From positions 310,001 through 374,000 of the forward strand of contig NZ_WPZO01000005.1 in assembly GCF_013031355.1 (NCBI RefSeq): a DNA stretch of 64,000 nucleotides, written 5' to 3'. Position numbers and translations under genes: made by a program. This stretch comes from Ruegeria arenilitoris. GTDB lineage: Bacteria > Pseudomonadota > Alphaproteobacteria > Rhodobacterales > Rhodobacteraceae. Shown piece by piece: positions 1 through 64,000 of the stretch. Numbering within the stretch: the stretch's first letter is position 1; every line of letters begins with the position of its first letter. Below the pieces are notes generated by a model. That model saw only the letters and a list, made by a program, of their open reading frames with translations, made no database searches and was not told the DNA's origin.

Positions 1-633
1 ACCGAACGCATCGAAGATTTTCTCGATCCGTTCAAACAGTCCTTCCCGGACGATACCGTCCAGTGACTGTCGGTTGTAATCGATGATCCACCACGTGTTT
101 CGCAGGTCGTTCTTCCAGCCTTCCTGTAATGCCTCATAGACGTTGCCTTCATCCAGTTCGGCATCGCCTACCAGGGCCACCATGCGCCCCATCGGGGCGT
201 CGGAGCCCCAGCTTTTGGCCTTGATGTAATCCTGAATGATCGAGGCAAACGAGGTGATCGCGACACCCAGACCCACCGACCCGGTCGAGAAATCAACGTC
301 GTCGATATCCTTGGTCCGGCTGGGATAACTTTGCACACCCCCGAATCCGCGGAAATTCTCCATCTTCTCGCGCGTTTGATTGCCCATGAGATACTGCATC
401 GCGTGAAAAATCGGCGAAGCATGAGGTTTGACTGCAACCCGGTCTTCGGGGCGCAAGGCCGAGAAATAGAGCGCAGTCATGATCGATACCATCGAGGCAG
501 ACGACGCCTGATGACCGCCGATCTTGATCCCATCCACCTTTGGTCGGACATGGTTGGCATGATGGATCATCCAATGCGACAACCACAGCAGGCGCTGTTC
601 GACGATCTTCAGTTGGGTGGGATCAATGTGCAT
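1..633 (-). CDS. AceE-like 2-oxoacid dehydrogenase E1 component (partial, runs off left edge)
   Basis: The N-terminal 211 codons of a thiamine-diphosphate enzyme of the homodimeric pyruvate dehydrogenase E1 / transketolase type. The visible part has the GGHQASSAS region that lines the cofactor pocket and the GDAELDEGN motif followed by NTWWIIDYNRQS, the Mg-ThDP fold typical of AceE. Such enzymes decarboxylate a 2-oxoacid and pass the acyl group to an E2 lipoyl domain. The gene starts 14 bp downstream of the methionine gamma-lyase stop, on the same strand. I infer that it uses 2-oxobutyrate released by the lyase, making propionyl-CoA, rather than pyruvate. The C-terminal two thirds lie outside the window, so substrate-determining residues cannot be judged. 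Confidence 0.85.
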   Translation of the reverse strand, partial: MHIDPTQLKIVEQRLLWLSHWMIHHANHVRPKVDGIKIGGHQASSASMVSIMTALYFSALRPEDRVAVKPHASPIFHAMQYLMGNQTREKMENFRGFGGVQSYPSRTKDIDDVDFSTGSVGLGVAITSFASIIQDYIKAKSWGSDAPMGRMVALVGDAELDEGNVYEALQEGWKNDLRNTWWIIDYNRQSLDGIVREGLFERIEKIFDAFG

Positions 634-647
634 GGCGGTCTCCGGAT

Positions 648-1847
648 TCAGGCGGCGCTGCGGGCAGGGTAGGGCAAGGCTTGCTCCAGGTCTGCAAGGA
701 TATCTTCGACATCCTCCAGCCCGACGGACAGACGGATCAGGCCATCGCTGATCCCATGCTCGGCCCGCTCTTCCGGGGTATACGTCGAATGGGTCATGGA
801 TGCGGGGTGCTGGATCAGGGTTTCCGCGTCGCCCAAGGACACCGCACGCTGGATCATGTTCAAGCGGTTCATGAACTCAATCCCGCCTGACAGGCCGGAC
901 TTGATTTCAAACGCTATCATGGCGCCGGGTTGGGACATCTGACGCTGCGCAACATCATGCTGGGCGAAACTCTCAAGACCGGGAAAATAAACTTCGCCGA
1001 CAGCGGGATGTGCTTCGAGGAAGTCTGCGACGACCTTGGCGGTCGCACAGTGGCGATCCAGACGCAGGTTCAGTGTCTTCAGACCACGCAGGATCAGCAT
1101 CGCGTTGAAAGGGGCCATTACCGCGCCGGTCATGTCCTTCATCCCAACAAAGCGGATCTCAGCAATCTGTTCGGCGGACCCGACAACCAGACCGGCAACC
1201 ACATCGCCATGCCCACCGAGATATTTGGTGGCGGAGTGCAGAACGATATCTGCCCCGTGCTCGATCGGGCGGGTCAAATACGGGCTGGCATAGGTATTGT
1301 CGACGACGACTGTTGCACCGACCGAGTGCGCAATTTCGGCGCTCGCGGCGATGTCCACTAAGCGCATGTTCGGATTGGCCGGAGTTTCGAAATAGACAAC
1401 GCGGGTTTTGTCAGAAATGGTCGCTTTCAGGTTCTCAGGGTCTGTCATGTCGACGTGCGTGATCGTGACTCCCCATTTTGCCAAACCGTGACGCATGAAG
1501 GCAAAGGTGCAGCCATAGAGTGTTTTGTCCACGATGACTTCGTCACCCGGCGATAGCAGGGTCCAAAGCACTGCCGTAATTGCCCCCATGCCGCTTGAGA
1601 GAGCTAGCCCGGCCTCAGCCCCTTCAAGCACGGCAATGCGTTGTTCAAGAAGGTCGCATGTGGGGTTTGAAATACGACTATAGATATGACCTTCACGCTC
1701 ACCGGCGAACATCTCTCCGCCAGCTTCTGCGGTTTCAAAGGTAAACGTGGACGTCAAATGTAGCGGTGGTGTCAGAGCGCCTTCATTTTCCAGAGGGTTA
1801 TATGCGTGGTGAATGGCGCGCGTGGCAAATCCGGTTGAACGAGTCAT
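648..1847 (-). CDS. megL: Methionine gamma-lyase (PLP, Cys/Met metabolism family)
   Basis: A 399-residue PLP enzyme that splits methionine into methanethiol, ammonia and 2-oxobutyrate. The Lys Schiff base lies in SATKYLGGHGD, the cofactor Asp in VDNTYASPY, and the LYGCTFAFMRHGL segment holds the Cys that is characteristic of methionine gamma-lyases (Cys116 in the Pseudomonas putida enzyme). Length matches the family (about 398). A longer reading frame extends upstream, but the start at 1847 is preceded by AGGAG at good spacing and gives the expected N-terminus. It is probably co-transcribed with the downstream AceE-like gene. The adjacent divergent Lrp gene is the likely regulator. Cystathionine gamma-lyase is the main alternative assignment. 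Confidence 0.9.
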   Translation of the reverse strand: MTRSTGFATRAIHHAYNPLENEGALTPPLHLTSTFTFETAEAGGEMFAGEREGHIYSRISNPTCDLLEQRIAVLEGAEAGLALSSGMGAITAVLWTLLSPGDEVIVDKTLYGCTFAFMRHGLAKWGVTITHVDMTDPENLKATISDKTRVVYFETPANPNMRLVDIAASAEIAHSVGATVVVDNTYASPYLTRPIEHGADIVLHSATKYLGGHGDVVAGLVVGSAEQIAEIRFVGMKDMTGAVMAPFNAMLILRGLKTLNLRLDRHCATAKVVADFLEAHPAVGEVYFPGLESFAQHDVAQRQMSQPGAMIAFEIKSGLSGGIEFMNRLNMIQRAVSLGDAETLIQHPASMTHSTYTPEERAEHGISDGLIRLSVGLEDVEDILADLEQALPYPARSAA

Positions 1848-1962
1848 TGCAAGCTCCTGATTCATGTTGAAGTCAGTTTGCGCCTTTACTTTGGGCCAAT
1901 GGTTGCGAATTATACCAACTCGAGCACTAAAATTGGCAGATTCTGCTAAGACTGAGGATGAA
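1848..1962. promoter_or_regulatory. Divergent megL / Lrp promoter region
   Basis: A 115-bp AT-richer spacer between the two divergent starts. On the minus strand a perfect TATAAT lies at 1914-1909, about 60 bp upstream of megL; the matching -35 is weak. On the plus strand GAGG precedes the Lrp start. Lrp regulators commonly bind such shared regions, but I see no clear Lrp consensus box. Confidence 0.4.
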
Positions 1963-2418
1963 ATGGACGCTAAGGACAGGCAGATCATTCGAGCGCTGCA
2001 GCGCGACGGGCGCATGACGAACCAGAATCTTGCCGACGAGGTGAATTTGTCTCCGTCACCGTGTTTGCGCCGGGTCAAAAACCTTGAAGCCAACGGAGTG
2101 ATAAAGGGATACAGCGCCGACGTTGACGCAGCCGCGTATGGGATGGCCATTACCGTCTTTGTGCGTATTCGGTTGGAGCGGCACAATGAAACGGACGTTC
2201 AGAGCTTCGAAAAGCGTGTTCGGATGATCGATGAAGTTCTTGAATGCCACGTGCTCACCGGGGCAATGGACTATCAGTTGCGGGTTTTGGTGTCGGATCT
2301 TGAGGCTTACGAGGAGTTTATTCGCCACCGAATTCATCCGATCGGTGGGATAGCCTCGATCGACACCAGCTTTGTCTATGGAACGGTAAAAAAGACAGCT
2401 GTCTTTCCGCCCGGATAG
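1963..2418 (+). CDS. Lrp/AsnC family transcriptional regulator
   Basis: A 151-residue regulator with the two Lrp parts: an N-terminal helix-turn-helix (DRQIIRALQRDGRMTNQNLADEVNLSPSPCLRR split over residues 4-37) and a C-terminal RAM/effector domain with the GAMDYQLRVLVSDLEAYEEF region. The start at 1963 has GAGG about 9 bp upstream and gives the standard MDxxDRQI beginning; upstream in-frame codons lack such support. It is divergent from megL, an arrangement known for MdeR-type regulators that activate methionine gamma-lyase in response to methionine. That role is inferred from position. A 16-bp perfect palindrome (2391-2406) lies inside the last codons. Confidence 0.9.
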   Translation: MDAKDRQIIRALQRDGRMTNQNLADEVNLSPSPCLRRVKNLEANGVIKGYSADVDAAAYGMAITVFVRIRLERHNETDVQSFEKRVRMIDEVLECHVLTGAMDYQLRVLVSDLEAYEEFIRHRIHPIGGIASIDTSFVYGTVKKTAVFPPG

Positions 2419-2553
2419 ATAGATCGCGTTAGAATGGGTCGCCCCCATACGGCTAATCACTTTAGCGGTTTGTTTTTCCTCGCCGCAATTTCCCATTGTC
2501 AGCCTCGCTATAGAAAAGACATGCAGCACGTGCTGCGTCACTTTTGAAAAGCG
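2419..2553. other. Intergenic, no gene recognised
   Basis: Follows the Lrp stop. No convincing ORF, terminator or promoter; it leads directly into the decayed helix-turn-helix gene. Confidence 0.5.
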
Positions 2554-2783
2554 ATGACCAAGAATCCGTATCAAGAAACCCGGAAGGCTAAATCTGTCGA
2601 AACTAGGGTGCTAGACCTGAAACCGAGCCAGACCGAGGTCGAGGCGTAGGTGGGATACGTAAGCCCGAACATGATCACGATGATCAAGCAGGGTCACTCC
2701 AAGGCGGCGCTCGATCGCGTTTCGGCATGGCAATTGCGTTAGACGCGGCCCCTGCTTTCGTCATGCAGCTCGCCCTGAAGCAG
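2554..2783 (+). pseudogene. Decayed small helix-turn-helix (XRE-like) gene
   Basis: From ATG 2554 the frame reads MTKNPYQETRKAKSVETRV, then LDLKPSQTEVEA, and meets a TAG at the point where an AS-EVGY-type segment would follow. After the stop the same frame gives VGYVSPNMITMIKQGHSK and AALDRVSAW, which looks like the recognition part of a small helix-turn-helix protein. A +1 frameshift then continues as MAIALDAAPAFVMQLALKQ. Together these look like one short regulator of about 75 residues, broken by one stop and one frameshift. The family assignment is from pattern memory only. It runs without a gap into an IS5-type transposase scrap. Confidence 0.5.
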
Positions 2784-2804
2784 GCAATTGGGCGGACAGC
2801 GGTT

Positions 2805-2918
2805 GATTGGTTACTGGGAGATCGGGGATATGATGCGGACTGGTTCTGCGAAGCCTCTATAGACAAAGGGAAAAAGCCCCGCATTCCCAGGCGGAAGTCA
2901 CGCGACAAACCGATCAGG
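2805..2918 (+). mobile_element. IS5-family transposase remnant
   Basis: About 38 codons read DWLLGDRGYDADWFCEA followed by IDKGKKPRIPRRKSRDKPI. This matches the conserved central-to-C-terminal part of IS5/IS4-type DDE transposases (the LxGDRGYDADWFR...IPGRKSRKKPI region). Everything upstream of this motif and the C-terminal E-containing part are missing, and no terminal inverted repeats could be found. It is a dead fragment, evidence of a past insertion next to the decayed regulator. Confidence 0.75.
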
Positions 2919-3113
2919 TGCCACAGATCCCCAACGGTACTGCTATCAGCAATCGCGGTCGCAGCAACCGTCATTTACTGGTCATTGATCCTGACCCTAG
3001 CACGCCCAAAGCTTTGCAACGGAACCGGCAAAGATTAAAAAAGGTAAACCGATTACTGGGTTCACCACTATTTAATGATCTAGGTCAAGGTGAATCATCC
3101 TAGGGCTGTATAA
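2919..3113. other. Intergenic, no gene recognised
   Basis: AT-richer DNA between the transposase scrap and the leader of the next operon. Short reading frames here (for example 2918-3103) show no recognisable protein features. Confidence 0.4.
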
Positions 3114-3164
3114 CTCGCTCAACCCAGAAACCCCGCTCATCACAAGATGATGGGTTGAGTCGAG
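3114..3164 (+). promoter_or_regulatory. Leader inverted repeat upstream of the PilJ-domain operon
   Basis: Left arm CTCGCTCAACCCA (3114-3126) and right arm TGGGTTGAGTCGAG (3151-3164) are complementary except for one bulged base, giving a stem of 13 pairs around a 24-nt loop. It ends 27 bp before the first start codon. It has no U-tract, so it is more likely an operator or mRNA leader structure than a terminator. Confidence 0.5.
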
Positions 3165-3191
3165 ACCCTAACCGGCAATCCCGGAGACCCT

Positions 3192-4070
3192 ATGATGTTA
3201 AGAAACGTGCTTGCGATCGCCTTGGTGCTGGTTGCTCCGACAAGTGTGTTTGCGCAATCCACGGACGTGTCGGCAGTTTCTGCGGCACAGGCGGCAAACC
3301 GGATCAACATCGCGGGACGTCAGCGGATGTTGTCGCAGCGGATGGCGAAAGCGGCTTGCCTGATGGCTCAGGACATAAGCACAACCACGGCTTATGACCA
3401 ACTGACCCAAGCACACAGCTTGTTCATTCGTTCAGATAGCGCGTTGCGTAAAGGGGACCCGGAATTCGGGCTGGCCCCGGAAGAATTCAGCTCTGTTCTC
3501 GAGGCGCTTGAAGAGATCGATCCGCATTGGACAATCTATCGGGACATCGTTGATGTCGGGATCGAAAACGCAGCAATCGAAAGTGCGGATCTCGAAGTCC
3601 TCGACAACGCCAGTCTCAACGTGCTCGAGTTTATGAATGCAGCGGTTTACACCACCGCGCAGGCCTATGCGTCCGCAACCCCGGAGGTTCCGCTGGGCCT
3701 TGCGATGACAATCGATGTTGCCGGGCGTCAGCGAATGTTGACACAGAAGGCTGTGAAAGAAGCCTGCCTGATGCGCGTCGCAACTGACCCCGCTGTGCAG
3801 GCCGCGCGGCTGGCGGAGACAGTGGACTTATTTGACCACTCACTCGTGGCCCTTCTGGATGGCTTTCCTGCCGCAGGCGTTATTCCTCCGTCCAACCCAG
3901 AGCTTTCCCGGAAACTACGAGAAGTGTCCGACCTTTGGGGGCCAGTGAAAGAGATCCTCGATCGCGCGGTTGCCAAAGAACAACTGACGGACCGGGATCT
4001 TGCAGCTCTTGCGAGGAAAACAGAGCCTCTTCTGCGCACGATGAACGAAGCCGTCATCATGTACAGATGA
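3192..4070 (+). CDS. Exported protein with two PilJ N-terminal / NarX P-box-like domains (first paralogue)
   Basis: A 292-residue protein with a Sec signal peptide cut near SVFAQ (residues about 18-22) and no further membrane segment, so probably periplasmic. It carries two copies of the PilJ-type sensor motif: NIAGRQRMLSQRM at 39-51 and DVAGRQRMLTQKA at 175-187, each followed by ACLM. These resemble the P-box of NarX/NarQ-like sensors and the N-terminal domain of type IV pilus chemotaxis receptors, but here there is no HAMP, kinase or signalling domain. GGAG lies 7 bp before the start. A close paralogue follows 52 bp downstream and a PstS/OmpA fusion after that. Ligand binding, perhaps of an oxyanion, is an inference. 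Confidence 0.8.
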   Translation: MMLRNVLAIALVLVAPTSVFAQSTDVSAVSAAQAANRINIAGRQRMLSQRMAKAACLMAQDISTTTAYDQLTQAHSLFIRSDSALRKGDPEFGLAPEEFSSVLEALEEIDPHWTIYRDIVDVGIENAAIESADLEVLDNASLNVLEFMNAAVYTTAQAYASATPEVPLGLAMTIDVAGRQRMLTQKAVKEACLMRVATDPAVQAARLAETVDLFDHSLVALLDGFPAAGVIPPSNPELSRKLREVSDLWGPVKEILDRAVAKEQLTDRDLAALARKTEPLLRTMNEAVIMYR

Positions 4071-4122
4071 CCCACACAAAACGACCTGAGACAGGCAATT
4101 CTCAGCACAAAAGGACAAAAGA

Positions 4123-5013
4123 ATGATCAGAATGGTTCTGACCGCAACCCTCTTGGTCTGCGCAACAGTTGCGCCTCAGACCTCGACTGCACAGGACAGC
4201 ACAAATGTGGATCAGGTTACACATCGTGTGAATATTGCAGGCCGTCAGCGCATGTTGACCCAGCGGATAACAAAAGCCGCCTGCCTGATGGCGCGGGATG
4301 TGGGATTCACCACGTCTTTTGACCAGATGACCCAAGCCTATGATCTGTTTTTGCAATCGGACCAGGGATTGCGCAACGGGGATTCAGATCTGGGTCTGGA
4401 TGCTGAAAACAATGACACAGTCATCGGGGCGCTTGAGGCGATTGATTCACATTGGGCCGCTTACAAGGCGATCATTGAAACCGGCATAGACAACGCCACT
4501 ATTGCCAATGCAGAGCTGGATGAGCTCGATGGCGCAAGCCTGCGGGTGCTGAAGTTCATGAACATCGCTGTCTATAAAATGGCACGGGCCTATGCCTCTG
4601 AAACGGAGTCGGTTTCTCTGAATCTGGCGATCACCGTTGATATCGCCGGGCGTCAGCGCATGCTGACCCAAAAGGCAGTGAAAGAGGCCTGCCTGATGCA
4701 GGCGGCGGAAGATCCGGCTGAGCAGGCGGCGCGTTTGGCCGACACGGTTGAACTCTTTGATACCTCGTTGTCCGCGCTGCAGGACGGTTTCGAGGATATC
4801 GGCGTCATTGCCCCGCCCACACCGGAAATCGCCCGAAAGCTGCGCGAAGTCGAAGAGCTGTGGAATCCGGTTAAAGGCCTGCTCGAACGTGCGGTGAACG
4901 GCGAAGTGCTGTCAGACCGCGATCTGTCCGTTCTTGCTCGCGACAGTGAGCCGCTGCTGCAGCGCATGAATGAGGCAGTTGCCCTTTACACCACGCAATC
5001 CTCTTCGAGCTGA
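4123..5013 (+). CDS. Exported protein with two PilJ N-terminal / NarX P-box-like domains (second paralogue)
   Basis: A 296-residue paralogue of the preceding protein with the same plan: a signal peptide ending near STAQD (residue 24), NIAGRQRMLTQRI at 37-49 and DIAGRQRMLTQKA at 173-185, and a shared tail (SDRDLSVLARDSEPLLQRMNEA split over about 270-290). The two proteins are similar along their whole length, so this is a tandem duplication, and each protein is itself an internal duplication. It sits between its paralogue and the PstS/OmpA fusion, all on one strand with gaps below 100 bp. No cytoplasmic output domain is present, so any signal must pass through a partner. Confidence 0.8.
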   Translation: MIRMVLTATLLVCATVAPQTSTAQDSTNVDQVTHRVNIAGRQRMLTQRITKAACLMARDVGFTTSFDQMTQAYDLFLQSDQGLRNGDSDLGLDAENNDTVIGALEAIDSHWAAYKAIIETGIDNATIANAELDELDGASLRVLKFMNIAVYKMARAYASETESVSLNLAITVDIAGRQRMLTQKAVKEACLMQAAEDPAEQAARLADTVELFDTSLSALQDGFEDIGVIAPPTPEIARKLREVEELWNPVKGLLERAVNGEVLSDRDLSVLARDSEPLLQRMNEAVALYTTQSSSS

Positions 5014-5106
5014 AGGCATCCATCGGGGGCTGCTGCGGGTGCAGCCCAATCCTCAGCCACCCGATCTTTCGGCGAATCCAACAGGCGAATTTTGGAGTAA
5101 AATCAG

Positions 5107-6873
5107 ATGTCTCATGCTTCCTGGACCTCAAAATCATTCCTGGCGCACAATTCCAGACAAGTGTTTGTGGCCGTCAGCATGTTCGCATCTGCTTTTGCTC
5201 TTGGGGCAAACGCGCAACCGGCAAATGAAGTTGAACTCACCACCCATGATGGTGGCACGAGTGTTCGCGGCGTAATTCTGGAGTATGACGGGGCTACCTA
5301 TGTCCTGCAGACAGAGTTGGGGAAACTGACACTTTATGCTGCGATGCTTAAATGTTCCGGTGCGGGCTGTCCCGGAGCTGACGGGGCTATCGCAGAAGCC
5401 GAACTGGAAGAAGAGGTTGTCGACACAAGGGTGACGTTGGTCTCGCGGAGCGATGACACAGAAGTTGTCGGGGAATTGGTCGACTACAGCGACAGCTACT
5501 ATGTCGTTGAAACCCCGCTCGGTAGCTTTCAACTTTCCACGGACCGGGTAGACTGCGTTGGCGCCGCCTGCCCGGATTTGAATCTCTATGATCCGAAGAT
5601 CGCTTTGCTTGGCGGGACCAATGCTGTTGACTTCATGATGCCTGCACTGCTGAGCGAATATGCACGCGAGCGTGGGCTTCGCTATCTGATTGACGAGCAA
5701 TCCCCCGGTCGTTCTGTTGTCACTCTTCTGAGCGGTGAGGATGGTTCCGTGGTCGCCGAGATAGACATGCAGCCTTCCAGTGCGTCTGATCCCGTCTTCG
5801 CTCCGGACATCATGATCACAGACCAACGGATCAACGCAGCTGCAGGTACAGAGCGGGAATTTATGCTTGCACTGGACAGTCGCGTTCTGATTGCCGGCGA
5901 CAAAAACCCTGTCCGCGACCTGAGCATTGAAGAAATCGCGGGCATTCTGTCCGGTGATCTGCGGTCTTGGGAAAACCTGGGCGGGGGCAATTCGCCTGTT
6001 ACGCTGCATCTGCTGGAAGGGGACAAACCGGCGCTCTTTTATCAGAAGGTCTCAGGCAGTCCCGATGGCCCTCTGGCCGCGGATACAGTATTTCATCCCA
6101 ATGCTCAGGAGTTAATCGACTCCGTCCGCGCAGATCGCTCGGCGCTTGGTCTCCTTGATCGCGTACAGGTACAGCGTGATGGGGCCGATATGATGTCCAT
6201 CCGTAAAGCCTGTGGGCTTATGTCTGAACCGTCCAATTTCGATTTGAAAATCAAAAATTATCCACTGTCGCGCCCTGTCCTTGCCTATGCTGCAGAAGAG
6301 AATCTGCATCCGGTTGCCGGTGATTTCCTTCAATGGACGAAGACGGATGCCGCACAATCTGTGCTTGAGGATACAGGATTCGCCAGTGCCCAGCTTCAGC
6401 GCATGAAGATTCAGGACATGGGTATAGCCCTGATCCACGCCGCTGCCATGGAACCGGATTTCAGCGGGGATGAGTTTTCGTCAATGATGCGCGAGTTGCG
6501 CCGTGCGGACCGTCTCTCCATCACGTTCCGCTTTGACAATGCCTCCAGTAATCTGGACGCGGAGTCTGTGCTGAACATCCGCGACCTGGCAAACCGACTG
6601 CGCAACAGCGAATTTGACGGGCTGGAGCTTCTGCTTGTCGGTTTTGCCGATAGCGTGGGTGATGCGGGGCACAATACGCGGCTTGCGCAACAACGTGCAG
6701 AGGCTGTGAAAGAGGTGCTAGCAAATGAATTTGCTGCTGATGGGCTGAGCCGGTTTAACATTCAGGCACTGAGTTTTGGTGAGCAGATGCCGCTTGACTG
6801 CAATGACACCAATGAAGGCCGGGCCAGCAATCGTCGCGTTGAAGTCTGGGTTCGTGTGCCCGAAAGCTCTTGA
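5107..6873 (+). CDS. PstS-like substrate-binding domain fused to OmpA peptidoglycan-binding domain
   Basis: A 588-residue exported protein; the signal peptide ends near GANAQ (residue about 37). Residues about 40-150 hold two repeats of roughly 50 residues, each a small beta unit ending in a paired-cysteine motif (LKCSGAGCPG and VDCVGAACPD). A PstS/SBP-type domain follows (TNAVDFMMPALLSEY, SIEEIAGILSGDLRSWENLGG), as in phosphate-binding proteins. The C-terminal 120 residues are an OmpA-like domain (FRFDNASSNLDAES, LLLVGFADSVGD, NRRVEVWV), which binds peptidoglycan. It therefore probably anchors a solute-binding module to the cell wall. It is last in the operon with two PilJ-domain proteins and is followed by a terminator. 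No ABC permease is encoded nearby, which argues for sensing or scavenging rather than uptake. Confidence 0.8.
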   Translation: MSHASWTSKSFLAHNSRQVFVAVSMFASAFALGANAQPANEVELTTHDGGTSVRGVILEYDGATYVLQTELGKLTLYAAMLKCSGAGCPGADGAIAEAELEEEVVDTRVTLVSRSDDTEVVGELVDYSDSYYVVETPLGSFQLSTDRVDCVGAACPDLNLYDPKIALLGGTNAVDFMMPALLSEYARERGLRYLIDEQSPGRSVVTLLSGEDGSVVAEIDMQPSSASDPVFAPDIMITDQRINAAAGTEREFMLALDSRVLIAGDKNPVRDLSIEEIAGILSGDLRSWENLGGGNSPVTLHLLEGDKPALFYQKVSGSPDGPLAADTVFHPNAQELIDSVRADRSALGLLDRVQVQRDGADMMSIRKACGLMSEPSNFDLKIKNYPLSRPVLAYAAEENLHPVAGDFLQWTKTDAAQSVLEDTGFASAQLQRMKIQDMGIALIHAAAMEPDFSGDEFSSMMRELRRADRLSITFRFDNASSNLDAESVLNIRDLANRLRNSEFDGLELLLVGFADSVGDAGHNTRLAQQRAEAVKEVLANEFAADGLSRFNIQALSFGEQMPLDCNDTNEGRASNRRVEVWVRVPESS

Positions 6874-6906
6874 TCAGGTAAGGGCTGGGGGCTGTTTTGG
6901 GCGGAG

Positions 6907-6928
6907 ACTGGCGGTATCGTCAGTTTTT
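6907..6928 (+). terminator. Rho-independent terminator of the PilJ/PstS-OmpA operon
   Basis: ACTGGCG and CGTCAGT form a 7-bp stem (one G-T pair) with a 4-nt loop, followed by TTTTT. It lies 34 bp after the stop of the OmpA fusion gene. Confidence 0.7.
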
Positions 6929-6951
6929 ATGACTGTTGTAGCCCCCCCATC

Positions 6952-7049
6952 GATGCCTAACGCGGAGAATGGCAGCAGTGATCGAGTAGTAGAATAGTCT
7001 GTGGCGTTCTACTTGGCGTAATGGTGAAACTGCTGTTGTGTTAGGCATC
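6952..7049. repeat. 98-bp segment bounded by 10-bp inverted repeats
   Basis: GATGCCTAAC (6952-6961) and its exact reverse complement GTTAGGCATC (7040-7049) bound the space between two convergent genes; the right arm includes the stop codon of the GMC oxidoreductase gene. No target-site duplication flanks it. It could be a small palindromic element or chance. Confidence 0.3.
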
Positions 7050-8636
7050 CGCTCTTATCAAATCGCTCGCCCGTTCTCCGATCATGATCGCCGGCGCATT
7101 GGTGTTGCCACTGACAATTTCCGGCATGATCGAGCAATCGGCCACGCGCAGGTTGTCTATGCCGCGTACCTTTAGTTTTGCATCTACAACTGACGCCTCA
7201 GAGCTTCCCATCGCGCAAGTGCCGGTAGGATGATAGATTGACGCGGTGTTAGATCTTACCCAGTCCAGTGTGCCATCATAATCGTCGCAATTCAGTTCTG
7301 CCGTTGGACGAAACTCCTCTGAAATCTTCGAGGCCAGGGGATTCTGTTTGGCAATTCTGCGCGCGATGTTCACGCCATCGACGATGGTTCGGCAATCCGT
7401 TTCAGTGGACAGGTAGTTCGGGATTATTTTGACATGTTTGGACGGATCCGGACCGTTCAAACGAATCTCTCCTCGACTTTCCGGACGCAGTTGGCAGACC
7501 GACATGGTGAATGCTGAAAACGGATGAACGCCCTCGCCGGGGCTGTCCGCGGACCAGGGCTGAACGTGGAACTGAATGTCGGGCGTCTCTACATCCGGTC
7601 GGGTTTTCATGAATCCGGTGGCTAGGCTGGCGGCCATCGTCATAGGGCCCGCACGGAACAACGCGTATTTTAAGGCGATGCGTGCCTGATTGAACAGGCT
7701 TCGGACTTCATCATTCAGCGTCGGTTCGTTGCATTTGAACACCAGCCGTGCCTGCAAGTGATCCTGCAGGCCCTTGCCGACGCCGGGCAGGGCGTGCAGC
7801 GGTGCGATAGCGTTTTCCTTCAGATGGTCCGGGTCTCCGATTCCGGATAGCATCAGGATCTGGGGCGAGTTTATCGCTCCGCCGGACAGGATGATTTCGC
7901 GACGGACCGTTAGGGTTTGTTCGGCACCAGAGCGATCCCGGTAAATCAGACCGGTTGCCTTCTTCCCCTCAAGAACCACGCGCGTGACCAGTGCGTTGGT
8001 GATTATGTTCAGGTTCTGACGCCCCCGGATGGGCTTTAGATAGGCCACGGCAGCGCTGCACCGGCGGCCGTTGCGGGTGGTCAATTGGAAGTAGCCCACG
8101 CCCTCTTGGTCTGCCCCGTTGTAATCCGGGTTGAACGGATAGCCAGCGGCCTGCGCCGCGGCCACCCACGCGTCGCAGATGGGGCGTTGGATGCGCATAT
8201 TCGACACGGACAAAGGCCCGCCGACACCGTGAAATTCATCCTCGCCCCGCTCCTGATCCTCGCAGCGTTTGAACAGGGGCAGGACATCGTCCCATCCCCA
8301 GCCCTCGTTGCCCATTTGTCGCCAGCGGTCGTAGTCCTCTTTCTGTCCACGGACATAGAGCAATCCGTTCAGTGAAGACGACCCGCCCAGCACCTTGCCG
8401 CGCGGCCAGTCGATGGATCGCCCGTTCAGCCCCGGATCAGGTTCGGTGCGATAGCACCAGTCGACCGAGGGGTTATGCATGGTTTTGAAATAGCCAACAG
8501 GGATGTGAATCCACGGGTTGGTATCGCGGCCACCAGCCTCGAGCAGAGCAACGGTCGTGTTGGGGTTGGCGCTCAGCCGGTTGGCAATGACACAGCCCGA
8601 AGACCCCGCACCAACAACCGCATAATCCACTTCCAT
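7041..8636 (-). CDS. GMC-family FAD oxidoreductase (choline dehydrogenase-like)
   Basis: A 531-residue flavoenzyme that oxidises a primary alcohol. The FAD dinucleotide motif is at the N-terminus (VVGAGSSGCVIANRL, residues about 6-20), followed by the GMC signature regions (WPRGKVLGGSSSLNG and SGGAINSPQILMLSGIG) and the active-site His segment YHPTGTCAMG near the end. The start at 8636 follows GAGGAGG; codons further upstream are not supported. It lacks a signal peptide. It is divergent from a TRAP transporter whose IclR regulator may control both, so the transported compound, or a product of it, is probably its alcohol substrate. Choline itself is not favoured because no betaine aldehyde dehydrogenase or BetI is nearby. 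Confidence 0.88.
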   Translation of the reverse strand: MEVDYAVVGAGSSGCVIANRLSANPNTTVALLEAGGRDTNPWIHIPVGYFKTMHNPSVDWCYRTEPDPGLNGRSIDWPRGKVLGGSSSLNGLLYVRGQKEDYDRWRQMGNEGWGWDDVLPLFKRCEDQERGEDEFHGVGGPLSVSNMRIQRPICDAWVAAAQAAGYPFNPDYNGADQEGVGYFQLTTRNGRRCSAAVAYLKPIRGRQNLNIITNALVTRVVLEGKKATGLIYRDRSGAEQTLTVRREIILSGGAINSPQILMLSGIGDPDHLKENAIAPLHALPGVGKGLQDHLQARLVFKCNEPTLNDEVRSLFNQARIALKYALFRAGPMTMAASLATGFMKTRPDVETPDIQFHVQPWSADSPGEGVHPFSAFTMSVCQLRPESRGEIRLNGPDPSKHVKIIPNYLSTETDCRTIVDGVNIARRIAKQNPLASKISEEFRPTAELNCDDYDGTLDWVRSNTASIYHPTGTCAMGSSEASVVDAKLKVRGIDNLRVADCSIMPEIVSGNTNAPAIMIGERASDLIRADA

Positions 8637-8744
8637 GACTGCCTCCTCCTCACGCCGTCGAAAAAACTCTATGCAAGATGCAAGAATTATACTAGCCTTT
8701 TTTGATACAAAACGTCTCAATATTTGCAATCAGGGAGGTAAGCA
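8637..8744. promoter_or_regulatory. Divergent promoter region, GMC oxidoreductase / TRAP operon
   Basis: A 108-bp AT-rich spacer. It contains a short inverted repeat TTTTG-ATA-CAAAA (8700-8712) and a direct repeat ATGCAAG-ATGCAAG (8671-8684). GGGAGG precedes the TRAP binding-protein gene. The inverted repeat is a candidate operator for the IclR protein encoded downstream; it is short, so the call is tentative. Confidence 0.35.
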
Positions 8745-9983
8745 ATGGAGATCGGTCGGAAACTAAGTGGTATTTCGCGGCGGGATTTTTTCCGTGTTGC
8801 CGGGCGCTATGGCATGAGTTCGACACTACTGGCGGCAGGTGGGTTCGGGGGGGCGATGAGCCTGGCGAATCTGGCTCAGGCTGCAGAATCAACCTATGAA
8901 AAGCGCTTTTCGAAAGAGCCGAAACACACGCTGAAATTTGGCGCGTCAGGCTTCAACACTCGCAACCTGCTGATCGAACGCGCCGGTGCAATCGAGTTCG
9001 CGCGCGATCTGGAAGAGCGCACGGATGGCGAAATTCGCATCGAATTCATCGGTGACAACCAGATCTGCGGGCAGCTGAGTTGTGTCGAGAAGACCCAGCA
9101 GGGGATCGTCGATATCTATGCCGCCTCGACTCAGAACTCGGCCGGTGGCGCGCCTTATCTGAACGTTCTGGACTATGCTTACATGTTCCCCAGCCGCGCG
9201 GCGCAGTATCACTTCTTCTATAGCCCTGCGAGCCAGCGCATCCTGCGTGATCCCTTGGAAAAACGGCACGGGTTGAAATTCCTGTTCACGCATTGCGAAC
9301 TGCGCGGCCTGCAAATGGGATCGACATTTGCCGACAAGCCGACCGTGACCAAGCTGGAAGAGCTGTTCGGAACCAAAAACCGCGTGACGGGCACGCAGCT
9401 GGGGCGGATTGCGATGCAGCTGCTGAACCTGAACCCGGTACCGGTTGCGTGGGAGGAAACGCTGGACGCTCTGAAAACCGGTCTGATCGACGGGGCCGAA
9501 ACCTGGGCTTCGGCCGTGGCTTACGCCAACATGTCGCCTGTGGTGTCGCAGTCGGTCAATCTGAAATTCTTCTGCGGAACCGAACATACGTCGATGTCGG
9601 CCAAGGTGTTCGACAGCCTCAGCGGAGAATTGCAGAACGCGGTGATGGAGTCTTCGTATTTCACACAGGCTTTGATTCAGGGCGCAAACGAGGCGGCGCT
9701 GCTGAACACCGTAGGGTTCTCGGATCCGCAACTGCCGAACACGATCTTTGCCGAAAACGGCGTGCGTCCCGCCTTCCTGGCCGACGATCAGATCAAACTG
9801 GCCGAAGAGATGTGCGCCCCGAACTACAACCCTGAGCCGTGGGAGCAGTGGCGCGAGCGTCTGAACAAATGGGCAGGCGGCATCGATACCTATCAGGAAA
9901 TCTACGACATCGCGCGCGAGATCCCGGCAGACACCTTGCCGGAGAATGTCGAGCCACGCCGTTGGTGGATGGGCCAAGCCTGA
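8745..9983 (+). CDS. TRAP transporter substrate-binding protein (DctP family), Tat-type signal
   Basis: A 412-residue periplasmic binding protein. The N-terminus has a twin-arginine motif (SRRDFFRVAG, residues about 11-20), then a hydrophobic Ala/Gly-rich stretch and a likely cut after NLAQAAE, so export in folded form is likely. The mature part has the DctP fold features (LEERTDGEIRIEFIGDNQ; EETLDALKTGLIDGAETW). It delivers an organic acid or similar small molecule to the DctQM permease encoded next. The ligand Arg cannot be assigned by eye. A strong hairpin lies between this gene and the permease genes, a common way to keep binding-protein levels above those of the membrane subunits. Confidence 0.88.
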   Translation: MEIGRKLSGISRRDFFRVAGRYGMSSTLLAAGGFGGAMSLANLAQAAESTYEKRFSKEPKHTLKFGASGFNTRNLLIERAGAIEFARDLEERTDGEIRIEFIGDNQICGQLSCVEKTQQGIVDIYAASTQNSAGGAPYLNVLDYAYMFPSRAAQYHFFYSPASQRILRDPLEKRHGLKFLFTHCELRGLQMGSTFADKPTVTKLEELFGTKNRVTGTQLGRIAMQLLNLNPVPVAWEETLDALKTGLIDGAETWASAVAYANMSPVVSQSVNLKFFCGTEHTSMSAKVFDSLSGELQNAVMESSYFTQALIQGANEAALLNTVGFSDPQLPNTIFAENGVRPAFLADDQIKLAEEMCAPNYNPEPWEQWRERLNKWAGGIDTYQEIYDIAREIPADTLPENVEPRRWWMGQA

Positions 9984-9994
9984 TAAGCTTTAGC

Positions 9995-10019
9995 GAACCG
10001 GCCCCAAACGGGCCGGTTC
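9995..10019 (+). promoter_or_regulatory. Intercistronic 10-bp perfect hairpin
   Basis: GAACCGGCCC (9995-10004) and GGGCCGGTTC (10010-10019) form a perfect stem around CAAAC. No U-tract follows, so it is best read as an mRNA-stabilising or attenuating structure between the binding-protein and permease genes. Confidence 0.65.
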
Positions 10020-10049
10020 CACAACACACCGACTGGGAGGACGGGGTAC

Positions 10050-10715
10050 ATGACGTTTTGGGCAGATATAGGCGCGATTATCAGCGCCTTTCTCAGTCAG
10101 GATTCGTTCGAGATTCAATCTGCATTGGAATCTGATGCCACTTGGGTGTTCGGGGCCGTGGTCTCGGCAATTGGCGGGTTCGTGATCATGCTGATCTATC
10201 GGGCAGTCCCCTTTGTCGAACGCCATCTGGAACGGTCGGTGATGGTGTATTCCTACCTCGCGATTGCCCTGATCATCTTTTGGGGCGTGATAGACCGGTT
10301 CGTGTTCAACGACCAAGAGCCGTGGTCAACCACCATTCCGCCGCTGTTGTTCATGGTCATGGCGTGGTTCGGCGCGTCCTACAATGTCCGCCTGCGCACG
10401 CATCTGAGCTTCAGTGAGTTCCGCACGGCCATGCCGCGTGGCGGTCAACTGGCTTGCCTGATCCTCGATGCAGTGCTGTGGTTCATCTTTGCGGTAATCG
10501 TCATCGTGACCACAACCCGGTTGGTGGCGCTGTCGGCGTCGAATTTTCAGATCGTTCTGGGGACCGACAACATCATGCAATGGTGGTTCCTTCTGGCTGC
10601 GCCTCTGTCTTTCTTTCTGATGGTCGGGCGTGTGTTTCAGAACCTCGCAGATGATCTGCACAACTGGAAAACTGGTGAGCCGCTGATCCAGCAGGCCGTG
10701 ATCGGAGCAGACTGA
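10050..10715 (+). CDS. TRAP transporter small permease (DctQ family)
   Basis: A 221-residue membrane protein with four to five hydrophobic segments, including VVSAIGGFVIMLIYRA, YLAIALIIFWGVI and LDAVLWFIFAVIVIV. It is longer than the usual DctQ (about 160-180) because of an N-terminal extension of about 35 residues. Its stop overlaps the start of the large permease gene (TGATG), so the two are probably translationally coupled. It forms the membrane unit with DctM. Confidence 0.82.
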   Translation: MTFWADIGAIISAFLSQDSFEIQSALESDATWVFGAVVSAIGGFVIMLIYRAVPFVERHLERSVMVYSYLAIALIIFWGVIDRFVFNDQEPWSTTIPPLLFMVMAWFGASYNVRLRTHLSFSEFRTAMPRGGQLACLILDAVLWFIFAVIVIVTTTRLVALSASNFQIVLGTDNIMQWWFLLAAPLSFFLMVGRVFQNLADDLHNWKTGEPLIQQAVIGAD

Positions 10716-12073
10716 TGACAGACGGAACCATGGTCACACTGATCTCGCTTGGGGTCACTTTTCTGTTCATGCTGGGCGTGCCGGTTCTGCTGGTGATTGG
10801 CTATTGGGTCATCGGCTGTTCCTTCGTTCTTGGCCTGACGCTGGACAATATGGGCGCCGAGCTTTTGAACGTGTTCAACAAAGGTTTTGCCCTGCTGGCG
10901 ATGCCATTGTTCATCCTGACCGGCGACCTGATCAACAAGTCAGGTATCGCAAGGCGGCTCAGCGATTTTGCATATGCCTGTCTGGGCTGGATACGCGGCG
11001 GGCTGGCGATGGCATCGCTTGGCGCTTGCGGATTGTTCGCGGCGATCTCGGGGTCGAACTCGGCGACAACGGCGACTATTGGCTCGATGCTGCATCCGGA
11101 GATGGTCAAAGGTGGCTATGACGAACGATTCAGCGCCGCCACCGCGGCGGCGGGCGGTACGGTGGGGATCATCATTCCGCCGTCGATTATTTTCATCGTC
11201 TACGGTTTCCTGATGAACCTGCCGATATCTGAACTGTTCGTCGCCGGTATTTTGCCAGGCGCTCTGATGGTCATGGGGATGCAGTTCGCTTGCTGGATTA
11301 TCTGTCGAATGAATGGCTGGGGACACCTGATTCCGCTGCAACTGAACCGGGTGCTGAAAACGGCGTTCGGAGCGTGGCTCGGCTTCTTCGCCATTGGGCT
11401 GGTGCTTTGGGGCATCTATACAGGCAAATTCTCTCCGACCGAAGCGGCGGGTGTGACGGTCGGCTTCTGCGTAATTGCTGGATTGGTCAGCTATCCGATC
11501 AACCGCTTGATGGGGGCCCGGAACGACATTCCGCCAACCGAAAAAAGTTTCGCCGAAATGTTCGTGGTCGAAGGGTTTACGATCCCCGAGATCCCCTCAA
11601 TCGTGATCCGCTCGGCTCAGATCACCGGTATCCTCGCACCGCTAATCGCAATTTCAGTGGTCATGCAGCAGATCCTTTCACTGCTAGGTGCGCAGCAAAC
11701 TATCGGGGATTTCGTGACCTCAATGGGGGGCTACCATGCGGTTCTGTTTACCTCGATGGTAATCGTCTTTTTCTCAGGAATGGTTCTGGAAAGCCTGCCT
11801 GTAACGATCATCCTGGCCCCGATTTTGGCACCGATTGCGGCTTCGGTTGGAATTGATCCGATCCATTTCTCAGTGATCTTCCTTGTGGGGGCGTCCATCG
11901 GGTTCATTACCCCGCCCTACGGGTTGAACCTCTACGTGGCCTCGGGTGTGACCGGTGTGCCCTATTTCCGGCTGCTGCGGTATACGGTGCCCTATCTGGT
12001 GGCGTTGCTGTCGGTGTGGATTTTGGTGTCGCTTGTGCCCGATCTGGCCTTGATCCTACTGCCAAATAACTAG
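10715..12073 (+). CDS. TRAP transporter large permease (DctM family)
   Basis: A 452-residue, mainly hydrophobic protein of the DctM family, with about 12 membrane segments. Diagnostic stretches include LLAMPLFILTGDLINKSGI near residues 55-75, FAAISGSNSATTATIGSML near 108-127 and GTVGIIIPPSIIFIVYG near 146-165. This is the ion-coupled transport subunit (usually Na+-driven in marine bacteria). It follows DctQ with a start-stop overlap and ends 11 bp before the IclR gene. Confidence 0.9.
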   Translation: MTDGTMVTLISLGVTFLFMLGVPVLLVIGYWVIGCSFVLGLTLDNMGAELLNVFNKGFALLAMPLFILTGDLINKSGIARRLSDFAYACLGWIRGGLAMASLGACGLFAAISGSNSATTATIGSMLHPEMVKGGYDERFSAATAAAGGTVGIIIPPSIIFIVYGFLMNLPISELFVAGILPGALMVMGMQFACWIICRMNGWGHLIPLQLNRVLKTAFGAWLGFFAIGLVLWGIYTGKFSPTEAAGVTVGFCVIAGLVSYPINRLMGARNDIPPTEKSFAEMFVVEGFTIPEIPSIVIRSAQITGILAPLIAISVVMQQILSLLGAQQTIGDFVTSMGGYHAVLFTSMVIVFFSGMVLESLPVTIILAPILAPIAASVGIDPIHFSVIFLVGASIGFITPPYGLNLYVASGVTGVPYFRLLRYTVPYLVALLSVWILVSLVPDLALILLPNN

Positions 12074-12084
12074 ACTGTTGCAGG

Positions 12085-12864
12085 ATGGCCGAGACGGAAA
12101 CACAAGACAAAGAAACTCAGATCCCGACCAACTTGCGCCTTCTTCTCATCCTTGAGGAGGTGGCGCGGCGCGGGGTTGCCGTTAAACCATCGGACCTGAT
12201 TGAGACGTTGGGTCTGGCCAAGCCGACCGTCCACCGCCTGCTGCAAACCGCAGAGGCCGAAGGCTTCCTGCAGCGCGATCTGGATGGTCGCTCGTATGGC
12301 CCCGGACATCGGCTGCGGTTGTTGTCGGTCAATACGATGTCCTCCGAGCACCTCCGCACTGCACGTCTGGCAATCTTGCGCAGCGTCGCCGAAAAAGTTG
12401 GTGAGACTTGCAATCTGGCCATTCCGGACAGGGAAGGGATGATCTACCTTGATCGGGTGGAAACGAAGTGGCCACTGCGAATTCAGCTGCCGATCGGTAC
12501 TCAAGTTCCTTTCCATTGCACCGCCAGTGGCAAAATGTACCTGTCCACACTGCGGCAGAAAACGCTGGATGGATTTCTTTCTGCGGGAAACCTGCAACCG
12601 CAGACCGAACGGTCCCTGACTGATCCAAAGGCATTGCGAGCGGAAATCCGACGCATTTCTGAGAGCGGTTATTCTACAGATGATGAGGAATTTATGGCCG
12701 GAATGACGGCCCTTGCTGTGCCCGTTCGAGACGGGCAGGGCAGGTTAGTGGGCACACTTTCCGTTCACGCCCCAACTCAACGCCACGATATCAACAGCCT
12801 AATGTCCTTTCTGCACATACTGCAAAAGGGAGCAGGTGAGCTTTCGGCTATGTTAACCGACTAA
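12085..12864 (+). CDS. IclR family transcriptional regulator
   Basis: A 259-residue regulator with an N-terminal winged helix (LLLILEEVARRGVAVKPSDL, then LAKPTVHRLLQTAEAEGFL) and a C-terminal IclR effector domain (CNLAIPDREGMIYLDRVE; PFHCTASGKMYLS; GYSTDDEEF; ALAVPVRDG). The gene is 11 bp after DctM, so it is in the same operon. It most likely controls the TRAP genes and the divergent GMC oxidoreductase in response to the substrate. Confidence 0.88.
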   Translation: MAETETQDKETQIPTNLRLLLILEEVARRGVAVKPSDLIETLGLAKPTVHRLLQTAEAEGFLQRDLDGRSYGPGHRLRLLSVNTMSSEHLRTARLAILRSVAEKVGETCNLAIPDREGMIYLDRVETKWPLRIQLPIGTQVPFHCTASGKMYLSTLRQKTLDGFLSAGNLQPQTERSLTDPKALRAEIRRISESGYSTDDEEFMAGMTALAVPVRDGQGRLVGTLSVHAPTQRHDINSLMSFLHILQKGAGELSAMLTD

Positions 12865-13096
12865 TGCGCACTCGAGACGAATGTCACAACGCGACCCACT
12901 TTTCTAATCAACTCGAAATCGATAATCGTCCTGATTGGAGAAATATCCATCGCGGCGGATAAGAGCGTGATCAAATCTTGCTATAGGTCGACCTGGAAAG
13001 CGGTCTAAAGGCACTTCGCTTAAGTGGCTTCTGTTATCGCATACGCGTTCTCAAGCTCGACCCCGAGTCGTCGATCCTGAAATTCGCAAAACACAT
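12865..13096. other. Intergenic, no gene recognised
   Basis: No terminator or conserved coding signal seen after the IclR gene. The codons just before 13097 can be read in frame with the YCII-like remnant and may belong to it. Confidence 0.4.
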
Positions 13097-13234
13097 ATGG
13101 CAAAGCACCTCGATTTCCTCGAACGGAACGCGGATAAGATTGAGGCTGCAGGCCTTCTGTTCGACACAGTCAGACAAGGGCGCGATGGTATTCGGATCGT
13201 TGAAGCAGGCTCGAAGCTGATCCATCCGGGTTGA
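13097..13234 (+). pseudogene. YCII-domain protein remnant
   Basis: Forty-five codons read MAKHLDFLERNADKIEAAG, then LLFDTVRQGRDGIRIVEAGSK. This fits the middle of YciI-related proteins (HLDFL...KIxxAGPLxDxxGxxxGxxxIVEA). Upstream codons RPRVVDPEIRKTH keep the frame and probably belong to the ancestral gene. The C-terminal DPFxxxGL part is lost to a TGA. It is a decayed gene or gene fragment. Confidence 0.5.
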
Positions 13235-13562
13235 GGTATCAGCGTCTAGGTGGGGCTGGTCGGACATTGAGGTAAACGCGGCGAAGGGGGTATTTTGTCT
13301 GCAACCTGAAGGTTCGCTCTAATTCGGATACTTCGCTCGCAGCAAAGGTCCGGTTTGGCGGACCTCTCCGCAGTAGGGCGCCAAGTTGAACAATGTCCGG
13401 TAAGGGCCGGAAACAATCGGGAAGGCTGTCGCCTGCGAGCATGCTGACCCAGTGCGGACGGATGTATTCGCATAGCAAGCTCGTTGCATTTGTCGTCGTA
13501 CAATGCTGATCTTACCGGACAGATGCGTGCAACCTGTGCGTGCCGATCCGAAAGGATAGCTT
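13235..13562. other. Intergenic, no gene recognised
   Basis: Overlapping minus-strand reading frames (13239-13684) have no recognisable motif, and part of their length is antisense to the malic enzyme gene. The stretch around 13370-13490 looks like low-information extragenic DNA. A GAAAGGA ribosome-binding site for the malic enzyme gene lies at its right end. Confidence 0.4.
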
Positions 13563-15215
13563 ATGGTCGATTCCAGTCCTGCAAATTTGCAATACTTGAC
13601 GAACCCACTTTTGAACAAAGGGACTGCCTTTTCATTGCGCGAACGAGAAGAACTCGGATTGACGGGTCTTCTACCGCCACACATCGAAACTCTCGAAACT
13701 CAGATAGACAGGGCTTATGCCGCCTTTGAACGTGAGGAGACACCGCTGGACAAGCATGTCTATCTGCGCGGTCTGCAGGATGACAACGAGGTTCTGTTTT
13801 ACGCTTTATTGGTGCGGCATTTGTCCGAGATGATGCCGATAATTTACACACCCGTGGTGGGGGATGCCTGCAAGCGGTTCAGTGAAATTTACGACCACCC
13901 ACGCGGATTGATCATTTCATACCCCGAGCGCGACCGGATTGATGACATACTTGAGAATGCCATCCTGCCCTCTGTCGAAGCTATAGTCGTCACAGACGGA
14001 GAGCGGATTTTGGGTTTGGGCGATCAAGGCGCGGGCGGCATGGGAATCCCGATTGGAAAGCTTTCGCTTTATACCGCTGCGGGCGGAATAAGCCCGTCTG
14101 TGACGCTTCCGGTGGTTTTGGACGTCGGCACCAACAATCAGGAACGATTGGAAGATCCCCTCTATATCGGATGGCGGAATGAGCGCATCAGCGGGGACGA
14201 GTACTTTGAGTTTGTCGAACTTTTTGTGCAGGCGGTAAAGCGCAAGTGGCCGGATGTGTTACTGCAGTTCGAGGATTTTGCACAGCAACATGCGGCACCA
14301 CTGCTGGCGCGATATCGCGATCAACTCTGTACTTTCAATGATGATATTCAGGGCACGGCGGCAGTAACGGCAGGCACTTTGCTGGCTGCATCCAACGTCA
14401 CCGATATTCCGTTAAAGAACGCAACAATCGCGTTCCTCGGAGCGGGTTCTGCAGGGGTGGGTATAGCCGAACAACTGGTTCAGCTCATGGTCCGACAAGG
14501 ACTATCCGACACTGAGGCACGCGGGCGCATCTACATGGTGGATCGGGCCGGGTTGTTAACCGATGCAATGACAGACCTTCTGCCGTTCCAGAAGCAAATC
14601 GTACAACCCATCGACAAAGTCGGAAGCTGGTCCGATGGTGAGATTTCGCTGCTGGATGTGATAAATCATGCCAAACCCAACATTCTAGTTGGTGTCAGCG
14701 GGCAGGCAGGCTTGTTCTCAGAGGAGATCATTCGTGCGATGGCTTCTCACGCGGAACATCCTGTCGTGTTGCCGCTTTCGAACCCGACATCGCGAATTGA
14801 GGCCGTGCCTGCAGATATTTTCCATTGGTCAGATGGTCGTGCAATGGTCGCCACCGGAAGCCCGTTTGAGCCGGTTGTTTACAACGGAAAGACACACCAT
14901 GTCGCGCAATGCAATAACTCCTACATTTTCCCAGGCATGGGGCTGGGTGTGTTGGCGGCAGGCGCACGTCGTGTCACTAACGGAATGTTCATGGCCGCCG
15001 CTGAGGCGTTGGCGGCATTGTCGCCCGCTAAATCCGATCGCACCGCCAGCTTGCTGCCCGATGTTGAGGATATTCGCCAGGTCAGCAAAGCAATCGCATT
15101 TGCCGTTGGTCAACAGGCACAGCTGGATGGCGTTGCGCCTAAATCCACAAGTGACGAGCTGAAGGCGGCAATAGATGCGAAGTTTTGGACCCCGCAATAT
15201 CAGGAGATTTCTTGA
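13563..15215 (+). CDS. maeA: NAD-dependent malic enzyme
   Basis: A 550-residue malic enzyme that converts malate to pyruvate, CO2 and NADH. N-terminal malic domain motifs are clear: [23 protein letters not shown], split across residues about 78-100, the Tyr-containing [31 protein letters not shown] (around 145-165; contains the catalytic Lys segment) and FEDFAQQHA. The metal-binding FNDDIQGTA follows, then the NAD domain [13 protein letters not shown]. The long (about 550) form is the NAD-linked SfcA/MaeA type rather than the MaeB form fused to phosphotransacetylase. It appears to be a single-gene unit with GAAAGGA before the start. A malolactic enzyme is a less likely alternative. Confidence 0.9.
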
Positions 15216-15316
15216 AGCAGACCCGCGTTGGAGTGGCCGGAGGCTTGTCTTTGGAAATTCAGAATCCACTGGGTCTGTTATAGGGAGTGAGATACGGCAT
15301 CTGATTGTGGTTCGGA

Positions 15317-16513
15317 TTATGACCTTTGCGCCGCCTCACGCCTGAGCGGTTTTTGCATCGCAGCGCAAAGGGCGCCCACCAGCAAAACCGCCGAGGCCAC
15401 GATCAGGCTGTCTCCTATTTCTCCGGTTATGTCCCCGATGACACCGGCCCCAATCGGCCCCAATGCCTGTGAGATGGCGAAGACCACGGTAAAAAAGCTA
15501 ATGGTTGCACCCCAATCCTGCTGTTCCACATTCTGGCGGACAAAGTTGGTTACCGCAGTAGGTGGCATAAAGACTGATAGTCCGAATACGAGTGCCGACA
15601 AAATCAACCCATATCCAGATGAAACCAGGATCGGCAGTGCCGAACCCAATGCGACTCCGCTTAGGATCAGAGCCAAGGGCATTCCGGACGAATAACGAGC
15701 CAGCACCCCGCGCCAAACAAAAGGAGACGCCATGATACTGAACCCAAGAATCATCCACGTTGCGGTGGTCAACAGGACACTAGAATGCTGCTCCTTCATC
15801 CAGACAGAGATGAAAGTGACGTAGACAATGTAACCCAACCCGAACAGCGCATACCCGCCGAGTTCGCCAAGCATTCTGCGCACCGGGGGGATGGATGGCA
15901 GTACCGCGTCGTGCTCGGTTTCGTTCAGTCTGGTTGAGGCCCAAATCGAAAATGGGCAAATGATCAGGGCTGCCAACCCGACTCCGATCCACGCCCAGTC
16001 CCAATATTGCGGCCCGAACACGTCCAACATGCTCGGAAGGGTCGCGCCACACAATGCAATACCAAATCCACCGCCTCCGCCAAAGTACAGGGCGATGGCC
16101 AACGCATTCTTTCGCGCGTCGCTCTGGAACAGCGATGCCGCCAGTACGCCGCCTGACACAAAGGAAAGAGCACCGAACATTCCCACCAAGGTGCGACATG
16201 CGGTTTGCACCACGAGGCTCTCATCAAACCCGGTCGCCAAAAGACACAAAGCGGTCGCCACAGTGCCGACTGCGAACAACCGCGACGGTGAAAAATGCCG
16301 GATCAGTATAAGTGTTAGAATCGAACCCACTATGTAGCCAATCGAATTGGCCGTATTGAGCCAACCGGATTGAGTGAGACTCCAGCCAAGGCTGCTTTTC
16401 ATAGACGGCAGAATGAGACCGTATGCAAAGCGGCCAAAAGCGTTGGATATGCTGACACCGAGCGCAAGGCCCAGCAATATGAGCCACGGGTTTATAGGTT
16501 TTGCCGCGGACAT
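15317..16513 (-). CDS. MFS transporter (YbfB/YjiJ-like)
   Basis: A 398-residue, 12-segment major facilitator protein. It begins PWLILLGLALGVSISNAFGRFAYG, split near residues 9-32, which resembles the YbfB/YjiJ group. The cytoplasmic loop 2-3 motif is degenerate (LILIRHFSPSRLF). The start at 16513 has AAAGGA about 6 bp upstream. It lies 212 bp downstream of an acyl-CoA synthetase on the same strand, so it may carry that enzyme's acid substrate; this is a guess from position. Confidence 0.8.
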   Translation of the reverse strand: MSAAKPINPWLILLGLALGVSISNAFGRFAYGLILPSMKSSLGWSLTQSGWLNTANSIGYIVGSILTLILIRHFSPSRLFAVGTVATALCLLATGFDESLVVQTACRTLVGMFGALSFVSGGVLAASLFQSDARKNALAIALYFGGGGGFGIALCGATLPSMLDVFGPQYWDWAWIGVGLAALIICPFSIWASTRLNETEHDAVLPSIPPVRRMLGELGGYALFGLGYIVYVTFISVWMKEQHSSVLLTTATWMILGFSIMASPFVWRGVLARYSSGMPLALILSGVALGSALPILVSSGYGLILSALVFGLSVFMPPTAVTNFVRQNVEQQDWGATISFFTVVFAISQALGPIGAGVIGDITGEIGDSLIVASAVLLVGALCAAMQKPLRREAAQRS

Positions 16514-16725
16514 GAATATCCTTTCGGGTTGAACGGCCACCGTGCCCCAATGCGATTAGTTGTGCAATCCCAACCGATCTGCCCTTGCGCCCTGAGTTCA
16601 ATTGGTTAGCGACTGTTCGAAGATTGAGGAGGACAGAACGGATGCCTCTCTTCGCTCGGCGCCTGCGGCCGTCACCTACCTTCCCATGGCAAGCGGCTCG
16701 CAATCGTATCCGACCGGCTGCGCCG

Positions 16726-18285
16726 TCACACTATGTGCGCAGCACCGCTTTCTTCCGCCGCTAGTCGTTTCAACGCCATCCGGTCAAGCTTGCCGCCCAT
16801 GGTTAACGGTAGTGCGTCAACTTCCCGAACAACGTCCGGTGCCTTGTATCCAATCTGCTCTCGCGCAAAGGCGATGATCTCTCCAGCGCGCACCGGGGGT
16901 GCGCCTTCAACCAAGCTCACAAAGGCCCAAACATCTTCTCCATGCATTTCATCTCGGACCCCAACCGCAACTGCTGCCGCGACTGCGGGGTGTGCTGTCA
17001 ACGCATCTTCGACCTCTGCCGGGCTGATGTTCGAACCGTCATGTACAATGACCTGTTTCCGACGCCCCCGGAACCAGAAATAGTCATCCCCATCCTGCCG
17101 CATCAAATCGCCTGTATCGAGCCAGCCATCCCGAAACGCCGCCTCTGTCGCCTCGGGATCCTTCCAATACCCTGTCATCATGGTCGGGCTTTTTACCCAA
17201 TGCCGACCGTCCACCCCTAAGGGCACCTCCTCACCGGCTTCGTCGCGAAGCACCGAGACATAGCCCGGATTGTTTAATCCAACTGCGCCCAGTTTCTCGG
17301 AGCCACCATGAGTATTGGAATGCGACGTACCCATTTCCGTCATTCCATAAAACGCCCCAATCGGCACACCAGCCAGCGCGCCGAACGCTTCAACCAGCGT
17401 CTGCGAGGGCTTGTCCCCACCAGCCATCATCGTCTTTAGCGAGCGAAAGTCTTCGCGCACCGCCCCGTGCCCCGTGACCAAAGCCGCCAAAGGCGCTGGT
17501 AAAATCTGCGCCACCGTTGGGCGCGTCCGCCTCAAGAGCCCCAAAAGCTCGTCCGGTGTAAATTGCCGCGCAATACTTGTCTTGGCGCCCGACCAAAGCC
17601 CTGCAAATGTCAGTCGCAATCCGGCGGTGTGCGAAATCCAAGACGCCGGCAACACCACATCCTCGGGCCCCAACCCTAGCCCCTGCGCATTGCTTGCCAC
17701 CATGTATCCCATGCTAGCATGACTGTGTGTGACGCCCTTTGGCTTGCCCGTGGTGCCTGAGGTGAAGAATATGAAAGCCGGAGCCTCAGCCCGAACCTTT
17801 GGCAGTGTTCCTTCACCCTCGGCGTTCAGCAGATCGTCAAAGGCGAGTGCTCCGTCCACTTCCCCTGCATAGACAATCACGCCTTTGGGCAATCGCGCTA
17901 CGCCAGGGACCGCGGTTACATCCTTTACCCGCTCGCCATGTACCAACAGTGCCGCCGGTGTCGCCAACCCCAGTGCATAGTCGATATCCGAGGCTGAATA
18001 GCGATAGTTGAGCGGCATCGCCACAAGACCAGCCCGCATGCAAGCCAGGTAGTGGATTATCAGCGCCGCGCGGTTTGGCATAATGGACGCCACTCGGTCC
18101 CCCGGTTCGAGCCCCAGGTTCAGATATTGCAACGCCAACCGCGTACAAGCGGCATCCAACTCCTGCCAGGTCAAACCCCCGTCCAATGCATAAAGTGCAA
18201 TTGCCTTGGGATCTGCCGCTAACCCACGGCGAAACAGGTCTGTTAAATCCGCTGGTGCGGACAGCGGTGGTCCGGCTACCGACAT
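16726..18285 (-). CDS. AMP-dependent acyl-CoA synthetase / ligase
   Basis: A 519-residue member of the adenylate-forming family, which activates a carboxylic acid with ATP and loads it on CoA. The P-loop-like motif FFTSGTTGKPKGVTHSH is near residue 170, the A5 motif AFYGMTEMGTSH near 310, the A7 motif DGWLDTGDLMRQDGDDYFWF near 385, then GRRKQVIVHDGSNISPAEVE (A8) and the C-terminal Lys segment LPLTMGGKLDRMALK (A10). All catalytic elements are intact. GAGGA precedes the start. Substrate cannot be read from sequence; aryl or medium-chain acids are possible. The MFS gene follows on the same strand. Confidence 0.87.
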   Translation of the reverse strand: MSVAGPPLSAPADLTDLFRRGLAADPKAIALYALDGGLTWQELDAACTRLALQYLNLGLEPGDRVASIMPNRAALIIHYLACMRAGLVAMPLNYRYSASDIDYALGLATPAALLVHGERVKDVTAVPGVARLPKGVIVYAGEVDGALAFDDLLNAEGEGTLPKVRAEAPAFIFFTSGTTGKPKGVTHSHASMGYMVASNAQGLGLGPEDVVLPASWISHTAGLRLTFAGLWSGAKTSIARQFTPDELLGLLRRTRPTVAQILPAPLAALVTGHGAVREDFRSLKTMMAGGDKPSQTLVEAFGALAGVPIGAFYGMTEMGTSHSNTHGGSEKLGAVGLNNPGYVSVLRDEAGEEVPLGVDGRHWVKSPTMMTGYWKDPEATEAAFRDGWLDTGDLMRQDGDDYFWFRGRRKQVIVHDGSNISPAEVEDALTAHPAVAAAVAVGVRDEMHGEDVWAFVSLVEGAPPVRAGEIIAFAREQIGYKAPDVVREVDALPLTMGGKLDRMALKRLAAEESGAAHIV

Positions 18286-18704
18286 GCTCGTGTCCTCAAA
18301 GCAACAATTTCAAGAGTCTACACCGCGCCACTCAGATCCCAAAGCCCTCGACCAAACCTCGGTCTCTCAGATTATTCCGCGCCCGAGAAAACCCAAATGC
18401 TATCAATACGGACGCCATCGCTATGTCTACTACTTCCGCGAATGGCGAATTCGGCAGCCTATACATATTGCCAGCACAGCGAATGTCAGAAAGCCGGGCG
18501 ATAGCGGCGTTGGAGGATTGTGCCCAAGGTCTGCCTCAGGCCGTCATTGTCGCCCCCGAAAGGAACCCTGCAGTCCAATGCTGCACCGCTTCCAAGGCCG
18601 AATTAAAGGACGTTTCAACTGGGTCATTGGGTGGGTAAATGTCCACATACTTCGCTAAAGCGTCGCATCTGTTGCGATCAAACCGCGAGATTTGCTCTAA
18701 TTAA
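18286..18704. other. Intergenic, no gene recognised
   Basis: Two overlapping plus-strand reading frames (from 18186 and 18206) run through this stretch but begin antisense to the acyl-CoA synthetase and show no domain. On the minus strand a short frame ends RNNLRDRGLVEGFGI near 18331; it could be a gene tail but is not identifiable. Confidence 0.4.
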
Positions 18705-18719
18705 TTATACGATGTATAA
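18705..18719. promoter_or_regulatory. Candidate TetR operator
   Basis: TTATAC-GAT-GTATAA, a perfect 6+3+6 inverted repeat, lies 22 bp before the start of the RibD/DHFR-like gene and is likely bound by the TetR protein of the same operon. Confidence 0.5.
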
Positions 18720-18741
18720 ATATTTTGAAACGGAGAATGCC

Positions 18742-19281
18742 ATGCCGACCGGACACATCATGATGGCCATGAGCCTCGACGGTTTCGTTGCCAGAAAAGA
18801 CCATTCGCTCGATTGGTTGAATAAACAGTCTGCTGAAAATGAAGACCACGGGTTCTCCGAGTTTATGGACAGTGTAGATGCCCTTGTCATGGGAACGGGA
18901 TCGTTGCGAACTGTACTTGGATTTGGCGAATGGCCTTACGCAAAACCTGTTGTTGTGCTCAGTCGATCCATGACGAAACAGGACATACCTGAACATTTGC
19001 ATGACAAAGTAGAATTCTCGACTGCAAGTCCAGAAGAGTTGTGGGAGGTGTTTCACCAGCGCGGTTACAAACGCGTGTATGTCGATGGTGGTGCGATCAT
19101 CCGGTCGTTCTTTGAAGCCGGGCTTGTCCAAGATATGAAGATTACCTTGATCCCAATTCTTCTGGGTGATGGCATCCGTATTTTTGGAGAGACAGATGGC
19201 GACGTTGATCTTGAACTGATCTCCGCCAAACCCTTTCCATCAGGTATGGTCGATCTGGTTTACAAAGTGAAAAATGCATGA
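18742..19281 (+). CDS. RibD C-terminal / dihydrofolate reductase-like protein
   Basis: A 179-residue single-domain protein of the RibD_C/DHFR superfamily (NADPH-dependent reductases). It shows MAMSLDGFVARKDHSLDWL near residue 8, the nucleotide-binding VVLSRSM region, YVDGGAIIRSFFEAGLV near 120 and ITLIPILLGDGIRIF near 143. The start at 18742 has GGAG upstream; an earlier in-frame ATG (18712) falls inside the operator and lacks a ribosome site. It shares ATGA with the following TetR gene. In such pairs the reductase is probably the main target of the repressor. Substrate unknown. Confidence 0.83.
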   Translation: MPTGHIMMAMSLDGFVARKDHSLDWLNKQSAENEDHGFSEFMDSVDALVMGTGSLRTVLGFGEWPYAKPVVVLSRSMTKQDIPEHLHDKVEFSTASPEELWEVFHQRGYKRVYVDGGAIIRSFFEAGLVQDMKITLIPILLGDGIRIFGETDGDVDLELISAKPFPSGMVDLVYKVKNA

Positions 19282-19856
19282 CCAACACACCGACCGTCGG
19301 GCGACCTAAAAAATCAAAAGAACGTCTGTCAAAACAGCTTATCCTGCAAACTGCGTTACCCATTGTTCAAAAACAGGGCGCGGGCGCGCTTTCGTTTCGG
19401 GTACTGGCGGATAAGCTAAAGGTCACACCGATGGCGGTCACTTACCATTCTGGCAGCAAGCGAAAGCTGCTGGCCGACTTGGTTGAACTGGCCTTTGCGA
19501 ATACACTTCAAGGCACCGTTGAAGAAGGAGCAAGCGCGAAAGCGCGGAGCATACTAAGTGCCTACTATCTTCGGGCCTTGCCGAATGCCAACCTACTGCG
19601 CGCAGTTCTGGAAGATGTCACTCTCATCAGCAAAGACCTCTTGGAAATCACTGATAGGCTGCGGGCCTGTACGCAAGAACTTGATGGTGGTGACAAAAAT
19701 GATGTGCTTTTGCATCTTCTCATCGACTACACGCATGGATTTGTCCTCTCCGCGTCAAGCGGCGAAGACAACCCGATAACAATCGACGACTTTTTACGAG
19801 GTATCGATTGGGTGCTGGCGCGTGCGAGAGGCGGTGCGCACGACTGCTCAAAATAG
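19278..19856 (+). CDS. TetR family regulator
   Basis: A 192-residue repressor. The N-terminal helix-turn-helix covers about 15-60 (KQLILQTALPIVQKQGAGAL, then RVLADKLKVTPMAVTYHSGSK), followed by a ligand domain like that of TetR_C proteins. The VTPMAVTYHSGSK recognition segment, with GSK replacing the usual NK, is typical of the class that follows tetracycline repressor. It overlaps the reductase gene by 4 bp and likely autoregulates through the TTATAC-GAT-GTATAA site. Confidence 0.83.
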   Translation: MTNTPTVGRPKKSKERLSKQLILQTALPIVQKQGAGALSFRVLADKLKVTPMAVTYHSGSKRKLLADLVELAFANTLQGTVEEGASAKARSILSAYYLRALPNANLLRAVLEDVTLISKDLLEITDRLRACTQELDGGDKNDVLLHLLIDYTHGFVLSASSGEDNPITIDDFLRGIDWVLARARGGAHDCSK

Positions 19857-19918
19857 GGCACTCGGAACTTAAGATATATTGACCCGTCTCGCTAGAAGGC
19901 CTATGTGCGCCAAACGTA

Positions 19919-20079
19919 TGAGGCGTTGCGCCTCACACAACGGAGATTTTATGAAAGAGACCCGGGCCTAACGCCCGTTCCTGGCGAACCAAATTCAGGA
20001 ACACCAACATTGATAGGCACACTCACGCGCGATGCTGAGTGTCCTTTTTGTTGTGCTTTCGTAAAATCGAGACATCCCA
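19919..20079 (+). promoter_or_regulatory. Structured leader of the topAI-yjhQ module
   Basis: The leader contains a perfect 7-bp hairpin TGAGGCG-TTG-CGCCTCA (19919-19935), then CGGAG and a six-codon ORF (19951-19971). CGGGC-CTAAC-GCCCG (19963-19977) can pair across the ORF's stop codon. A second short ORF without a ribosome site (20032-20064, MLSVLFVVLS) ends 15 bp before topAI. The topAI start itself has only a weak GAGA. In E. coli the homologous operon is controlled by a leader peptide (ToiL) that senses ribosome-targeting antibiotics; the layout here suggests a comparable, not homologous, mechanism. Confidence 0.45.
19951..19971 (+). CDS. Candidate leader peptide MKETRA
   Basis: ATG at 19951 with CGGAG 6 bp upstream, the best ribosome-binding site in the region, followed by six codons and TAA. 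Its stop lies within a short GC-rich inverted repeat. It is too short for any homology claim; the case rests on the ribosome site, the structure and the position 108 bp before topAI. Confidence 0.35.
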   Translation: MKETRA

Positions 20080-20337
20080 ATGAATATTTCAAAGCACGAG
20101 CAACGTGTTTTGCACGAACTCGCCCTTGGCGGGTCGATCCACTTCGAACGCCTGGAAAACGGAAAAGTCCATGACGTCACTTGTTATACGCGTGACGGCT
20201 ATGTGCTGTCCGACTGCACCCTGAGTGTTTTCCAACGCTTGCTTAAAAAGCGCTTTATCCGTTCAAAAAACGGCAACCCCTATCGCGCCTCCGCGTTGGG
20301 GATCAAATCCGTGCGCGCCCAAATGAACCAAAGATAG
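20080..20337 (+). CDS. topAI: YjhX/TopAI family toxin (topoisomerase I inhibitor)
   Basis: An 85-residue protein matching the E. coli YjhX (TopAI) family in length and along the sequence: MNISKHEQRVLHELALGGSI start, VTCYTRDGYVLSDCTLSVF in the middle, and LLKKRFIRSKNGNPYRASALG then VRAQMNQR at the end. E. coli TopAI binds DNA topoisomerase I and blocks it, and is countered by YjhQ. Here the next gene, 9 bp downstream, is a YjhQ-like acetyltransferase, which makes the assignment firm. The gene is preceded by a leader with a hairpin and a short ORF. Confidence 0.88.
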   Translation: MNISKHEQRVLHELALGGSIHFERLENGKVHDVTCYTRDGYVLSDCTLSVFQRLLKKRFIRSKNGNPYRASALGIKSVRAQMNQR

Positions 20338-20346
20338 GAAAGAACC

Positions 20347-20868
20347 ATGAACCACACAGAAACGGCCGCCATTGTAGACGTCCACCGGCTGGCATTTGGG
20401 AAAGAGGAAGGCGACGACATCGCTTGGCTTGCCGAAGTCTTCCTCGGCCTCGCGGACACGATATCTATCAGCGCCAAACGCGACGGGAAGATCGTAGGCA
20501 ACGTGCTTTTCACGCCGTTTAACTTCCTAGATCACCCTGACGCAAAATGTTACCTGCTGGCACCTTGCGGGGTGCTGCCAACGTATCAGGGCCACGGCGT
20601 GGGGAAAGAGATCATGGAGGCGAGCATTGAACATCTCAGTTCCGTCGGGGCGGATGCGGTGTTCGTGCTGGGGGTCCCGACGTTTTACCCTAGATATGGA
20701 TTTGTACCGACGGACAAGCAGACGCCATACCCGGACCTGATGACGGCACCAGAGGCGTGGATGGCGCTTGAGCTGACAAAAGGATCCGTAAAGAAACTGA
20801 GTGGCAAGACAGCGGCGATCCCGCAGTTCATGCAACCTCATTGGTGGGACACTTCGCAACACGGGTGA
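20347..20868 (+). CDS. yjhQ: YjhQ-like GNAT acetyltransferase (antitoxin partner of TopAI)
   Basis: A 173-residue GNAT protein: an N-terminal strand-helix unit (ETAAIVDVHRLAFGKEEG), then the acetyl-CoA loop LAPCGVLPTYQGHGVGKEIM near residues 77-96, with Q/GxGxG intact, and VLGVPTFYPRYGFVP near 116-130, a signature of the YjhQ/YhbS group. In E. coli YjhQ neutralises TopAI. Whether acetyl transfer is needed for this is unclear, but the cofactor loop is preserved here, so it may be an active enzyme. AGGAAAG precedes the start, 9 bp after the toxin stop. Confidence 0.85.
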   Translation: MNHTETAAIVDVHRLAFGKEEGDDIAWLAEVFLGLADTISISAKRDGKIVGNVLFTPFNFLDHPDAKCYLLAPCGVLPTYQGHGVGKEIMEASIEHLSSVGADAVFVLGVPTFYPRYGFVPTDKQTPYPDLMTAPEAWMALELTKGSVKKLSGKTAAIPQFMQPHWWDTSQHG

Positions 20869-20898
20869 CGCTCATCCCTGGTCATGACCAAAAACCAG

Positions 20899-20935
20899 AA
20901 CCCGCCATTCAATATCTCGAAATGAGTGGCGGGTT
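20899..20935 (+). terminator. Hairpin after the topAI-yjhQ module
   Basis: AACCCGCCATTCA (20899-20911) pairs with TGAGTGGCGGGTT (20923-20935) over 13 bp with one G-T pair. There is no U-tract, so it may protect the 3' end or assist Rho rather than act alone. Confidence 0.5.
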
Positions 20936-21304
20936 CGCTGCACAAGGTGCAAACTCAACCAGCTCTAAATTCTGCGCCTGAAGTGAGGTGCTGGTCTGCT
21001 GGATCGCACCACAGCAATGATTTGCTTGGCAGACGGCGGGTAAAGGCGCTCAAGGCGGCTGGATCTGGGGCGACCAGGGCAACGCTGCAATGCATCAATT
21101 GTCCGCCTTAGGCCCATAAAAGAAATCCCATGCCATGCTGCGGGCACAAAACAACTGAATTTCTCTGCGCGTATCAAAGTTCTTCTGTGGCACGGCGGAA
21201 GTTGCCGCCATGTATACGACCTGCCGCAAATCCGGATGATGAATTCACGCTGCGCCTCCACCTTGACCCGGCGGAATGTTCACCCATGAAAAGCGAACCG
21301 GTTT
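20936..21304. other. Intergenic, no gene recognised
   Basis: No convincing gene. A short plus-strand frame ends with GGWIWGDQGNAAMHQLSALGP (in two halves GGWIWGDQGN and AAMHQLSALGP) at about 21050-21118, which has protein-like composition but no start or known family; it may be a gene remnant. The opposing 98-codon frame has no recognisable features. Confidence 0.4.
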
Positions 21305-21988
21305 TCAGTCTAGGGAAAAGAGCTTGTTGAACGCTTCCGTGCCATTGCACGAAAACTTTACAATACGGGTGTTTTGATCTCGCTTCGCCCAGGATAGTTC
21401 CTCGAAACGGCTTAGAAATGCACGTCCGAGGCTACCAGCCAGATGTGACCTGCGTTCGCTCCAGTCCAGGCATTCCAGACAGACCGGCGCGCGCGCCTTG
21501 CACAGAGCCTCAATGTCGATCTCAAAATCTTTGGCAAAGGCGGTGCCCGTTTTGGTGAGCTCCAGCTCTTCGCCGTTCAAATTGAGATGTCCCTGCGCCA
21601 TAAGACTGTCGAACATCTGTGTGCCCATATCTCCGGCCAGATGATTGTAGCAAACACGCGCGTTTCGCAGCTCCGCATCTTTCGGCCCGGTCCGCTTTCG
21701 CAAATAACCCGAACCCGCCGCAAGTCCCATCAGGCCCTCCAGTACTTGCGCCACCTCGTCACTGGCGAGTTCGAAATACTTGTGTCGTCCCTGCTTACGA
21801 GGCCGCAGCAAGCCGCCTCCATCGAGTTTGGACAGGTGCGAGCTGGCCGTCTGGATCGTCACTCCGGCTTCTTCTGCCAACTCGCTGACCGTGAGGGCTT
21901 TGCCGCTCATTAGTGCAGTCAGCATGTTGGCGCGGGCGGGATCGCCGATCAAAGCGGCGATGTGGGCAATGTCGGGACCTTCTTTCAT
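21305..21988 (-). CDS. ArsR family winged-helix regulator
   Basis: A 227-residue regulator. The N-terminal ArsR domain covers about 5-85 (HIAALIGDPARANMLTALMS, LTVSELAEEAGVTIQTASSH, LSKLDGGGLLRPRKQGRHKYF). The C-terminal 130 residues include LCKARAPVCLECLDWSERR, seen in longer ArsR proteins linked to organic-compound metabolism. It lacks the ELCVCDL metal-sensing motif, so a small organic ligand or redox signal is more likely than metal. It is divergent from the NIPSNAP/ABM pair and faces a 13-bp palindrome that is a likely operator. Confidence 0.82.
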   Translation of the reverse strand: MKEGPDIAHIAALIGDPARANMLTALMSGKALTVSELAEEAGVTIQTASSHLSKLDGGGLLRPRKQGRHKYFELASDEVAQVLEGLMGLAAGSGYLRKRTGPKDAELRNARVCYNHLAGDMGTQMFDSLMAQGHLNLNGEELELTKTGTAFAKDFEIDIEALCKARAPVCLECLDWSERRSHLAGSLGRAFLSRFEELSWAKRDQNTRIVKFSCNGTEAFNKLFSLD

Positions 21989-22023
21989 AGTTCGACCATA
22001 ATCGAAGCATTCTTGTGGAGCAA

Positions 22024-22036
22024 ATGTTTAAAACAT
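22024..22036. promoter_or_regulatory. Candidate ArsR operator
   Basis: ATGTTT-A-AAACAT, a perfect 6+1+6 palindrome, is centred in the 75-bp spacer between the ArsR gene and the NIPSNAP gene, where it could control both. Confidence 0.5.
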
Positions 22037-22063
22037 GAGAGAGCACACGATAAGGAAACTGCT

Positions 22064-22393
22064 ATGCTAACCTGTGTTATCCGATACCAGATTGACCCGA
22101 CAAAGAAGGCACTATTCGAGGAATACGCTCGCAATTGGGGCCAGGCGATCCCGCGCTGCGGCGCCGATCTGATTGGCTATTTCGCACCACACGAGGGGTC
22201 CGCGACCCTTGCCTACGGTATTTATAATATTAGGAGCCTCGCTGCTTACGAGGAATACCGCGCCCGTCTGGCCGCAGATCCGCTCGGACGCGAAAACTAC
22301 GAATTCGCCCAACAGGAGAAGTTTCTGCTTCGCGAGGACCGGACCTTCCTGAAGCTTGTTTCGACACCTCACGGGATGGGAGAGCACCAATGA
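22064..22393 (+). CDS. NIPSNAP family protein
   Basis: A 109-residue ferredoxin-like (dimeric alpha/beta barrel) protein. It begins MLTCVIRYQIDPTKKALFEEY and continues with IGYFAPHEGSATLAYGIY and AYEEYRARLAADPLGRENY, a NIPSNAP-type sequence with the typical ADPLGREN turn. The role of bacterial NIPSNAP proteins is not settled. AAGGAAA lies before the ATG at 22064; a longer upstream frame would cross the ArsR operator and is rejected. It overlaps the next gene by 4 bp. Confidence 0.8.
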   Translation: MLTCVIRYQIDPTKKALFEEYARNWGQAIPRCGADLIGYFAPHEGSATLAYGIYNIRSLAAYEEYRARLAADPLGRENYEFAQQEKFLLREDRTFLKLVSTPHGMGEHQ

Positions 22394-22737
22394 TCGCGGT
22401 AATTTTCGAAGTCGAACCACAGGAAGGCCGCCAAGGTGAGTACCTCGACATCGCCGCCGAGATGCGCCCGATGCTGGAAGAGATTGACGGCTTTATCTCG
22501 GTAGAGCGGTTTCAGAGCCTGACTGATCCGCGCAAGATTCTGTCTTTGTCCTTCTTCGAAGACGAGGATGCAATCACCCGCTGGCGCAACCTTAGCACCC
22601 ATAGGGCAGCGCAGACGAAAGGGCGCGGCGGGGTCTTCAATGATTACCGCCTGCGCATCGCCACTGTGATGCGGGATTATGGCATGTTCGACCGAGCGCA
22701 GGCTCCTGCGGACAGCCAGACCGCGCACAACACATGA
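22390..22737 (+). CDS. Antibiotic biosynthesis monooxygenase (ABM) domain protein
   Basis: A 115-residue ABM-fold protein: MIAVIFEVEPQEGRQGEYLD, then GFISVERFQSLTDPRKILSL and FFEDEDAITRWRN. These small dimeric proteins are cofactor-free oxygenases or heme-degrading or detoxifying proteins; the reaction here is not predictable. The ATGA overlap with the NIPSNAP gene makes the two a co-translated unit under the ArsR regulator. Both are dimeric alpha/beta barrels, so they might form a heteromer. Confidence 0.82.
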   Translation: MIAVIFEVEPQEGRQGEYLDIAAEMRPMLEEIDGFISVERFQSLTDPRKILSLSFFEDEDAITRWRNLSTHRAAQTKGRGGVFNDYRLRIATVMRDYGMFDRAQAPADSQTAHNT

Positions 22738-22931
22738 GTTTGGCCAGATTTCACACCGAACTGCTCCGCGATCCGCCTATATAGCAGGCCGCGAGGCCGA
22801 AGTGCTCAACACTTCGACCCACATCGAAACAACCAGCCTGAAATTTGGATAGCAATCACCTGAAGGGCATATAGGGCTTTATTTCAATCAAACGTTTTGA
22901 AAGTTCCAGTCACGCCCGCATATTTTATCAC
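22738..22931. other. Intergenic between convergent genes
   Basis: No gene, terminator or repeat seen. Confidence 0.4.
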
Positions 22932-23525
22932 CTACCGATTTTTCCATCCTTCAATCAACCCAGCCGCCGCTTCGGCATAGCGCAAAGGAAACTGGTCTGA
23001 TGTCCGGGCTTTCATGATCGTGTGAAGCCCCAGCAATAGTCCGATCAGCAGCTTTGCTCCACTTACTGGATCTACTTCGGCGTGCACCGCGCCCTGTGAT
23101 CTGGCGCGGTTGAGGATTGCCACAAATCGCCCTTCCAAAGTGGTCAGGTATCTTTCGATTCTGGCGTTCACCTCAGGGTCAGAACGGTCAAATGAACTGA
23201 TCGAGTTGAAGGCGAGGCAACCGGCGTCTTCGATCTTCGGCATCCGTTCATCTGAGGCGATGCCTCTGATCCAATTCGCCAGATCATCCAGCGAATAGGT
23301 ATCCGGGTCAGGAAAGTGCCGGGTCTCGGCATTGTCCAGATAAGTATCCAGGGTCTTTAGGAAAAACTTTTCTTTTCCACCATAGGTGGTCTGCAGCGTG
23401 AACCGCGTCAGCCCTGTCTCCTGCTCCAGTTCCCGGGTGCTCGCACCGTGGTACCCCCGCCGCCAAAACAGGTCGAGGGCACCCGCCACCGCACTATCGT
23501 GATCCGTCTTGCGTTTTCGCGCCAC
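22932..23525 (-). CDS. TetR family regulator of the dehalogenase/exporter operon
   Basis: A 197-residue repressor with an N-terminal helix-turn-helix (SAVAGALDLFWRRGYHGAST then RELEQETGLTRFTLQTTYGGK) and a C-terminal ligand domain with DAGCLAFNS and KLLIGLLLGLHTIMKAR. The reading frame extends to an ATG at 23552, but that codon lies inside an operator. A GTG at 23525 has AAGGAG 7 bp upstream and gives a normal TetR N-terminus, so I place the start there. Two 16-bp inverted sites sit directly upstream, shared with the divergent operon, which suggests repression of itself and of the exporter genes. Confidence 0.83.
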   Translation of the reverse strand: MARKRKTDHDSAVAGALDLFWRRGYHGASTRELEQETGLTRFTLQTTYGGKEKFFLKTLDTYLDNAETRHFPDPDTYSLDDLANWIRGIASDERMPKIEDAGCLAFNSISSFDRSDPEVNARIERYLTTLEGRFVAILNRARSQGAVHAEVDPVSGAKLLIGLLLGLHTIMKARTSDQFPLRYAEAAAGLIEGWKNR

Positions 23526-23544
23526 AGATTTCTCCTTGCCTTTT

Positions 23545-23586
23545 CTATCCATGTGGATAGTAATAAGTTCCTATCCACATGGATAG
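23545..23586. promoter_or_regulatory. Twin TetR operators
   Basis: CTATCCATGTGGATAG (23545-23560) and CTATCCACATGGATAG (23571-23586) are exact reverse complements of each other, 10 bp apart. Each is itself nearly palindromic (CTATCC-4-GGATAG). The 26-bp centre spacing places both on similar faces of the helix. They separate the TetR gene from the six-gene operon. Confidence 0.85.
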
Positions 23587-23644
23587 CATTGCGGGTGCTC
23601 GGCAGCAAATCCCGTGTGACCCCCAACTGAAACGGAGACCTGAC

Positions 23645-24022
23645 ATGACCGCCATCGACCCAACATCCGGGGCCTCGAAGCCCGTCACTCTACGCATGAT
23701 CTTCATTCTGAACGCGCTGAAAATCCCGCTGGCCTTTGGTTTTTTCACCGCGTTCAAATTCTACGGACTGCAGGTCGGAGAGTTGGTCGGCCCGCAAGCC
23801 GCCAACCTGATGCTTTATACGATGCTGGGGTACATGGTGACTTTTGCCTTCATCGTCGCATCTATCCTCCAGCGCAGTATGATCGGTATCCGCGCAGCGA
23901 TTATCGTTGATTTTCTGGTCTCGATCCCAGCGACGGCGGTCATCGGCTTTATCATCGCGATCCTCAGCATGGGCTTGACCTTTACCGCCTCGGTCCGTGC
24001 GTACTTTGCCTATCGCGGCTGA
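23645..24022 (+). CDS. Small integral membrane protein, unknown function
   Basis: A 125-residue protein with three or four hydrophobic segments: IFILNALKIPLAFGFFTAF, LMLYTMLGYMVTFAFIVASI, AAIIVDFLVSIPATAVIGFI and the final AILSMGLTFTASVR. I do not recognise a family. CGGAG precedes the start at 23645, so the longer frame that would begin inside the operator is not used. It is the first gene after the TetR operators and is followed at 13 bp by the GFA gene, so it belongs to the detoxification operon. Confidence 0.7.
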   Translation: MTAIDPTSGASKPVTLRMIFILNALKIPLAFGFFTAFKFYGLQVGELVGPQAANLMLYTMLGYMVTFAFIVASILQRSMIGIRAAIIVDFLVSIPATAVIGFIIAILSMGLTFTASVRAYFAYRG

Positions 24023-24035
24023 TGTGGGCCCTCCG

Positions 24036-24461
24036 ATGGACCTGACAAATGACATTAACGGCCAATGCATCTGCGGCGCGGTGCGCTATCGCGTTCAGGA
24101 CAACATGGCCGCCTTCAAACTGTGCTATTGCAGCCTTTGTCAGAAGGCCTCGGGGTCAGCCCATGTTGCGAATGCCTTCACAACACCCGACCAGATCAAA
24201 TGGCTGCAAGGTAAGGACATGCTGACATCCTTTGATGTGCCCAATTCCCAAGTCCGCCGGGTGTTTTGCCGTGTCTGCGGTACGACGTTGCCCTTTGAGA
24301 CGCAGAACGGCAAGTTTCTGGTCGTTCCCGTCGGCAGCCTGTCCCGCCCGCCATCGAGCCCCGTTGCCGCGATTGCCGGCTGGGCATCCAGACCCGCATG
24401 GTATGATACGGCGCTGGGTTTGATCGAAGAAACCTGCACTGAAGAAAGGCCCGCTCAATGA
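24036..24461 (+). CDS. GFA/CENP-V domain zinc protein (glutathione-dependent formaldehyde-activating family)
   Basis: A 141-residue zinc-binding protein. It has the conserved cysteines of the family: CICGAVRY near residue 10, CYCSLCQKASGSAH near 30, and CRVCGTTLPFET near 80. Members are annotated as catalysts of glutathione adduct formation from formaldehyde, though this has been questioned. Dehalogenation of one-carbon or alpha-substituted compounds releases aldehydes, so its place next to a haloalkane dehalogenase fits a detoxification role; this is inference. It overlaps the dehalogenase gene by 4 bp. Confidence 0.85.
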   Translation: MDLTNDINGQCICGAVRYRVQDNMAAFKLCYCSLCQKASGSAHVANAFTTPDQIKWLQGKDMLTSFDVPNSQVRRVFCRVCGTTLPFETQNGKFLVVPVGSLSRPPSSPVAAIAGWASRPAWYDTALGLIEETCTEERPAQ

Positions 24462-25348
24462 ATACCGATCAGGTGATTTCACCCGATTTCCCGTTTGACT
24501 CGAAATATGTCGAGGTGAACGGCCAGCGCATCCACTATGTCGACGAAGGCGAAGGCGCGCCGGTTCTGTTTCTTCACGGCAATCCGACCTCGTCCTACTT
24601 GTGGCGCAACATCATCCCCTATGCTGCTCGTCAGGGCCGCGCCATCGCGATGGACCTGATCGGCATGGGCAAGTCGGGCAAGCCGGATATTCCCTACCGC
24701 TTTGTCGATCACGTCCCTTTCGTGGACGGTTTCATCAAAGCGCTGGGACTGAAGAATGTGACGCTCGTCATTCACGACTGGGGCTCGGCATTGGGGTTCT
24801 ACTATGCGCACCGACATCCCGAGAACATACGTGGCATCGTCTTCATGGAGGGTGTCATCCGCCCGATGACCTGGGCCGGATTCCCGCCAGACTTCCGCGC
24901 GGGGTTTCGGATGATGCGGACGCCAGGTCTGGGTTGGATGATGATCTCGGGGCTGAACATGTTCGTCGAGAAAATCCTGCCAAGCGCCATCGTGCGTGAT
25001 CTGACACCGCAAGAAATGGAGCACTATCGCGCGCCTTTTCCCACCGCGCGCAGCCGCAAGCCGGTTCGAGTGTGGCCTTGTGAAATTCCGATCGATGGTA
25101 CGCCCACGGATGTGCACGACATTGTCACTGCCTATAGTCGCTGGCTGGGTGAAACCCGAACCCCGATGCTGATGTTCCACGCCGTACCCGGAGGCACCAT
25201 CGGGTCAAAAGAGGTCGAATGGTGTCGCCAAACCATCCAGAATCTCGAAGTGGTGGATATTGGAAAGGGCATTCATTTCCTTCAGGAAGATAACCCCCAT
25301 CTGATCGGGGAAAAGCTGGAGAAGTGGCTCGCGCGACTGCCCAAGTGA
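24458..25348 (+). CDS. dhaA: Haloalkane dehalogenase (alpha/beta hydrolase, HLD-II type)
   Basis: A 296-residue enzyme that hydrolyses haloalkanes to alcohol and halide. The full catalytic set can be placed: nucleophile Asp107 in VIHDWGSALGF, halide-binding Trp108 and Asn42 (HGNPTSSYLW), acid Glu131 in FMEGVIRP and base His273 in GIHFLQEDNPHLIG. Each number is one more than in Rhodococcus DhaA (106, 107, 41, 130, 272), which supports subfamily HLD-II. Length also matches. No signal peptide, so cytoplasmic. The ATGA overlap with the GFA gene and the TetR operators upstream tie it to a regulated operon with an exporter. Symbol given by family similarity. Confidence 0.88.
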   Translation: MNTDQVISPDFPFDSKYVEVNGQRIHYVDEGEGAPVLFLHGNPTSSYLWRNIIPYAARQGRAIAMDLIGMGKSGKPDIPYRFVDHVPFVDGFIKALGLKNVTLVIHDWGSALGFYYAHRHPENIRGIVFMEGVIRPMTWAGFPPDFRAGFRMMRTPGLGWMMISGLNMFVEKILPSAIVRDLTPQEMEHYRAPFPTARSRKPVRVWPCEIPIDGTPTDVHDIVTAYSRWLGETRTPMLMFHAVPGGTIGSKEVEWCRQTIQNLEVVDIGKGIHFLQEDNPHLIGEKLEKWLARLPK

Positions 25349-25460
25349 ACCCGTGCTGCTTTGAGTGGCGGCTGACCGTATACATAAATCAGATTTCCTG
25401 ATTGTATGCTTTGACTATTGTCCAACGCGTTCAAAGGCCAATCACAGGAGGGAGGCCCTG
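25349..25460 (+). promoter_or_regulatory. Spacer before the exporter genes
   Basis: A 112-bp AT-rich gap with a small hairpin AATCAG-ATTTC-CTGATT (25387-25403). It may hold an internal promoter, so the exporter could be partly independent of the TetR operators. Confidence 0.3.
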
Positions 25461-26420
25461 TTGAATTTGACGATCCCCATACCTTTGATACTGGCGGCTG
25501 TACTGCCCGCTTTTCTGGACCGGTGCTCTGGATCCGACACCAGCGTGGCCTTGGGCGTATTGGCGCGCGACCGGGTGGCCTTGACCGCGACAGCCAATGA
25601 AATCGTCGTCGATCTACCGGTTGCCGAGGGAGCCGTGGTCAAGGCAGGCGACACGTTGGTCCAGCTTGATCCTACATTGCAAAGGGCAAAGCTGGCACTG
25701 GCGCAGGCTGAACTGGAAAAGGCGCAGGCCACGCTTCTGAAACTGCAGGTGGGGCCGCGAGAGGAGGAAATTGCGATAGCCGAGGCCAAGGTTGCGGGCG
25801 CTGTTGCCCGCCTTGCAGATGCAGAGGCGATCTATGACCGAAACGCCAGACTGGTCGAGAACTCGGTTGTGACTGAAGCGCAAGTGGCAAATGATCTGGC
25901 CCTGCGCGATTCCGCACGGGCTGAACTGGCCAGCGCTCAGGAATCTCTGAAGGAGTTGCAGAACGGCACCAGACCCGAAGACCTGGCGGTTGCCGAAGCC
26001 AACGTACGGGCCGCCGAAGCGTTGGTTGCCGCCGAGCAAACCGTTCTGGACGACTTGACGGTAACGGCCACCCGAGACGGCGTGCTGGATTCCCTGCCGT
26101 GGAATTTGGGCGAACGAGTAACATCCGGTAGCCCGGTGGCCGTGATGGTTACGGGCCAAACCCCCTATGCGCGCGTCTACGTTCCCGAGCCGCATCGCGT
26201 CAATCTAAGACCTGGCGATACGCTGGACGTGCACGTTGACGGGCTGGCCGATCCGTTGGACGGCGTGATCCGCTGGATCAGCGACGACGCGTCCTTCACG
26301 CCCTATTACGGGTTGAACCAGGATGACCGCACCCGGCTTGTCTATCTGGCTGAGATTGACCTGCCCACTGCAACACCGGACCTGCCCGCCGGTGTGCCAG
26401 TGCAGGTCCCCATGCCATGA
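25461..26420 (+). CDS. HlyD-family membrane fusion / adaptor protein (YbhG-like)
   Basis: A 319-residue periplasmic adaptor. It begins at TTG 25461 behind AGGAGGGAGG, with a hydrophobic N-terminus (LTIPIPLILAAVLPAFL). A Cys at DRCSGSD suggests a degenerate lipobox. The barrel/lipoyl half-motif is NEIVVDLPVAEGAVVKAGDTLVQLD, split near residues 47-72, followed by a long alpha-helical hairpin rich in Ala/Glu (residues about 78-205) and a second lipoyl half (TVTATRDGVLDSLPWNLGE). It links an ABC inner-membrane pump to an outer-membrane channel. Start-stop overlap with the ATPase gene. Confidence 0.83.
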   Translation: MNLTIPIPLILAAVLPAFLDRCSGSDTSVALGVLARDRVALTATANEIVVDLPVAEGAVVKAGDTLVQLDPTLQRAKLALAQAELEKAQATLLKLQVGPREEEIAIAEAKVAGAVARLADAEAIYDRNARLVENSVVTEAQVANDLALRDSARAELASAQESLKELQNGTRPEDLAVAEANVRAAEALVAAEQTVLDDLTVTATRDGVLDSLPWNLGERVTSGSPVAVMVTGQTPYARVYVPEPHRVNLRPGDTLDVHVDGLADPLDGVIRWISDDASFTPYYGLNQDDRTRLVYLAEIDLPTATPDLPAGVPVQVPMP

Positions 26421-27343
26421 GCGATGTCGTCGTCTCGACGCAGGGTCTGACCCGCCGGTTTGGGGAAAACACCGCAGTCAACAATCTGGACCTTGAGATC
26501 AGAACCGGCCAGATTTACGGGTTTCTCGGCCCCAATGGCTGCGGCAAGACCACGACGATGCGCATGCTGACCGGCTTGCTGACCCCCAGCAGTGGGGCGA
26601 TCTCGGTTTTGGGTCGGTCGATGCCCGAGGCGGCAGAGCCGCTTAAAAACGAGATCGGGTATATGACTCAAATCTTCTCGTATTACCGTGACCTGACAGT
26701 GCTGGAAAACCTCCGGTTCGCGGCGGAAATCTATGGCATTCCAGCGAAATCGGCCGCAGGCCGGATCGACGAGCTGCTGCATACCTACGACCTGACGACC
26801 AACGCACATCAGCTCAGTGGCAGCATGAGCGGCGGACAACGACAGAAACTCGCCCTCGCGGCAACGGTCATGCATCGCCCTAAACTGCTGTTTCTGGACG
26901 AGCCAACATCAGCTGTTGATCCTGAAACCCGTCGAACGTTTTGGGAGCAGCTGTTTGATCTGGTAGATCAAGGTGCGACGATGATCGTATCGACCCATTT
27001 CATGGACGAGGCAGAGCGCTGTCATCGGTTGGCCATCCTCCAGCACGGTGTAAAAAAGGCAGACGGGTCTCCGCGCCAGTTGATGGATGATTTGCAGGCC
27101 GATGTTGTCGAAGTTGAAGGGCCGGATCTGAGAAAGGTCAAACACGCGCTGGATGGCAAACCCGAAATCCTGTCGACTGCACAAGTTGGGTCACGCCTGC
27201 GCGTGCTGGTGGACAAGTCTGAACCTCAACCAGTTGACATGCTACGAACCTATCTGAACGCATTTCCGGACCTGTCTCTGACACCACAACGCCCAAATCT
27301 GGAAGATGTGTTTGTTAGTGCAACGCGGGGACCGGAACAGTGA
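26417..27343 (+). CDS. ABC-2 exporter ATP-binding protein (YbhF-like)
   Basis: A 308-residue ATPase with Walker A GPNGCGKTTT (residues about 39-48), Q-loop YMTQIFSYY, signature LSGSMSGGQRQKLALAA near 133-149, Walker B LLFLDEPTSAVDPETRR near 158-174 and the switch His in IVSTHFMD. The C-terminal extension after residue 215 is typical of drug/Na+ ABC-2 exporters (CcmA/NodI type). Only a single nucleotide-binding domain is present, so it would act as a dimer with a permease dimer. It overlaps both neighbouring genes by 4 bp. Confidence 0.9.
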   Translation: MSDVVVSTQGLTRRFGENTAVNNLDLEIRTGQIYGFLGPNGCGKTTTMRMLTGLLTPSSGAISVLGRSMPEAAEPLKNEIGYMTQIFSYYRDLTVLENLRFAAEIYGIPAKSAAGRIDELLHTYDLTTNAHQLSGSMSGGQRQKLALAATVMHRPKLLFLDEPTSAVDPETRRTFWEQLFDLVDQGATMIVSTHFMDEAERCHRLAILQHGVKKADGSPRQLMDDLQADVVEVEGPDLRKVKHALDGKPEILSTAQVGSRLRVLVDKSEPQPVDMLRTYLNAFPDLSLTPQRPNLEDVFVSATRGPEQ

Positions 27344-28485
27344 TCTCTGTGCGCCGCACCGCTGCTGTCCTGAAGAAAGAACTGCTCCAACTGCGGCGGG
27401 ACAGGATGACCTTTGCCATGGTCATCATGATCCCGCTGATCCAGCTGCTGCTGTTTGGCTACGCGATCAACACAAACCTGCGACACGTGCCCGTCGCGCT
27501 GGTGGATCAGTCCAGAACCGAACTGTCGCGTACGCTGGCGCAGATCGTTCAGGCCACGCAGGTTGTTACCATCACCGAAGAGCTGACCACCCCGCAAGAG
27601 GCCGAGCGCGCAATCACCGAATCCCGCGTGCGTGCCGCGCTGATCATCCCTCAGGACGTCAGCCAACGCCTTGCTCGCAGCCCGTCCGTAGGGCTGGGTC
27701 TGCCCAACGCAACGGATCAGACCAGCAGCCGACCTGTTGCCCATTGGATCGTCGATGGTTCAGACACGATGGTCGCCAGCGCGATCAAATCTCTGCGAAC
27801 GATGCCCTTGACCGAATTGTTGAAACAGCCTCCAAACCGGCAAGTGCCCACGTTCGAAGTCACGCTCTATTTCAACCCTGAACAGCGATCTGCGGTGAAT
27901 ATCGTGCCGGGCCTTGTCGGGGTCATTCTGACTATGACGATGATCCTGTTCACCTCGGCCGCCATCGTCCGCGAACGCGAGCGGGGCAATATGGAGATGC
28001 TGATCAACACGCCAATCCGGTCGATCGAGCTCATGGTTGGCAAGATCATCCCCTACATCTTTCTGGGCCTGATACAGGTCGCAATTATCCTTGGCCTTGG
28101 GCACGTCCTGTTCGATGTCCCGATCAATGGCGGGCTGGGCGTTTTGTTGGTGGTGACGTTGCTGTTCATCATTGCCAGCCTGTCGCTTGGGCTCGTGATC
28201 TCGACACTCGCCCAGAACCAACTTCAGTCGATGCAGATGACTATCTTTGTCCTGCTGCCATCGATCCTAATGTCCGGCTTCATGTTTCCCTTTGACGGCA
28301 TGCCGCAACCGGTCCAGATCATCGCTCAGATCCTGCCGGCGACCCATTTTATGGATATGATCCGGGGCGTGGTGCTGCGTGATGCTTCGCTCTATGAGTT
28401 GCGATGGGAAATCCTCTGGATGATTGGCTTTGCGGTATTCGGGTTGTTGGCGGCAACTCTGAGGTTCAAGAAACGGTTGGGTTGA
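27340..28485 (+). CDS. ABC-2 exporter permease (YbhS/YbhR-like)
   Basis: A 381-residue permease starting at GTG 27340 (overlap GTGA). Membrane segments: one near residue 25-45 (FAMVIMIPLIQLLLFGYAIN), a large extracytoplasmic domain to about 185, then five more, including IVPGLVGVILTMTMILFTSA and the ABC-2 signature region RERERGNMEMLINTPI ... IPYIFLGLIQVAIILGLG, and ILMSGFMFPFDGMP. It forms the channel with the ATPase before it; only one permease gene is present, so it is likely a homodimer. It ends the operon; there is no clear terminator. Confidence 0.88.
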   Translation: MISVRRTAAVLKKELLQLRRDRMTFAMVIMIPLIQLLLFGYAINTNLRHVPVALVDQSRTELSRTLAQIVQATQVVTITEELTTPQEAERAITESRVRAALIIPQDVSQRLARSPSVGLGLPNATDQTSSRPVAHWIVDGSDTMVASAIKSLRTMPLTELLKQPPNRQVPTFEVTLYFNPEQRSAVNIVPGLVGVILTMTMILFTSAAIVRERERGNMEMLINTPIRSIELMVGKIIPYIFLGLIQVAIILGLGHVLFDVPINGGLGVLLVVTLLFIIASLSLGLVISTLAQNQLQSMQMTIFVLLPSILMSGFMFPFDGMPQPVQIIAQILPATHFMDMIRGVVLRDASLYELRWEILWMIGFAVFGLLAATLRFKKRLG

Positions 28486-28983
28486 ATGGCCCATAGCTGC
28501 CCTTTGTGATCAGCCCAGCGAATGACCTCTCCCCGCCCAGCCTTCCTGGAGCTTCTGCTCTTGCAGCGGCGCAGACCATGTCTGCTTTGGGCTGACTGCT
28601 GTCCTCCGGACCCCAAATGCATATGGCCGCAAATTCCACTCTTCGGGCTCCGTTCGTCGCCCCGCTTCGCTCGTATATCGAATGTCTCCTTTATCGGGCC
28701 GCGCCGCAGCGACGAAACCCACCGATCAACGGCAGCTAAGGGCCGATCTTTCAAAGATCGCGTACCCATTCTCCTCATACAGTCGCACTTCGTGACTGAT
28801 GCTCTTAAATTTGGAGTTAGGAAACTGGGGCGATTGTCCGGGATGTTGAGAGTAGTGACGGTTTTTCGAGTGAACAAACCTCTGATAGGAGTAGACGTTT
28901 GACAAAACAGAACCCGACCGGTGCCCATGAGACAACACCGTTGTTTTCACGGCTCCTTTCCAGTTGATGGTCTTTCAAGACAA
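28486..28983. other. Intergenic, no gene recognised
   Basis: About 500 bp between convergent genes. Reading frames on both strands are low-complexity translations of GC-rich DNA without motifs. A small palindrome CGATCTT-TCA-AAGATCG is at 28744-28760. The stretch 28530-28730 has the look of a decayed extragenic repeat but I cannot confirm a family. Confidence 0.4.
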
Positions 28984-31509
28984 TTAACCTTGTTCAGAAG
29001 GTCCTGCACGCTGATCCAAGTCTAGCACCGCAGGGTCTATCATGCGGTTTTTTGCGCTGATCTTGACAGAATTCCGCATGGCTTCGCTTCGTCGGAGTAG
29101 TCGCCGGAATCGCGCCTCGTCGAGCTCAAGCAATGTCGAAGGTGCCAACGCCCGAACATTTACGCGACGGGGCCGTTTCAATAGCATGGCCAATTGCCCA
29201 AACATTTCACCACGGCCTAACCGCGTAGTATGTCTGCCGAGCTCCACCTCGACTGCCCCGGAAGCAATGAAAAATACGCTCCGGGCGAATTCATCTTGAG
29301 TAATGATGGTTTCACCTGCATTGGCATAACGGGTACGCAGCGCTCTGCTGAGTTTCCTTAGCGAAGCTTTGTCGAGGTCAGAGAACAGCGGGAACTGCCG
29401 GACCAGATCTCGTCCTTTGAGGGCTATATCCAGTACCGGACGCCCTTCAGACAAGGCACGTCGGGCCGCCACTTCCTGCATCAGTACCGAAAAGAGCTCT
29501 TCGCCCACTAGGCCGTCTTCGTGCATGACCGCGTATTCACGCTCTTCCAGTCGCAGCGCCGTCCGTCGGATGAACCGCCGCTCAAGCTTTTCGGCGTAGC
29601 CGGGATACTGTAGCCGCAATCCGTCAAGCGCTGTCTCAACCGCCTCGGATCGGCGCGCCAACAGATCATCAAGCAATTCCGCAACCCTTCTGCCGTGGAT
29701 CCGGCGTATGCGGCCACGGACAAACCCGTCGAGATCCCGCAGGATCAGACGTTGCATGAGCAGTCTTTCAAACCGATCCGTTGTGATACGCGTGAGTGGA
29801 AACGAGATTCGAAGCCGGTTGTGCAGAAACACAGCGATCCGGAAAGACTTACCATAAACGACAGACCGATTTGCCGCACGCTGATAGCCAATCCGACCTC
29901 CGGTTCGTGCGCCTTCAATGAGCCGATCAGCATCAGACAGAATCTTCTCACTCAGAACCGATGACATGGTGCGTTCTCGCATTCGGGCCAACACGGAATC
30001 CCGCTCTGCACCGGCCAGTGCAATAAGGCCCAGCGTGATCCGGTCACGATCAAGGATCTGCGCGCTGTCTTCGGCGGCCTTCACGGCCTCGTCGAGGCGT
30101 TCGCTAAATTGTTTGGCTTCGTTTCTGACGATATCGTGGGTCAAATCGTAGTTTTCTGCGGTGCGGGACACGTCCTCGCGAACCGATTGCAAGGCGACTG
30201 CGACCACTTGGCGTGACAGTGCCGCATCAAGCGGAGAGAGCTTGTCGAGCCCCAGTTTTGTGATCACCGAGCGCAAGGTTGTTCCCTGAACAATCAGTGT
30301 AAACAGCGTAAAGCCTGTGGCCAGGATGCCGACCAAACGCTTGGTCTCGAGCGGGATATGCGTGCTTTCTGTGACGGCCAGCGCCAGCGCCAAGGTCACT
30401 GCACCCCGCAGCCCACCCCACAGCATCGCTGTGCGATACGGGCGTTCAACAGCTGGCGACAGCCCAATTGTCGTGAGCAATGGCAACAACCCGAACAGAA
30501 CCGCCGCCCGCGCGAGTGTTGCGGCAAGAACCACCACAGCCAACAGGCCAAAGTCAGACGGCTGCGCACCTTCTAACAATCTTGGTATAAGCAACGCTGC
30601 AAGAATAAAGATCAGCGCTCCTGCCCAATGAGCCAGAAGATCCCATACTTCTTGCAGGTTTGTCCAAGCGACCGGGGACAATCGACCGGGGCCCGTAAGG
30701 TTGAGAGTAAGGCCTGCTGCCACAACCGCGATGACACCAGAAGCACCGATGCTTTGTTCTGCAACGATATAGGCGAGATAGGGTAGCGCAACGGAAATTG
30801 AAATCTGCGCCATTTCCCAGCGGTCTACAAAAGCCATCAGCCAAACCGCCATGCGCGCCATGAGCCAACCGGTGAGTACTCCACCTACGATCAACAGCGG
30901 AAATTGCCCCACGGCCTCACTTAGTAAGGGATCGGGTCTTCCGAGCATGACAAAGCTGATGAATAGCCCGAAAAGAGCAATCGCAGCAGCATCGTTAAGA
31001 AGGCTTTCGCCCTCAATAATTCGTGACAACCTGCGCGGAGCAGAGATTGATCGAAATATGCTGACAACCGCCGAGGGATCAGTTGTCGACACAATAGCAC
31101 CGATCAACAGGCAGGCGGCCAGCGGTAGCGTACTTGCCCAACTGAGAGCATAGCCAATGGAAAGTGTTGCCACAATCACTGCCACAACGGCCATCATCAG
31201 GATAGGCATCCAGTCGTCCAGCATCCTGCGCAGGTTCATGCCGAGTGTCGCCTGAAAGAGCAACGTTGGCAGGAAAACATAGAGGAATACGTTGGACCGG
31301 ATCGGCAGATCAATTATCGCCTGCGCCCCCGGGTTAAGCACGTCCGTCAGGTCTGTGTTGAGAAAGAATGTCGCGCCAAGCCCGATTACTATCCCCAGGA
31401 CGGCGAGAATTACGCTGAAAGGCAAGCGCAATCGAGCAGCCAGTGGCTCCGCCACGCCGATTACAACAAAAAGAGAAGTGATGATGGTCGTAATGACGAC
31501 AATATCCAT
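28984..31509 (-). CDS. CPA1-type Na+/H+ antiporter with C-terminal cyclic-nucleotide-binding-like domain
   Basis: An 841-residue protein. Residues about 1-420 form a NhaP/CPA1 antiporter: many membrane segments, the ion-site motif STTDPSAVVSIFRS near 143-156, the EGESLLNDAAAIALF motif near 168-182 and RTAMLWGGLRGAVTLALALA near 365-385. A long cytoplasmic helical region (about 430-690) follows, then a cyclic-nucleotide-binding-like fold near 700-810 (LFSDLDKASLRKL; FFIASGAVEVEL; GRGEMFGQLAML). The Glu that normally contacts the ribose is Gln here (FGQ rather than FGE), so nucleotide binding is uncertain. The architecture recalls sperm Na+/H+ exchangers but lacks the voltage-sensor domain. Single-gene unit. 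Confidence 0.87.
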   Translation of the reverse strand: MDIVVITTIITSLFVVIGVAEPLAARLRLPFSVILAVLGIVIGLGATFFLNTDLTDVLNPGAQAIIDLPIRSNVFLYVFLPTLLFQATLGMNLRRMLDDWMPILMMAVVAVIVATLSIGYALSWASTLPLAACLLIGAIVSTTDPSAVVSIFRSISAPRRLSRIIEGESLLNDAAAIALFGLFISFVMLGRPDPLLSEAVGQFPLLIVGGVLTGWLMARMAVWLMAFVDRWEMAQISISVALPYLAYIVAEQSIGASGVIAVVAAGLTLNLTGPGRLSPVAWTNLQEVWDLLAHWAGALIFILAALLIPRLLEGAQPSDFGLLAVVVLAATLARAAVLFGLLPLLTTIGLSPAVERPYRTAMLWGGLRGAVTLALALAVTESTHIPLETKRLVGILATGFTLFTLIVQGTTLRSVITKLGLDKLSPLDAALSRQVVAVALQSVREDVSRTAENYDLTHDIVRNEAKQFSERLDEAVKAAEDSAQILDRDRITLGLIALAGAERDSVLARMRERTMSSVLSEKILSDADRLIEGARTGGRIGYQRAANRSVVYGKSFRIAVFLHNRLRISFPLTRITTDRFERLLMQRLILRDLDGFVRGRIRRIHGRRVAELLDDLLARRSEAVETALDGLRLQYPGYAEKLERRFIRRTALRLEEREYAVMHEDGLVGEELFSVLMQEVAARRALSEGRPVLDIALKGRDLVRQFPLFSDLDKASLRKLSRALRTRYANAGETIITQDEFARSVFFIASGAVEVELGRHTTRLGRGEMFGQLAMLLKRPRRVNVRALAPSTLLELDEARFRRLLRRSEAMRNSVKISAKNRMIDPAVLDLDQRAGPSEQG

Positions 31510-31971
31510 CAGTACGTATTACCTGAGAACTCGAAGCAATGGAATCCACCCTTCACTCTCGACCGACCCTGTGGGATCAATGTGCAGACTTTCACCCGTC
31601 CAGATCGCGCAGTTTCAGCGAATTTTAGGAACGGCGGGCCGCAGTGCGACACCAGCGCGGCGAGTGAACGGCAGGTTTGGGCCGTCCTCAACGGCATTAT
31701 CCGTCCCGGTATGTCGACCTCGCCAGATTGGTATCGCTTGGGTGTCCCCACACTTGATTTTTAATCTGCCTCACTCCACATGGATCATGAGACGCAAGCT
31801 TGTATTGCCCTCTTTCCGAGGCCCACGCATAAGCGTGGGTTTTCGTGTTTCTGGATGTAAGCTTGACTTGGGTTGTGTATTTGACAGCCAACGACAGAAA
31901 TGTGATCTGCGCCGGAAGCCGGGCTTTGCATAGTGCGCGCAACTGCGCGCCGTCGGATTTAAGATGCTAAA
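31510..31971. other. Intergenic, decayed sequence with one terminator-like hairpin
   Basis: No gene recognised. CCCACGC-ATAA-GCGTGGG followed by TTTT (31822-31843) could end plus-strand transcription. Short frames here are featureless. Confidence 0.4.
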
Positions 31972-32200
31972 CATCGTGGCCGTGCGTTCGCAATTTACGA
32001 CCCCAATGATGGGCTGAGCCGCAAACCCCCAATGCCAGCCACCCAGCGTGGGACCGTCTCTAATAAATGCGAGTGACTTGGCGCGCTTGATTTCCTTATT
32101 AAGGATCCGACGCTCGGTGGCTAAAACGCAGTGTACCTGAAAAACGTGCTTGGCCAGATCCAGACCTACATTTCTTTGTCGTAATTGGATGGCTCCTCTC
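31972..32200 (-). mobile_element. IS110-family transposase remnant
   Basis: On the minus strand the segment NVGLDLAKHVFQVHCVLATE matches the N-terminal DEDD start of IS110 transposases (VGIDLAKxVFQVHG). After a frameshift the next frame reads GWLALGVCGSAHHWGRKLRT then HGHDV, matching the following conserved block (GMEACGSAHHWGR...GHEV). The rest is absent. A frameshifted N-terminal scrap, inactive, about 200 bp from tRNA-Pro. Confidence 0.75.
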
Positions 32201-32404
32201 TTTGCAGTCGATAACAACTGCACCTTGGCGCGTTCGATGCCGACGAAGAAGGAACTATCCACCTCATCCGGTAAGGACCGATTACTTCAAAAGGCCCGTT
32301 TGAAGTAGCAGTAATTCGGACTGCGAGAAGTAACTTTTGTTGGCGGAAAGGTAAGTTAACTGGTCAAAAGGCAGAATATCTCTGCATTTGACAGCCTTGT
32401 TTTT

Positions 32405-32481
32405 TGGTCGGAGTGAGAGGATTCGAACCTCCGACCCCTGCCTCCCGAAGACAGTGCTCTACCAGGCTGAGCTACACTCCG
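32405..32481 (-). tRNA. tRNA-Pro (anticodon CGG)
   Basis: A complete 77-nt cloverleaf on the minus strand: acceptor CGGAGTG/CACTCCG, D-arm GCTC..GAGC, anticodon arm CTGTC-TTCGGGA-GGCAG (anticodon CGG, reading CCG), T-arm GGAGG-TTCGAAT-CCTCT, discriminator A and encoded CCA. It could serve as an integration site; an IS110 remnant lies near, but I see no att duplication. Confidence 0.95.
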
Positions 32482-32580
32482 ACCGTGGCGGGTGATCTAT
32501 ACCCGGGGATTTGGATGTGCAAGAGGGATTCTTAAGTCCTTTGCAGGAATTCCCGGGGGACGATTGACGCTGAATTCCCA

Positions 32581-33696
32581 TCAGGGCAGGGGATCGGTTC
32601 GGTAGAGCCGGATTTTCGTGCCACCATGATCCACGACGGGGCCCGGGGCCAGCAATGGCAGGCGGGTCGCGCGGGCAAGCGACTGGTTGCTGGTCACGAT
32701 ACCTGCACGCCAGCCGCTGAACCGTGACATCAGAACTTTTCCCAGGCTGCCGTACAGAGAGCGCAGACGCTTTTCGTCTCCGATCCTGGCGCCATAGGGC
32801 GGGTTCACGATGACCAAGCCTGCGGGACCCGCCGGAGGTTTGATGTCACTGACCGACTTACACTGAAACCGGGTGTGCACGGCAACTCCGGCACGGTCGG
32901 CATTGGTGGTGGCCGCGTCGACAGCGCCGGTGTTTCGGTCGGAGCCGTAAAACACAATGTCTGTTTCTAACCGCGGATCGTTCTGTTGCATCGAAGCCCA
33001 GATTTCCGAATCGAACCCCTGCAGGTCTTCGAAGGCAAAATGGCGGGACCGGCCGGGGTTCAGCCCCAAAGCGATCTCGGCCGCTTCGATGACGAATGTA
33101 CCCGAACCACACATCGGGTCCAAAATGGGTTCCGACCCGTCGAAGCCGCATTCCCGCAGGAACATCGCCGCCATCGTTTCGCGCATCGGCGCCTTGGCAA
33201 CGGCTGGCTTATGGCCGCGCTTGTGCAGCGGTTCGCCCGAAGTATCGACGGACAAGGTACAGATGTCCTTTTCGATGCGCAGCAAAACCCGCAGACCCGC
33301 GCCCGAGGAAATCGGAGCGCCCAACGTGCCCGTGATCGCCTGCTCGATCCTCTGACGGGCTGCGCCCGCGTGATAGATACGCGACTTGCGACTGGTGGCC
33401 TCGACCTTGACCGGAATATCGGGGCGCAGCACATCTGACCACGGAAACTTGCGGGCCCGCTTGTCGAGCTGCGCCAGGTGGACCGCAGGAAAGCTGCCCA
33501 AACGGACCAGAACCTTGTTGGCCCCGCGCAGGCACAGGTTCGCGCGCCAGACCTCGGGCCAACCTCCTCGGCAACTGACACCGCCGGGCACGATATTGGC
33601 AGCCGCGAATCCCTTTTCGACGGCTTCGGCGTGCAAAGGCGCCTCAAGCCCCGGGGTGGCCACCAGAAAAATCTCAAGATCGCTCGTCTGTTCCAT
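32581..33696 (-). CDS. THUMP-domain SAM-dependent RNA methyltransferase (RlmL/YcbY N-terminal type)
   Basis: A 371-residue methyltransferase. Residues about 1-160 form the N-terminal ferredoxin-like/THUMP RNA-binding part (PGLEAPLHAEAVEKGF at the start, IEKDICTLSVDTSGEPLHKRGHK near 140-165). The Rossmann catalytic domain has the SAM motif ILDPMCGSGTFVIEAA near residue 190 and the base-handling motif VIVNPPYGARIG near 300, typical of N2-guanine/N6-adenine RNA methyltransferases. It corresponds to the N-terminal module of E. coli RlmL (23S rRNA m2G2445) without the RlmK half, so the target is probably rRNA. Divergent from the nqr operon. Confidence 0.88.
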   Translation of the reverse strand: MEQTSDLEIFLVATPGLEAPLHAEAVEKGFAAANIVPGGVSCRGGWPEVWRANLCLRGANKVLVRLGSFPAVHLAQLDKRARKFPWSDVLRPDIPVKVEATSRKSRIYHAGAARQRIEQAITGTLGAPISSGAGLRVLLRIEKDICTLSVDTSGEPLHKRGHKPAVAKAPMRETMAAMFLRECGFDGSEPILDPMCGSGTFVIEAAEIALGLNPGRSRHFAFEDLQGFDSEIWASMQQNDPRLETDIVFYGSDRNTGAVDAATTNADRAGVAVHTRFQCKSVSDIKPPAGPAGLVIVNPPYGARIGDEKRLRSLYGSLGKVLMSRFSGWRAGIVTSNQSLARATRLPLLAPGPVVDHGGTKIRLYRTDPLP

Positions 33697-33794
33697 TGGA
33701 TGTGCTTACACTGGAAGCATTCCGGGTGCGACACGCAAATTGAGCTGCGACAAAACGTAAGTCTTCACAGGAAAGTGCCATTCAAAGTGCAGTT

Positions 33795-33980
33795 TTGGCG
33801 GTAACAGGTTTGCTTTTAGCATCATCCCCGCGTAAAGGACCCCCAATCAGAATTACGCCCGCGGAATTCGGACGCATTTCGACGCTTTTGCGACGACTGT
33901 TTAGAAATCCCGCGTTATTGTCTGACCCTGAAAAGGTGTCGGCAAGGCTGGCGCAGGTAAAGAGGCTTGGAAGACAGTAG
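33795..33980 (+). CDS. Small unknown ORF preceding nqrA
   Basis: A 61-codon frame (TTG start) ending 4 bp before nqrA. Its C-terminal part (ITPAEFGRISTLLRRLFRNP then ALLSDPEKVSARLAQVKRL) has plausible protein composition: basic and helical. No ribosome site is evident at 33795 and the true start is unclear. If real it would be coupled to nqrA. It may be a non-coding leader instead. Confidence 0.3.
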   Translation: MAVTGLLLASSPRKGPPIRITPAEFGRISTLLRRLFRNPALLSDPEKVSARLAQVKRLGRQ

Positions 33981-33984
33981 CGAC

Positions 33985-35328
33985 ATGCAAACTTTCAAAC
34001 TGAAAAAAGGGTTGGAGTTGCCGGTGCAGGGCGCGCCGGAACAAACCATCCATCCGGGACCAGAATTTAACACCGTCGGGGTGTTGGGGGGCGACTACCT
34101 TGGACTGAAGCCGCGTATGCTGGTTCAGGAAGGTGACGAGGTCCAGCGCGGTACACCGCTGTTCTGTCACAAAGACGCACCCGAGGCGATGATGGTCGCC
34201 CCGCTTGGCGGTAAAGTCGTAGCCATCAACCGTGGTGCCCGGCGTGTATTGCAGAGCGTCGTGATCGAGGTTTCGGACCCCAACGACAGCGGTATCGACT
34301 TCTCGGGCATCGGCAACGCGGACAGCGCCGAAGGTGTGACCGAAAAGCTGTGCGCAGCGGGTCTGTGGACGGCCTTCCGCACGCGGCCTTATTCGAAGAT
34401 GCCGGTGCCGGGCAGCAAACCGGCAGCGATTTTCGTTACCGCGATGGACAGTGAGCCGCTGGCAGCCGATGCGGCGGTGATCATCGCCGACGCTGGTGAA
34501 GCTTTTGCCGCGGGTCTGAGCGTGCTCACCAAGCTGACCGAGGGCAAAACCTATCTGTGCCAAAAGGACGGTGATTCCATTCCAGGCGCAGATGTGACTG
34601 GCGTTGAGGCCGCGGCCTTCTCCGGCCCGCACCCTGCAGGTCTGGCAGGCACGCATATTCATTTCCTCGAGCCGCTGGCAGGAGACAAGCAGGTCTGGAC
34701 CATCGGCTACCAGGACGTGATCGCGATTGGCCGGTTGTTCCAAACCGGGCACCTGGACCCCAACGTCGTGATTGCGCTCAGCGGCCCCGGTGCGCGGCAA
34801 CCGCGTTTGATCCGTACCGTCATGGGCGCCTCGACCGATGATCTGACCCGTGATGAGGTCGATGTGGACGGTATCGCCCGGATCATTTCGGGTTCGATCC
34901 TGTCCGGGATGCAGTCCGACGGGCCGACCGCCTATCTGGGGCGCTTCGCTCGTCAGATTTCGATCATTCGTGAAGACCACGACCAGCACACTATGGGCTG
35001 GATTCTTCCTATGCCGTCGAAATTCGCGATCCAGCCGGTTCTGGGCTCGGCCTTTGCACGCAAGCTCTACAACCTGACCAGCAACCTAAACGGCGGCCGC
35101 CGCGCGATGGTGCCGACGGGGACGTTCGAAGAGCTGATGCCGCAGGACTATCTGCCGACACAGCTGCTGCGGGCGCTGCTGGTGATGGACACCGATACCG
35201 CTCAGGCACTGGGCGCGCTGGAGCTGGACGAAGAGGATCTGGGCCTTGTCGGCTTTGCCTGTCCGGCAAAATATGAATACGGGCTGGCGCTGCGCGACTG
35301 CCTGACCAAAATTGAAAAGGAGGGCTGA
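33985..35328 (+). CDS. nqrA: Na+-translocating NADH:quinone reductase subunit A
   Basis: A 447-residue peripheral subunit of Na+-NQR, which couples NADH oxidation by ubiquinone to sodium export. It starts MQTFKLKKGLELPVQGAPEQ and has the NqrA features PRMLVQEGDEVQRGTPLF, GGKVVAINRGARRVLQSVVI and GYQDVIAIGRLF. The start at 33985 gives the family length (about 447); an earlier in-frame start adds six unsupported residues. First of six co-directional nqr genes, 5 bp before nqrB. Confidence 0.95.
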   Translation: MQTFKLKKGLELPVQGAPEQTIHPGPEFNTVGVLGGDYLGLKPRMLVQEGDEVQRGTPLFCHKDAPEAMMVAPLGGKVVAINRGARRVLQSVVIEVSDPNDSGIDFSGIGNADSAEGVTEKLCAAGLWTAFRTRPYSKMPVPGSKPAAIFVTAMDSEPLAADAAVIIADAGEAFAAGLSVLTKLTEGKTYLCQKDGDSIPGADVTGVEAAAFSGPHPAGLAGTHIHFLEPLAGDKQVWTIGYQDVIAIGRLFQTGHLDPNVVIALSGPGARQPRLIRTVMGASTDDLTRDEVDVDGIARIISGSILSGMQSDGPTAYLGRFARQISIIREDHDQHTMGWILPMPSKFAIQPVLGSAFARKLYNLTSNLNGGRRAMVPTGTFEELMPQDYLPTQLLRALLVMDTDTAQALGALELDEEDLGLVGFACPAKYEYGLALRDCLTKIEKEG

Positions 35329-35333
35329 TCCGA

Positions 35334-36542
35334 ATGGGTTTGCGCAGCTTCTTTGACCGGATTGAGCCGAACTTTACCAAGGGCGGCAAGTACGAAAAGC
35401 TTTTCCCCATCTACGAGATGGTCGAAAGCTTCATCTACACTCCGAAAACCGTAACCACCGTTGCCCCCCATGCGCGGTCCTATGTGGATATGAAGCGGAT
35501 CATGACCTACGTCGTGATCGCGACGATCCCGTGTATCCTGTGGGGGATGTGGAACACCGGCTATCAGGCGAACTCGGCCATTGCCACGCTGGGGCCGGAG
35601 TCGGCCACTGGCTGGCGGATCGCGCTGCTGCAGATGTTCGGCATTTCGCTGGACCCGTCCAGCATCTTTGCCAATGTCATGCACGGGCTGCTCTACTTCC
35701 TGCCGATCTATATCGTGACGCTAGTCGCAGGTGGTATTTTCGAGGTCATCTTCGCCACCGTACGCGGGCACGAGGTAAACGAAGGTTTCCTTGTTACCTC
35801 AATGCTTTACACGCTGATCATGCCGGCTACCACGCCGCTATGGCAGGTGGCATTGGGCATCATCTTTGGCGTTGTGATCGGCAAGGAGGTGTTTGGCGGC
35901 ACCGGCAAGAACTTCCTCAACCCTGCATTGGTCGGCCGTGCGTTCTTGTACTTCGCCTATCCGGCGCAGATGTCAGGTGATGCAGTCTGGACCCCGGTTG
36001 ACGGTTTCTCGGGCGCAACGGCGCTGGCCGTTTCTGCGGCTGACGGGATGCAGGCGCTGGCCGCCGAGGGCATCACCTGGTGGAGCGCCTTCTACGGCAC
36101 CATTCAGGGCAGCTTTGGCGAAACCTCGACGCTGGCCTGTATCATCGGTCTGATCTTCTTGCTGGTGACAAAAATTGCCAATTACCGCCTGATTGTGGGC
36201 TGTCTGGCCGGGACGATCGTGTTCACATGGCTGCTGAATCTGATCGGGTCCAACACCAACCCGATGTTCGCGATGCCGTGGTATTGGCATGTCGTGCTGG
36301 GCGGGTATGCGTTTGGTCTGGCCTTCATGGTCACCGAACCGGTATCCGCAAGCCACACCAATCTGGGCCGCTACATCTATGGTGCGCTGATCGGTGTCAT
36401 GGTTGTGCTGATCCGCGTCCTCAACCCGGCTTTCCCCGAAGGCATGATGCTGGCCATCCTGTTCGGCAACGTCTTTGCACCGCTGATCGACTATTTCGTC
36501 GTTCAAGCCAACATCAAACGGAGGGCGCGTCGCCATGTCTGA
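35334..36542 (+). CDS. nqrB: Na+-NQR subunit B
   Basis: A 402-residue membrane subunit with about ten segments. It binds riboflavin and carries covalent FMN at the Thr of the DGFSGATAL motif (Thr229 here; Thr236 in Vibrio cholerae). Attachment needs ApbE, which is encoded 6.6 kb downstream. The N-terminus (GLRSFFDRIEPNFTKGGKY) and GGIFEVIFATVRGHEVNEGF are typical. It overlaps nqrC by 8 bp. Confidence 0.95.
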   Translation: MGLRSFFDRIEPNFTKGGKYEKLFPIYEMVESFIYTPKTVTTVAPHARSYVDMKRIMTYVVIATIPCILWGMWNTGYQANSAIATLGPESATGWRIALLQMFGISLDPSSIFANVMHGLLYFLPIYIVTLVAGGIFEVIFATVRGHEVNEGFLVTSMLYTLIMPATTPLWQVALGIIFGVVIGKEVFGGTGKNFLNPALVGRAFLYFAYPAQMSGDAVWTPVDGFSGATALAVSAADGMQALAAEGITWWSAFYGTIQGSFGETSTLACIIGLIFLLVTKIANYRLIVGCLAGTIVFTWLLNLIGSNTNPMFAMPWYWHVVLGGYAFGLAFMVTEPVSASHTNLGRYIYGALIGVMVVLIRVLNPAFPEGMMLAILFGNVFAPLIDYFVVQANIKRRARRHV

Positions 36543-37349
36543 TACGCAATCCCAAGAACCAAAAGGCGCGATTGCCAAGTTTCTGGCGGCTTCGCCGGAT
36601 TCGGTTGGCAAGACGATCTTCATCGCCGTGGCTGTCTGCCTTGTGGCCTCGATGGTCGTGTCCGCCGCTGCAGTCAGCCTGCGCCCGGTGCAAGAAGCAA
36701 ACGCGCTGAAGGACAAACAGGTGAACGTTCTGCAGGTGGCGGGAGTTTATGAGCCCGGCATCGATGTCTCCGAAGCCTTCGCCGCGTTCGAGCCACATGT
36801 GCTGGAACTGGCCACAGGCGAGTTCGTCGATGATCAGTTCGACCCGGCCACCTTCGACGATATTGCCGCCGCCAGCGACCCCGAGTTGAGCGTCGCGCTG
36901 GACAACGACCCGGCAGGGATCGGCCGCAAGGCAAAGTACCGCGTGATCTATCTGCTGCGTGACGATGCAGGCGATCTGGACAAGGTGATCCTGCCGCTGC
37001 ACGGCTATGGGCTATGGTCCACGCTCTACGGCTTCATCGCGCTGGAGAACAACGGCAACGATATTTACGGCCTGCAGTTCTATCAGCATGGTGAGACCCC
37101 GGGCCTCGGTGCCGAGGTGGACAACCCGCGCTGGAAAGCGCTGTGGAGCGGCAAAAAGCTGCGCGACGACGCGGGCGAACTGCAGATCACCGTCGCAAAA
37201 TCGCAACCCGCCGCAGGTCCTGATTTCTATGTCGATGCGCTGGCCGGTGCCACGTTGACGTCAGTGGGTGTCGATAACCTGGTAAGATTCTGGATGGGTG
37301 ACGCGGGCTACGCTCCGTTCCTGGCCAAACTGCAAGCAGGAGAGTTCTA

Positions 37350-37350
<1 letters not shown>
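36535..37350 (+). CDS. nqrC: Na+-NQR subunit C
   Basis: A 271-residue protein with one N-terminal membrane anchor ([23 protein letters not shown], split near residues 24-46) and a periplasmic FMN domain. The flavinylation motif is [15 protein letters not shown], with Thr240 as the acceptor. [15 protein letters not shown] and [15 protein letters not shown] are conserved in the RnfG/NqrC family. The stop codon overlaps the nqrD start by one base. Confidence 0.95.
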
Positions 37351-38002
<652 letters not shown>

Positions 38003-38003
<1 letters not shown>

Positions 38004-38611
38004 TGGAAGGTCTGATCTCACTGGCCGTAAAGGCCATCTTTGTCGAAAACCTTGCGCTCAGCTTCTTCCTCGGGATGTGTACCTTCATCGCCGTGTCCAA
38101 GAAGATTTCGACCGCGCTGGGTCTGGGCATCTCGGTCATGGTCGTTCAGGCGATCACTGTGCCTGCCAACAACCTGCTGCTGAACTATCTGCTGAAGCCG
38201 GGCGCACTGGCCTGGGCCGGGTTCCCGGATGTGGACCTGACCTTCCTTGGCCTGATCTCGTATATCGGCGTGATCGCGGCGATGGTTCAGATCCTCGAGA
38301 TGGTTTTGGACAAGTATTTCCCGCCGCTCTACAACGCGCTGGGGATCTTCCTGCCGCTGATCACGGTGAACTGTGCGATCCTGGGCGGCTCGCTGTTCAT
38401 GGTGGAGCGCGACTACAACTTTGCCGAGGCCACTACCTATGGTCTGTCCTCCGGCTTTGGCTGGGCGCTGGCGATCACCGCGATGGCCGGTGTACGTGAA
38501 AAGCTGAAATACTCGGACATTCCCGACGGACTGCAAGGTCTGGGCATCACCTTCATCACCGCAGGTCTGATGGCGATGGCCTTCATGTCCTTCTCGGGCG
38601 TGAAACTGTAA
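38003..38611 (+). CDS. nqrE: Na+-NQR subunit E
   Basis: A 202-residue, six-segment subunit of the NqrE/RnfA family. [20 protein letters not shown] near residue 14 and [19 protein letters not shown] near 118 carry the two Cys that bind the iron centre together with those of NqrD. Ten bp before nqrF. Confidence 0.95.
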
Positions 38612-38621
38612 GGAGGGCGCA

Positions 38622-39845
38622 ATGGAAACTTTTAGCCTTGGCGTAATCCTTTTCACGCTGATCGTTCTGGCGCTGGTCGCCATCATCATGGCCGCACGCT
38701 CGCGTCTGGTCTCGACCGGCAACGTCAACATCACCATCAACGGTGAGAAAACCATTTCGGTGCCCGCGGGCGGCAAGTTGCTGCAAACGCTGGCAGCCGA
38801 GAAGTTGTTCGTCCCCTCCGCCTGTGGCGGTGGCGGCACCTGCGCGCAGTGCCGGGTGAAGGTACATTCCGGTGGCGGCTCGATCCTGCCGACCGAGGAA
38901 AGCCACATCACCAAACGCGAAGCCTCCTGCGGTGACCGTCTGTCCTGTCAGGTTGCGGTCAAGCAGGACATGGACATCGAGGTTCCCGAAGAGGTCTTCG
39001 GCGTCAAGAAATGGGAATGTACCGTTCGCTCGAACGACAACGTGGCGACCTTCATCAAAGCGCTGACGCTGGACCTGCCGGAAGGTGAGGATGTGAACTT
39101 CCGCGCCGGTGGCTACATCCAGATCGAAGCCCCAGCACACGCGCTGAAATACACCGATTTCGACGTGCAGGAGGAGTACCGCGAAGATTGGGATCGCTTC
39201 AATCTGTGGCAGTATGAATCGGTTGTGAACGAACCGATCGAGCGCGCCTATTCGATGGCCAACTACCCGGATGAAAAGGGCATGATCATGCTGAACGTCC
39301 GGGTCGCCTCGCCGCCTCCGGGCTCCGAGGGTATTCCTCCGGGTCAGATGTCGTCGTACATCTTCAACCTGAAGCCGGGCGACAAGGTTACGATCTCAGG
39401 CCCGTTTGGTGAATTCTTCGCCCGCGAGACTGAAAAAGAGATGGTCTTCATCGGCGGTGGTGCCGGTATGGCGCCGATGCGCAGCCACATCTTTGACCAG
39501 CTCAAGCGCCTTGAGAACCGCAACCGAAAGATCAGCTTCTGGTACGGTGCACGGTCGAAGAAAGAGATGTTCTTTGTCGAGGATTTCGACTCTCTGGCCA
39601 AAGAATTCGACAATTTCGAATGGCACGTGGCTCTGTCGGACGCGCAGCCAGAGGACAATTGGAAAGGCTACACCGGCTTCATCCACAACGTCCTGTTCGA
39701 AGAATACCTCAAGAACCACCCCGCGCCCGAGGATTGCGAGTTCTACATGTGTGGCCCGCCAATCATGAACCAGTCGGTCATCAACATGCTACTGGATCTG
39801 GGTGTGGACCGCGAAGACATCATGCTCGACGATTTCGGTGGGTAA
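38622..39845 (+). CDS. nqrF: Na+-NQR subunit F (NADH-oxidising flavoprotein)
   Basis: A 407-residue subunit: an N-terminal membrane anchor ([17 protein letters not shown]), a 2Fe-2S ferredoxin domain with Cys68, 74, 77 and 109 ([14 protein letters not shown] ... LSCQ), an FAD domain ([18 protein letters not shown]) and an NADH domain ([34 protein letters not shown]). It ends with the usual DDFGG. This is where NADH enters the complex. A strong terminator follows 6 bp after the stop. Confidence 0.95.
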
Positions 39846-39851
39846 GAAACG

Positions 39852-39882
39852 AAAAACCGGCGCATCCAGCGCCGGTTTTTTT
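39852..39882. terminator. Bidirectional terminator between nqrF and the nucleotide-sugar dehydrogenase gene
   Basis: AAAAA-CCGGCGC-ATCCA-GCGCCGG-TTTTTTT: a perfect 7-bp GC stem with A-run and T-run on each side, so it can end both convergent transcripts. Confidence 0.9.
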
Positions 39883-41164
39883 ACAGGCGCAAGTCGCTGG
39901 CCTCTTTGGGCAAGCAGGATTTGACGTCGAAGACGACGCTCTGGTCCTTGCCATAGCCGCGTACTTGCGCAGGATCGAGGTCCAGAAACTCCCGATGTGC
40001 CACCGCCAGCACCACGGCGTCATAGGTGGCATTCTGAGGGTGTTCGATCAGTGAGATCCCATACTCGGCCTCAGCGGCACGTGGATCGGCATGGGGGTCA
40101 TAGACGTCCACAGTGACGCCGTAATCCTGAAGCTCTTCGATGATATCGACGACGCGCGTGTTGCGCAGGTCGGGGCAGTTTTCCTTGAAGGTCAGGCCCA
40201 TCACCAAAACCCGCGCCGCGCCCACATTGATCCCGTCGCGCATCATCCGCTTGACCAGTTGCGAGACCACATAGCCGCCCATGCTGTCATTCAACCGCCG
40301 TCCCGCAAGAATGATCTGGGGGTGATGACCAACAGCCTCGGCCTTGTGGGTCAGGTAATAGGGATCGACGCCGATGCAGTGCCCGCCAACCAGACCGGGC
40401 CGGAACGGCAGAAAGTTCCATTTGGTGCCAGCCGCCCGCAAAACGGCATCCGTGTCGATATCCATACGGCCAAAGATCATCGCTAGTTCGTTAACCAGCG
40501 CGATGTTCAGGTCGCGCTGCGTGTTTTCGATTACCTTCGCAGCCTCGGCCACGCGAATGCTTTCGGCCTTGTGAGTGCCCGCCGCGATGATCCGGGCATA
40601 GAGCGCATCCACCAGATCGGCCACTTCGGGGGTCGAGCCGGACGTCACTTTACAGATATCCGAAATCCGGTGCGTCTTGTCACCGGGATTGATCCGCTCG
40701 GGGCTGTACCCGGCAAAAAAATCACGGTTGAAGGTCAGGCCAGATGTGCGTTCCAGAACCGGCACGCAGTCTTCCTCGGTCGCGCCGGGGTAGACGGTGG
40801 ATTCATAGATCACCAGATCACCGGGGTTCAGCAGCCCTCCAACCATTTCAGACGCCGCAAGCAGGGGGGACAGATCGGGCTGCTTGCCATTGGTGATCGG
40901 GGTAGGGACCGTAACGATATAGGTGTCGCACGCGTCCAGATCGGACATGTCGGTCGTGAAAACCAAGCCAGAGGCGGCGGCCAGGTCTTCCGGCTCAACC
41001 TCTTGCGTTGCATCAAGCCCCGCGCGCAGGGCTTCGATCCTGTCCGGGTTGATATCATAGCCCACAACCGGGCCGATCTTGCCAAAGGCCACGGCCAGCG
41101 GCAGGCCAACGTACCCAAGGCCAATAACAGCGATCCGACGGGAATTCGGGTTGGTTTCAAGCAT
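39881..41164 (-). CDS. Nucleotide-sugar dehydrogenase (TviB/WbpA-type UDP-hexose 6-dehydrogenase)
   Basis: A 427-residue NAD enzyme that oxidises C6 of a UDP-sugar (UDP-GlcNAc/GalNAc or UDP-Glc) to the uronic acid. The N-terminal Rossmann motif is [18 protein letters not shown]; the central and catalytic Cys segment is [20 protein letters not shown] near residue 258; [18 protein letters not shown] near 315 is typical of the TviB/WecC/WbpA group. The start at 41164 has GAGGGGC upstream. It follows an epimerase gene by 14 bp; the two likely supply an acidic sugar for surface polysaccharide. Confidence 0.88.
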
Positions 41165-41178
41165 CACGGCCCCTCGGG

Positions 41179-42192
41179 TCACTTTTGGTGGTAGTCACGG
41201 AACCATTCGACAAAACGCGCGATCCCGTCTTTGAAATCCGTCTGCGGCCGATAGCCGGTCAGCCGTTGCAGCAAGTCGTTATCGGCCCATGTCGCAGGCA
41301 CGTCGCCCATTTGCATCGGCATGTAGTTGCGGATGGCCTTTTTCCCCAGCGCCTCTTCGATGGCTTCGACAAAGTCCATCAACCGGACCTTGTCGCCGTT
41401 GCCGATATTGACCACTCGCCACGGTGCCGCGTGGGAAAGGCTGTCGCCTTCCTCAATCTCCTCGGCGCTGGCCGGGCGCTCGGGTGGGACATCGATCAAC
41501 AGCCTGATCCCGCGCACGAGGTCTTCTACGTAGGTAAAGTCGCGATACATGTCGCCGTGGTTATAGATGTCGATGGGCCGGCCATCCAGGATCGCATCCA
41601 CGAATTTGTAGAGTGCCAGATCGGGCCGCCCCCAGGTGCCGTAGACGGTGAAGAACCTGAACATCGTGGTCGGCAGGTTCCACAAATGGGCGTAGGAATG
41701 GCCCATCGCCTCATTCGCCTTTTTGGTCGCGGCGTAGATGGTCAGGGGGGTGTCGGCCTTTTCCACCTCGGTAAATGGCATGACCTCGTTGGCGCCATAA
41801 ACCGAGGAGGTCGACGCCATCAAAAGATGCGCGACCTCGTGCTGCCGGGCGACCTCCATCACGTTGAAAGTGCCGACTACATTCGAGCTGACATAGCTGC
41901 GAGGGTCTTCGAGGCTGTAGCGCACACCGGCCTGCGCAGCGAGGTGAACGATCACCTCGGGCTGGAACTCATCGGCGACCTGCATCAGGCGTTCGTGGTT
42001 TTCCAGCAAATCCTCGGTCGCGGAAAATCCCGGCGACTGCAACAACATCTGGTGGCGGCGCTGTTTCAGGGTGACGTCGTAGTAATCCGTCATCCCGTCA
42101 TACCCATGCACGCGGAACCCTTCGGACAGTAGCAGTTTTGCCAGATGGAACCCGATAAATCCCGCCGTGCCCGTGATCAGAACCCGTTTCAT
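41179..42192 (-). CDS. NAD-dependent nucleotide-sugar epimerase (UDP-glucuronate 4-epimerase-like)
   Basis: A 337-residue extended short-chain dehydrogenase with [14 protein letters not shown] (NAD site, residues about 7-20), the catalytic Ser region [16 protein letters not shown] and the YAATKKANE Tyr/Lys pair near 153-161. The [17 protein letters not shown] segment is characteristic of UDP-glucuronate 4-epimerases (CapI). It would interconvert UDP-GlcA and UDP-GalA, or the N-acetyl forms made by the dehydrogenase encoded next. Confidence 0.87.
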
Positions 42193-42276
42193 GCAACCCT
42201 CGACCTTAACGCAATCTTTGACGCATCAGGGATACTGTCACCGGGGCAAGGTCAAGGGGTTTCTGGGCGAAATCGC
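42193..42276. other. Short intergenic region
   Basis: Upstream of the epimerase gene; its promoter should lie here or further right. No motif stands out. Confidence 0.3.
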
Positions 42277-42801
42277 TTAGCCGACGATCATCTGCTTCAT
42301 CCGAAGCGCTTCGTATTCCAGCTCTTTCAGGCGGAAATGCACAACGTCGCCGATGGTGATGACGCCGCACAGGTTCCCGTCGCGCAGTACCGGCATGTGG
42401 CGAAACCGGCCTTCGGTCATGGATTTCAGAACGTCGTGCAGATAATCATCCGGCGTGCAGGTCTTGACCTCGTGCGTCATCAGGTCTTCGACCGCCTGTG
42501 GCAGGGTCTGGCCGGGCGTGTCCGCCATACGCCGCACGATGTCGCGCTCGGACAGGATACCCAACAAGGCGCCGTTCTGGTCGGTCACCAGCACCGCACC
42601 GATCCGCTTTTCCTTGAGTGTGTTGACCACGGAATGGATCGTCTCGTTCGGACGCACCGAAAACACCGCATCCCCTTTACCTTCAAGCAACTTGGCCACG
42701 GTTGTCTGCGAGTGCGACAGGTTCGACTCGGTCGATTGGCTGTACGTGGTCTTGTCAGCCTTGTCGCCACGCGATGGCGATTGGTAAGAGGTTGGGGCCA
42801 T
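42277..42801 (-). CDS. Tandem CBS-domain protein
   Basis: A 174-residue protein with a polar, probably disordered N-terminus of about 40 residues and two CBS motifs: FSVRPNETIHSVVNTLKEKRIGA (split), VTDQNGALLGILSERDIVRR near 75-95 and TCTPDDYLHDVLKSM ... MPVLRDGNLCGVITIGDVV near 112-155. A CBS pair forms a Bateman module that binds adenine nucleotides or SAM. AAGGAG precedes the ATG at 42801. Free-standing members are often called inosine-5'-monophosphate dehydrogenase-related, but there is no catalytic domain. Function unknown. Confidence 0.85.
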   Translation of the reverse strand: MAPTSYQSPSRGDKADKTTYSQSTESNLSHSQTTVAKLLEGKGDAVFSVRPNETIHSVVNTLKEKRIGAVLVTDQNGALLGILSERDIVRRMADTPGQTLPQAVEDLMTHEVKTCTPDDYLHDVLKSMTEGRFRHMPVLRDGNLCGVITIGDVVHFRLKELEYEALRMKQMIVG

Positions 42802-42925
42802 GGGCAATCTCCTTCATGGTTATTGCAAAGTCTTTCCCTTTCACCTTAGCGCAGCTAAACGACCTGTATAGGGTGCATTTGCACTGATCGGCGGAAACTC
42901 CCGCCAGCGGAGGAACCTTAAGCCC

Positions 42926-43111
42926 TTGAACGAGCTGTATCTTACCCCACCCGTGGCCGCGTTGATTTTCTTTGCGGTGGTCGTCTGCGGCCATAATTTC
43001 CGCATGGCGTGGAAACAGCAGGCGCCGGGATGGCAGAAACGGGCCTGGCTGTTCGGGGTGCCTGCGGGGATCGGCCTTTTGGTTCTGGGCTTTTTGCCGC
43101 TGAAGCTGTGA
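42926..43111 (+). CDS. Small two-segment membrane protein upstream of apbE
   Basis: Sixty-one residues with two hydrophobic segments (PPVAALIFFAVVVCGHNF; LFGVPAGIGLLVLGFLPL) separated by a basic loop. The frame starts with TTG at 42926; GGAGG is 12 bp upstream, a little far. It stops 65 bp before apbE on the same strand. I do not recognise a family. Its position suggests a link with NQR maturation, but that is only position. Confidence 0.55.
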   Translation: MNELYLTPPVAALIFFAVVVCGHNFRMAWKQQAPGWQKRAWLFGVPAGIGLLVLGFLPLKL

Positions 43112-43176
43112 CGCCGGTTTGACTCCGGCATGGGGGGCTGGCATATGCCGGGCACTGAATTTTCGGAGACCACCCC

Positions 43177-44202
43177 ATGCGTCTTGTGCCTGTACTGGCC
43201 TTTGCCACACTTCTGACCGGCTGCCTGTTCGACAAGGAGCCCGAAGTGGTCCGCCTGTCGGGTGAGACAATGGGCACAACGTTCAACATCACCGCCATTG
43301 GCGAGGATCTGGACGAGGACACTCTGGCCGCTGCGGTTCAAGAAACCCTGGCCGAGGTCAACGCCAAGATGTCGAACTGGGACCCAAATTCCGAGGTCTC
43401 GACCTTTTCCGCCGCAACCAGCACCGATCCGACGCCCGTATCCGCCGAGTTCGCGCAAGTGATGACGGCCGCGAATGAGGTACACGACAAAACCGGCGGC
43501 ATTTTCGACGTCACCCTTGGCCCGCTGATCGAATTGTGGGGCTTTGGCCCGCGTACACCGGAAGATCCGGTGCCCTCGGATGCCGAGATTGAGGCCGCGC
43601 TGAGCGGCGTTGGCCAAAACCGGTTGCTGACCCTGGATACCGAGGCCGGCACGCTGGCAAAATCCGAACCCGGCGTCGGCATTAACCTGTCTGCGATTGC
43701 CAAGGGCTATGGCATCGACGCCGTGGCCGAAACCCTGCGCGAAGCGGGGATCGAGGATTATCTGGTTGAAATCGGCGGCGATCTGGTCACCAAGGGCCAG
43801 AACGACAAGGGCGAAACCTGGAGGATCGGCATCGAAAAACCGCAGGCCGGAGCGCAGACACCGCAGCTGATCGTATCGGTGGGCGATCTGGGCATGGCCA
43901 GCTCGGGCGATTACAAGAATTTCTTCGAACAGGATGGCGTGCGCTATTCGCATATCATCGATCCGACGACGGGTCGTCCGATCACACACAGGACCACATC
44001 GGTCACCGTTCTGGCCGAAAACGCGATGATGGCGGATGCCTGGGCCACGGCGATGCTGGCGCTGGGGCAGGAAAAAGGCCTTGAGCTGGCCGAAAAGCAT
44101 GAACTTGCCGTGTATTTCATCTCGCGGGATGTGACAGGTGGCGAAGAAGCCTATATCACCGTACACAGCACCGCGTTCAAAGACGCGCTTGGCACCAACT
44201 AA
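43177..44202 (+). CDS. apbE: ApbE: FAD:protein FMN transferase (lipoprotein)
   Basis: A 341-residue periplasmic flavin transferase that attaches FMN to Thr in NqrB and NqrC. It has a lipobox (ATLLTGC, Cys at residue 16), GETMGTTFNI near 28, SNWDPNSEVSTFS near 67, the FAD-binding GINLSAIAKGYGIDAVAE near 168 and the metal-binding DYLVEIGGDLVTKG and MMADAWATAMLALG segments. It is followed 15 bp later by nqrM. The two lie 3.3 kb downstream of nqrF on the same strand, separated by three oppositely oriented genes. Confidence 0.93.
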   Translation: MRLVPVLAFATLLTGCLFDKEPEVVRLSGETMGTTFNITAIGEDLDEDTLAAAVQETLAEVNAKMSNWDPNSEVSTFSAATSTDPTPVSAEFAQVMTAANEVHDKTGGIFDVTLGPLIELWGFGPRTPEDPVPSDAEIEAALSGVGQNRLLTLDTEAGTLAKSEPGVGINLSAIAKGYGIDAVAETLREAGIEDYLVEIGGDLVTKGQNDKGETWRIGIEKPQAGAQTPQLIVSVGDLGMASSGDYKNFFEQDGVRYSHIIDPTTGRPITHRTTSVTVLAENAMMADAWATAMLALGQEKGLELAEKHELAVYFISRDVTGGEEAYITVHSTAFKDALGTN

Positions 44203-44217
44203 CCGGTAGGACCCACG

Positions 44218-44460
44218 ATGAGCACCTTTATTCTGGCCTTCATTCTGCTAACCCTCGTTGTGGTGGGCATGTCACTGGGCGTGATGCTGATGGGCAAGAC
44301 CATCAAGGGCAGCTGCGGTGGTCTGAATGCAATCTCGGGCGCAGATAAATGTGTGGTTTGCCAGAAAGACGTCGATCCGAACTCGCCGCTGCGCGACAAG
44401 CTCCAATGCAAACGCGCCAGAAAGATGCAGGAGCAGATGGAACGTCAGGCCGAAGCGTAA
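44218..44460 (+). CDS. nqrM: NqrM: Na+-NQR maturation protein
   Basis: An 80-residue protein with one N-terminal membrane segment (FILAFILLTLVVVGMSLGVML, split) and four cysteines (33, 45, 48, 64) in GSCGGLNAI, DKCVVCQ and LQCKRA. This is the DUF539/NqrM family, which is needed to deliver iron to the NqrD/NqrE site. With ApbE it makes the Na+-NQR biogenesis set complete within this window. Confidence 0.93.
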   Translation: MSTFILAFILLTLVVVGMSLGVMLMGKTIKGSCGGLNAISGADKCVVCQKDVDPNSPLRDKLQCKRARKMQEQMERQAEA

Positions 44461-44521
44461 TTTGCACTTCGCCCCGGGCCGGGAATTGGCTAACTAGGTC
44501 CCTGACCATCGGGGAGGTAGA

Positions 44522-46213
44522 GTGGTGGCCAAAGCCAAAAACATCCTGTTCATCATGTTCGACCAGCTGCGCTGGGATTACCTGAGTTGCTACGGCCACC
44601 CGCATCTGCATACCCCCAATATTGACCGTCTGGCCGCGCGGGGCGTGCGGTTCGACCGCGCCTATATCCAATCGCCCATCTGCGGCAGCTCACGCATGTC
44701 CACTTATACCGGGCGCTATGTGCATTCGCATGGGGCCTCGTGGAACGGTATCCCGCTGAAGGTCGGTGAGATCACGATGGGCGACCATCTGCGCAAGGCG
44801 GGTATGGATTGCTGGCTGGTTGGCAAAACCCATATGAAAGCAGATGCCGAAGGCATGGCACGGCTGGGACTGGAGCCCGACAGCCTGATCGGCGCCCGCG
44901 TGGCGGAATGCGGGTTCGACGTCTTCGAACGCGACGATGGGATGCGCCCCGAAGGCCCCGACGGGTTCTATGACCCGAACGGGGCGAGGAAATACAACAA
45001 GTACCTCTCCGACAAAGGCTATGAGAGTGACAACCCCTGGCACGACTTTGCCAATTCCGGATTGGATGCGGATGGCAATGTTCTGTCGGGCTGGTTCCTT
45101 AAGAACTCGAGCGAGGCGGCGAATATCGCCGAAGAAGATAGTGAAACGCCTTATCTGACCGGCCGCGGCATCGAATTCATGGAAAGCCATGACGCCCCGT
45201 GGTGCTGTCACCTGAGCTTTATCAAGCCACACTGGCCTTATATTGTACCTGAACCCTATGCCTCGATGTATGGCCCCGAGCATGTTCTGCCAGTGGTCCG
45301 GTCCGAAGCCGAGCGTGAGAACGCCCACCCGGTTCTGCGCGCGTTTATGGATACGAAAATCGGCCAGACCTTCTCGCGCCAGGACGTGCGCGAGGCGGTG
45401 ATCCCCGCCTATATGGGCCTGATCAAACAGGCCGACGATCAGATGGGACGCCTGCTCGACTGGATGGAGAAAACCGGCCGGATGGAGGACACGTTGATCG
45501 TGTTGACCTCGGATCACGGCGATTTTCTGGGCGATCATTGGATGGGAGAGAAGACGTTTTTCCACGATGCTTCGACCAAAGTGCCTCTGATCGTCTATGA
45601 CCCATCGCCCGAGGCCGACGCGACGCGCGGCACGGTCAGTGATGCACTGGTGGAGTCCATCGACCTCGCCCCAACATTTGTGGATGTGTCGGAGGGAGAG
45701 GTCGCCTCACATATCCTCGAAGGGCATTCTCTGCTTCCAATCCTGCGTGGGCGACAAGATGAAACGCCGCGCGATGCGGTGATCTGCGAATACGATTACT
45801 CCGCCTCACCCATCGCCGACATGCTGAATGCCTCGGTCCGGGATGCGGTGATGTTCATGGTCGCCAACAAGAAATGGAAACTGATCCATTGCGAAGGTGG
45901 CCACAGGCCCATCCTGTTCGACCTGGAAAACGATCCGGATGAACTGATCGATCTGGGCGACAGTGCCGACCATACCGAGGTCATCGCTGAGATGTATGAC
46001 CACCTTTTTGCCTGGACCCGTCGGCCGTCGCAGCGCACCACACGGTCCGAAGCGCAACTGATCGAGATGCGCACAAAAAGCCGGGGCAGGGGGGTTGTCT
46101 TAGGGGTCTATGACGAAAACGAGGCCCCGCTGGACCTGACCGTCAAATATCGCGGGCGCAAAGCCCGGCCTTTTGCTGAATATATCGGCAAGGACAAACC
46201 CTCCGGGCATTAA
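44522..46213 (+). CDS. Sulfatase-superfamily hydrolase (arylsulfatase / phosphonate monoester hydrolase-like)
   Basis: A 563-residue alkaline-phosphatase-superfamily enzyme. Metal-binding NILFIMFDQLRWDYLSCYG is at the N-terminus, the nucleophile motif SPICGSSRMSTYTGRY near 51-66, and the second metal site VLTSDHGDFLGDHWMGEKTFF near 325-345. The nucleophile Cys54 sits in C-G-S-S-R; the usual formylglycine motif is C-x-P-x-R or C-x-A-x-R, so conversion is uncertain. C-terminal features recall phosphonate monoester hydrolases. No signal peptide, so probably cytoplasmic. Start GTG 44522 or 44525, behind GGGGAGG. Substrate unknown: a sulfate, phosphate or phosphonate ester. Confidence 0.83.
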   Translation: MVAKAKNILFIMFDQLRWDYLSCYGHPHLHTPNIDRLAARGVRFDRAYIQSPICGSSRMSTYTGRYVHSHGASWNGIPLKVGEITMGDHLRKAGMDCWLVGKTHMKADAEGMARLGLEPDSLIGARVAECGFDVFERDDGMRPEGPDGFYDPNGARKYNKYLSDKGYESDNPWHDFANSGLDADGNVLSGWFLKNSSEAANIAEEDSETPYLTGRGIEFMESHDAPWCCHLSFIKPHWPYIVPEPYASMYGPEHVLPVVRSEAERENAHPVLRAFMDTKIGQTFSRQDVREAVIPAYMGLIKQADDQMGRLLDWMEKTGRMEDTLIVLTSDHGDFLGDHWMGEKTFFHDASTKVPLIVYDPSPEADATRGTVSDALVESIDLAPTFVDVSEGEVASHILEGHSLLPILRGRQDETPRDAVICEYDYSASPIADMLNASVRDAVMFMVANKKWKLIHCEGGHRPILFDLENDPDELIDLGDSADHTEVIAEMYDHLFAWTRRPSQRTTRSEAQLIEMRTKSRGRGVVLGVYDENEAPLDLTVKYRGRKARPFAEYIGKDKPSGH

Positions 46214-46301
46214 ATCTGTCCGGACACCGCCAAAAGGCGGTTCACCCTACGCGGGTCAGGCGATACAAGACCGACCAAGAGCAGTAATCCGGAGAGCCGA
46301 T

Positions 46302-47819
46302 ATGACCGCCCCCAAACCCGTTGTCCTGTGCATTCTTGATGGTTGGGGCCTGTCCGAGGATACAGAGGCCAACGCGCCTTATCTGGCCAACACACCAACC
46401 TTTGACGCGATCATGGCCAATGGTCCGCACGCGACGCTTATCACTCACGGGCCGGACGTGGGCCTGCCCAGCGGTCAGATGGGCAATTCCGAGGTTGGCC
46501 ACACCAATATCGGTGCAGGCCGTGTTGTCGCCATGGATCTGGGGCAGATTGACCTGGCGATCGAGGATGGCTCGTTCTTCGACAACGAGGCGCTGCAGGA
46601 TTTCATTGCCAAGGTAAAGGCTACAGGCGGCACCGCGCATTTGATGGGGCTGGTGTCGGATGGCGGGGTGCATGGCCACCTGAACCATATCATTGCCGCG
46701 GCCAAAGCGATCACCGACGCGAGCGTGCCCGTCGCGCTGCACGCAATCACCGATGGCCGCGACGTGGCGCCGAAATCTGCCTTCACCTATATCGCCGAGC
46801 TGGAAGACCGCCTGCCCAAGAACGCTCGCGTTGTCACCGTCAGCGGGCGCTATTTCGCGATGGACCGCGACAACCGCTGGGAACGCGTCAGCGAGGCCTA
46901 CGAGGCAATGATCAAAGGCGCAGGCCGTCATGAAACCGATGCCCATTTCGCCGTGGACCACGCCTACAACCAATCGGAAACCGATGAGTTCATCGTGCCC
47001 ACGGTTCTGGACGGATTTGATGGCGTGAAAGACGGGGACGGGGTCTTCTGCCTCAACTTCCGCGCCGACCGCGCCCGCGAGATTCTGCGTGCCATTGGCG
47101 AGCCGGATTTCTCCGATTTCGACACCGGCCCACGCCCGCAACTGTCTGCTCTGTTGGGAATGGTCGAATATTCGGACGGCCACAACGCCTATATGACCAC
47201 CGTATTTCCCAAGCGCGATATCGTGAATACGCTGGGTGAGTGGGTCGCCAAACAGGGTTTGCGTCAGTTCCGCCTGGCCGAGACCGAGAAATACCCGCAT
47301 GTCACCTTCTTCCTCAACGGCGGCAAGGAAACGCCCGAGGTGGGCGAAGACCGTTACATGCCGAAATCGCCCAAAGTGGCGACCTATGACCTGCAGCCCG
47401 AGATGTCCTCGGCCGAGGTGACTGCGAAATTCGTCGAGGCGATCGAAGCAGGCTATGACTTGATCGTCACGAACTATGCCAACCCTGACATGGTCGGCCA
47501 CACCGGAGACCTGCAGGCGGCAATCAAGGCCTGTGAGGCCGTGGACCAAGGGCTGGCGCAAGTTGTTGCCGCGTTGGAAAAGGCAGGCGGCGCGATGATC
47601 GTGACCGCTGACCACGGCAACTGTGAGATGATGGTTAATCCGGAAAGCGGCGGGCCGCACACGGCGCATACGCTGAACCCGGTGCCTGTGGCACTGGTGG
47701 GCGGCCCCGGGGGCGCCACGCTGCGAAACGGGCGCCTGTCCGATCTGGCGCCGACCCTGTTGCAACTGATGGGGCTGGAGCAACCGCCGGAAATGACCGG
47801 GAAGAGCCTGCTGTCATGA
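46302..47819 (+). CDS. gpmI: Phosphoglycerate mutase, cofactor-independent
   Basis: A 505-residue iPGM that interconverts 3- and 2-phosphoglycerate in glycolysis and gluconeogenesis. It has LCILDGWGLSEDTEANAP with the metal Asp, the Ser nucleophile in QMGNSEVGHTNIGAGR, AITDGRDVAPKSA, FRADRAREIL and the metal ligands in TNYANPDMVGHTGD and VTADHGNCEMM. Length fits the family (about 505-515). The start at 46302 has GGAGA upstream; the longer frame overlaps the previous gene. It is the first of three genes with ctpA; it overlaps the next by 4 bp. Confidence 0.95.
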   Translation: MTAPKPVVLCILDGWGLSEDTEANAPYLANTPTFDAIMANGPHATLITHGPDVGLPSGQMGNSEVGHTNIGAGRVVAMDLGQIDLAIEDGSFFDNEALQDFIAKVKATGGTAHLMGLVSDGGVHGHLNHIIAAAKAITDASVPVALHAITDGRDVAPKSAFTYIAELEDRLPKNARVVTVSGRYFAMDRDNRWERVSEAYEAMIKGAGRHETDAHFAVDHAYNQSETDEFIVPTVLDGFDGVKDGDGVFCLNFRADRAREILRAIGEPDFSDFDTGPRPQLSALLGMVEYSDGHNAYMTTVFPKRDIVNTLGEWVAKQGLRQFRLAETEKYPHVTFFLNGGKETPEVGEDRYMPKSPKVATYDLQPEMSSAEVTAKFVEAIEAGYDLIVTNYANPDMVGHTGDLQAAIKACEAVDQGLAQVVAALEKAGGAMIVTADHGNCEMMVNPESGGPHTAHTLNPVPVALVGGPGGATLRNGRLSDLAPTLLQLMGLEQPPEMTGKSLLS

Positions 47820-48946
47820 CCATGCGCGCGCTTGTTCTGGCGCTGCTGTTTGCGGCTCCGGTCCATGCACAGACCGACCCGTCCACAGCTGCGCTGAATG
47901 CGGCGCAAATGCTCGAGGACGCCTCGGTCGCCCTGACCGAGGCGGACAGTGCCCGTGATCGTGTGCGCGCCCTGACCGAAACCATTCAGGCCTATGAGGC
48001 CGGTCTGACTGCCATGCGCGAAGGTCTGCGCCGCGCCGCCACGCGCGAGGCGCAATTGACCGCCGAACTGCGTACCCGCGAAAAGGAAATCGCGCAGTTG
48101 CTGGGCGTGTTGCAGACCATTGAAACGACCGCACCGCCAGTTCTGATGCTGCACCCGTCGGGGCCGCTGGGGTCGGCCCGGGCAGGGATGATGCTGTCCG
48201 AGGTCACGCCGGGCCTCAACGCCCGCGCGCAGGCTTTGGCACATGATCTGCAAGAAGTGCAGACCTTGCGTCAATTGCAGCAAAGCGCGGCAGAAACGCT
48301 GACCGAAGGGCTGTCCGGCGTCCAGACCGCTCGCACGCAGCTGAGCACCGCCATCGCCGACCGCACCGATCTACCCAGCCGTTTTGTCGAGGATCCGGTG
48401 CGCACAGCGATCCTGATTTCCTCCACGGAGACTTTGGAAGGGTTTGCCAGCGGCCTGTCCGAAATTTCCGAAGGTGAAATCGCTGAAACCAGTGCCGATA
48501 TCTCTGACCGCAAAGGTAAGATCGCATTGCCCGCGCAGGGTGTCCTTCTGCATCGCGCGGGGGAAACGGATGCTGCCGGTGTCAAACGCCCCGGCGTGGT
48601 TCTGGGCACGCGTCCGCGCGCGATTGTGACCGCGCCGACAGCCGCCACCATTCGCTATCGCGGACCGCTGCTGGATCTGGGGAATCTGGTGATACTGGAG
48701 CCTCAACCCGGGCTTTTGTTCGTGTTTTCGGGCCTGCAAGAGGTTTACGGCAACACCGGGCAAGTGATCCCCGAAGGCACTCCGGTGGGTCTGATGCCCG
48801 GTGAAACACCCGAAATCGGCGCTATTTTGTCAACAAGCGGTGATGGCACTGGAACTGACCGGTCAGAAACGCTCTATATAGAGGTAAGACAGGATAACAG
48901 CCCCGTGGACCCGGAATCGTGGTTTCGGACCAGCAAGGATGGATGA
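47816..48946 (+). CDS. EnvC-like murein hydrolase activator with degenerate M23/LytM domain
   Basis: A 376-residue exported protein: signal peptide (RALVLALLFAAPVHAQT), a coiled-coil region from about 25 to 200 (long Ala/Glu/Leu/Arg-rich helices) and a C-terminal LytM fold (about 240-370, PGVVLGTRPRAIVTAPTAAT; GNLVILEPQPGLLFVFSGL; NTGQVIPEGTPVGLMPG). The zinc ligands of active M23 peptidases (HxxxD and HxH) are absent, as in EnvC/NlpD activators of cell-wall amidases. It would activate amidases at division. Located between gpmI and ctpA, as is common in alphaproteobacteria. Confidence 0.85.
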   Translation: MTMRALVLALLFAAPVHAQTDPSTAALNAAQMLEDASVALTEADSARDRVRALTETIQAYEAGLTAMREGLRRAATREAQLTAELRTREKEIAQLLGVLQTIETTAPPVLMLHPSGPLGSARAGMMLSEVTPGLNARAQALAHDLQEVQTLRQLQQSAAETLTEGLSGVQTARTQLSTAIADRTDLPSRFVEDPVRTAILISSTETLEGFASGLSEISEGEIAETSADISDRKGKIALPAQGVLLHRAGETDAAGVKRPGVVLGTRPRAIVTAPTAATIRYRGPLLDLGNLVILEPQPGLLFVFSGLQEVYGNTGQVIPEGTPVGLMPGETPEIGAILSTSGDGTGTDRSETLYIEVRQDNSPVDPESWFRTSKDG

Positions 48947-48952
48947 ACACGT

Positions 48953-50293
48953 ATGAAGAAATTTGTGATGGCCGGTTTGGCCGGAACCTTGGCAGGTATA
49001 ATCGCAACCACTCAGATCGCAGGCCCTCTGCTGGCGCAGGAGGCCGAGAACAACGCCAGCGTCTATGAGCAACTGGATCTGTTCGGCGACATTTTCGAGC
49101 GCATACGCGCACAATATGTCGAAGAGGTTGAGCCCGAAGAGCTGATCGAAGCGGCGATTGACGGCATGTTGACCTCGCTGGACCCGCATTCCAGCTATCT
49201 TTCGCCCGACGACGCGGAACAGATGCGGGTACAGACCCGTGGTGAGTTCGGCGGGTTGGGCATCGAGGTCACGCAGGAAGAGGGCTTTGTGAAAGTCGTC
49301 TCGCCCATCGACGACACGCCCGCAGATGCGGCCGGGATCGAAGCGGGCGATTTCATCACCCATGTCGATGGCGAAAGCATTCTGGGCCTGACGCTGGACA
49401 AGGCGGTCGATCTGATGCGTGGGCCGGTGGGTTCGGAAATCGTCATCACCGTTGTACGCGAGGGTGAACAGGAACCGTTCGATGTCACCATCATCCGCGA
49501 CACCATCAAACTGACCGCTGTACGCGCCCGCACCGAGGGCACCAGCGTCGTGCTGCGTGTGACCACCTTCAACGACCAGACTTTCCCCAACCTCGAGGAA
49601 GGCCTGATCGAACAGATCGAAGAGGCCGGGGGCATCGACAAGGTCAACGGCTTTGTTCTGGACCTGCGCAACAACCCGGGCGGTCTGCTGACGCAGGCGA
49701 TCAAGGTCTCGGATGCGTTCCTGAACGAGGGTGAGATCGTTTCGACCCGTGGTCGCGATCCGGGTGAAGGCGAGCGGTTCAACGCCACCCCCGGCGATCT
49801 GGCCGAAGGCAAGCCGATCGTGGTTCTGATCAATGGAGGTTCGGCCTCGGCCTCCGAAATCGTCGCCGGTGCGCTGCAGGATCACCGCCGCGCCATCGTT
49901 GTCGGCACCAAGAGCTTTGGCAAAGGCTCGGTGCAGACGGTCATGCCGCTGCGCGGGGACGGGGCCATGCGCCTGACCACGTCGCGTTACTACACCCCAT
50001 CGGGCCGCTCGATCCAGGCGCTCGGGGTCAGCCCTGACATCATCGTCGAACAGCCGCGCCCGGCGCCCGCATCGGACGACGAAGACGCGAACCGTCCGGC
50101 TCGGTCCGAGGCCGACCTGCGCGGCAGTCTGAACAACGACAGCCTCAGCGAGGACGAAGTCCGTCAGATCGAGGAAGACCGCGCCCGCGCCGAAGCCACC
50201 GCCGAGCTGCGCGAACAGGATTATCAGCTGGCCTATGCCATCGATATCCTGAAGGGTCTGTCGGCCTTCAACCCGAACGGGCCGTCACAATAA
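48953..50293 (+). CDS. ctpA: C-terminal processing peptidase, S41 family
   Basis: A 446-residue periplasmic serine protease. An uncleaved or cleaved signal (FVMAGLAGTLAGIIATTQIAG, split) is followed by the PDZ domain (GEFGGLGIEVTQEEGFVKVV; GIEAGDFITHVDGESI) and the S41 core with the Ser in NGGSASASEIVAGALQDH and the Lys in VGTKSFGKGSVQTVMPL. It cuts hydrophobic C-termini and works in envelope quality control and cell-wall endopeptidase turnover. Six bp after the EnvC-like gene. A strong terminator follows. Confidence 0.94.
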   Translation: MKKFVMAGLAGTLAGIIATTQIAGPLLAQEAENNASVYEQLDLFGDIFERIRAQYVEEVEPEELIEAAIDGMLTSLDPHSSYLSPDDAEQMRVQTRGEFGGLGIEVTQEEGFVKVVSPIDDTPADAAGIEAGDFITHVDGESILGLTLDKAVDLMRGPVGSEIVITVVREGEQEPFDVTIIRDTIKLTAVRARTEGTSVVLRVTTFNDQTFPNLEEGLIEQIEEAGGIDKVNGFVLDLRNNPGGLLTQAIKVSDAFLNEGEIVSTRGRDPGEGERFNATPGDLAEGKPIVVLINGGSASASEIVAGALQDHRRAIVVGTKSFGKGSVQTVMPLRGDGAMRLTTSRYYTPSGRSIQALGVSPDIIVEQPRPAPASDDEDANRPARSEADLRGSLNNDSLSEDEVRQIEEDRARAEATAELREQDYQLAYAIDILKGLSAFNPNGPSQ

Positions 50294-50296
50294 CAG

Positions 50297-50329
50297 AAAA
50301 AGGGCCGCCGAATGGGCGGCCCTTTTTTC
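50297..50329 (+). terminator. Rho-independent terminator after ctpA
   Basis: AAAA-AGGGCCGCC-GAAT-GGGCGGCCCT-TTTTT: a 9-bp GC stem and T-run directly after the ctpA stop. The A-run on the left lets it also serve the convergent DHA2 gene. Confidence 0.9.
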
Positions 50330-50340
50330 TTGCGGGTGGA

Positions 50341-51867
50341 TCAGCTTTCCACCTTATGCAGCTTTTCCTCATCCAGCATTATGGCCAGCAGGACGCCGAC
50401 TGAAACGGAGATGGTCGCGAATATGAAGGCCATGTTCATTCCGGTGTCAAAGGCGGCGGCGATGGCGGATTTTACCGCATCGGCTTCGGTGCTGCTCAGT
50501 TTTTCCATCACGGCCTTGGCGGACAGGGTGGTCAACGTGCCGCCGTTAATTGCCCGCTGATCGGCGTCCGACATGTCAATTCCGGCGGCGGTCAGCCGTT
50601 CGCCAAGACTGCGTAGGCTAACAAGGTACATGATCGCGGTGGCACAGGCGACCGAGATGGCGCCGTAGACCAGATGGGTCATGAAGCTCAGGCCACCGAC
50701 CAGCCCCGCCCGTTCCGGTTTCACTGCACAGACGGCGGCGGTGCCGGATGGCCCGACCGTCAGCGTGGCCCCCAGCCCGATCATCGCCATGCCGGGCAGG
50801 ATCTGGAAATACCCGAACCCGGCGGGCAGGACCACAACGCTGGCCGCCCCGATCGTGGCACAGAGATACCCCCAGAACAAAAGCCGCTTGGGCCCGAAAT
50901 CGTTATACAACCGGCCCGACAGGATGGACCCCACCGCCAGAAGCACCGTCAGAGGCGCCAGCCCAAAGGCCGATTGCAGGGTCGACCAGCCCAGAACCTT
51001 TTGCATGTATTGTGGGAAATACATCAGCCCGACAAAGGCCGCCGACACGTTGAACATGTTCAGCCCCAAGGTGATACGGAACTCGCGGTTCGCCATCATC
51101 TGCGGCAGCAACAGCGGCTCTTTCACCCGCTTTTCCACCTGCGGGAACAGAACGAACAACACCGCGCTGACGAAGAACAGCATCAGCAACGGGGCCGAAG
51201 TCCAACCCCAGTCCGCGCCGACATCCAGCCCATAGAGCAACAGCAAAACGGCAAAGGACAGCACGGCCATCCCGGCAAAGTCGATATGCTCTCCCTGCTT
51301 GTGCTGGGTTTCGCGCTGCATCAACAGCAGGGCGGTCACCATCGAGATGGTCGAAAACACAACGTTGGCCAGGAAAAACAGCCTCCAATCCCCCATGTTG
51401 ACCGCCGTTCCGCTGATCAGAGGGCCAAAGACGTTGCCGCAAGTGACGCCAGCCAGGATCAGCCCCATGATCATGGCCCGATGTTCGGGCCGCGAAACCT
51501 TGGTCGCCCCGAACGCCAGCGTACAGGGCCAGACGCAGCCTGCACCGATCCCCTGCAGGGCGCGGGCAACAATCAGGAAGTCCAGGCTGGGCGAAACAAA
51601 GCACATGACGGACGAGAACAGGAAAATCGACAGCCCGATCAGCATCATCTTGCGGTGCCCGAACATATCGCCCATGCGCCCGCCGGCGACCATAGTCATG
51701 GCGAAGAACAGAGCATAGATGTTCAGAACCCACTGCGTGCTGGTGATGTCCGCATCAAAGCTGTTTTCGATGGCCGGAACCAGGATCAGCGCGCCGGTAA
51801 AGTCGATGCCGATCCCGAACCCCGTCACCATCAATGCAATGACTTTGACGATGCTGCTGCGATCCAT
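50341..51867 (-). CDS. MFS drug/solute exporter, DHA2 (14-segment) family
   Basis: A 508-residue transporter with about 14 membrane segments and DHA2 signatures: NIYALFFAMTMVAGGRMGDMFGHRK, split near 48-72, with the loop 2-3 motif GGRMGDMFGHRK, and IVARALQGIGAGCVWPCTLA near 96-115 (motif C region). I chose the ATG at 51867; a GTG at 51906 adds 13 residues and has a weak GGAA before it, so the start is not settled. Single-gene unit, convergent with ctpA. A proton-driven exporter of drugs or metabolites; substrate unknown. Confidence 0.85.
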   Translation of the reverse strand: MDRSSIVKVIALMVTGFGIGIDFTGALILVPAIENSFDADITSTQWVLNIYALFFAMTMVAGGRMGDMFGHRKMMLIGLSIFLFSSVMCFVSPSLDFLIVARALQGIGAGCVWPCTLAFGATKVSRPEHRAMIMGLILAGVTCGNVFGPLISGTAVNMGDWRLFFLANVVFSTISMVTALLLMQRETQHKQGEHIDFAGMAVLSFAVLLLLYGLDVGADWGWTSAPLLMLFFVSAVLFVLFPQVEKRVKEPLLLPQMMANREFRITLGLNMFNVSAAFVGLMYFPQYMQKVLGWSTLQSAFGLAPLTVLLAVGSILSGRLYNDFGPKRLLFWGYLCATIGAASVVVLPAGFGYFQILPGMAMIGLGATLTVGPSGTAAVCAVKPERAGLVGGLSFMTHLVYGAISVACATAIMYLVSLRSLGERLTAAGIDMSDADQRAINGGTLTTLSAKAVMEKLSSTEADAVKSAIAAAFDTGMNMAFIFATISVSVGVLLAIMLDEEKLHKVES

Positions 51868-51945
51868 GAGCTTGCCCAGGCTGCTGCGGGTCACTCTAGG
51901 ATGCACGGAATTCCGTTGAAAAGATAGGTACTTGCCCTGAGCGAA

Positions 51946-52320
51946 TTACTCGGTGGCACTTTGCGCCCGGCGAAAGGCCCGCTTCAGCATGTCCAGTTCA
52001 GCGCGCAAAAGCTCGACCTCAGCCCGCAGATCATCCGCGGCGGGGGAGCCTGCAATGATGGTGAAATCGCCAAGCTTTTCCGAGGTCGCCGCATCAGCGA
52101 TCACAAAGCAATGCACACCGTCGGACAGCACGGCCACGGGCACGGGAACCGTCAGATCCCACCCGTCGTCAGATGCCGAAACACGCACGTCTTCGAGATT
52201 TTCACCCAGATAGCGCACTTCGACTGTCGGCTCAGATTCGGCCTGCAGATGCCCCTGCCAAAGGCCGTTTTCGAACCGGATGGGCGTCAAAATCGGAAGC
52301 GTCATGGTCGGAACTCTCAC
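51946..52320 (-). CDS. Uncharacterised protein with C-terminal coiled coil
   Basis: A 124-residue soluble protein: a beta-rich N-terminal part (WQGHLQAESEPTVEVRYLGE; GWDLTVPVPVAVLSDGVHC) and an amphipathic helix at the C-terminus (DDLRAEVELLRAELDMLKRA). I do not recognise a family. The GTG start at 52320 overlaps the upstream stop (GTGA), which supports coupled translation; an ATG at 52305 is the alternative. It works with the preceding gene, judged only from this overlap. Confidence 0.7.
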   Translation of the reverse strand: MRVPTMTLPILTPIRFENGLWQGHLQAESEPTVEVRYLGENLEDVRVSASDDGWDLTVPVPVAVLSDGVHCFVIADAATSEKLGDFTIIAGSPAADDLRAEVELLRAELDMLKRAFRRAQSATE

Positions 52321-53078
52321 AAATCGGCGCGGTGGTGGCGGCAGAAGGTCAGATCGCGCAGCGTGGCGCGGTTCATCCGGGGATTTTCGAAGATCAGGTC
52401 CAGCCAGATCTTCTCGACCCGCTGTTCGTTCAGGGGCAAGTGGGCCAGATCGAAATCCACCGAGTTGGCCGCGGTGGACAGGTCCAGTTTGCGCAGCACC
52501 TGTTCGGTGTTGGGACCGTGCTGAATGTTGAGGCGGGCAAACATCTCGAGCGGCTGTTCCACCTCAATCTGCACGTCGGCGCGCATCAGATGCTGTTTGG
52601 TCAGCCCTTGGGCGGCTTCGGGCGGCAACTCCACGGACAGTGACAGGAACGAGCCTGAAAACCCGAACACATCGACCGTCAGCCCGAATGCGGCCAAGTC
52701 CTTGTCGCGGGAATTTCGCGTCTGCCGCATCCCGATCTCGGCCAGAGGGCAGTCGTGAAACAGCGTCACCTGCCGATCCATCTGCGCCTTGCGCGGGGCC
52801 GAGGCCACCCCCCGGCGCGACAGCGGCCCGCGCCACAGATCCGGCCGCCAGCACCAATCCGCACCCAGAGGTTTGGGAAACTGAACCGAACCGATTCTAG
52901 GTCGGGCCAACCGGCCATCGGCTTCGTGGATCAGCATATCCAGTTGCGTGCGCAGCTTGCGTGCGTCGTCTCGCTGTTGACGCAGCTGCGGCTCAGACGC
53001 ATCGGCCGCGCCGTGCAATGCCTTGCGCCAACGCGCAACGACCCGGCGGTGAATATAGCGATCCAGAAGTCTGCCCAT
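52317..53078 (-). CDS. Uncharacterised conserved protein (DUF6478-like)
   Basis: A 253-residue protein. It starts MGRLLDRYIHRRVVARWRKA with a basic helical N-terminus, then a likely coiled coil (QLRQQRDDARKLRTQLDMLI near 34-53) and a beta-rich domain with DWCWRPDLWRGPLSRRG near 75-91 and FGLTVDVFGFSGSFLSLSVE. I recall similar Rhodobacteraceae proteins labelled DUF6478, but cannot check. No transmembrane segment or enzyme motif. The start at 53078 gives a natural N-terminus; the longer frame upstream lacks support. Confidence 0.7.
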   Translation of the reverse strand: MGRLLDRYIHRRVVARWRKALHGAADASEPQLRQQRDDARKLRTQLDMLIHEADGRLARPRIGSVQFPKPLGADWCWRPDLWRGPLSRRGVASAPRKAQMDRQVTLFHDCPLAEIGMRQTRNSRDKDLAAFGLTVDVFGFSGSFLSLSVELPPEAAQGLTKQHLMRADVQIEVEQPLEMFARLNIQHGPNTEQVLRKLDLSTAANSVDFDLAHLPLNEQRVEKIWLDLIFENPRMNRATLRDLTFCRHHRADL

Positions 53079-53321
53079 GGCCCCAACATTCAGAGTGTGA
53101 CCCTGTTTAGTCAAAGACACCGCAGGGGTTAAAGGTGAATAAACGATATTGAAGATCAAAACTCTCAAATTCGTGATCAGATGGGCGGGTGGTCAACCCG
53201 GCCGCAATCTGTTACCTCGCCGCATTCTTGCAATCGCCGGGGCCAGTGCGTACCGTCTGTCACCTGATTGCGTTGGATCATCCCAAAATCGCATCTAAAA
53301 GATTTGAGGCACGACCGGGGC
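53079..53321. promoter_or_regulatory. Divergent promoter region
   Basis: A 243-bp spacer between the DUF6478-like gene and the pseudo-ABC gene. It should hold both promoters. No clear operator is seen. Confidence 0.3.
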
Positions 53322-56300
53322 ATGGAACCCACTCTGTTCGCATTCATCTGGAAACACTCCAGGAAACAACAGCTTGTCCTGCTGTTGCTGACGGTCCTGT
53401 CGTTTCCGTTTCTCTACGCCTCGCTTGAACTGCCCAAGCAGATCATCAACGGCGCCATTGGTGCGCCCAGTGACTCAGTCGCGGTGCTGGGGTTCACGGT
53501 GACCCAGGTGCAATACCTGATGATCCTGTGTTTTGCCTTTCTGGCCACGGTGATCGCCAGCGGGTTGATGAAGATGCGCATCAACACAATGAAGGGCATT
53601 CTGGCCGAGCGGATGCTGCGCCGGCTGCGGTTCACCCTGATCCACCGCACGATGCGATTCCCGAAATCCTATTTCGCCACCACCAGTCAGGGCGAACTGG
53701 TTTCGATGATCACCTCCGAGGCGGAACCGATGGGAGGGCTGATGGGTGATGCCATCGCCCAGCCGGTGTTCCAGTTCGGTCAGATGATGACCATCGTCAC
53801 CTTCCTGTTCATGCAAAGCGTCTGGTTCGGGCTGGCCAGCATCGCGCTGATCCCGCTGCAAGCGTGGCTGATCCCGAAGCTGCAACGCCAGATCAACCTG
53901 CTGAACAAGGAACGTATACAAGAGGTTCGCAATCTCAGCTCCGAGATTGGCGAAAGTGCTGCGGGCATCAGCGATCTGCGCACCAACGGCGGTTGGCGGT
54001 ATCGGCTGGCCCAGTTCAGCCATCGGTTGGGGCTCTTGTTCGAGATCCGTTTCAAGATCTACAACAAGAAGTTCTTCATGAAGTTCCTGAACAACCTGAT
54101 CACGCAGATGACGCCGTTCCTGTTCTACTCGGTCGGCGGTTATCTGGCGATCAAGGGCGAGGTGACGGTGGGTGCGCTGGTCGCGGCACTTGGCGCCTAC
54201 AAGGATCTGAGCGGCCCGTGGAAGGACCTGCTGACCTATTACAATCAGGTTCAGGACATGTCCCTGCGGTGGGAGGTGGTGACCGAACGTTTTGCGCCCT
54301 CGAACATGATCCCTGAAGAGCTGTTCGTAGGTGAGCCCGAGGTAATCCCGCACCTGACCGGCGAGATCGAGATGCGCAACGTCACCGTGCGCGACGATGA
54401 CGGCAAAACCATTCTCGAAGATATTGACCTGACCATTCCCAAAGGTGCGCGGGTGGCGATCCAGTCGACCCATGCTTCGGAACGCAATGCGCTGGCACAG
54501 GTGCTGACCCGCGAAGTTTTGCCGGTTCAGGGTGAGATCACCATGGCGGGTCACAATCTGAAAGACCTGCATCAATCCGTGATCGCCGCCCGGATCGGCT
54601 ATGCCTATTCGCGACCCTATCTGTTTAACGGCACGGTTGGCGACAACCTGATGATGCCGTTGCGCCCCCATCCGCAGCATGAGGCAGACGCCGCAAAGGC
54701 CCCCAGCCGTTGGCAGATCGAAGCTGCGCGATCCGGCAACCCGACAGACTCGCTGACGGATGAATGGATTGACCCCGAGCTGGCCGGGCTGGATGACATC
54801 GAGGATATTCGTGACTGGTGGTTCCAGCTGGTCGAAGCTATGGGGACCGACGAGGTTTTGCTGCGCCGTACTCTGCGTACTCAGTTCGATCCTAAGCTGC
54901 ACCCTGATCTGGCACGGGACGTAGTCAATCTGCGCGAAACGGTTGCGGAGCGGTTACGGGAAAATGGGCTGGACCGACATGTCTACCGGTTCGATCCTGA
55001 CCGCTTTAACCCGACTGTGCCGCTTGGCGGGAACCTGCTTTTTGCCACCCCATCGCGGGATATCACGCCCGAATCTCTGGCCGACGACAGGCGGTTCAAG
55101 AACATCCTCAGCGCACATGATCTGGCCGAGGATGCCATGAACATGGCGAGCGACGTGATCGAGACGCTGGATCAGGCCTTTGGGCGCGGCGGGACAGATC
55201 ACCCTCTGTTTCTGCGTTTGGGCATGTCGAAGGATATGTTCCACCGTCTGCTCGATATCAAGGATCGACGCAAAGCCAAGGGCGACGACGACATCAGCGA
55301 CGCCGAACGGTCTTTGTTGCTGACCGTTCCGTTTCTATTGACAGCCGAGCAGATTGGCCCGGATTTCCCGAAGGAATACAAGGACAAGATCCTTTCTATC
55401 CGAAAGGAACGGTCCGAACGACTTCAAGGCGCACTGAACGGCATGTTCATTCCATTGTCGCCAGACAGCTACTTCCCACGCCTTACGGTGATGGAGAATG
55501 CGCTTTACGGGCGGGTCTCCATGACGGCTGGCGCTCACGCCGAAGAGATTGAGGATATTGTGGCGCACGCCATGAACGAGGCAGGCCTGCGTCGCCGGGC
55601 AGCCGCGACCTTGTTCGATCTGCAAACCGGGCTGGGCGGGAACAACCTGCCAACCGTGTTTCAGGAACGCGCGGCGTTTTCGCGGGCGGGGATCAAGCGC
55701 CCCGACATTCTGATCCTCGACAAGGCGCTGGCCAGTCACGATTCCCAAAGCCGCCTGCGCACGCGCCTGCGTTTGCGGGAACTGTTGCCCGACTCGATCA
55801 TGATCTTCATGGAGGATCACTTTGCCCACCCCGAGGCCTACGATCTGTTCATCGAAATCAAGGACGGGCGCATCGACGGTGTTGCGCGGACCCAGGACCG
55901 CCACGAAGCAGGGACCTCGGCCGATCTGAGCCGGAAGCTGCAGATTATCGCCTCGACCGAGCTGTTTTCGGGCATCGACGCCCGCAACCAACGCCTGCTT
56001 GCGTTCTCGGCACAATGGTACGAAGTCGCCGAGGGTCAGATGATCTTTTCCCGCGGACAGGCCCCCGATGCAGCCTATTTGTGCATCACGGGGCAGGCCA
56101 AGCTGATCTGGACCGAAGAAGGTGGCGGCAAACGACCCATCTCGATTATCGAACCCGGCCGCCTGATCGGTGATCTGTCGATCATCACCGGCGATCTCCG
56201 TCAACTGGATCTGGAAGCCATCACAGATTGCACCTTCCTGCGCATCGGCGCCGAAGAACTGCGGGCCGTGATCGAAAGCGACGCCTCGGTCGCGGTTCAG

Positions 56301-56429
56301 CTGTTGCAGACCGTCGCGGGATATCTGACCACATTGTCCACCAGGTTGAACGAGGTCCAGAAAACCGCTGATGTCTTCCCGGATTTACCGCAAACCATCG
56401 AAGGCGAAAGCACCGGCAACAATGCGTGA
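53322..56429 (+). CDS. ABC-exporter-like protein with degenerate ATPase domain, large insertion and cyclic-nucleotide-binding-like tail
   Basis: A 1035-residue protein. Residues about 10-320 are a six-segment ABC exporter membrane domain (LVLLLLTVLSFPFLYASLEL; LVSMITSEAEPMGG; GEVTVGALVAALGAYKDLSGPW). An ABC ATPase-like fold follows but its motifs are lost: the Walker A place reads IQSTHASERN (380-389) with no GKS/T; the Q-loop place is YAYSRPYLFNG; the signature place is LPTVFQERAAFSRA; Walker B ends LILDKA (Asp800-Lys801 for DE). About 420 residues separate the Walker positions instead of about 110, so a helical insertion of some 300 residues is present. Residues about 865-1010 form a cyclic-nucleotide-binding-like domain (LFSGIDARNQRLLAFSAQW; AYLCITGQAKLIW). 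ATP hydrolysis seems unlikely. It overlaps the CPBP protease gene by 8 bp. Confidence 0.82.
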   Translation: MEPTLFAFIWKHSRKQQLVLLLLTVLSFPFLYASLELPKQIINGAIGAPSDSVAVLGFTVTQVQYLMILCFAFLATVIASGLMKMRINTMKGILAERMLRRLRFTLIHRTMRFPKSYFATTSQGELVSMITSEAEPMGGLMGDAIAQPVFQFGQMMTIVTFLFMQSVWFGLASIALIPLQAWLIPKLQRQINLLNKERIQEVRNLSSEIGESAAGISDLRTNGGWRYRLAQFSHRLGLLFEIRFKIYNKKFFMKFLNNLITQMTPFLFYSVGGYLAIKGEVTVGALVAALGAYKDLSGPWKDLLTYYNQVQDMSLRWEVVTERFAPSNMIPEELFVGEPEVIPHLTGEIEMRNVTVRDDDGKTILEDIDLTIPKGARVAIQSTHASERNALAQVLTREVLPVQGEITMAGHNLKDLHQSVIAARIGYAYSRPYLFNGTVGDNLMMPLRPHPQHEADAAKAPSRWQIEAARSGNPTDSLTDEWIDPELAGLDDIEDIRDWWFQLVEAMGTDEVLLRRTLRTQFDPKLHPDLARDVVNLRETVAERLRENGLDRHVYRFDPDRFNPTVPLGGNLLFATPSRDITPESLADDRRFKNILSAHDLAEDAMNMASDVIETLDQAFGRGGTDHPLFLRLGMSKDMFHRLLDIKDRRKAKGDDDISDAERSLLLTVPFLLTAEQIGPDFPKEYKDKILSIRKERSERLQGALNGMFIPLSPDSYFPRLTVMENALYGRVSMTAGAHAEEIEDIVAHAMNEAGLRRRAAATLFDLQTGLGGNNLPTVFQERAAFSRAGIKRPDILILDKALASHDSQSRLRTRLRLRELLPDSIMIFMEDHFAHPEAYDLFIEIKDGRIDGVARTQDRHEAGTSADLSRKLQIIASTELFSGIDARNQRLLAFSAQWYEVAEGQMIFSRGQAPDAAYLCITGQAKLIWTEEGGGKRPISIIEPGRLIGDLSIITGDLRQLDLEAITDCTFLRIGAEELRAVIESDASVAVQLLQTVAGYLTTLSTRLNEVQKTADVFPDLPQTIEGESTGNNA

Positions 56430-57312
56430 ACCCGCCGCCTATTCCGCCCATGAACAGCTTGTGGCCGACGCCCGCGCCCGGCCCGAGCTTTGGCGCCTTT
56501 TGTTCGGGCTGTTCATTGTTGGCGTGCTGTATGTGACGCTGAATTCGGTTCTGTTTGCCCTCATTGGAGGTCTGATCCCTCCGGATCAGGCACAGGGCTT
56601 TCTGCGCGGCACCTCAGCACTGGCGACCTTGGTCTTGCTGATGAGTTTCGGATTTCTGACGCTGGGCGTCGCTGTTGCAGCGCGACAAATGCAGCACCGG
56701 TCGTTGCGCGCGATTCTGGGGCCGCGCAATCAGTTCCGGCAGCAATTTGTTTTCGTGGCACTGGCACTGACGGTTCTTGGCGTGGTCATGGCCCTTTTGC
56801 CGCCATACGGAATGGGCGAGCCGCTGACCCAGAACCTCACCCTGTCCACATGGGTGTTATTGCTGCCGCTGTCAGCGACGGCGGTACTGATTCAGACCAG
56901 CGCCGAGGAAGTGCTGTTTCGCGGTTACATTCAGCAATGTCTGGCGGCCCGATTCAGGTCTCCGGTGATCTGGATGGGCGTGCCCTCTGTTCTGTTTGCC
57001 GCCGGGCATTACGCACCGGGTGTAACCGGGGACAACGCGCTTCTCGTGACGATCTGGGCCTTTGTCTTCGGCCTTCTGGCGGCGGACCTGACCGCAAGAT
57101 CCGGAACGCTGGGACCTGCTATCGCTTTGCATTTCCTCAATAATACCGTCGCACTACTGTTCATCTCACTGCCCGACACCCTCAGCGGCCTAGCCCTGTA
57201 CCTACTGCCGTATGAGATGACCGAGACCGGGATGCTGCGGCAATGGCTGTTTGTGGATTTCGCAGTGATGATTGTCTGTTGGCTAACAGCGCGTCTTGCG
57301 CTCAGGCGTTGA
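56422..57312 (+). CDS. CPBP-family intramembrane metalloprotease
   Basis: A 296-residue membrane protein with about eight segments. The CPBP (CAAX protease / bacteriocin-processing) motifs are QTSAEEVLFRGYIQQCL (EExxxR) near 172-188, FAAGHYAPG (F/HxxxH-type) near 209-217 and ALHFLNNTVALLF near 252-264. Roles in the family range from maturing peptides to bacteriocin self-immunity. The start ATG overlaps the stop of the pseudo-ABC gene, so the two are translationally coupled and may act together. Confidence 0.87.
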   Translation: MREPAAYSAHEQLVADARARPELWRLLFGLFIVGVLYVTLNSVLFALIGGLIPPDQAQGFLRGTSALATLVLLMSFGFLTLGVAVAARQMQHRSLRAILGPRNQFRQQFVFVALALTVLGVVMALLPPYGMGEPLTQNLTLSTWVLLLPLSATAVLIQTSAEEVLFRGYIQQCLAARFRSPVIWMGVPSVLFAAGHYAPGVTGDNALLVTIWAFVFGLLAADLTARSGTLGPAIALHFLNNTVALLFISLPDTLSGLALYLLPYEMTETGMLRQWLFVDFAVMIVCWLTARLALRR

Positions 57313-57370
57313 TTGCATTTCCTTCCGTAGCGTCTTATTTGACGTCAAAGCCGCATAACAAGGTTCCGAC

Positions 57371-58303
57371 ATGAACTGGATCACAAACTACGTCCGCCCC
57401 CGGATCAACTCGATCTTCTCGCGCCGGGAAGTGCCCGAAAACCTTTGGCACAAGTGCGACGAATGCGGCACGATGCTGTTCCACCGCGAGCTGGCCGAAA
57501 ACCAGAACGTCTGCACCCAGTGCGATCACCACATGGCGATCACTCCGCGCGATCGGTTTAAGCACCTGTTTGACGGTGGAATTTTCACCGAGGTCGAGGT
57601 ACCTGCCCCGAAAGACGACCCACTCCATTTCCGCGATCAGAAGAAATACCCTGACCGCATGAAAGCCGCGCAGAAAAAGACCGGCGAGAAAGAGGCGATG
57701 CTGGTCGCCAGCGGAGAGATCGGGCGCACGCCTATCATCGCCGCCGCGCAGGATTTCTCTTTCATGGGCGGCTCAATGGGCATGTATGTCGGCAACGCCA
57801 TCATCGCCGCCGCGCAAGAGGCGGTGAAGCTGAAGCGCCCGCTGATCCTGTTCTCGGCCGCGGGCGGCGCGCGGATGCAGGAAGGTATCCTTAGCCTGAT
57901 GCAGATGCCACGGACCACCGTGGCCGTCGAGATGCTGAAAGAAGCGAACTTGCCCTATATCGTCGTTCTGACCCACCCGACCACGGGCGGCGTAACGGCG
58001 TCTTATGCGATGCTGGGCGACGTGCACATTTCAGAACCCAACGCGCTGATCTGCTTTGCTGGGCCGCGCGTGATCGAACAGACCATCCGTGAAAAACTGC
58101 CCGAAGGGTTCCAGCGCGCCGAATACCTACTTGATCACGGGATGCTGGACCGCGTCACCAAACGCACCGAGATGCGCGAAGAGCTGATCACCATCACCCG
58201 TATGCTGATGAACCAGCCTCCGGCGGTGAAAGGCGACCTGCCTGCGCCCGAGCCCGAAGAAACCCCTGCCGAAACTCCGGCTGAGGACGCGGGCGAAAAA
58301 TGA
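57371..58303 (+). CDS. accD: Acetyl-CoA carboxylase carboxyltransferase subunit beta
   Basis: A 310-residue subunit that, with AccA, transfers the carboxyl group from biotin to acetyl-CoA, the first step of fatty acid synthesis. The zinc ribbon is [16 protein letters not shown] then CTQCDHHM near 31-58; the acyl-CoA fold carries [17 protein letters not shown] near 133-149 and [19 protein letters not shown] near 160-178. The C-terminus is an acidic, Pro-rich tail ([18 protein letters not shown]). It overlaps folC by 4 bp, a common alphaproteobacterial pairing. Confidence 0.96.
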
Positions 58304-59574
58304 CCGGCCAAACATCCGACCTCATCCTTGACCGGATGATGGCCTTGCACCCCAAGATCATTGACCTGACCTTGGATCGCGTCTGGCGTCTGCTGGCCGC
58401 GCTGGACAACCCGCAGACCAAACTGCCGCCGGTGATCCATATCGCCGGGACCAACGGCAAAGGCTCGACCCAGGCCATGATCCGCGCCGGGTTGGAAGGG
58501 GCAGGGCTGTCGGCCCATGCCTATACCTCGCCGCATTTGGCACGGTTCCACGAACGCATCCGTTTGGCCGGAGAGCTGATCTTGGAACCAGACCTGACGG
58601 CGGTTCTGGATGAATGCTACGCCGCCAACAATGGCGAGAACATCACCTATTTCGAGATCACGACCTGCGCCGCTCTGCTGGCTTTTGCCCGGGTAAAAGC
58701 CGATTACACGCTGCTTGAGGTCGGTCTGGGCGGCCGCCTGGATGCCACCAATGTCATCCACGAACCGGCCGTCACGGTGATCACGCCAGTGTCGATCGAC
58801 CACGAACAGTTTCTGGGTGACACGCTGGGCAAAATCGCAGCCGAAAAGGCAGGCATCATCAAACCCGGCGTGCCCTGCATTGTTGGCCCACAACCGGACG
58901 AGGCGCTGGAGGTCATCGAATACACCGCCGCGCGCCTTGGGGCTCAGTTGCTGGTCCACGGCCAACATTGGCACGTGCACGAGGAAAACGGACGCCTGAT
59001 CTATCAGGACGAAACCGGCCTGCGCGACCTGCCACTGCCCAACCTGTTGGGCGCACACCAAATCCAGAATGCCGGCGCTGCGCTGGCTGTTCTGCGTCAC
59101 CTGAACCTGGGTGATGACGCCTACGAGGCCGCTGTGACCAAAGCCGAATGGCCTGCGCGGATGCAGCGCCTGAAGACCGGACCTTTGGTCGAGGCCGCCC
59201 CGCAGGCCGAACTGTGGTTGGATGGCGGCCACAACGCCGCCGCCGGAATCGCGTTGGCTGATGTTCTGGCCAAGCTGCCCGACCGCCCCACGCATATGAT
59301 CTGCGGTATGCTCAACACCAAGGACGTCTCCGGCTATCTGGCCCCGCTGGCGAAACAGGCGCAAAGCCTGACCGCCGTCTCCATTCCCGGAGAGGCTGCC
59401 ACGCTCAGCGCTGAAGACACTGCCGCCGCTGCGGCCAAGGTCAACCTGCCTGCGACAACCGCCGACAGCGTTTCTGATGCGCTGAAAACAATCGTGGCGG
59501 CAGACCCGCAGGCCCGCGTGCTGATTTGCGGGTCGCTTTATCTGGCCGGGAACATCCTGCGCGAAAACGGCTGA
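58300..59574 (+). CDS. folC: Bifunctional folylpolyglutamate synthase / dihydrofolate synthase
   Basis: A 424-residue Mur-ligase-type enzyme that joins glutamate to dihydropteroate and to folates. It shows the ATP P-loop [16 protein letters not shown] near 47-62, [18 protein letters not shown] near 75-92, [12 protein letters not shown] near 141-152, [25 protein letters not shown], split, near 162-186, and [11 protein letters not shown] near 307-317. Co-translated with accD through the ATGA overlap. Confidence 0.94.
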
Positions 59575-59589
59575 ATACAGCCCGCCAAA

Positions 59590-59651
59590 GCTTCATCTGG
59601 CCAAAAATATCCCGGGGTAGGCGCGCAAAGAGCGGCGGGGGCAGCGCCCCC
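59590..59651. repeat. GC-rich extragenic repeat element
   Basis: The stretch CTTCATCTGGCCAAAAATAT, then CCCGGGG and GGCGCGCAAAGAGCGGCG, ends in the hairpin GGGGGC-AGC-GCCCCC (59637-59651). I recognise this pattern as frequent downstream of genes in Roseobacter-group genomes; the copy number here cannot be checked. It sits between convergent folC and zapE and may end transcription. Confidence 0.5.
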
Positions 59652-60709
59652 TATTTCCCCCAATCCTGATCCTGCATCTCGCGCAGGCGCGAGGCGGTGC
59701 GTTCAAATTCAAACGTCCCTTCGCCCTCGACATACAACATCTCGGGCTCGGCCGCAGCAGAACAGATCAGACGTACCCTCGCTTCGTAAAGCGCATCGAT
59801 CAGGGTCACGAACCGCTTGGCTTCGTTGAAGTTGTTCCGCGACAGGCGCGGGATGTCTTCCAGCACCAACACCTTCAGTTCCTCGGCAATCGCCAGATAA
59901 TCCGCAGGCCCCAGCATCCGCCCGCACAAGTCATAAAACGACGCCCGCGCGACGCCATTGCGAAAGGCTGGTAGTTCGACCGCGCGGCCTTTGACCTGCA
60001 GGATCAGCGGTTCCGCTGCACCGCCAGACAAGTCGTTCCAAACGCTGCGAATGCTCTGACGCGCTTCCGGGCCGATCGGCGTGAAGTAGACTGGCGCACC
60101 CTCAAGCCGGTTCTGTCGGTAATCGGTAGGTGAGACCAGCTCCCACACCTGAAGTTGTTCCTTGATATGGGCAATGAAGGGCAAAAACAGCTGTCGGTTC
60201 AACCCGTCCTTGTACAGATCATCGGGATGCCGGTTCGAGGTCGTCACGACCACAACCCCGCCCTCATACAGCATATCAAACAACCGCCCCACGATCATCG
60301 CATCAGTGATGTCGGTGATCTGCATCTCATCAAAGGCCAACAGCTTGACCGTCTTCACGACCTCCTGCGCCACCGGGGCCAGTGCATCCTCGACACCATC
60401 CTGACGGGCCTTGTGCATACCCGCGTGGATTTCCTGCATGAAGGCGTGAAAATGCACACGCCGCGCGGGGATTTCCCCCAGCGCATCAACGAACATATCC
60501 ATCAGCATCGACTTACCGCGTCCGACGCCGCCCCACAGATACAACCCTTTCGGCGGCGGAGGGGCCTTGCGAAACAGCCCGCGCTTGACCGGAGCCGCAA
60601 GGGCTGCACGAATGCGCTCGAAATGGGGCAGCACCGCCTCTTGCGCGTCATCCCGTGTCAGGATGCCTTCAGCAACGCGGTCGTTATAAAGCGAAATTAA
60701 ATCCGTCAT
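59651..60709 (-). CDS. zapE: ZapE / AFG1-family cell-division ATPase
   Basis: A 352-residue AAA-like ATPase. The Walker A motif is GLYLWGGVGRGKSMLMDMF near 59-77, Walker B VKLLAFDEMQITDITDAM near 121-138, sensor region VVVTTSNRHPDDLYKDGLNR near 157-176. ZapE binds FtsZ rings in E. coli; mitochondrial AFG1 is the eukaryotic relative. The ATG at 60709 gives the family length; the longer frame to 60754 has no ribosome site. Confidence 0.92.
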   Translation of the reverse strand: MTDLISLYNDRVAEGILTRDDAQEAVLPHFERIRAALAAPVKRGLFRKAPPPPKGLYLWGGVGRGKSMLMDMFVDALGEIPARRVHFHAFMQEIHAGMHKARQDGVEDALAPVAQEVVKTVKLLAFDEMQITDITDAMIVGRLFDMLYEGGVVVVTTSNRHPDDLYKDGLNRQLFLPFIAHIKEQLQVWELVSPTDYRQNRLEGAPVYFTPIGPEARQSIRSVWNDLSGGAAEPLILQVKGRAVELPAFRNGVARASFYDLCGRMLGPADYLAIAEELKVLVLEDIPRLSRNNFNEAKRFVTLIDALYEARVRLICSAAAEPEMLYVEGEGTFEFERTASRLREMQDQDWGK

Positions 60710-60856
60710 GAACCCGAGCCATAGCGCCCCCATTAAGGCTTGAAAAGCAGCCATTTTGTCGACGCATCAATTTTCCTTAACCGAGACCGCAAAACTGCTG
60801 ATTTGACGCTGTGTGCAAAATCCATAACGTCCACCAGACCTAACCCCGAGGTCCCG
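60710..60856. promoter_or_regulatory. Divergent zapE / MFS promoter region
   Basis: A 147-bp spacer with an AT-rich part (60755-60785). CCGAGG precedes the MFS start. No operator found. Confidence 0.3.
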
Positions 60857-62098
60857 ATGCCGCAATCCGCCCGCCTGCTGAACCCGATCCTGATTGTTGG
60901 ATGTATCATCATCACGGTCAGTTTCGCCGTGCGCGCTTCATTTGGGGTGTTCCAGATTCCCATCGCCAGCGAGTTCGGCTGGCTGCGCACCGATTTCTCG
61001 CTGGCGATTGCCATCCAGAACCTCGCCTGGGGCATCGGGCAACCGATCTTTGCGGCGATTGCGGAAAAGATCGGGGACCGCAAAGCCATCATTCTGGGCG
61101 CGCTGACCTATGCCGCCGGAATGGTGCTGTCGGCGTGGTCGATTACGCCGTTCGGACACCAGATGTACGCCTGGCTAGTGGGTTTTGGCATCGCAGGCAC
61201 CGGTTTCGGCGTTGTGCTGGCTGTGGTCGGGCGCGCGTCATCAGACAAGAACCGCTCGATGTCTCTGGCCATTGTCACCGCGGCGGGCAGTTTCGGTCAG
61301 GTGATCGGTGCCCCGACGGCCGAGTGGCTTTTGACCTTTCTGCCCTGGCAACAGGTCTTCATCGTCTTTGCCGCCGCAATCCTCGCCCTTGTGCTGACGC
61401 TGCCTTTCATGCGCGCGCCGCAACCGGTCAGCAAGGCCGAGCTGGAAGAGAGCATGGGCCAGATTTTGGGCCGCGCCTTCCGCGATCCGTCTTACGCGAT
61501 GATCTTTCTGGGCTTTTTCAGCTGCGGCTATCAACTGGCCTTCATCACCGCCCATTTCCCTGCCTTCGTGACCGAGATGTGCGGCCCGATCCAGCCCGGT
61601 GGCGTCCTGCATTCACTGGGTATTACCACCACTTCGACCCTTGGGGCGGTGGCCATCTCGCTGGTGGGCCTGGCGAATATCGGCGGTACGCTTCTGGCAG
61701 GCTGGGCGGGCAATCACTTTCCCAAGAAATACCTGCTGGCAGCCATTTATACCGGTCGCACACTGGCGGCGGCGATTTTCATCCTCATGCCCATCACTCC
61801 GATGTCGGTCATCGTGTTTTCGGTCGTCATGGGCTCGCTCTGGCTGGCCACGGTGCCCCTGACCTCGGGGCTTGTCGCGCATCTCTATGGGTTGCGCTAC
61901 ATGGGGACGCTTTATGGCTTCGTGTTCCTCAGCCACCAGATCGGAGGGTTCCTCGGTGTCTGGCTGGGCGGACGCATGTATGACGTCTATGGCGATTACA
62001 CGATGGTTTGGTGGATCGGTGTGGGCGTCGGAGCCCTCAGCGCCATTGTCCACCTGCCGATCCGCGAGAACAGGCCTCAGGTGGCGGCTGCCGCCTGA
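60857..62098 (+). CDS. MFS transporter (oxalate/formate antiporter-like, OFA type)
   Basis: A 413-residue, 12-segment carrier. It begins LNPILIVGCIIITVSFAVRA and has SLAIAIQNLAWGIGQPIFAA in segment 2, the loop motif EKIGDRKAIILGALTYAAGM near 74-93 and SFGQVIGAPTAEWLL in segment 5; the second half starts near 225 after a cytoplasmic loop. These features fit monocarboxylate/OFA-type MFS proteins. Convergent with the following ornithine-cyclodeaminase gene: the two stop codons directly adjoin. Confidence 0.83.
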   Translation: MPQSARLLNPILIVGCIIITVSFAVRASFGVFQIPIASEFGWLRTDFSLAIAIQNLAWGIGQPIFAAIAEKIGDRKAIILGALTYAAGMVLSAWSITPFGHQMYAWLVGFGIAGTGFGVVLAVVGRASSDKNRSMSLAIVTAAGSFGQVIGAPTAEWLLTFLPWQQVFIVFAAAILALVLTLPFMRAPQPVSKAELEESMGQILGRAFRDPSYAMIFLGFFSCGYQLAFITAHFPAFVTEMCGPIQPGGVLHSLGITTTSTLGAVAISLVGLANIGGTLLAGWAGNHFPKKYLLAAIYTGRTLAAAIFILMPITPMSVIVFSVVMGSLWLATVPLTSGLVAHLYGLRYMGTLYGFVFLSHQIGGFLGVWLGGRMYDVYGDYTMVWWIGVGVGALSAIVHLPIRENRPQVAAAA

Positions 62099-63007
62099 TC
62101 ACGCCTGGTATTTGCTGATGATGTATTGGCTGGTCATTAGATCCAGATGCGCGCCACCGCCGTTCTTGAACAGCGTGATCGCGGTCGGGTCAGGCGCAAA
62201 CTGGTCCAGATCATAATAGTCGGCCACCAAATCGCTGCGGCTGATCACGCCCTGTTCGATCGGAATTTTGATCTCACCGATATGATCTACGGTTGAGTCA
62301 AAACTGTCCATGTAGATACGGGCACGCTGCAGCGCCAGATCTTTGGCCTCGCGCATGTCGGGCCGATAGGCGCCGACAAGGTTCAGGTGTTGGCCAGGGC
62401 GCAACCACTCGCCCTTGATGAAGGGTTGAGTGCTCATTGTGGCCGTCAAGACAATGTCGGCCCGGTCAACCGCATCTGCCAGGTCATATTCGACGTCGAT
62501 TTGCCCCTGTGTTGCGGCCATAGCTTCGGCCTTGGCGGTGGTACGGTTCCACACGCGTATTTTGGCTTGCGGGAAACCGGCAGCAAAGGCTTCGCACAGG
62601 GATCGGGCAACCGGTCCCGCGCCCACGATCAGGATATTGCGGCTGTCCGGGTTCGCTAAACGCAGCGCGCCCAGCAGGCTGTCCCCGGCTGTTTTCCACT
62701 TGGTCACCAGAAAAAAGTCGACCAGCGCCGCCAATCGCCCATCTGCATCGTCATAAATGCTGACGGACCCATCGATCACAGGGCGCCCGGCCTGAACATT
62801 GCCCGGGAAAATGGTGGTGGATTTCACGGCGATGCCCAGCCCGTCAATCCAGGCCGACCGCGACAGCAGCGTGTCCGCGCCGCGATACAGGAACGTATCT
62901 TCTATCTGAGCCTTGGGCCGCTGATGCCCTTCTGCAAAGGCTTGGGTCAGTTCCACCCAGTCCAGATTGGCCTCTCCTTCGGCAAACGGGATTTGCAGGA
63001 CGTTCAT
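62099..63007 (-). CDS. Ornithine cyclodeaminase / mu-crystallin family protein
   Basis: A 302-residue NAD(P)-binding enzyme. The cofactor site is NILIVGAGPVARSLCEAFAA near 123-142, with the substrate-side segment GIAVKSTTIFPGNVQAGRP near 58-76, whose Lys is the usual catalytic residue, and LVGAYRPDMREAKD near 215-228. Members act as ornithine cyclodeaminase, alanine dehydrogenase or pyrroline/piperideine-2-carboxylate reductase; the sequence alone does not decide. It overlaps the HAD gene by 4 bp. Confidence 0.85.
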   Translation of the reverse strand: MNVLQIPFAEGEANLDWVELTQAFAEGHQRPKAQIEDTFLYRGADTLLSRSAWIDGLGIAVKSTTIFPGNVQAGRPVIDGSVSIYDDADGRLAALVDFFLVTKWKTAGDSLLGALRLANPDSRNILIVGAGPVARSLCEAFAAGFPQAKIRVWNRTTAKAEAMAATQGQIDVEYDLADAVDRADIVLTATMSTQPFIKGEWLRPGQHLNLVGAYRPDMREAKDLALQRARIYMDSFDSTVDHIGEIKIPIEQGVISRSDLVADYYDLDQFAPDPTAITLFKNGGGAHLDLMTSQYIISKYQA

Positions 63008-63624
63008 CGGGCCTCATCCTCGGTCAACAGACCTTCGGACACCAAACGCTCCGCCCAGCCTTGCGGGCCAGTAAAGTGATGCGTTTGCCATCCGCGCGCC
63101 CGCGCCGTTTCGATATTGTCGATCCGGTCATCCGCGAACAGCAAAGCCTCGGGCGCCACGCCGCAATCGGCCTCGACCATTTCGTAAATTGGAACATGCG
63201 GCTTCACTGCCTTCATGCGGCCCGAGACATAGTGCCGATCAAACTCGTTCAGAAACGGGTAAACCGTGGTGGCATAGTCGAAATTCTGCACCCCGAAATT
63301 GGTCAGCGCGAAAACGGGGATGTTTTTGGCGCGCAAAGCCCGCTGCAGACGGACGGAATGCGGGATTTCGGGCGAGGCCAATTCGATCCATTTGTCATGC
63401 CACATGCGGATTTCGTCGCGCCATTCAGGGTATTTCTCGGCCCAGTCATAGATCGTATCGGTGAAATGATGCCCTTGATCCACCAGATCGTTCATCCCGT
63501 GCAGATCGACTTCGGCGAACATGGCGCGACGGCGTTCTTCACCGATGACCTTGTCGTAATAGCGCTCTGGCTGCCATTCGATCAGAACGTTCCCGATGTC
63601 GAAAACCACGGCTTCAATCGGCAT
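63004..63624 (-). CDS. HAD-superfamily hydrolase (subfamily IA)
   Basis: A 206-residue phosphatase-type HAD protein. Motif I is VVFDIGNVLIEWQPERYY (Asp nucleophile near residue 9; note the second Asp is Asn in DIGN), motif II FALTNFGVQNF near 105-115, motif III Lys in SGRMKAVKPHVPIYEM and motif IV LLFADDRIDNIETARARGW near 163-181. The D-x-G-N nucleophile motif matches the YihX/YfnB group, in which Asn replaces the second Asp. It is co-translated with the ornithine cyclodeaminase homologue (ATGA), so the phosphate ester or acid substrate may be linked to amino-acid metabolism. Confidence 0.86.
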   Translation of the reverse strand: MPIEAVVFDIGNVLIEWQPERYYDKVIGEERRRAMFAEVDLHGMNDLVDQGHHFTDTIYDWAEKYPEWRDEIRMWHDKWIELASPEIPHSVRLQRALRAKNIPVFALTNFGVQNFDYATTVYPFLNEFDRHYVSGRMKAVKPHVPIYEMVEADCGVAPEALLFADDRIDNIETARARGWQTHHFTGPQGWAERLVSEGLLTEDEAR

Positions 63625-63679
63625 GATGTGCCCCTGTCAAATCAATCCAGTTTGCACCGACTGAACCAATACCCGCCCG

Positions 63680-63768
63680 GATTTACAAGGGCGGAACCGC
63701 AGCGCGCAGCGCTGCCCGGCCCAACCGGAGAAGACGCATATTTGATGCGTCGCCGACGGGCGGGAGGG
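63680..63768. repeat. GC-rich extragenic repeat element with two hairpins
   Basis: Contains GCAGCGC-GCA-GCGCTGC (63699-63715) and GACGCAT-ATTTG-ATGCGTC (63733-63751), both perfect 7-bp stems, followed by GGCGGGAGGG. The composition and layout match a class of extragenic repeats I associate with Roseobacter genomes; copy number is unverified. Confidence 0.5.
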
Positions 63769-64000
63769 TTAGCCCCGCAGGGCTGCCCTCAATTCCCGCT
63801 CCAGCGCATCCAGAAACCGGGACCGGTCCGCCTTGCCAAAGGGTTTGCCACCGCCGCCTGCGCCCAGCGGATTGGACGCGCGCAGGTCGGCCATCAGATC
63901 GCGCATCGCCAGTTGCTGGCCGATATTGGCGACCGTGAACGCCTCGCCATTCGGGCGCAGGACCCGCGCCCCGGCTTCCACGCATTTCGCGGCCAAAGGG
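63769..64000 (-). CDS. UPF0178 (YaiI/YqxD) family protein, C-terminal part (runs off right edge)
   Basis: The last 77 codons of a YaiI/YqxD-family protein: PLAAKCVEAGARVLRPNGEAF, in two parts, then TVANIGQQLAMRDLMADLRA, GGGGKPFGKADRSRFLDALE. This matches the family's end (DIPLAARCV..GAxVLxPNGExFTxxNI...DRSRFL). The N-terminal DADACPVK part lies beyond the window. Related to PIN/NYN nucleases, function unknown. Confidence 0.88.
   Translation of the reverse strand, partial: PLAAKCVEAGARVLRPNGEAFTVANIGQQLAMRDLMADLRASNPLGAGGGGKPFGKADRSRFLDALERELRAALRG

Follow-up and report, generated by a model that had tools for sequence, protein, structure and literature searches.

In the portions of the published work available here (PMC6381276, PMC7496416, PMC8199190), nitrate sensing by bundles of the PilJ/NarX type is described in membrane receptors, where they form the outer part, and sensing by NIT domains in NasR-like proteins. 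McpN holds a single nitrate at its two-fold axis, and the N-box of such domains is given as [IVL]-[ND]-x-A-G-x-Q-R-M-L-[ST]-Q, in the part of the source at hand (PMC6381276); the same part states that in P. aeruginosa PilJ, whose receptor domain contains two PilJ modules, the N-box is not conserved and nitrate is not bound. The NIT domain is made up of eight helices (excerpt of PMC7496416), and the nitrate site of NasR contains two arginines (excerpt of PMC8199190). Among the open-access matches listed, with subscription journals mostly outside that scope, there was no account of stand-alone exported PilJ proteins or of PilJ together with OmpA.

The present analysis concerns three co-directional ORFs (3192-4070, 4123-5013 and 5107-6873, with intergenic gaps of 52 and 93 bp) encoding proteins P1, P2 and P3 in a stretch of 64,000 nucleotides from Ruegeria arenilitoris (the window). 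Features of the locus are as follows.

2727..3038, + strand: degraded IS5-type transposase fragment directly upstream of the unit (NCBIfam NF033580, 23.5 bits, E 3.4e-5, far below the cut-off of 110)
2959..6903, no strand assigned: unit common to the window and G317, a sister species of the same genus (blastn against locus L188, 93.4% DNA identity)
3075..3088, + strand: weak FNR/NnrR-like box ATGATCTAGGTCAA, 1 mismatch to the FNR/NnrR consensus TTGAY-N4-RTCAA
3192..4070, + strand: P1, tandem PilJ protein of 292 aa that looks exported (two PF13675 stretches, 114.7 bits)
3303..3338, + strand: P1 N-box 1, INIAGRQRMLSQ (G42, R45), from sequence and the definition in PMC6381276, as are the three below
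3357..3359, + strand: P1 Cys56, first member of a conserved pair, from sequence comparison
3711..3746, + strand: P1 N-box 2, IDVAGRQRMLTQ (G178, R181)
3765..3767, + strand: P1 Cys192, second member of the pair, from sequence comparison
4123..5013, + strand: P2, tandem PilJ protein of 296 aa that looks exported (two PF13675 stretches, 111.3 bits)
4228..4263, + strand: P2 N-box 1, VNIAGRQRMLTQ
4636..4671, + strand: P2 N-box 2, VDIAGRQRMLTQ
5107..6873, + strand: P3, repeat-repeat-PstS-fold-OmpA protein, 588 aa (OmpA 47.5 bits, PBP_like_2 28.2 bits)
5227..5376, + strand: P3 Cys-paired repeat 1 (C83, C88), a second match to the start of the PBP/OmpA profile, 45.2 bits
5428..5580, + strand: P3 Cys-paired repeat 2 (C150, C155), the Cys pair invariant in a 12-row alignment including P3
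5593..6396, + strand: predicted PstS-type fold of P3, ligand loops lost (VIA-align to 4jwo and 4gd5_A; loops compared in 36 proteins)
6508..6858, + strand: P3 OmpA domain of the peptidoglycan-binding type (PF00691, 47.5 bits; 5u1h_A, E 1.1e-14)

Results

P1 and P2 are paralogues (59% identical), and each of their four single PilJ domains exceeds the PF13675 cut-off of 26.6 bits alone; there are no other PilJ matches in the genome. All four fit the published N-box, as worded in the part of the source at hand (PMC6381276). At E up to 1 no other Pfam family was matched in P1 or P2, neither a HAMP, kinase or MCP domain nor, by sequence, the NIT family. All three proteins look exported by their N-termini, and mean hydropathy beyond residue 40 is at most 1.36 in every 19-residue window, so that no membrane helix is expected in any of them. 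P1 and P2 are thereby set apart from PilJ-type receptors, having neither the membrane-spanning part nor a HAMP or output domain.

The AlphaFold2 model of P1 (pLDDT 93.6, pTM 0.88) had its best VIA-align match in the NIT domain of NasR (4akk_B; Z 19.8, 252 residues at 4.3 Å), which spanned model residues 17-292 and both bundles, and matched McpN (6gcv_B) at Z 16.2 with one bundle covered, values to be read against the program's own note that unrelated helical bundles can score Z of about 13-14 and against output that comes without residue pairs. NasR differs from P1 in its fusion to an RNA-binding ANTAR domain, its lack of export and an identity of 8% over the alignment, and it is missing from the 34 PDB sequences that the PilJ-tandem profile retrieved. 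The ligand-binding domain of McpN (PA2788) shares with P1 the PilJ fold and an N-box with G-x-x-R, with 31% identity where Foldseek aligns it to a part of P1, but it is a single domain of a membrane chemoreceptor that needs two chains, and the alignment places no cysteine at the position equivalent to the P1 pair. The periplasmic region of the PilJ chemoreceptor (8wdf, 7zjr) likewise has two PilJ domains in tandem, is the best PDB match by sequence profile and leads the Foldseek results for the P1 model by E-value; it belongs to a membrane receptor, however, and the TM of 0.28-0.29 (rmsd 23-24 Å) implies that the bundles are arranged differently in the P1 model.

The cysteine pair, one per PilJ half (Cys54/Cys190 in P2), tends to be kept or lost as a whole. 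Among 61 tandems retrieved by the whole PilJ profile or by P1, both cysteines were present in 56, both were lost in 4 and a single one remained in 1 (Fisher 9.6e-6, kinship ignored), and in a 55-row set from the best 80 of 425 relatives the counts were 31 with both, 21 with neither and 3 with one. This suggests a disulfide stapling the pseudo-dimer. G-x-x-R was found in both halves in 28 of the 61 tandems, so nitrate cannot be assumed as ligand for the tandem class as a whole; the higher figure in the 55-row set (46 of 55) is inflated because those loci were retrieved by N-box patterns and represent the best 80 of 425 relatives.

In P3, Pfam families at E up to 1 were limited to OmpA (cut-off 27.2 bits) and PBP_like_2, the latter barely above its cut-off of 27. 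Hydrophobicity peaks at residues 19-37, and the true start may lie further inside the ORF. Though weak in sequence terms, the PstS fold finds support in the predicted structure (4jwo, Z 18.6, 222 aligned, 3.8 Å; 4gd5_A, Z 18.4, both by VIA-align), itself a model of low overall quality (pLDDT 61). In PstS proteins phosphate is bound by GSxT, SGAF and SGT-type loops. Across 36 aligned proteins, GSxTVG is replaced in P3 by GGTNAVD and the SGT-type loop by EGDKPA, about 18 residues that most homologues carry after the second loop are absent, and in the alignment to phosphate-bound 4gd5 the DKP of P3 falls opposite SGT. P3 residues ~167-430 thus have the fold of the PstS-type proteins (4gd5, 4q8r, 4jwo) but neither their phosphate loops nor a linked PstCAB, the operon having no Pst permease, and are fused to OmpA and the Cys repeats. 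Family PBP/OmpA proteins, usually ~520-560 aa, show the same domain order with one Cys repeat. The nearest homologues of P3 (L086-L090, L099), unlike P3, have no PilJ gene in the surrounding stretch and retain loops of the GSRTVG and GSGD types, which are weaker in L090. Because the PstS-like domain is without phosphate-type loops, an anchoring role is more probable for P3 than a binding one. In the OmpA domain D515 and R530, presumably the peptidoglycan-binding residues of the motif, are invariant in the 12-row alignment.

A first-pass annotation had described two tandem exported paralogues without HAMP or output domain, each with two P-box-like motifs, followed by a protein fusing two Cys-paired repeats, a PstS-like domain and a probable peptidoglycan-binding OmpA domain. 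The coordinates, profile scores, Pfam negatives, N-termini and P3 model all agree with that description.

The complete unit was found in one sister species (G317) besides the window, i.e. in 2 of 37 genus genomes with the window genome included, and G043, a further genus member, had no PilJ match. Stand-alone tandem PilJ proteins (up to 520 aa) occur in 34 of 295 family genomes and in other phyla. PilJ and PBP/OmpA genes are adjacent, in two gene orders, at 15 of the family's 50 PilJ loci, all among the 46 with a strict two-domain PilJ gene, and the other 35 loci have no adjacent PBP/OmpA gene. Both expectations of the first-pass annotation, P-box domains above the family threshold and genes that are neighbors elsewhere, are borne out, while the separation of PilJ from its usual partner, real at this locus, is not peculiar to it. 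On both the PilJ and the PBP/OmpA tree (quick, without bootstrap) the pairs form three separate groups; the pairing probably arose independently three times, on a tree that cannot separate gain from loss. P3 had a match in 295 of 295 family genomes, in a search that scored four candidates per genome and was left out of the adjacency counts; many of the best E-values lie between 1e-5 and 1e-12 and are probably due to the OmpA part only. Gene calls at the loci are the longest ORFs, with an antisense ORF chosen in GC-rich L040, L049, L051 and L068, and the PBP/OmpA ORF of L067 is a 196-aa part.

Among the neighbors of stand-alone PilJ genes, many are housekeeping genes with no relation to them. 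PilJ genes were also found near NnrS (L111), NirB (L150, L153), a NarK-family transporter (L168; 302.7 bits, cut-off 311.7), siroheme decarboxylase and cytochrome d1-type genes (L167) and ammonium transporters (L060, L070). In the Campylobacterales version with four PilJ domains, LysM genes lie alongside in L122, L136 and L141, and an OmpA gene in L141.

To the right of the unit the DNA of the window and of G317 cannot be aligned, and only this boundary is firm because the G317 contig (9214 bases) starts 64 bases left of the match. Among the main ORFs scanned (648-15215) there was no PstCAB permease and the only transporter was a TRAP system, lying past the next, divergent gene (DctP 8745-9983, DctQ 10050-10715, DctM 10715-12073), so the earlier statement that no permease is present holds within the operon but not for its surroundings. 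The G317 locus is also near a TRAP transporter, whose large subunit is only 34% identical to that of the window. Searching a plasmid collection with P1 (tblastn) returned only 2 weak Cupriavidus matches (26-27% identity). The box ATGATCTAGGTCAA is not significant by itself, since the window has 6 such matches against 7.1 expected by chance. Boxes with at most 1 mismatch within 250 bp upstream were found for 17 of 113 PilJ operons compared with 52 of 661 control genes of the same loci (shuffle mean 3.7), but because the operon set includes duplicates (L079/L130, window/L188) and the window shows no excess, FNR/NnrR regulation is a hint only.

The bacterium probably uses nitrate: its genome has NirB above cut-off and, beside it, a nitrate-ABC ATPase (TIGR01184) above cut-off, on another contig (C4) than the unit. 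Ignoring kinship, NirB above cut-off was found in 27 of 43 PilJ-positive and 93 of 252 PilJ-negative family genomes (p 0.002), or 23 of 37 and 97 of 258 (p 0.007) without six genomes having only long signalling proteins.

Discussion

The explanation we favor, to which we give about an even chance, is that P1 and P2 are soluble, periplasmic, nitrate-binding pseudo-dimers and that P3 is their wall anchor and docking scaffold. In the predicted fold, the two PilJ four-helix bundles of one chain would pack side by side as in the NIT domain of NasR, bringing the N-box arginines (R45 and R181 in P1) together on a pseudo-two-fold axis where they could hold one nitrate, a geometry that takes two separate chains in McpN, NarX and NarQ. 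A disulfide C56-C192 between the two first helices would staple the pseudo-dimer, so that the nitrate site would be ready-made without membrane or partner chain. The OmpA domain would fix P3 to peptidoglycan, and the PstS-type domain, its phosphate binding gone, would serve as a docking scaffold, the unit thereby keeping nitrate-loaded binding proteins in the periplasm beside the wall. Nitrate might then be presented to the apparent Nrt-type importer and nitrate-assimilation system of the genome, or the loaded proteins might contact an unlinked inner-membrane receptor. The genes, their domains and motifs, the recurrence of the unit and the replaced PstS loops are observed, and fold and pseudo-dimer of P1 are model predictions; that the ligand is nitrate, that the cysteines form a disulfide and that the proteins dock on P3, like any output, we infer. 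The oxyanion binding proposed in the first pass accordingly survives in part, as a likely nitrate site in the PilJ domains, and is given up for the PstS domain with its replaced and shortened loops.

Periplasmic binding proteins dock on some chemoreceptors, and P1 and P2 could instead be accessory sensors that dock, loaded or empty, on an unlinked inner-membrane receptor or kinase, with P3 positioning them. An MCP gene does lie 14-69 bp behind a tandem PilJ gene in three differently labelled lineages (L113, where the PilJ ORF is over-long at its start with a hydrophobic segment at 180, L120 and L124), and in L164 a NarL/LuxR-type response regulator gene is 12 bp away on the opposite strand. 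We regard this reading as unlikely, since an MCP neighbor occurred in only 3 of the 30 loci scanned, often on one side only, among the 32 labelled outside Rhodobacteraceae and its genera (L123 and L151 excluded), no receptor gene was among the scanned window ORFs of 648-15215, and the MCP-signal search found no match in the window genome (99.99% complete) while being positive in 7 of 14 control genomes. Chemotaxis output in this organism is rejected on this ground, and the route through a chemoreceptor, as found in other genomes, is not available to it. It is about as improbable that the ligand of the PilJ tandems is not nitrate but, for instance, a different anion or a small organic signal, or that the tandems are structural proteins. 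The TRAP transporters near the unit in both species would suit another ligand, and retention of the Cys pair in 56 of 61 tandems against the double G-x-x-R in 28 implies that structure is more constrained than site; P1 and P2, nevertheless, have four intact N-boxes in a genome with nitrate-assimilation genes.

Binding of phosphate or another oxyanion by the PstS domain of P3, to be passed to or sensed with the PilJ proteins, was abandoned as the leading interpretation once the loops of 36 proteins had been compared and P3 aligned to 4gd5. The PstS fold speaks for it, as do the PBP/OmpA-first operons, where the SGT loop is kept in 11 of 17 PBP domains and a GSD-type first loop in nearly all, but with GGTNAVD, EGDKPA, the missing ~18 residues and DKP opposite SGT in P3 itself it seems very unlikely. 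Just as hard to credit is a mobile cassette in which unrelated envelope proteins have come together by chance. The adjoining IS5 remnant, the presence of the unit in 2 of 37 genus genomes and the lack of PilJ in G043 would fit such a history; against it, 15 of 50 loci are paired although either gene is present in only a handful of copies per genome, and both trees place the pairs in separate groups.

Returning to stapled nitrate-binding tandems with a wall anchor, the unit may be seen as a disassembled form of sensors that are usually integral to the membrane. It is possible, though we put this forward tentatively and doubt it more than we believe it, that exported PilJ tandems form a general class of disulfide-stapled, single-chain periplasmic nitrate receptors derived from dimeric membrane sensors, repeatedly tethered to the wall through OmpA- or LysM-type partners and acting as non-PBP solute-binding proteins for transporters or receptors. 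If the exported tandems bind nitrate, they would add to the PBPs a second kind of oxyanion-binding protein in the periplasm, and the pairing with wall proteins in two distant groups would, if true, offer a first handle on a nitrate receptor held at the wall. P1 and P2 are small, probably soluble and have clear mutation targets (R45, R181, C56, C192), which makes the idea directly testable.

Architecture of the three-gene unit

The unit comprises two tandem PilJ genes, P1 and P2, whose products are paralogues of 59% identity, followed by P3, which encodes two Cys-paired repeats, a PstS-type domain and an OmpA domain.

Features of the unit and its right flank
3192-4070, ORF P1, co-directional with P2 and P3
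4123-5013, ORF P2, co-directional with P1 and P3
5107-6873, ORF P3, co-directional with P1 and P2
8745-12073, TRAP transporter of the window, right of the operon
5596-8660 of L188 (the G317 locus with the same unit), TRAP transporter, right of the operon

A degraded IS5-type transposase fragment lies upstream, and a divergent GMC oxidoreductase accompanies the TRAP transporter on the right flank. A methionine gamma-lyase of the window, at 648-2186, scores above its NCBIfam cut-off and is oriented divergently to an Lrp-type regulator at 1864-2418; the coordinates listed for these two ORFs overlap.

P1 and P2 as probable nitrate-type tandem PilJ proteins

The N-termini of P1 and P2 read as signal-peptide-like, a search for hydrophobic segments beyond them found none, and a Pfam scan recognised two PilJ domains in each protein and no further domain. 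A whole-genome search found no PilJ domains besides these four, and a search of the same genome for MCP domains found none. All four PilJ domains carry the N-box of McpN, the criterion for nitrate-binding PilJ domains (PMC6381276); in McpN its G-x-x-R arginine binds a single nitrate at the two-fold axis of the dimer (PMC6381276, PMC8199190). In this they differ from the P. aeruginosa PilJ receptor, whose PilJ tandem lacks the N-box and does not bind nitrate (PMC6381276).

The AlphaFold2 model of P1 was confident (pLDDT 93.6, pTM 0.88, 55 alignment rows), and its top whole-length structural match was NasR (Z 19.8 over 252 residues, 4.3 A), a nitrate-responsive antiterminator with an eight-helix NIT domain (PMC7496416). 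McpN matched one bundle of the model (Z 16.2), while the P. aeruginosa PilJ tandems, although nearest to P1 by sequence profile, are differently arranged (TM 0.28-0.29, rmsd 23-24 A).

Each PilJ half has one cysteine at equal spacing after the N-box (C56/C192 in P1, C54/C190 in P2). Conservation was assessed across 61 proteins with tandem PilJ domains: a PilJ-profile search of family genomes supplied 57, P1 and P2 included, and a search with P1 as query supplied four from genus members. The pair was complete in 56, wholly missing in four and reduced to a single cysteine in one, and 42 of the 61 had exactly two cysteines beyond residue 25; G-x-x-R was less conserved, being present in both halves in 28/61. 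Such conservation suggests that the C56-C192-type pair would form a disulfide joining side-by-side bundles, because cysteines on both first helices are expected of bundles so placed and joined and are not expected if the bundles are stacked.

P3 as a probable anchor

The PstS-type domain of P3 is barely above the Pfam cut-off (28.2 vs 27 bits), but the fold is backed by structure comparison (4jwo, Z 18.6; 4gd5, Z 18.4), in a model that is poor overall (pLDDT 61, pTM 0.50). In PstS-type proteins GSxTVG- and SGT-type loops bind phosphate. In P3 these read GGTNAVD and EGDKPA, respectively, and about 18 residues are missing after the second loop. The nearest P3 homologues (L086-L090, L099) retain GSRTVG- and GSGD-type loops, weaker in L090, and no PilJ gene was found beside them within the stretch examined. 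The SGT loop was present in none of the seven proteins of operons with PilJ first (window, L188, L100, L190, L191) and in 11/17 proteins of operons with the PstS-like/OmpA (PBP/OmpA) gene first. The OmpA domain of P3 retains D515 and R530, the Asp and Arg that bind peptidoglycan in domains of this type. Two other PBP/OmpA proteins (L092, L093) have the Cys-paired repeat in three copies.

The first-pass annotation had proposed an oxyanion-binding envelope complex of the three proteins. That proposal was reasonable as regards the anchor and the PilJ domains, but is probably wrong for the PstS part, whose loops are replaced or missing.

Recurrence and pairing in the family

The three-gene unit recurs in one other genus member, G317, with 93.4% DNA identity across 2959-6903; DNA to the right is unaligned. 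Both genomes have a TRAP transporter there, yet the large subunits are only 34% identical. Any match to P1 was confined to 5/61 genomes of the relatives search, every one inside the genus; two genus members (L190, L191) have a PilJ gene followed by two PBP/OmpA genes.

PF13675 was found in 43/295 family genomes, in 41 above cut-off. Loci were taken from 37 of the 43, omitting six with only long proteins, and 34 of the 37 encode a two-domain PilJ protein of at most 520 aa. Among the 50 loci whose PilJ gene falls within this size (L097, at 552 aa, excluded), 15, from 12 genomes, have a same-strand PBP/OmpA gene no more than 1.5 kb away, with PBP/OmpA first in 14 and PilJ first in one (the window). 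Among 60 named loci whose PilJ gene keeps to the same 520-aa limit, five are paired (L100, L117, L118, L135, L137). Elsewhere in the family, the PilJ gene of L060 and L070 lies directly 3' of two ammonium transporter genes. At L049 (6878-8299), L053, L063, L072, L095 and L096 the tandem PilJ proteins are longer, about 470-500 aa, and carry an additional region at the C-terminus; the L049 protein matches an MCP-like PDC sensor domain below threshold (24.5 bits vs cut-off 27).

In a tree of 85 tandem PilJ proteins, PilJ-first operons formed two separate starred groups, apart from PBP/OmpA-first operons, which all fell inside one moderately supported fork, mixed with unpaired proteins. In the PBP/OmpA tree P3 clustered with unpaired proteins, apart from both the L190/L191 pair and the PBP/OmpA-first group; L100 was a long branch of unsure placement. 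The simplest account is that pairing originated on at least three occasions, and this recurrence argues that PilJ and PBP/OmpA proteins work as partners. An alternative explanation, an older pairing followed by many losses, is also compatible with the trees.

Stand-alone PilJ proteins in other lineages

Stand-alone proteins made up of two or four PilJ domains were present, among the best 80 of 425 relatives, in records titled Alpha-, Gamma- and Deltaproteobacteria, Campylobacterales and Planctomycetota. Neighbours were scanned at 30 loci whose record titles name neither Rhodobacteraceae nor a genus of that family, and five had nitrogen-oxide genes near the PilJ gene.

Nitrogen-oxide genes near PilJ genes
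L111, NnrS, 41 bp upstream
L150 and L153, NirB
L168, NarK-family transporter, slightly below cut-off
L167, siroheme decarboxylase and cytochrome d1-type genes

At three of the 30, from three distant lineages (L113, L120, L124), an MCP gene directly follows the tandem PilJ gene, an arrangement possibly reflecting binding-protein-dependent nitrate chemotaxis. Rhodanese and LysM genes share a run at three of the six four-domain loci (L122, L136, L141), and the L141 run also includes an OmpA gene whose product has TSP3 repeats; this is an independent pairing of PilJ with wall-binding modules. Many other scanned loci had unrelated or unrecognised neighbours. Four-PilJ and rhodanese-domain proteins occur in Campylobacterales-type operons at L116, L122, L136 and L141, with M23 peptidases in those of L116 and L122. 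In Campylobacterales-type records, tandem PilJ proteins about 440-460 aa long (L148, L149, L154, L163, L169) have a hydrophobic segment near residue 287 in addition to the first.

Nitrate physiology and overall reading

The window genome encodes NirB and an adjoining nitrate-ABC ATPase above cut-off, and the organism therefore very probably assimilates nitrate, as judged from its gene content. Across the family, NirB was above cut-off in 27/43 PilJ-positive vs 93/252 PilJ-negative genomes (p 0.002, kinship not corrected). The reading that fits best takes P1 and P2 for putative nitrate binders, soluble and stapled forms of the PilJ nitrate dimer in a single chain, and P3 for a scaffold bound to the wall that would no longer have a working binding site of its own. 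The beneficiary of such a system might be Nrt uptake, an unlinked receptor, or storage.
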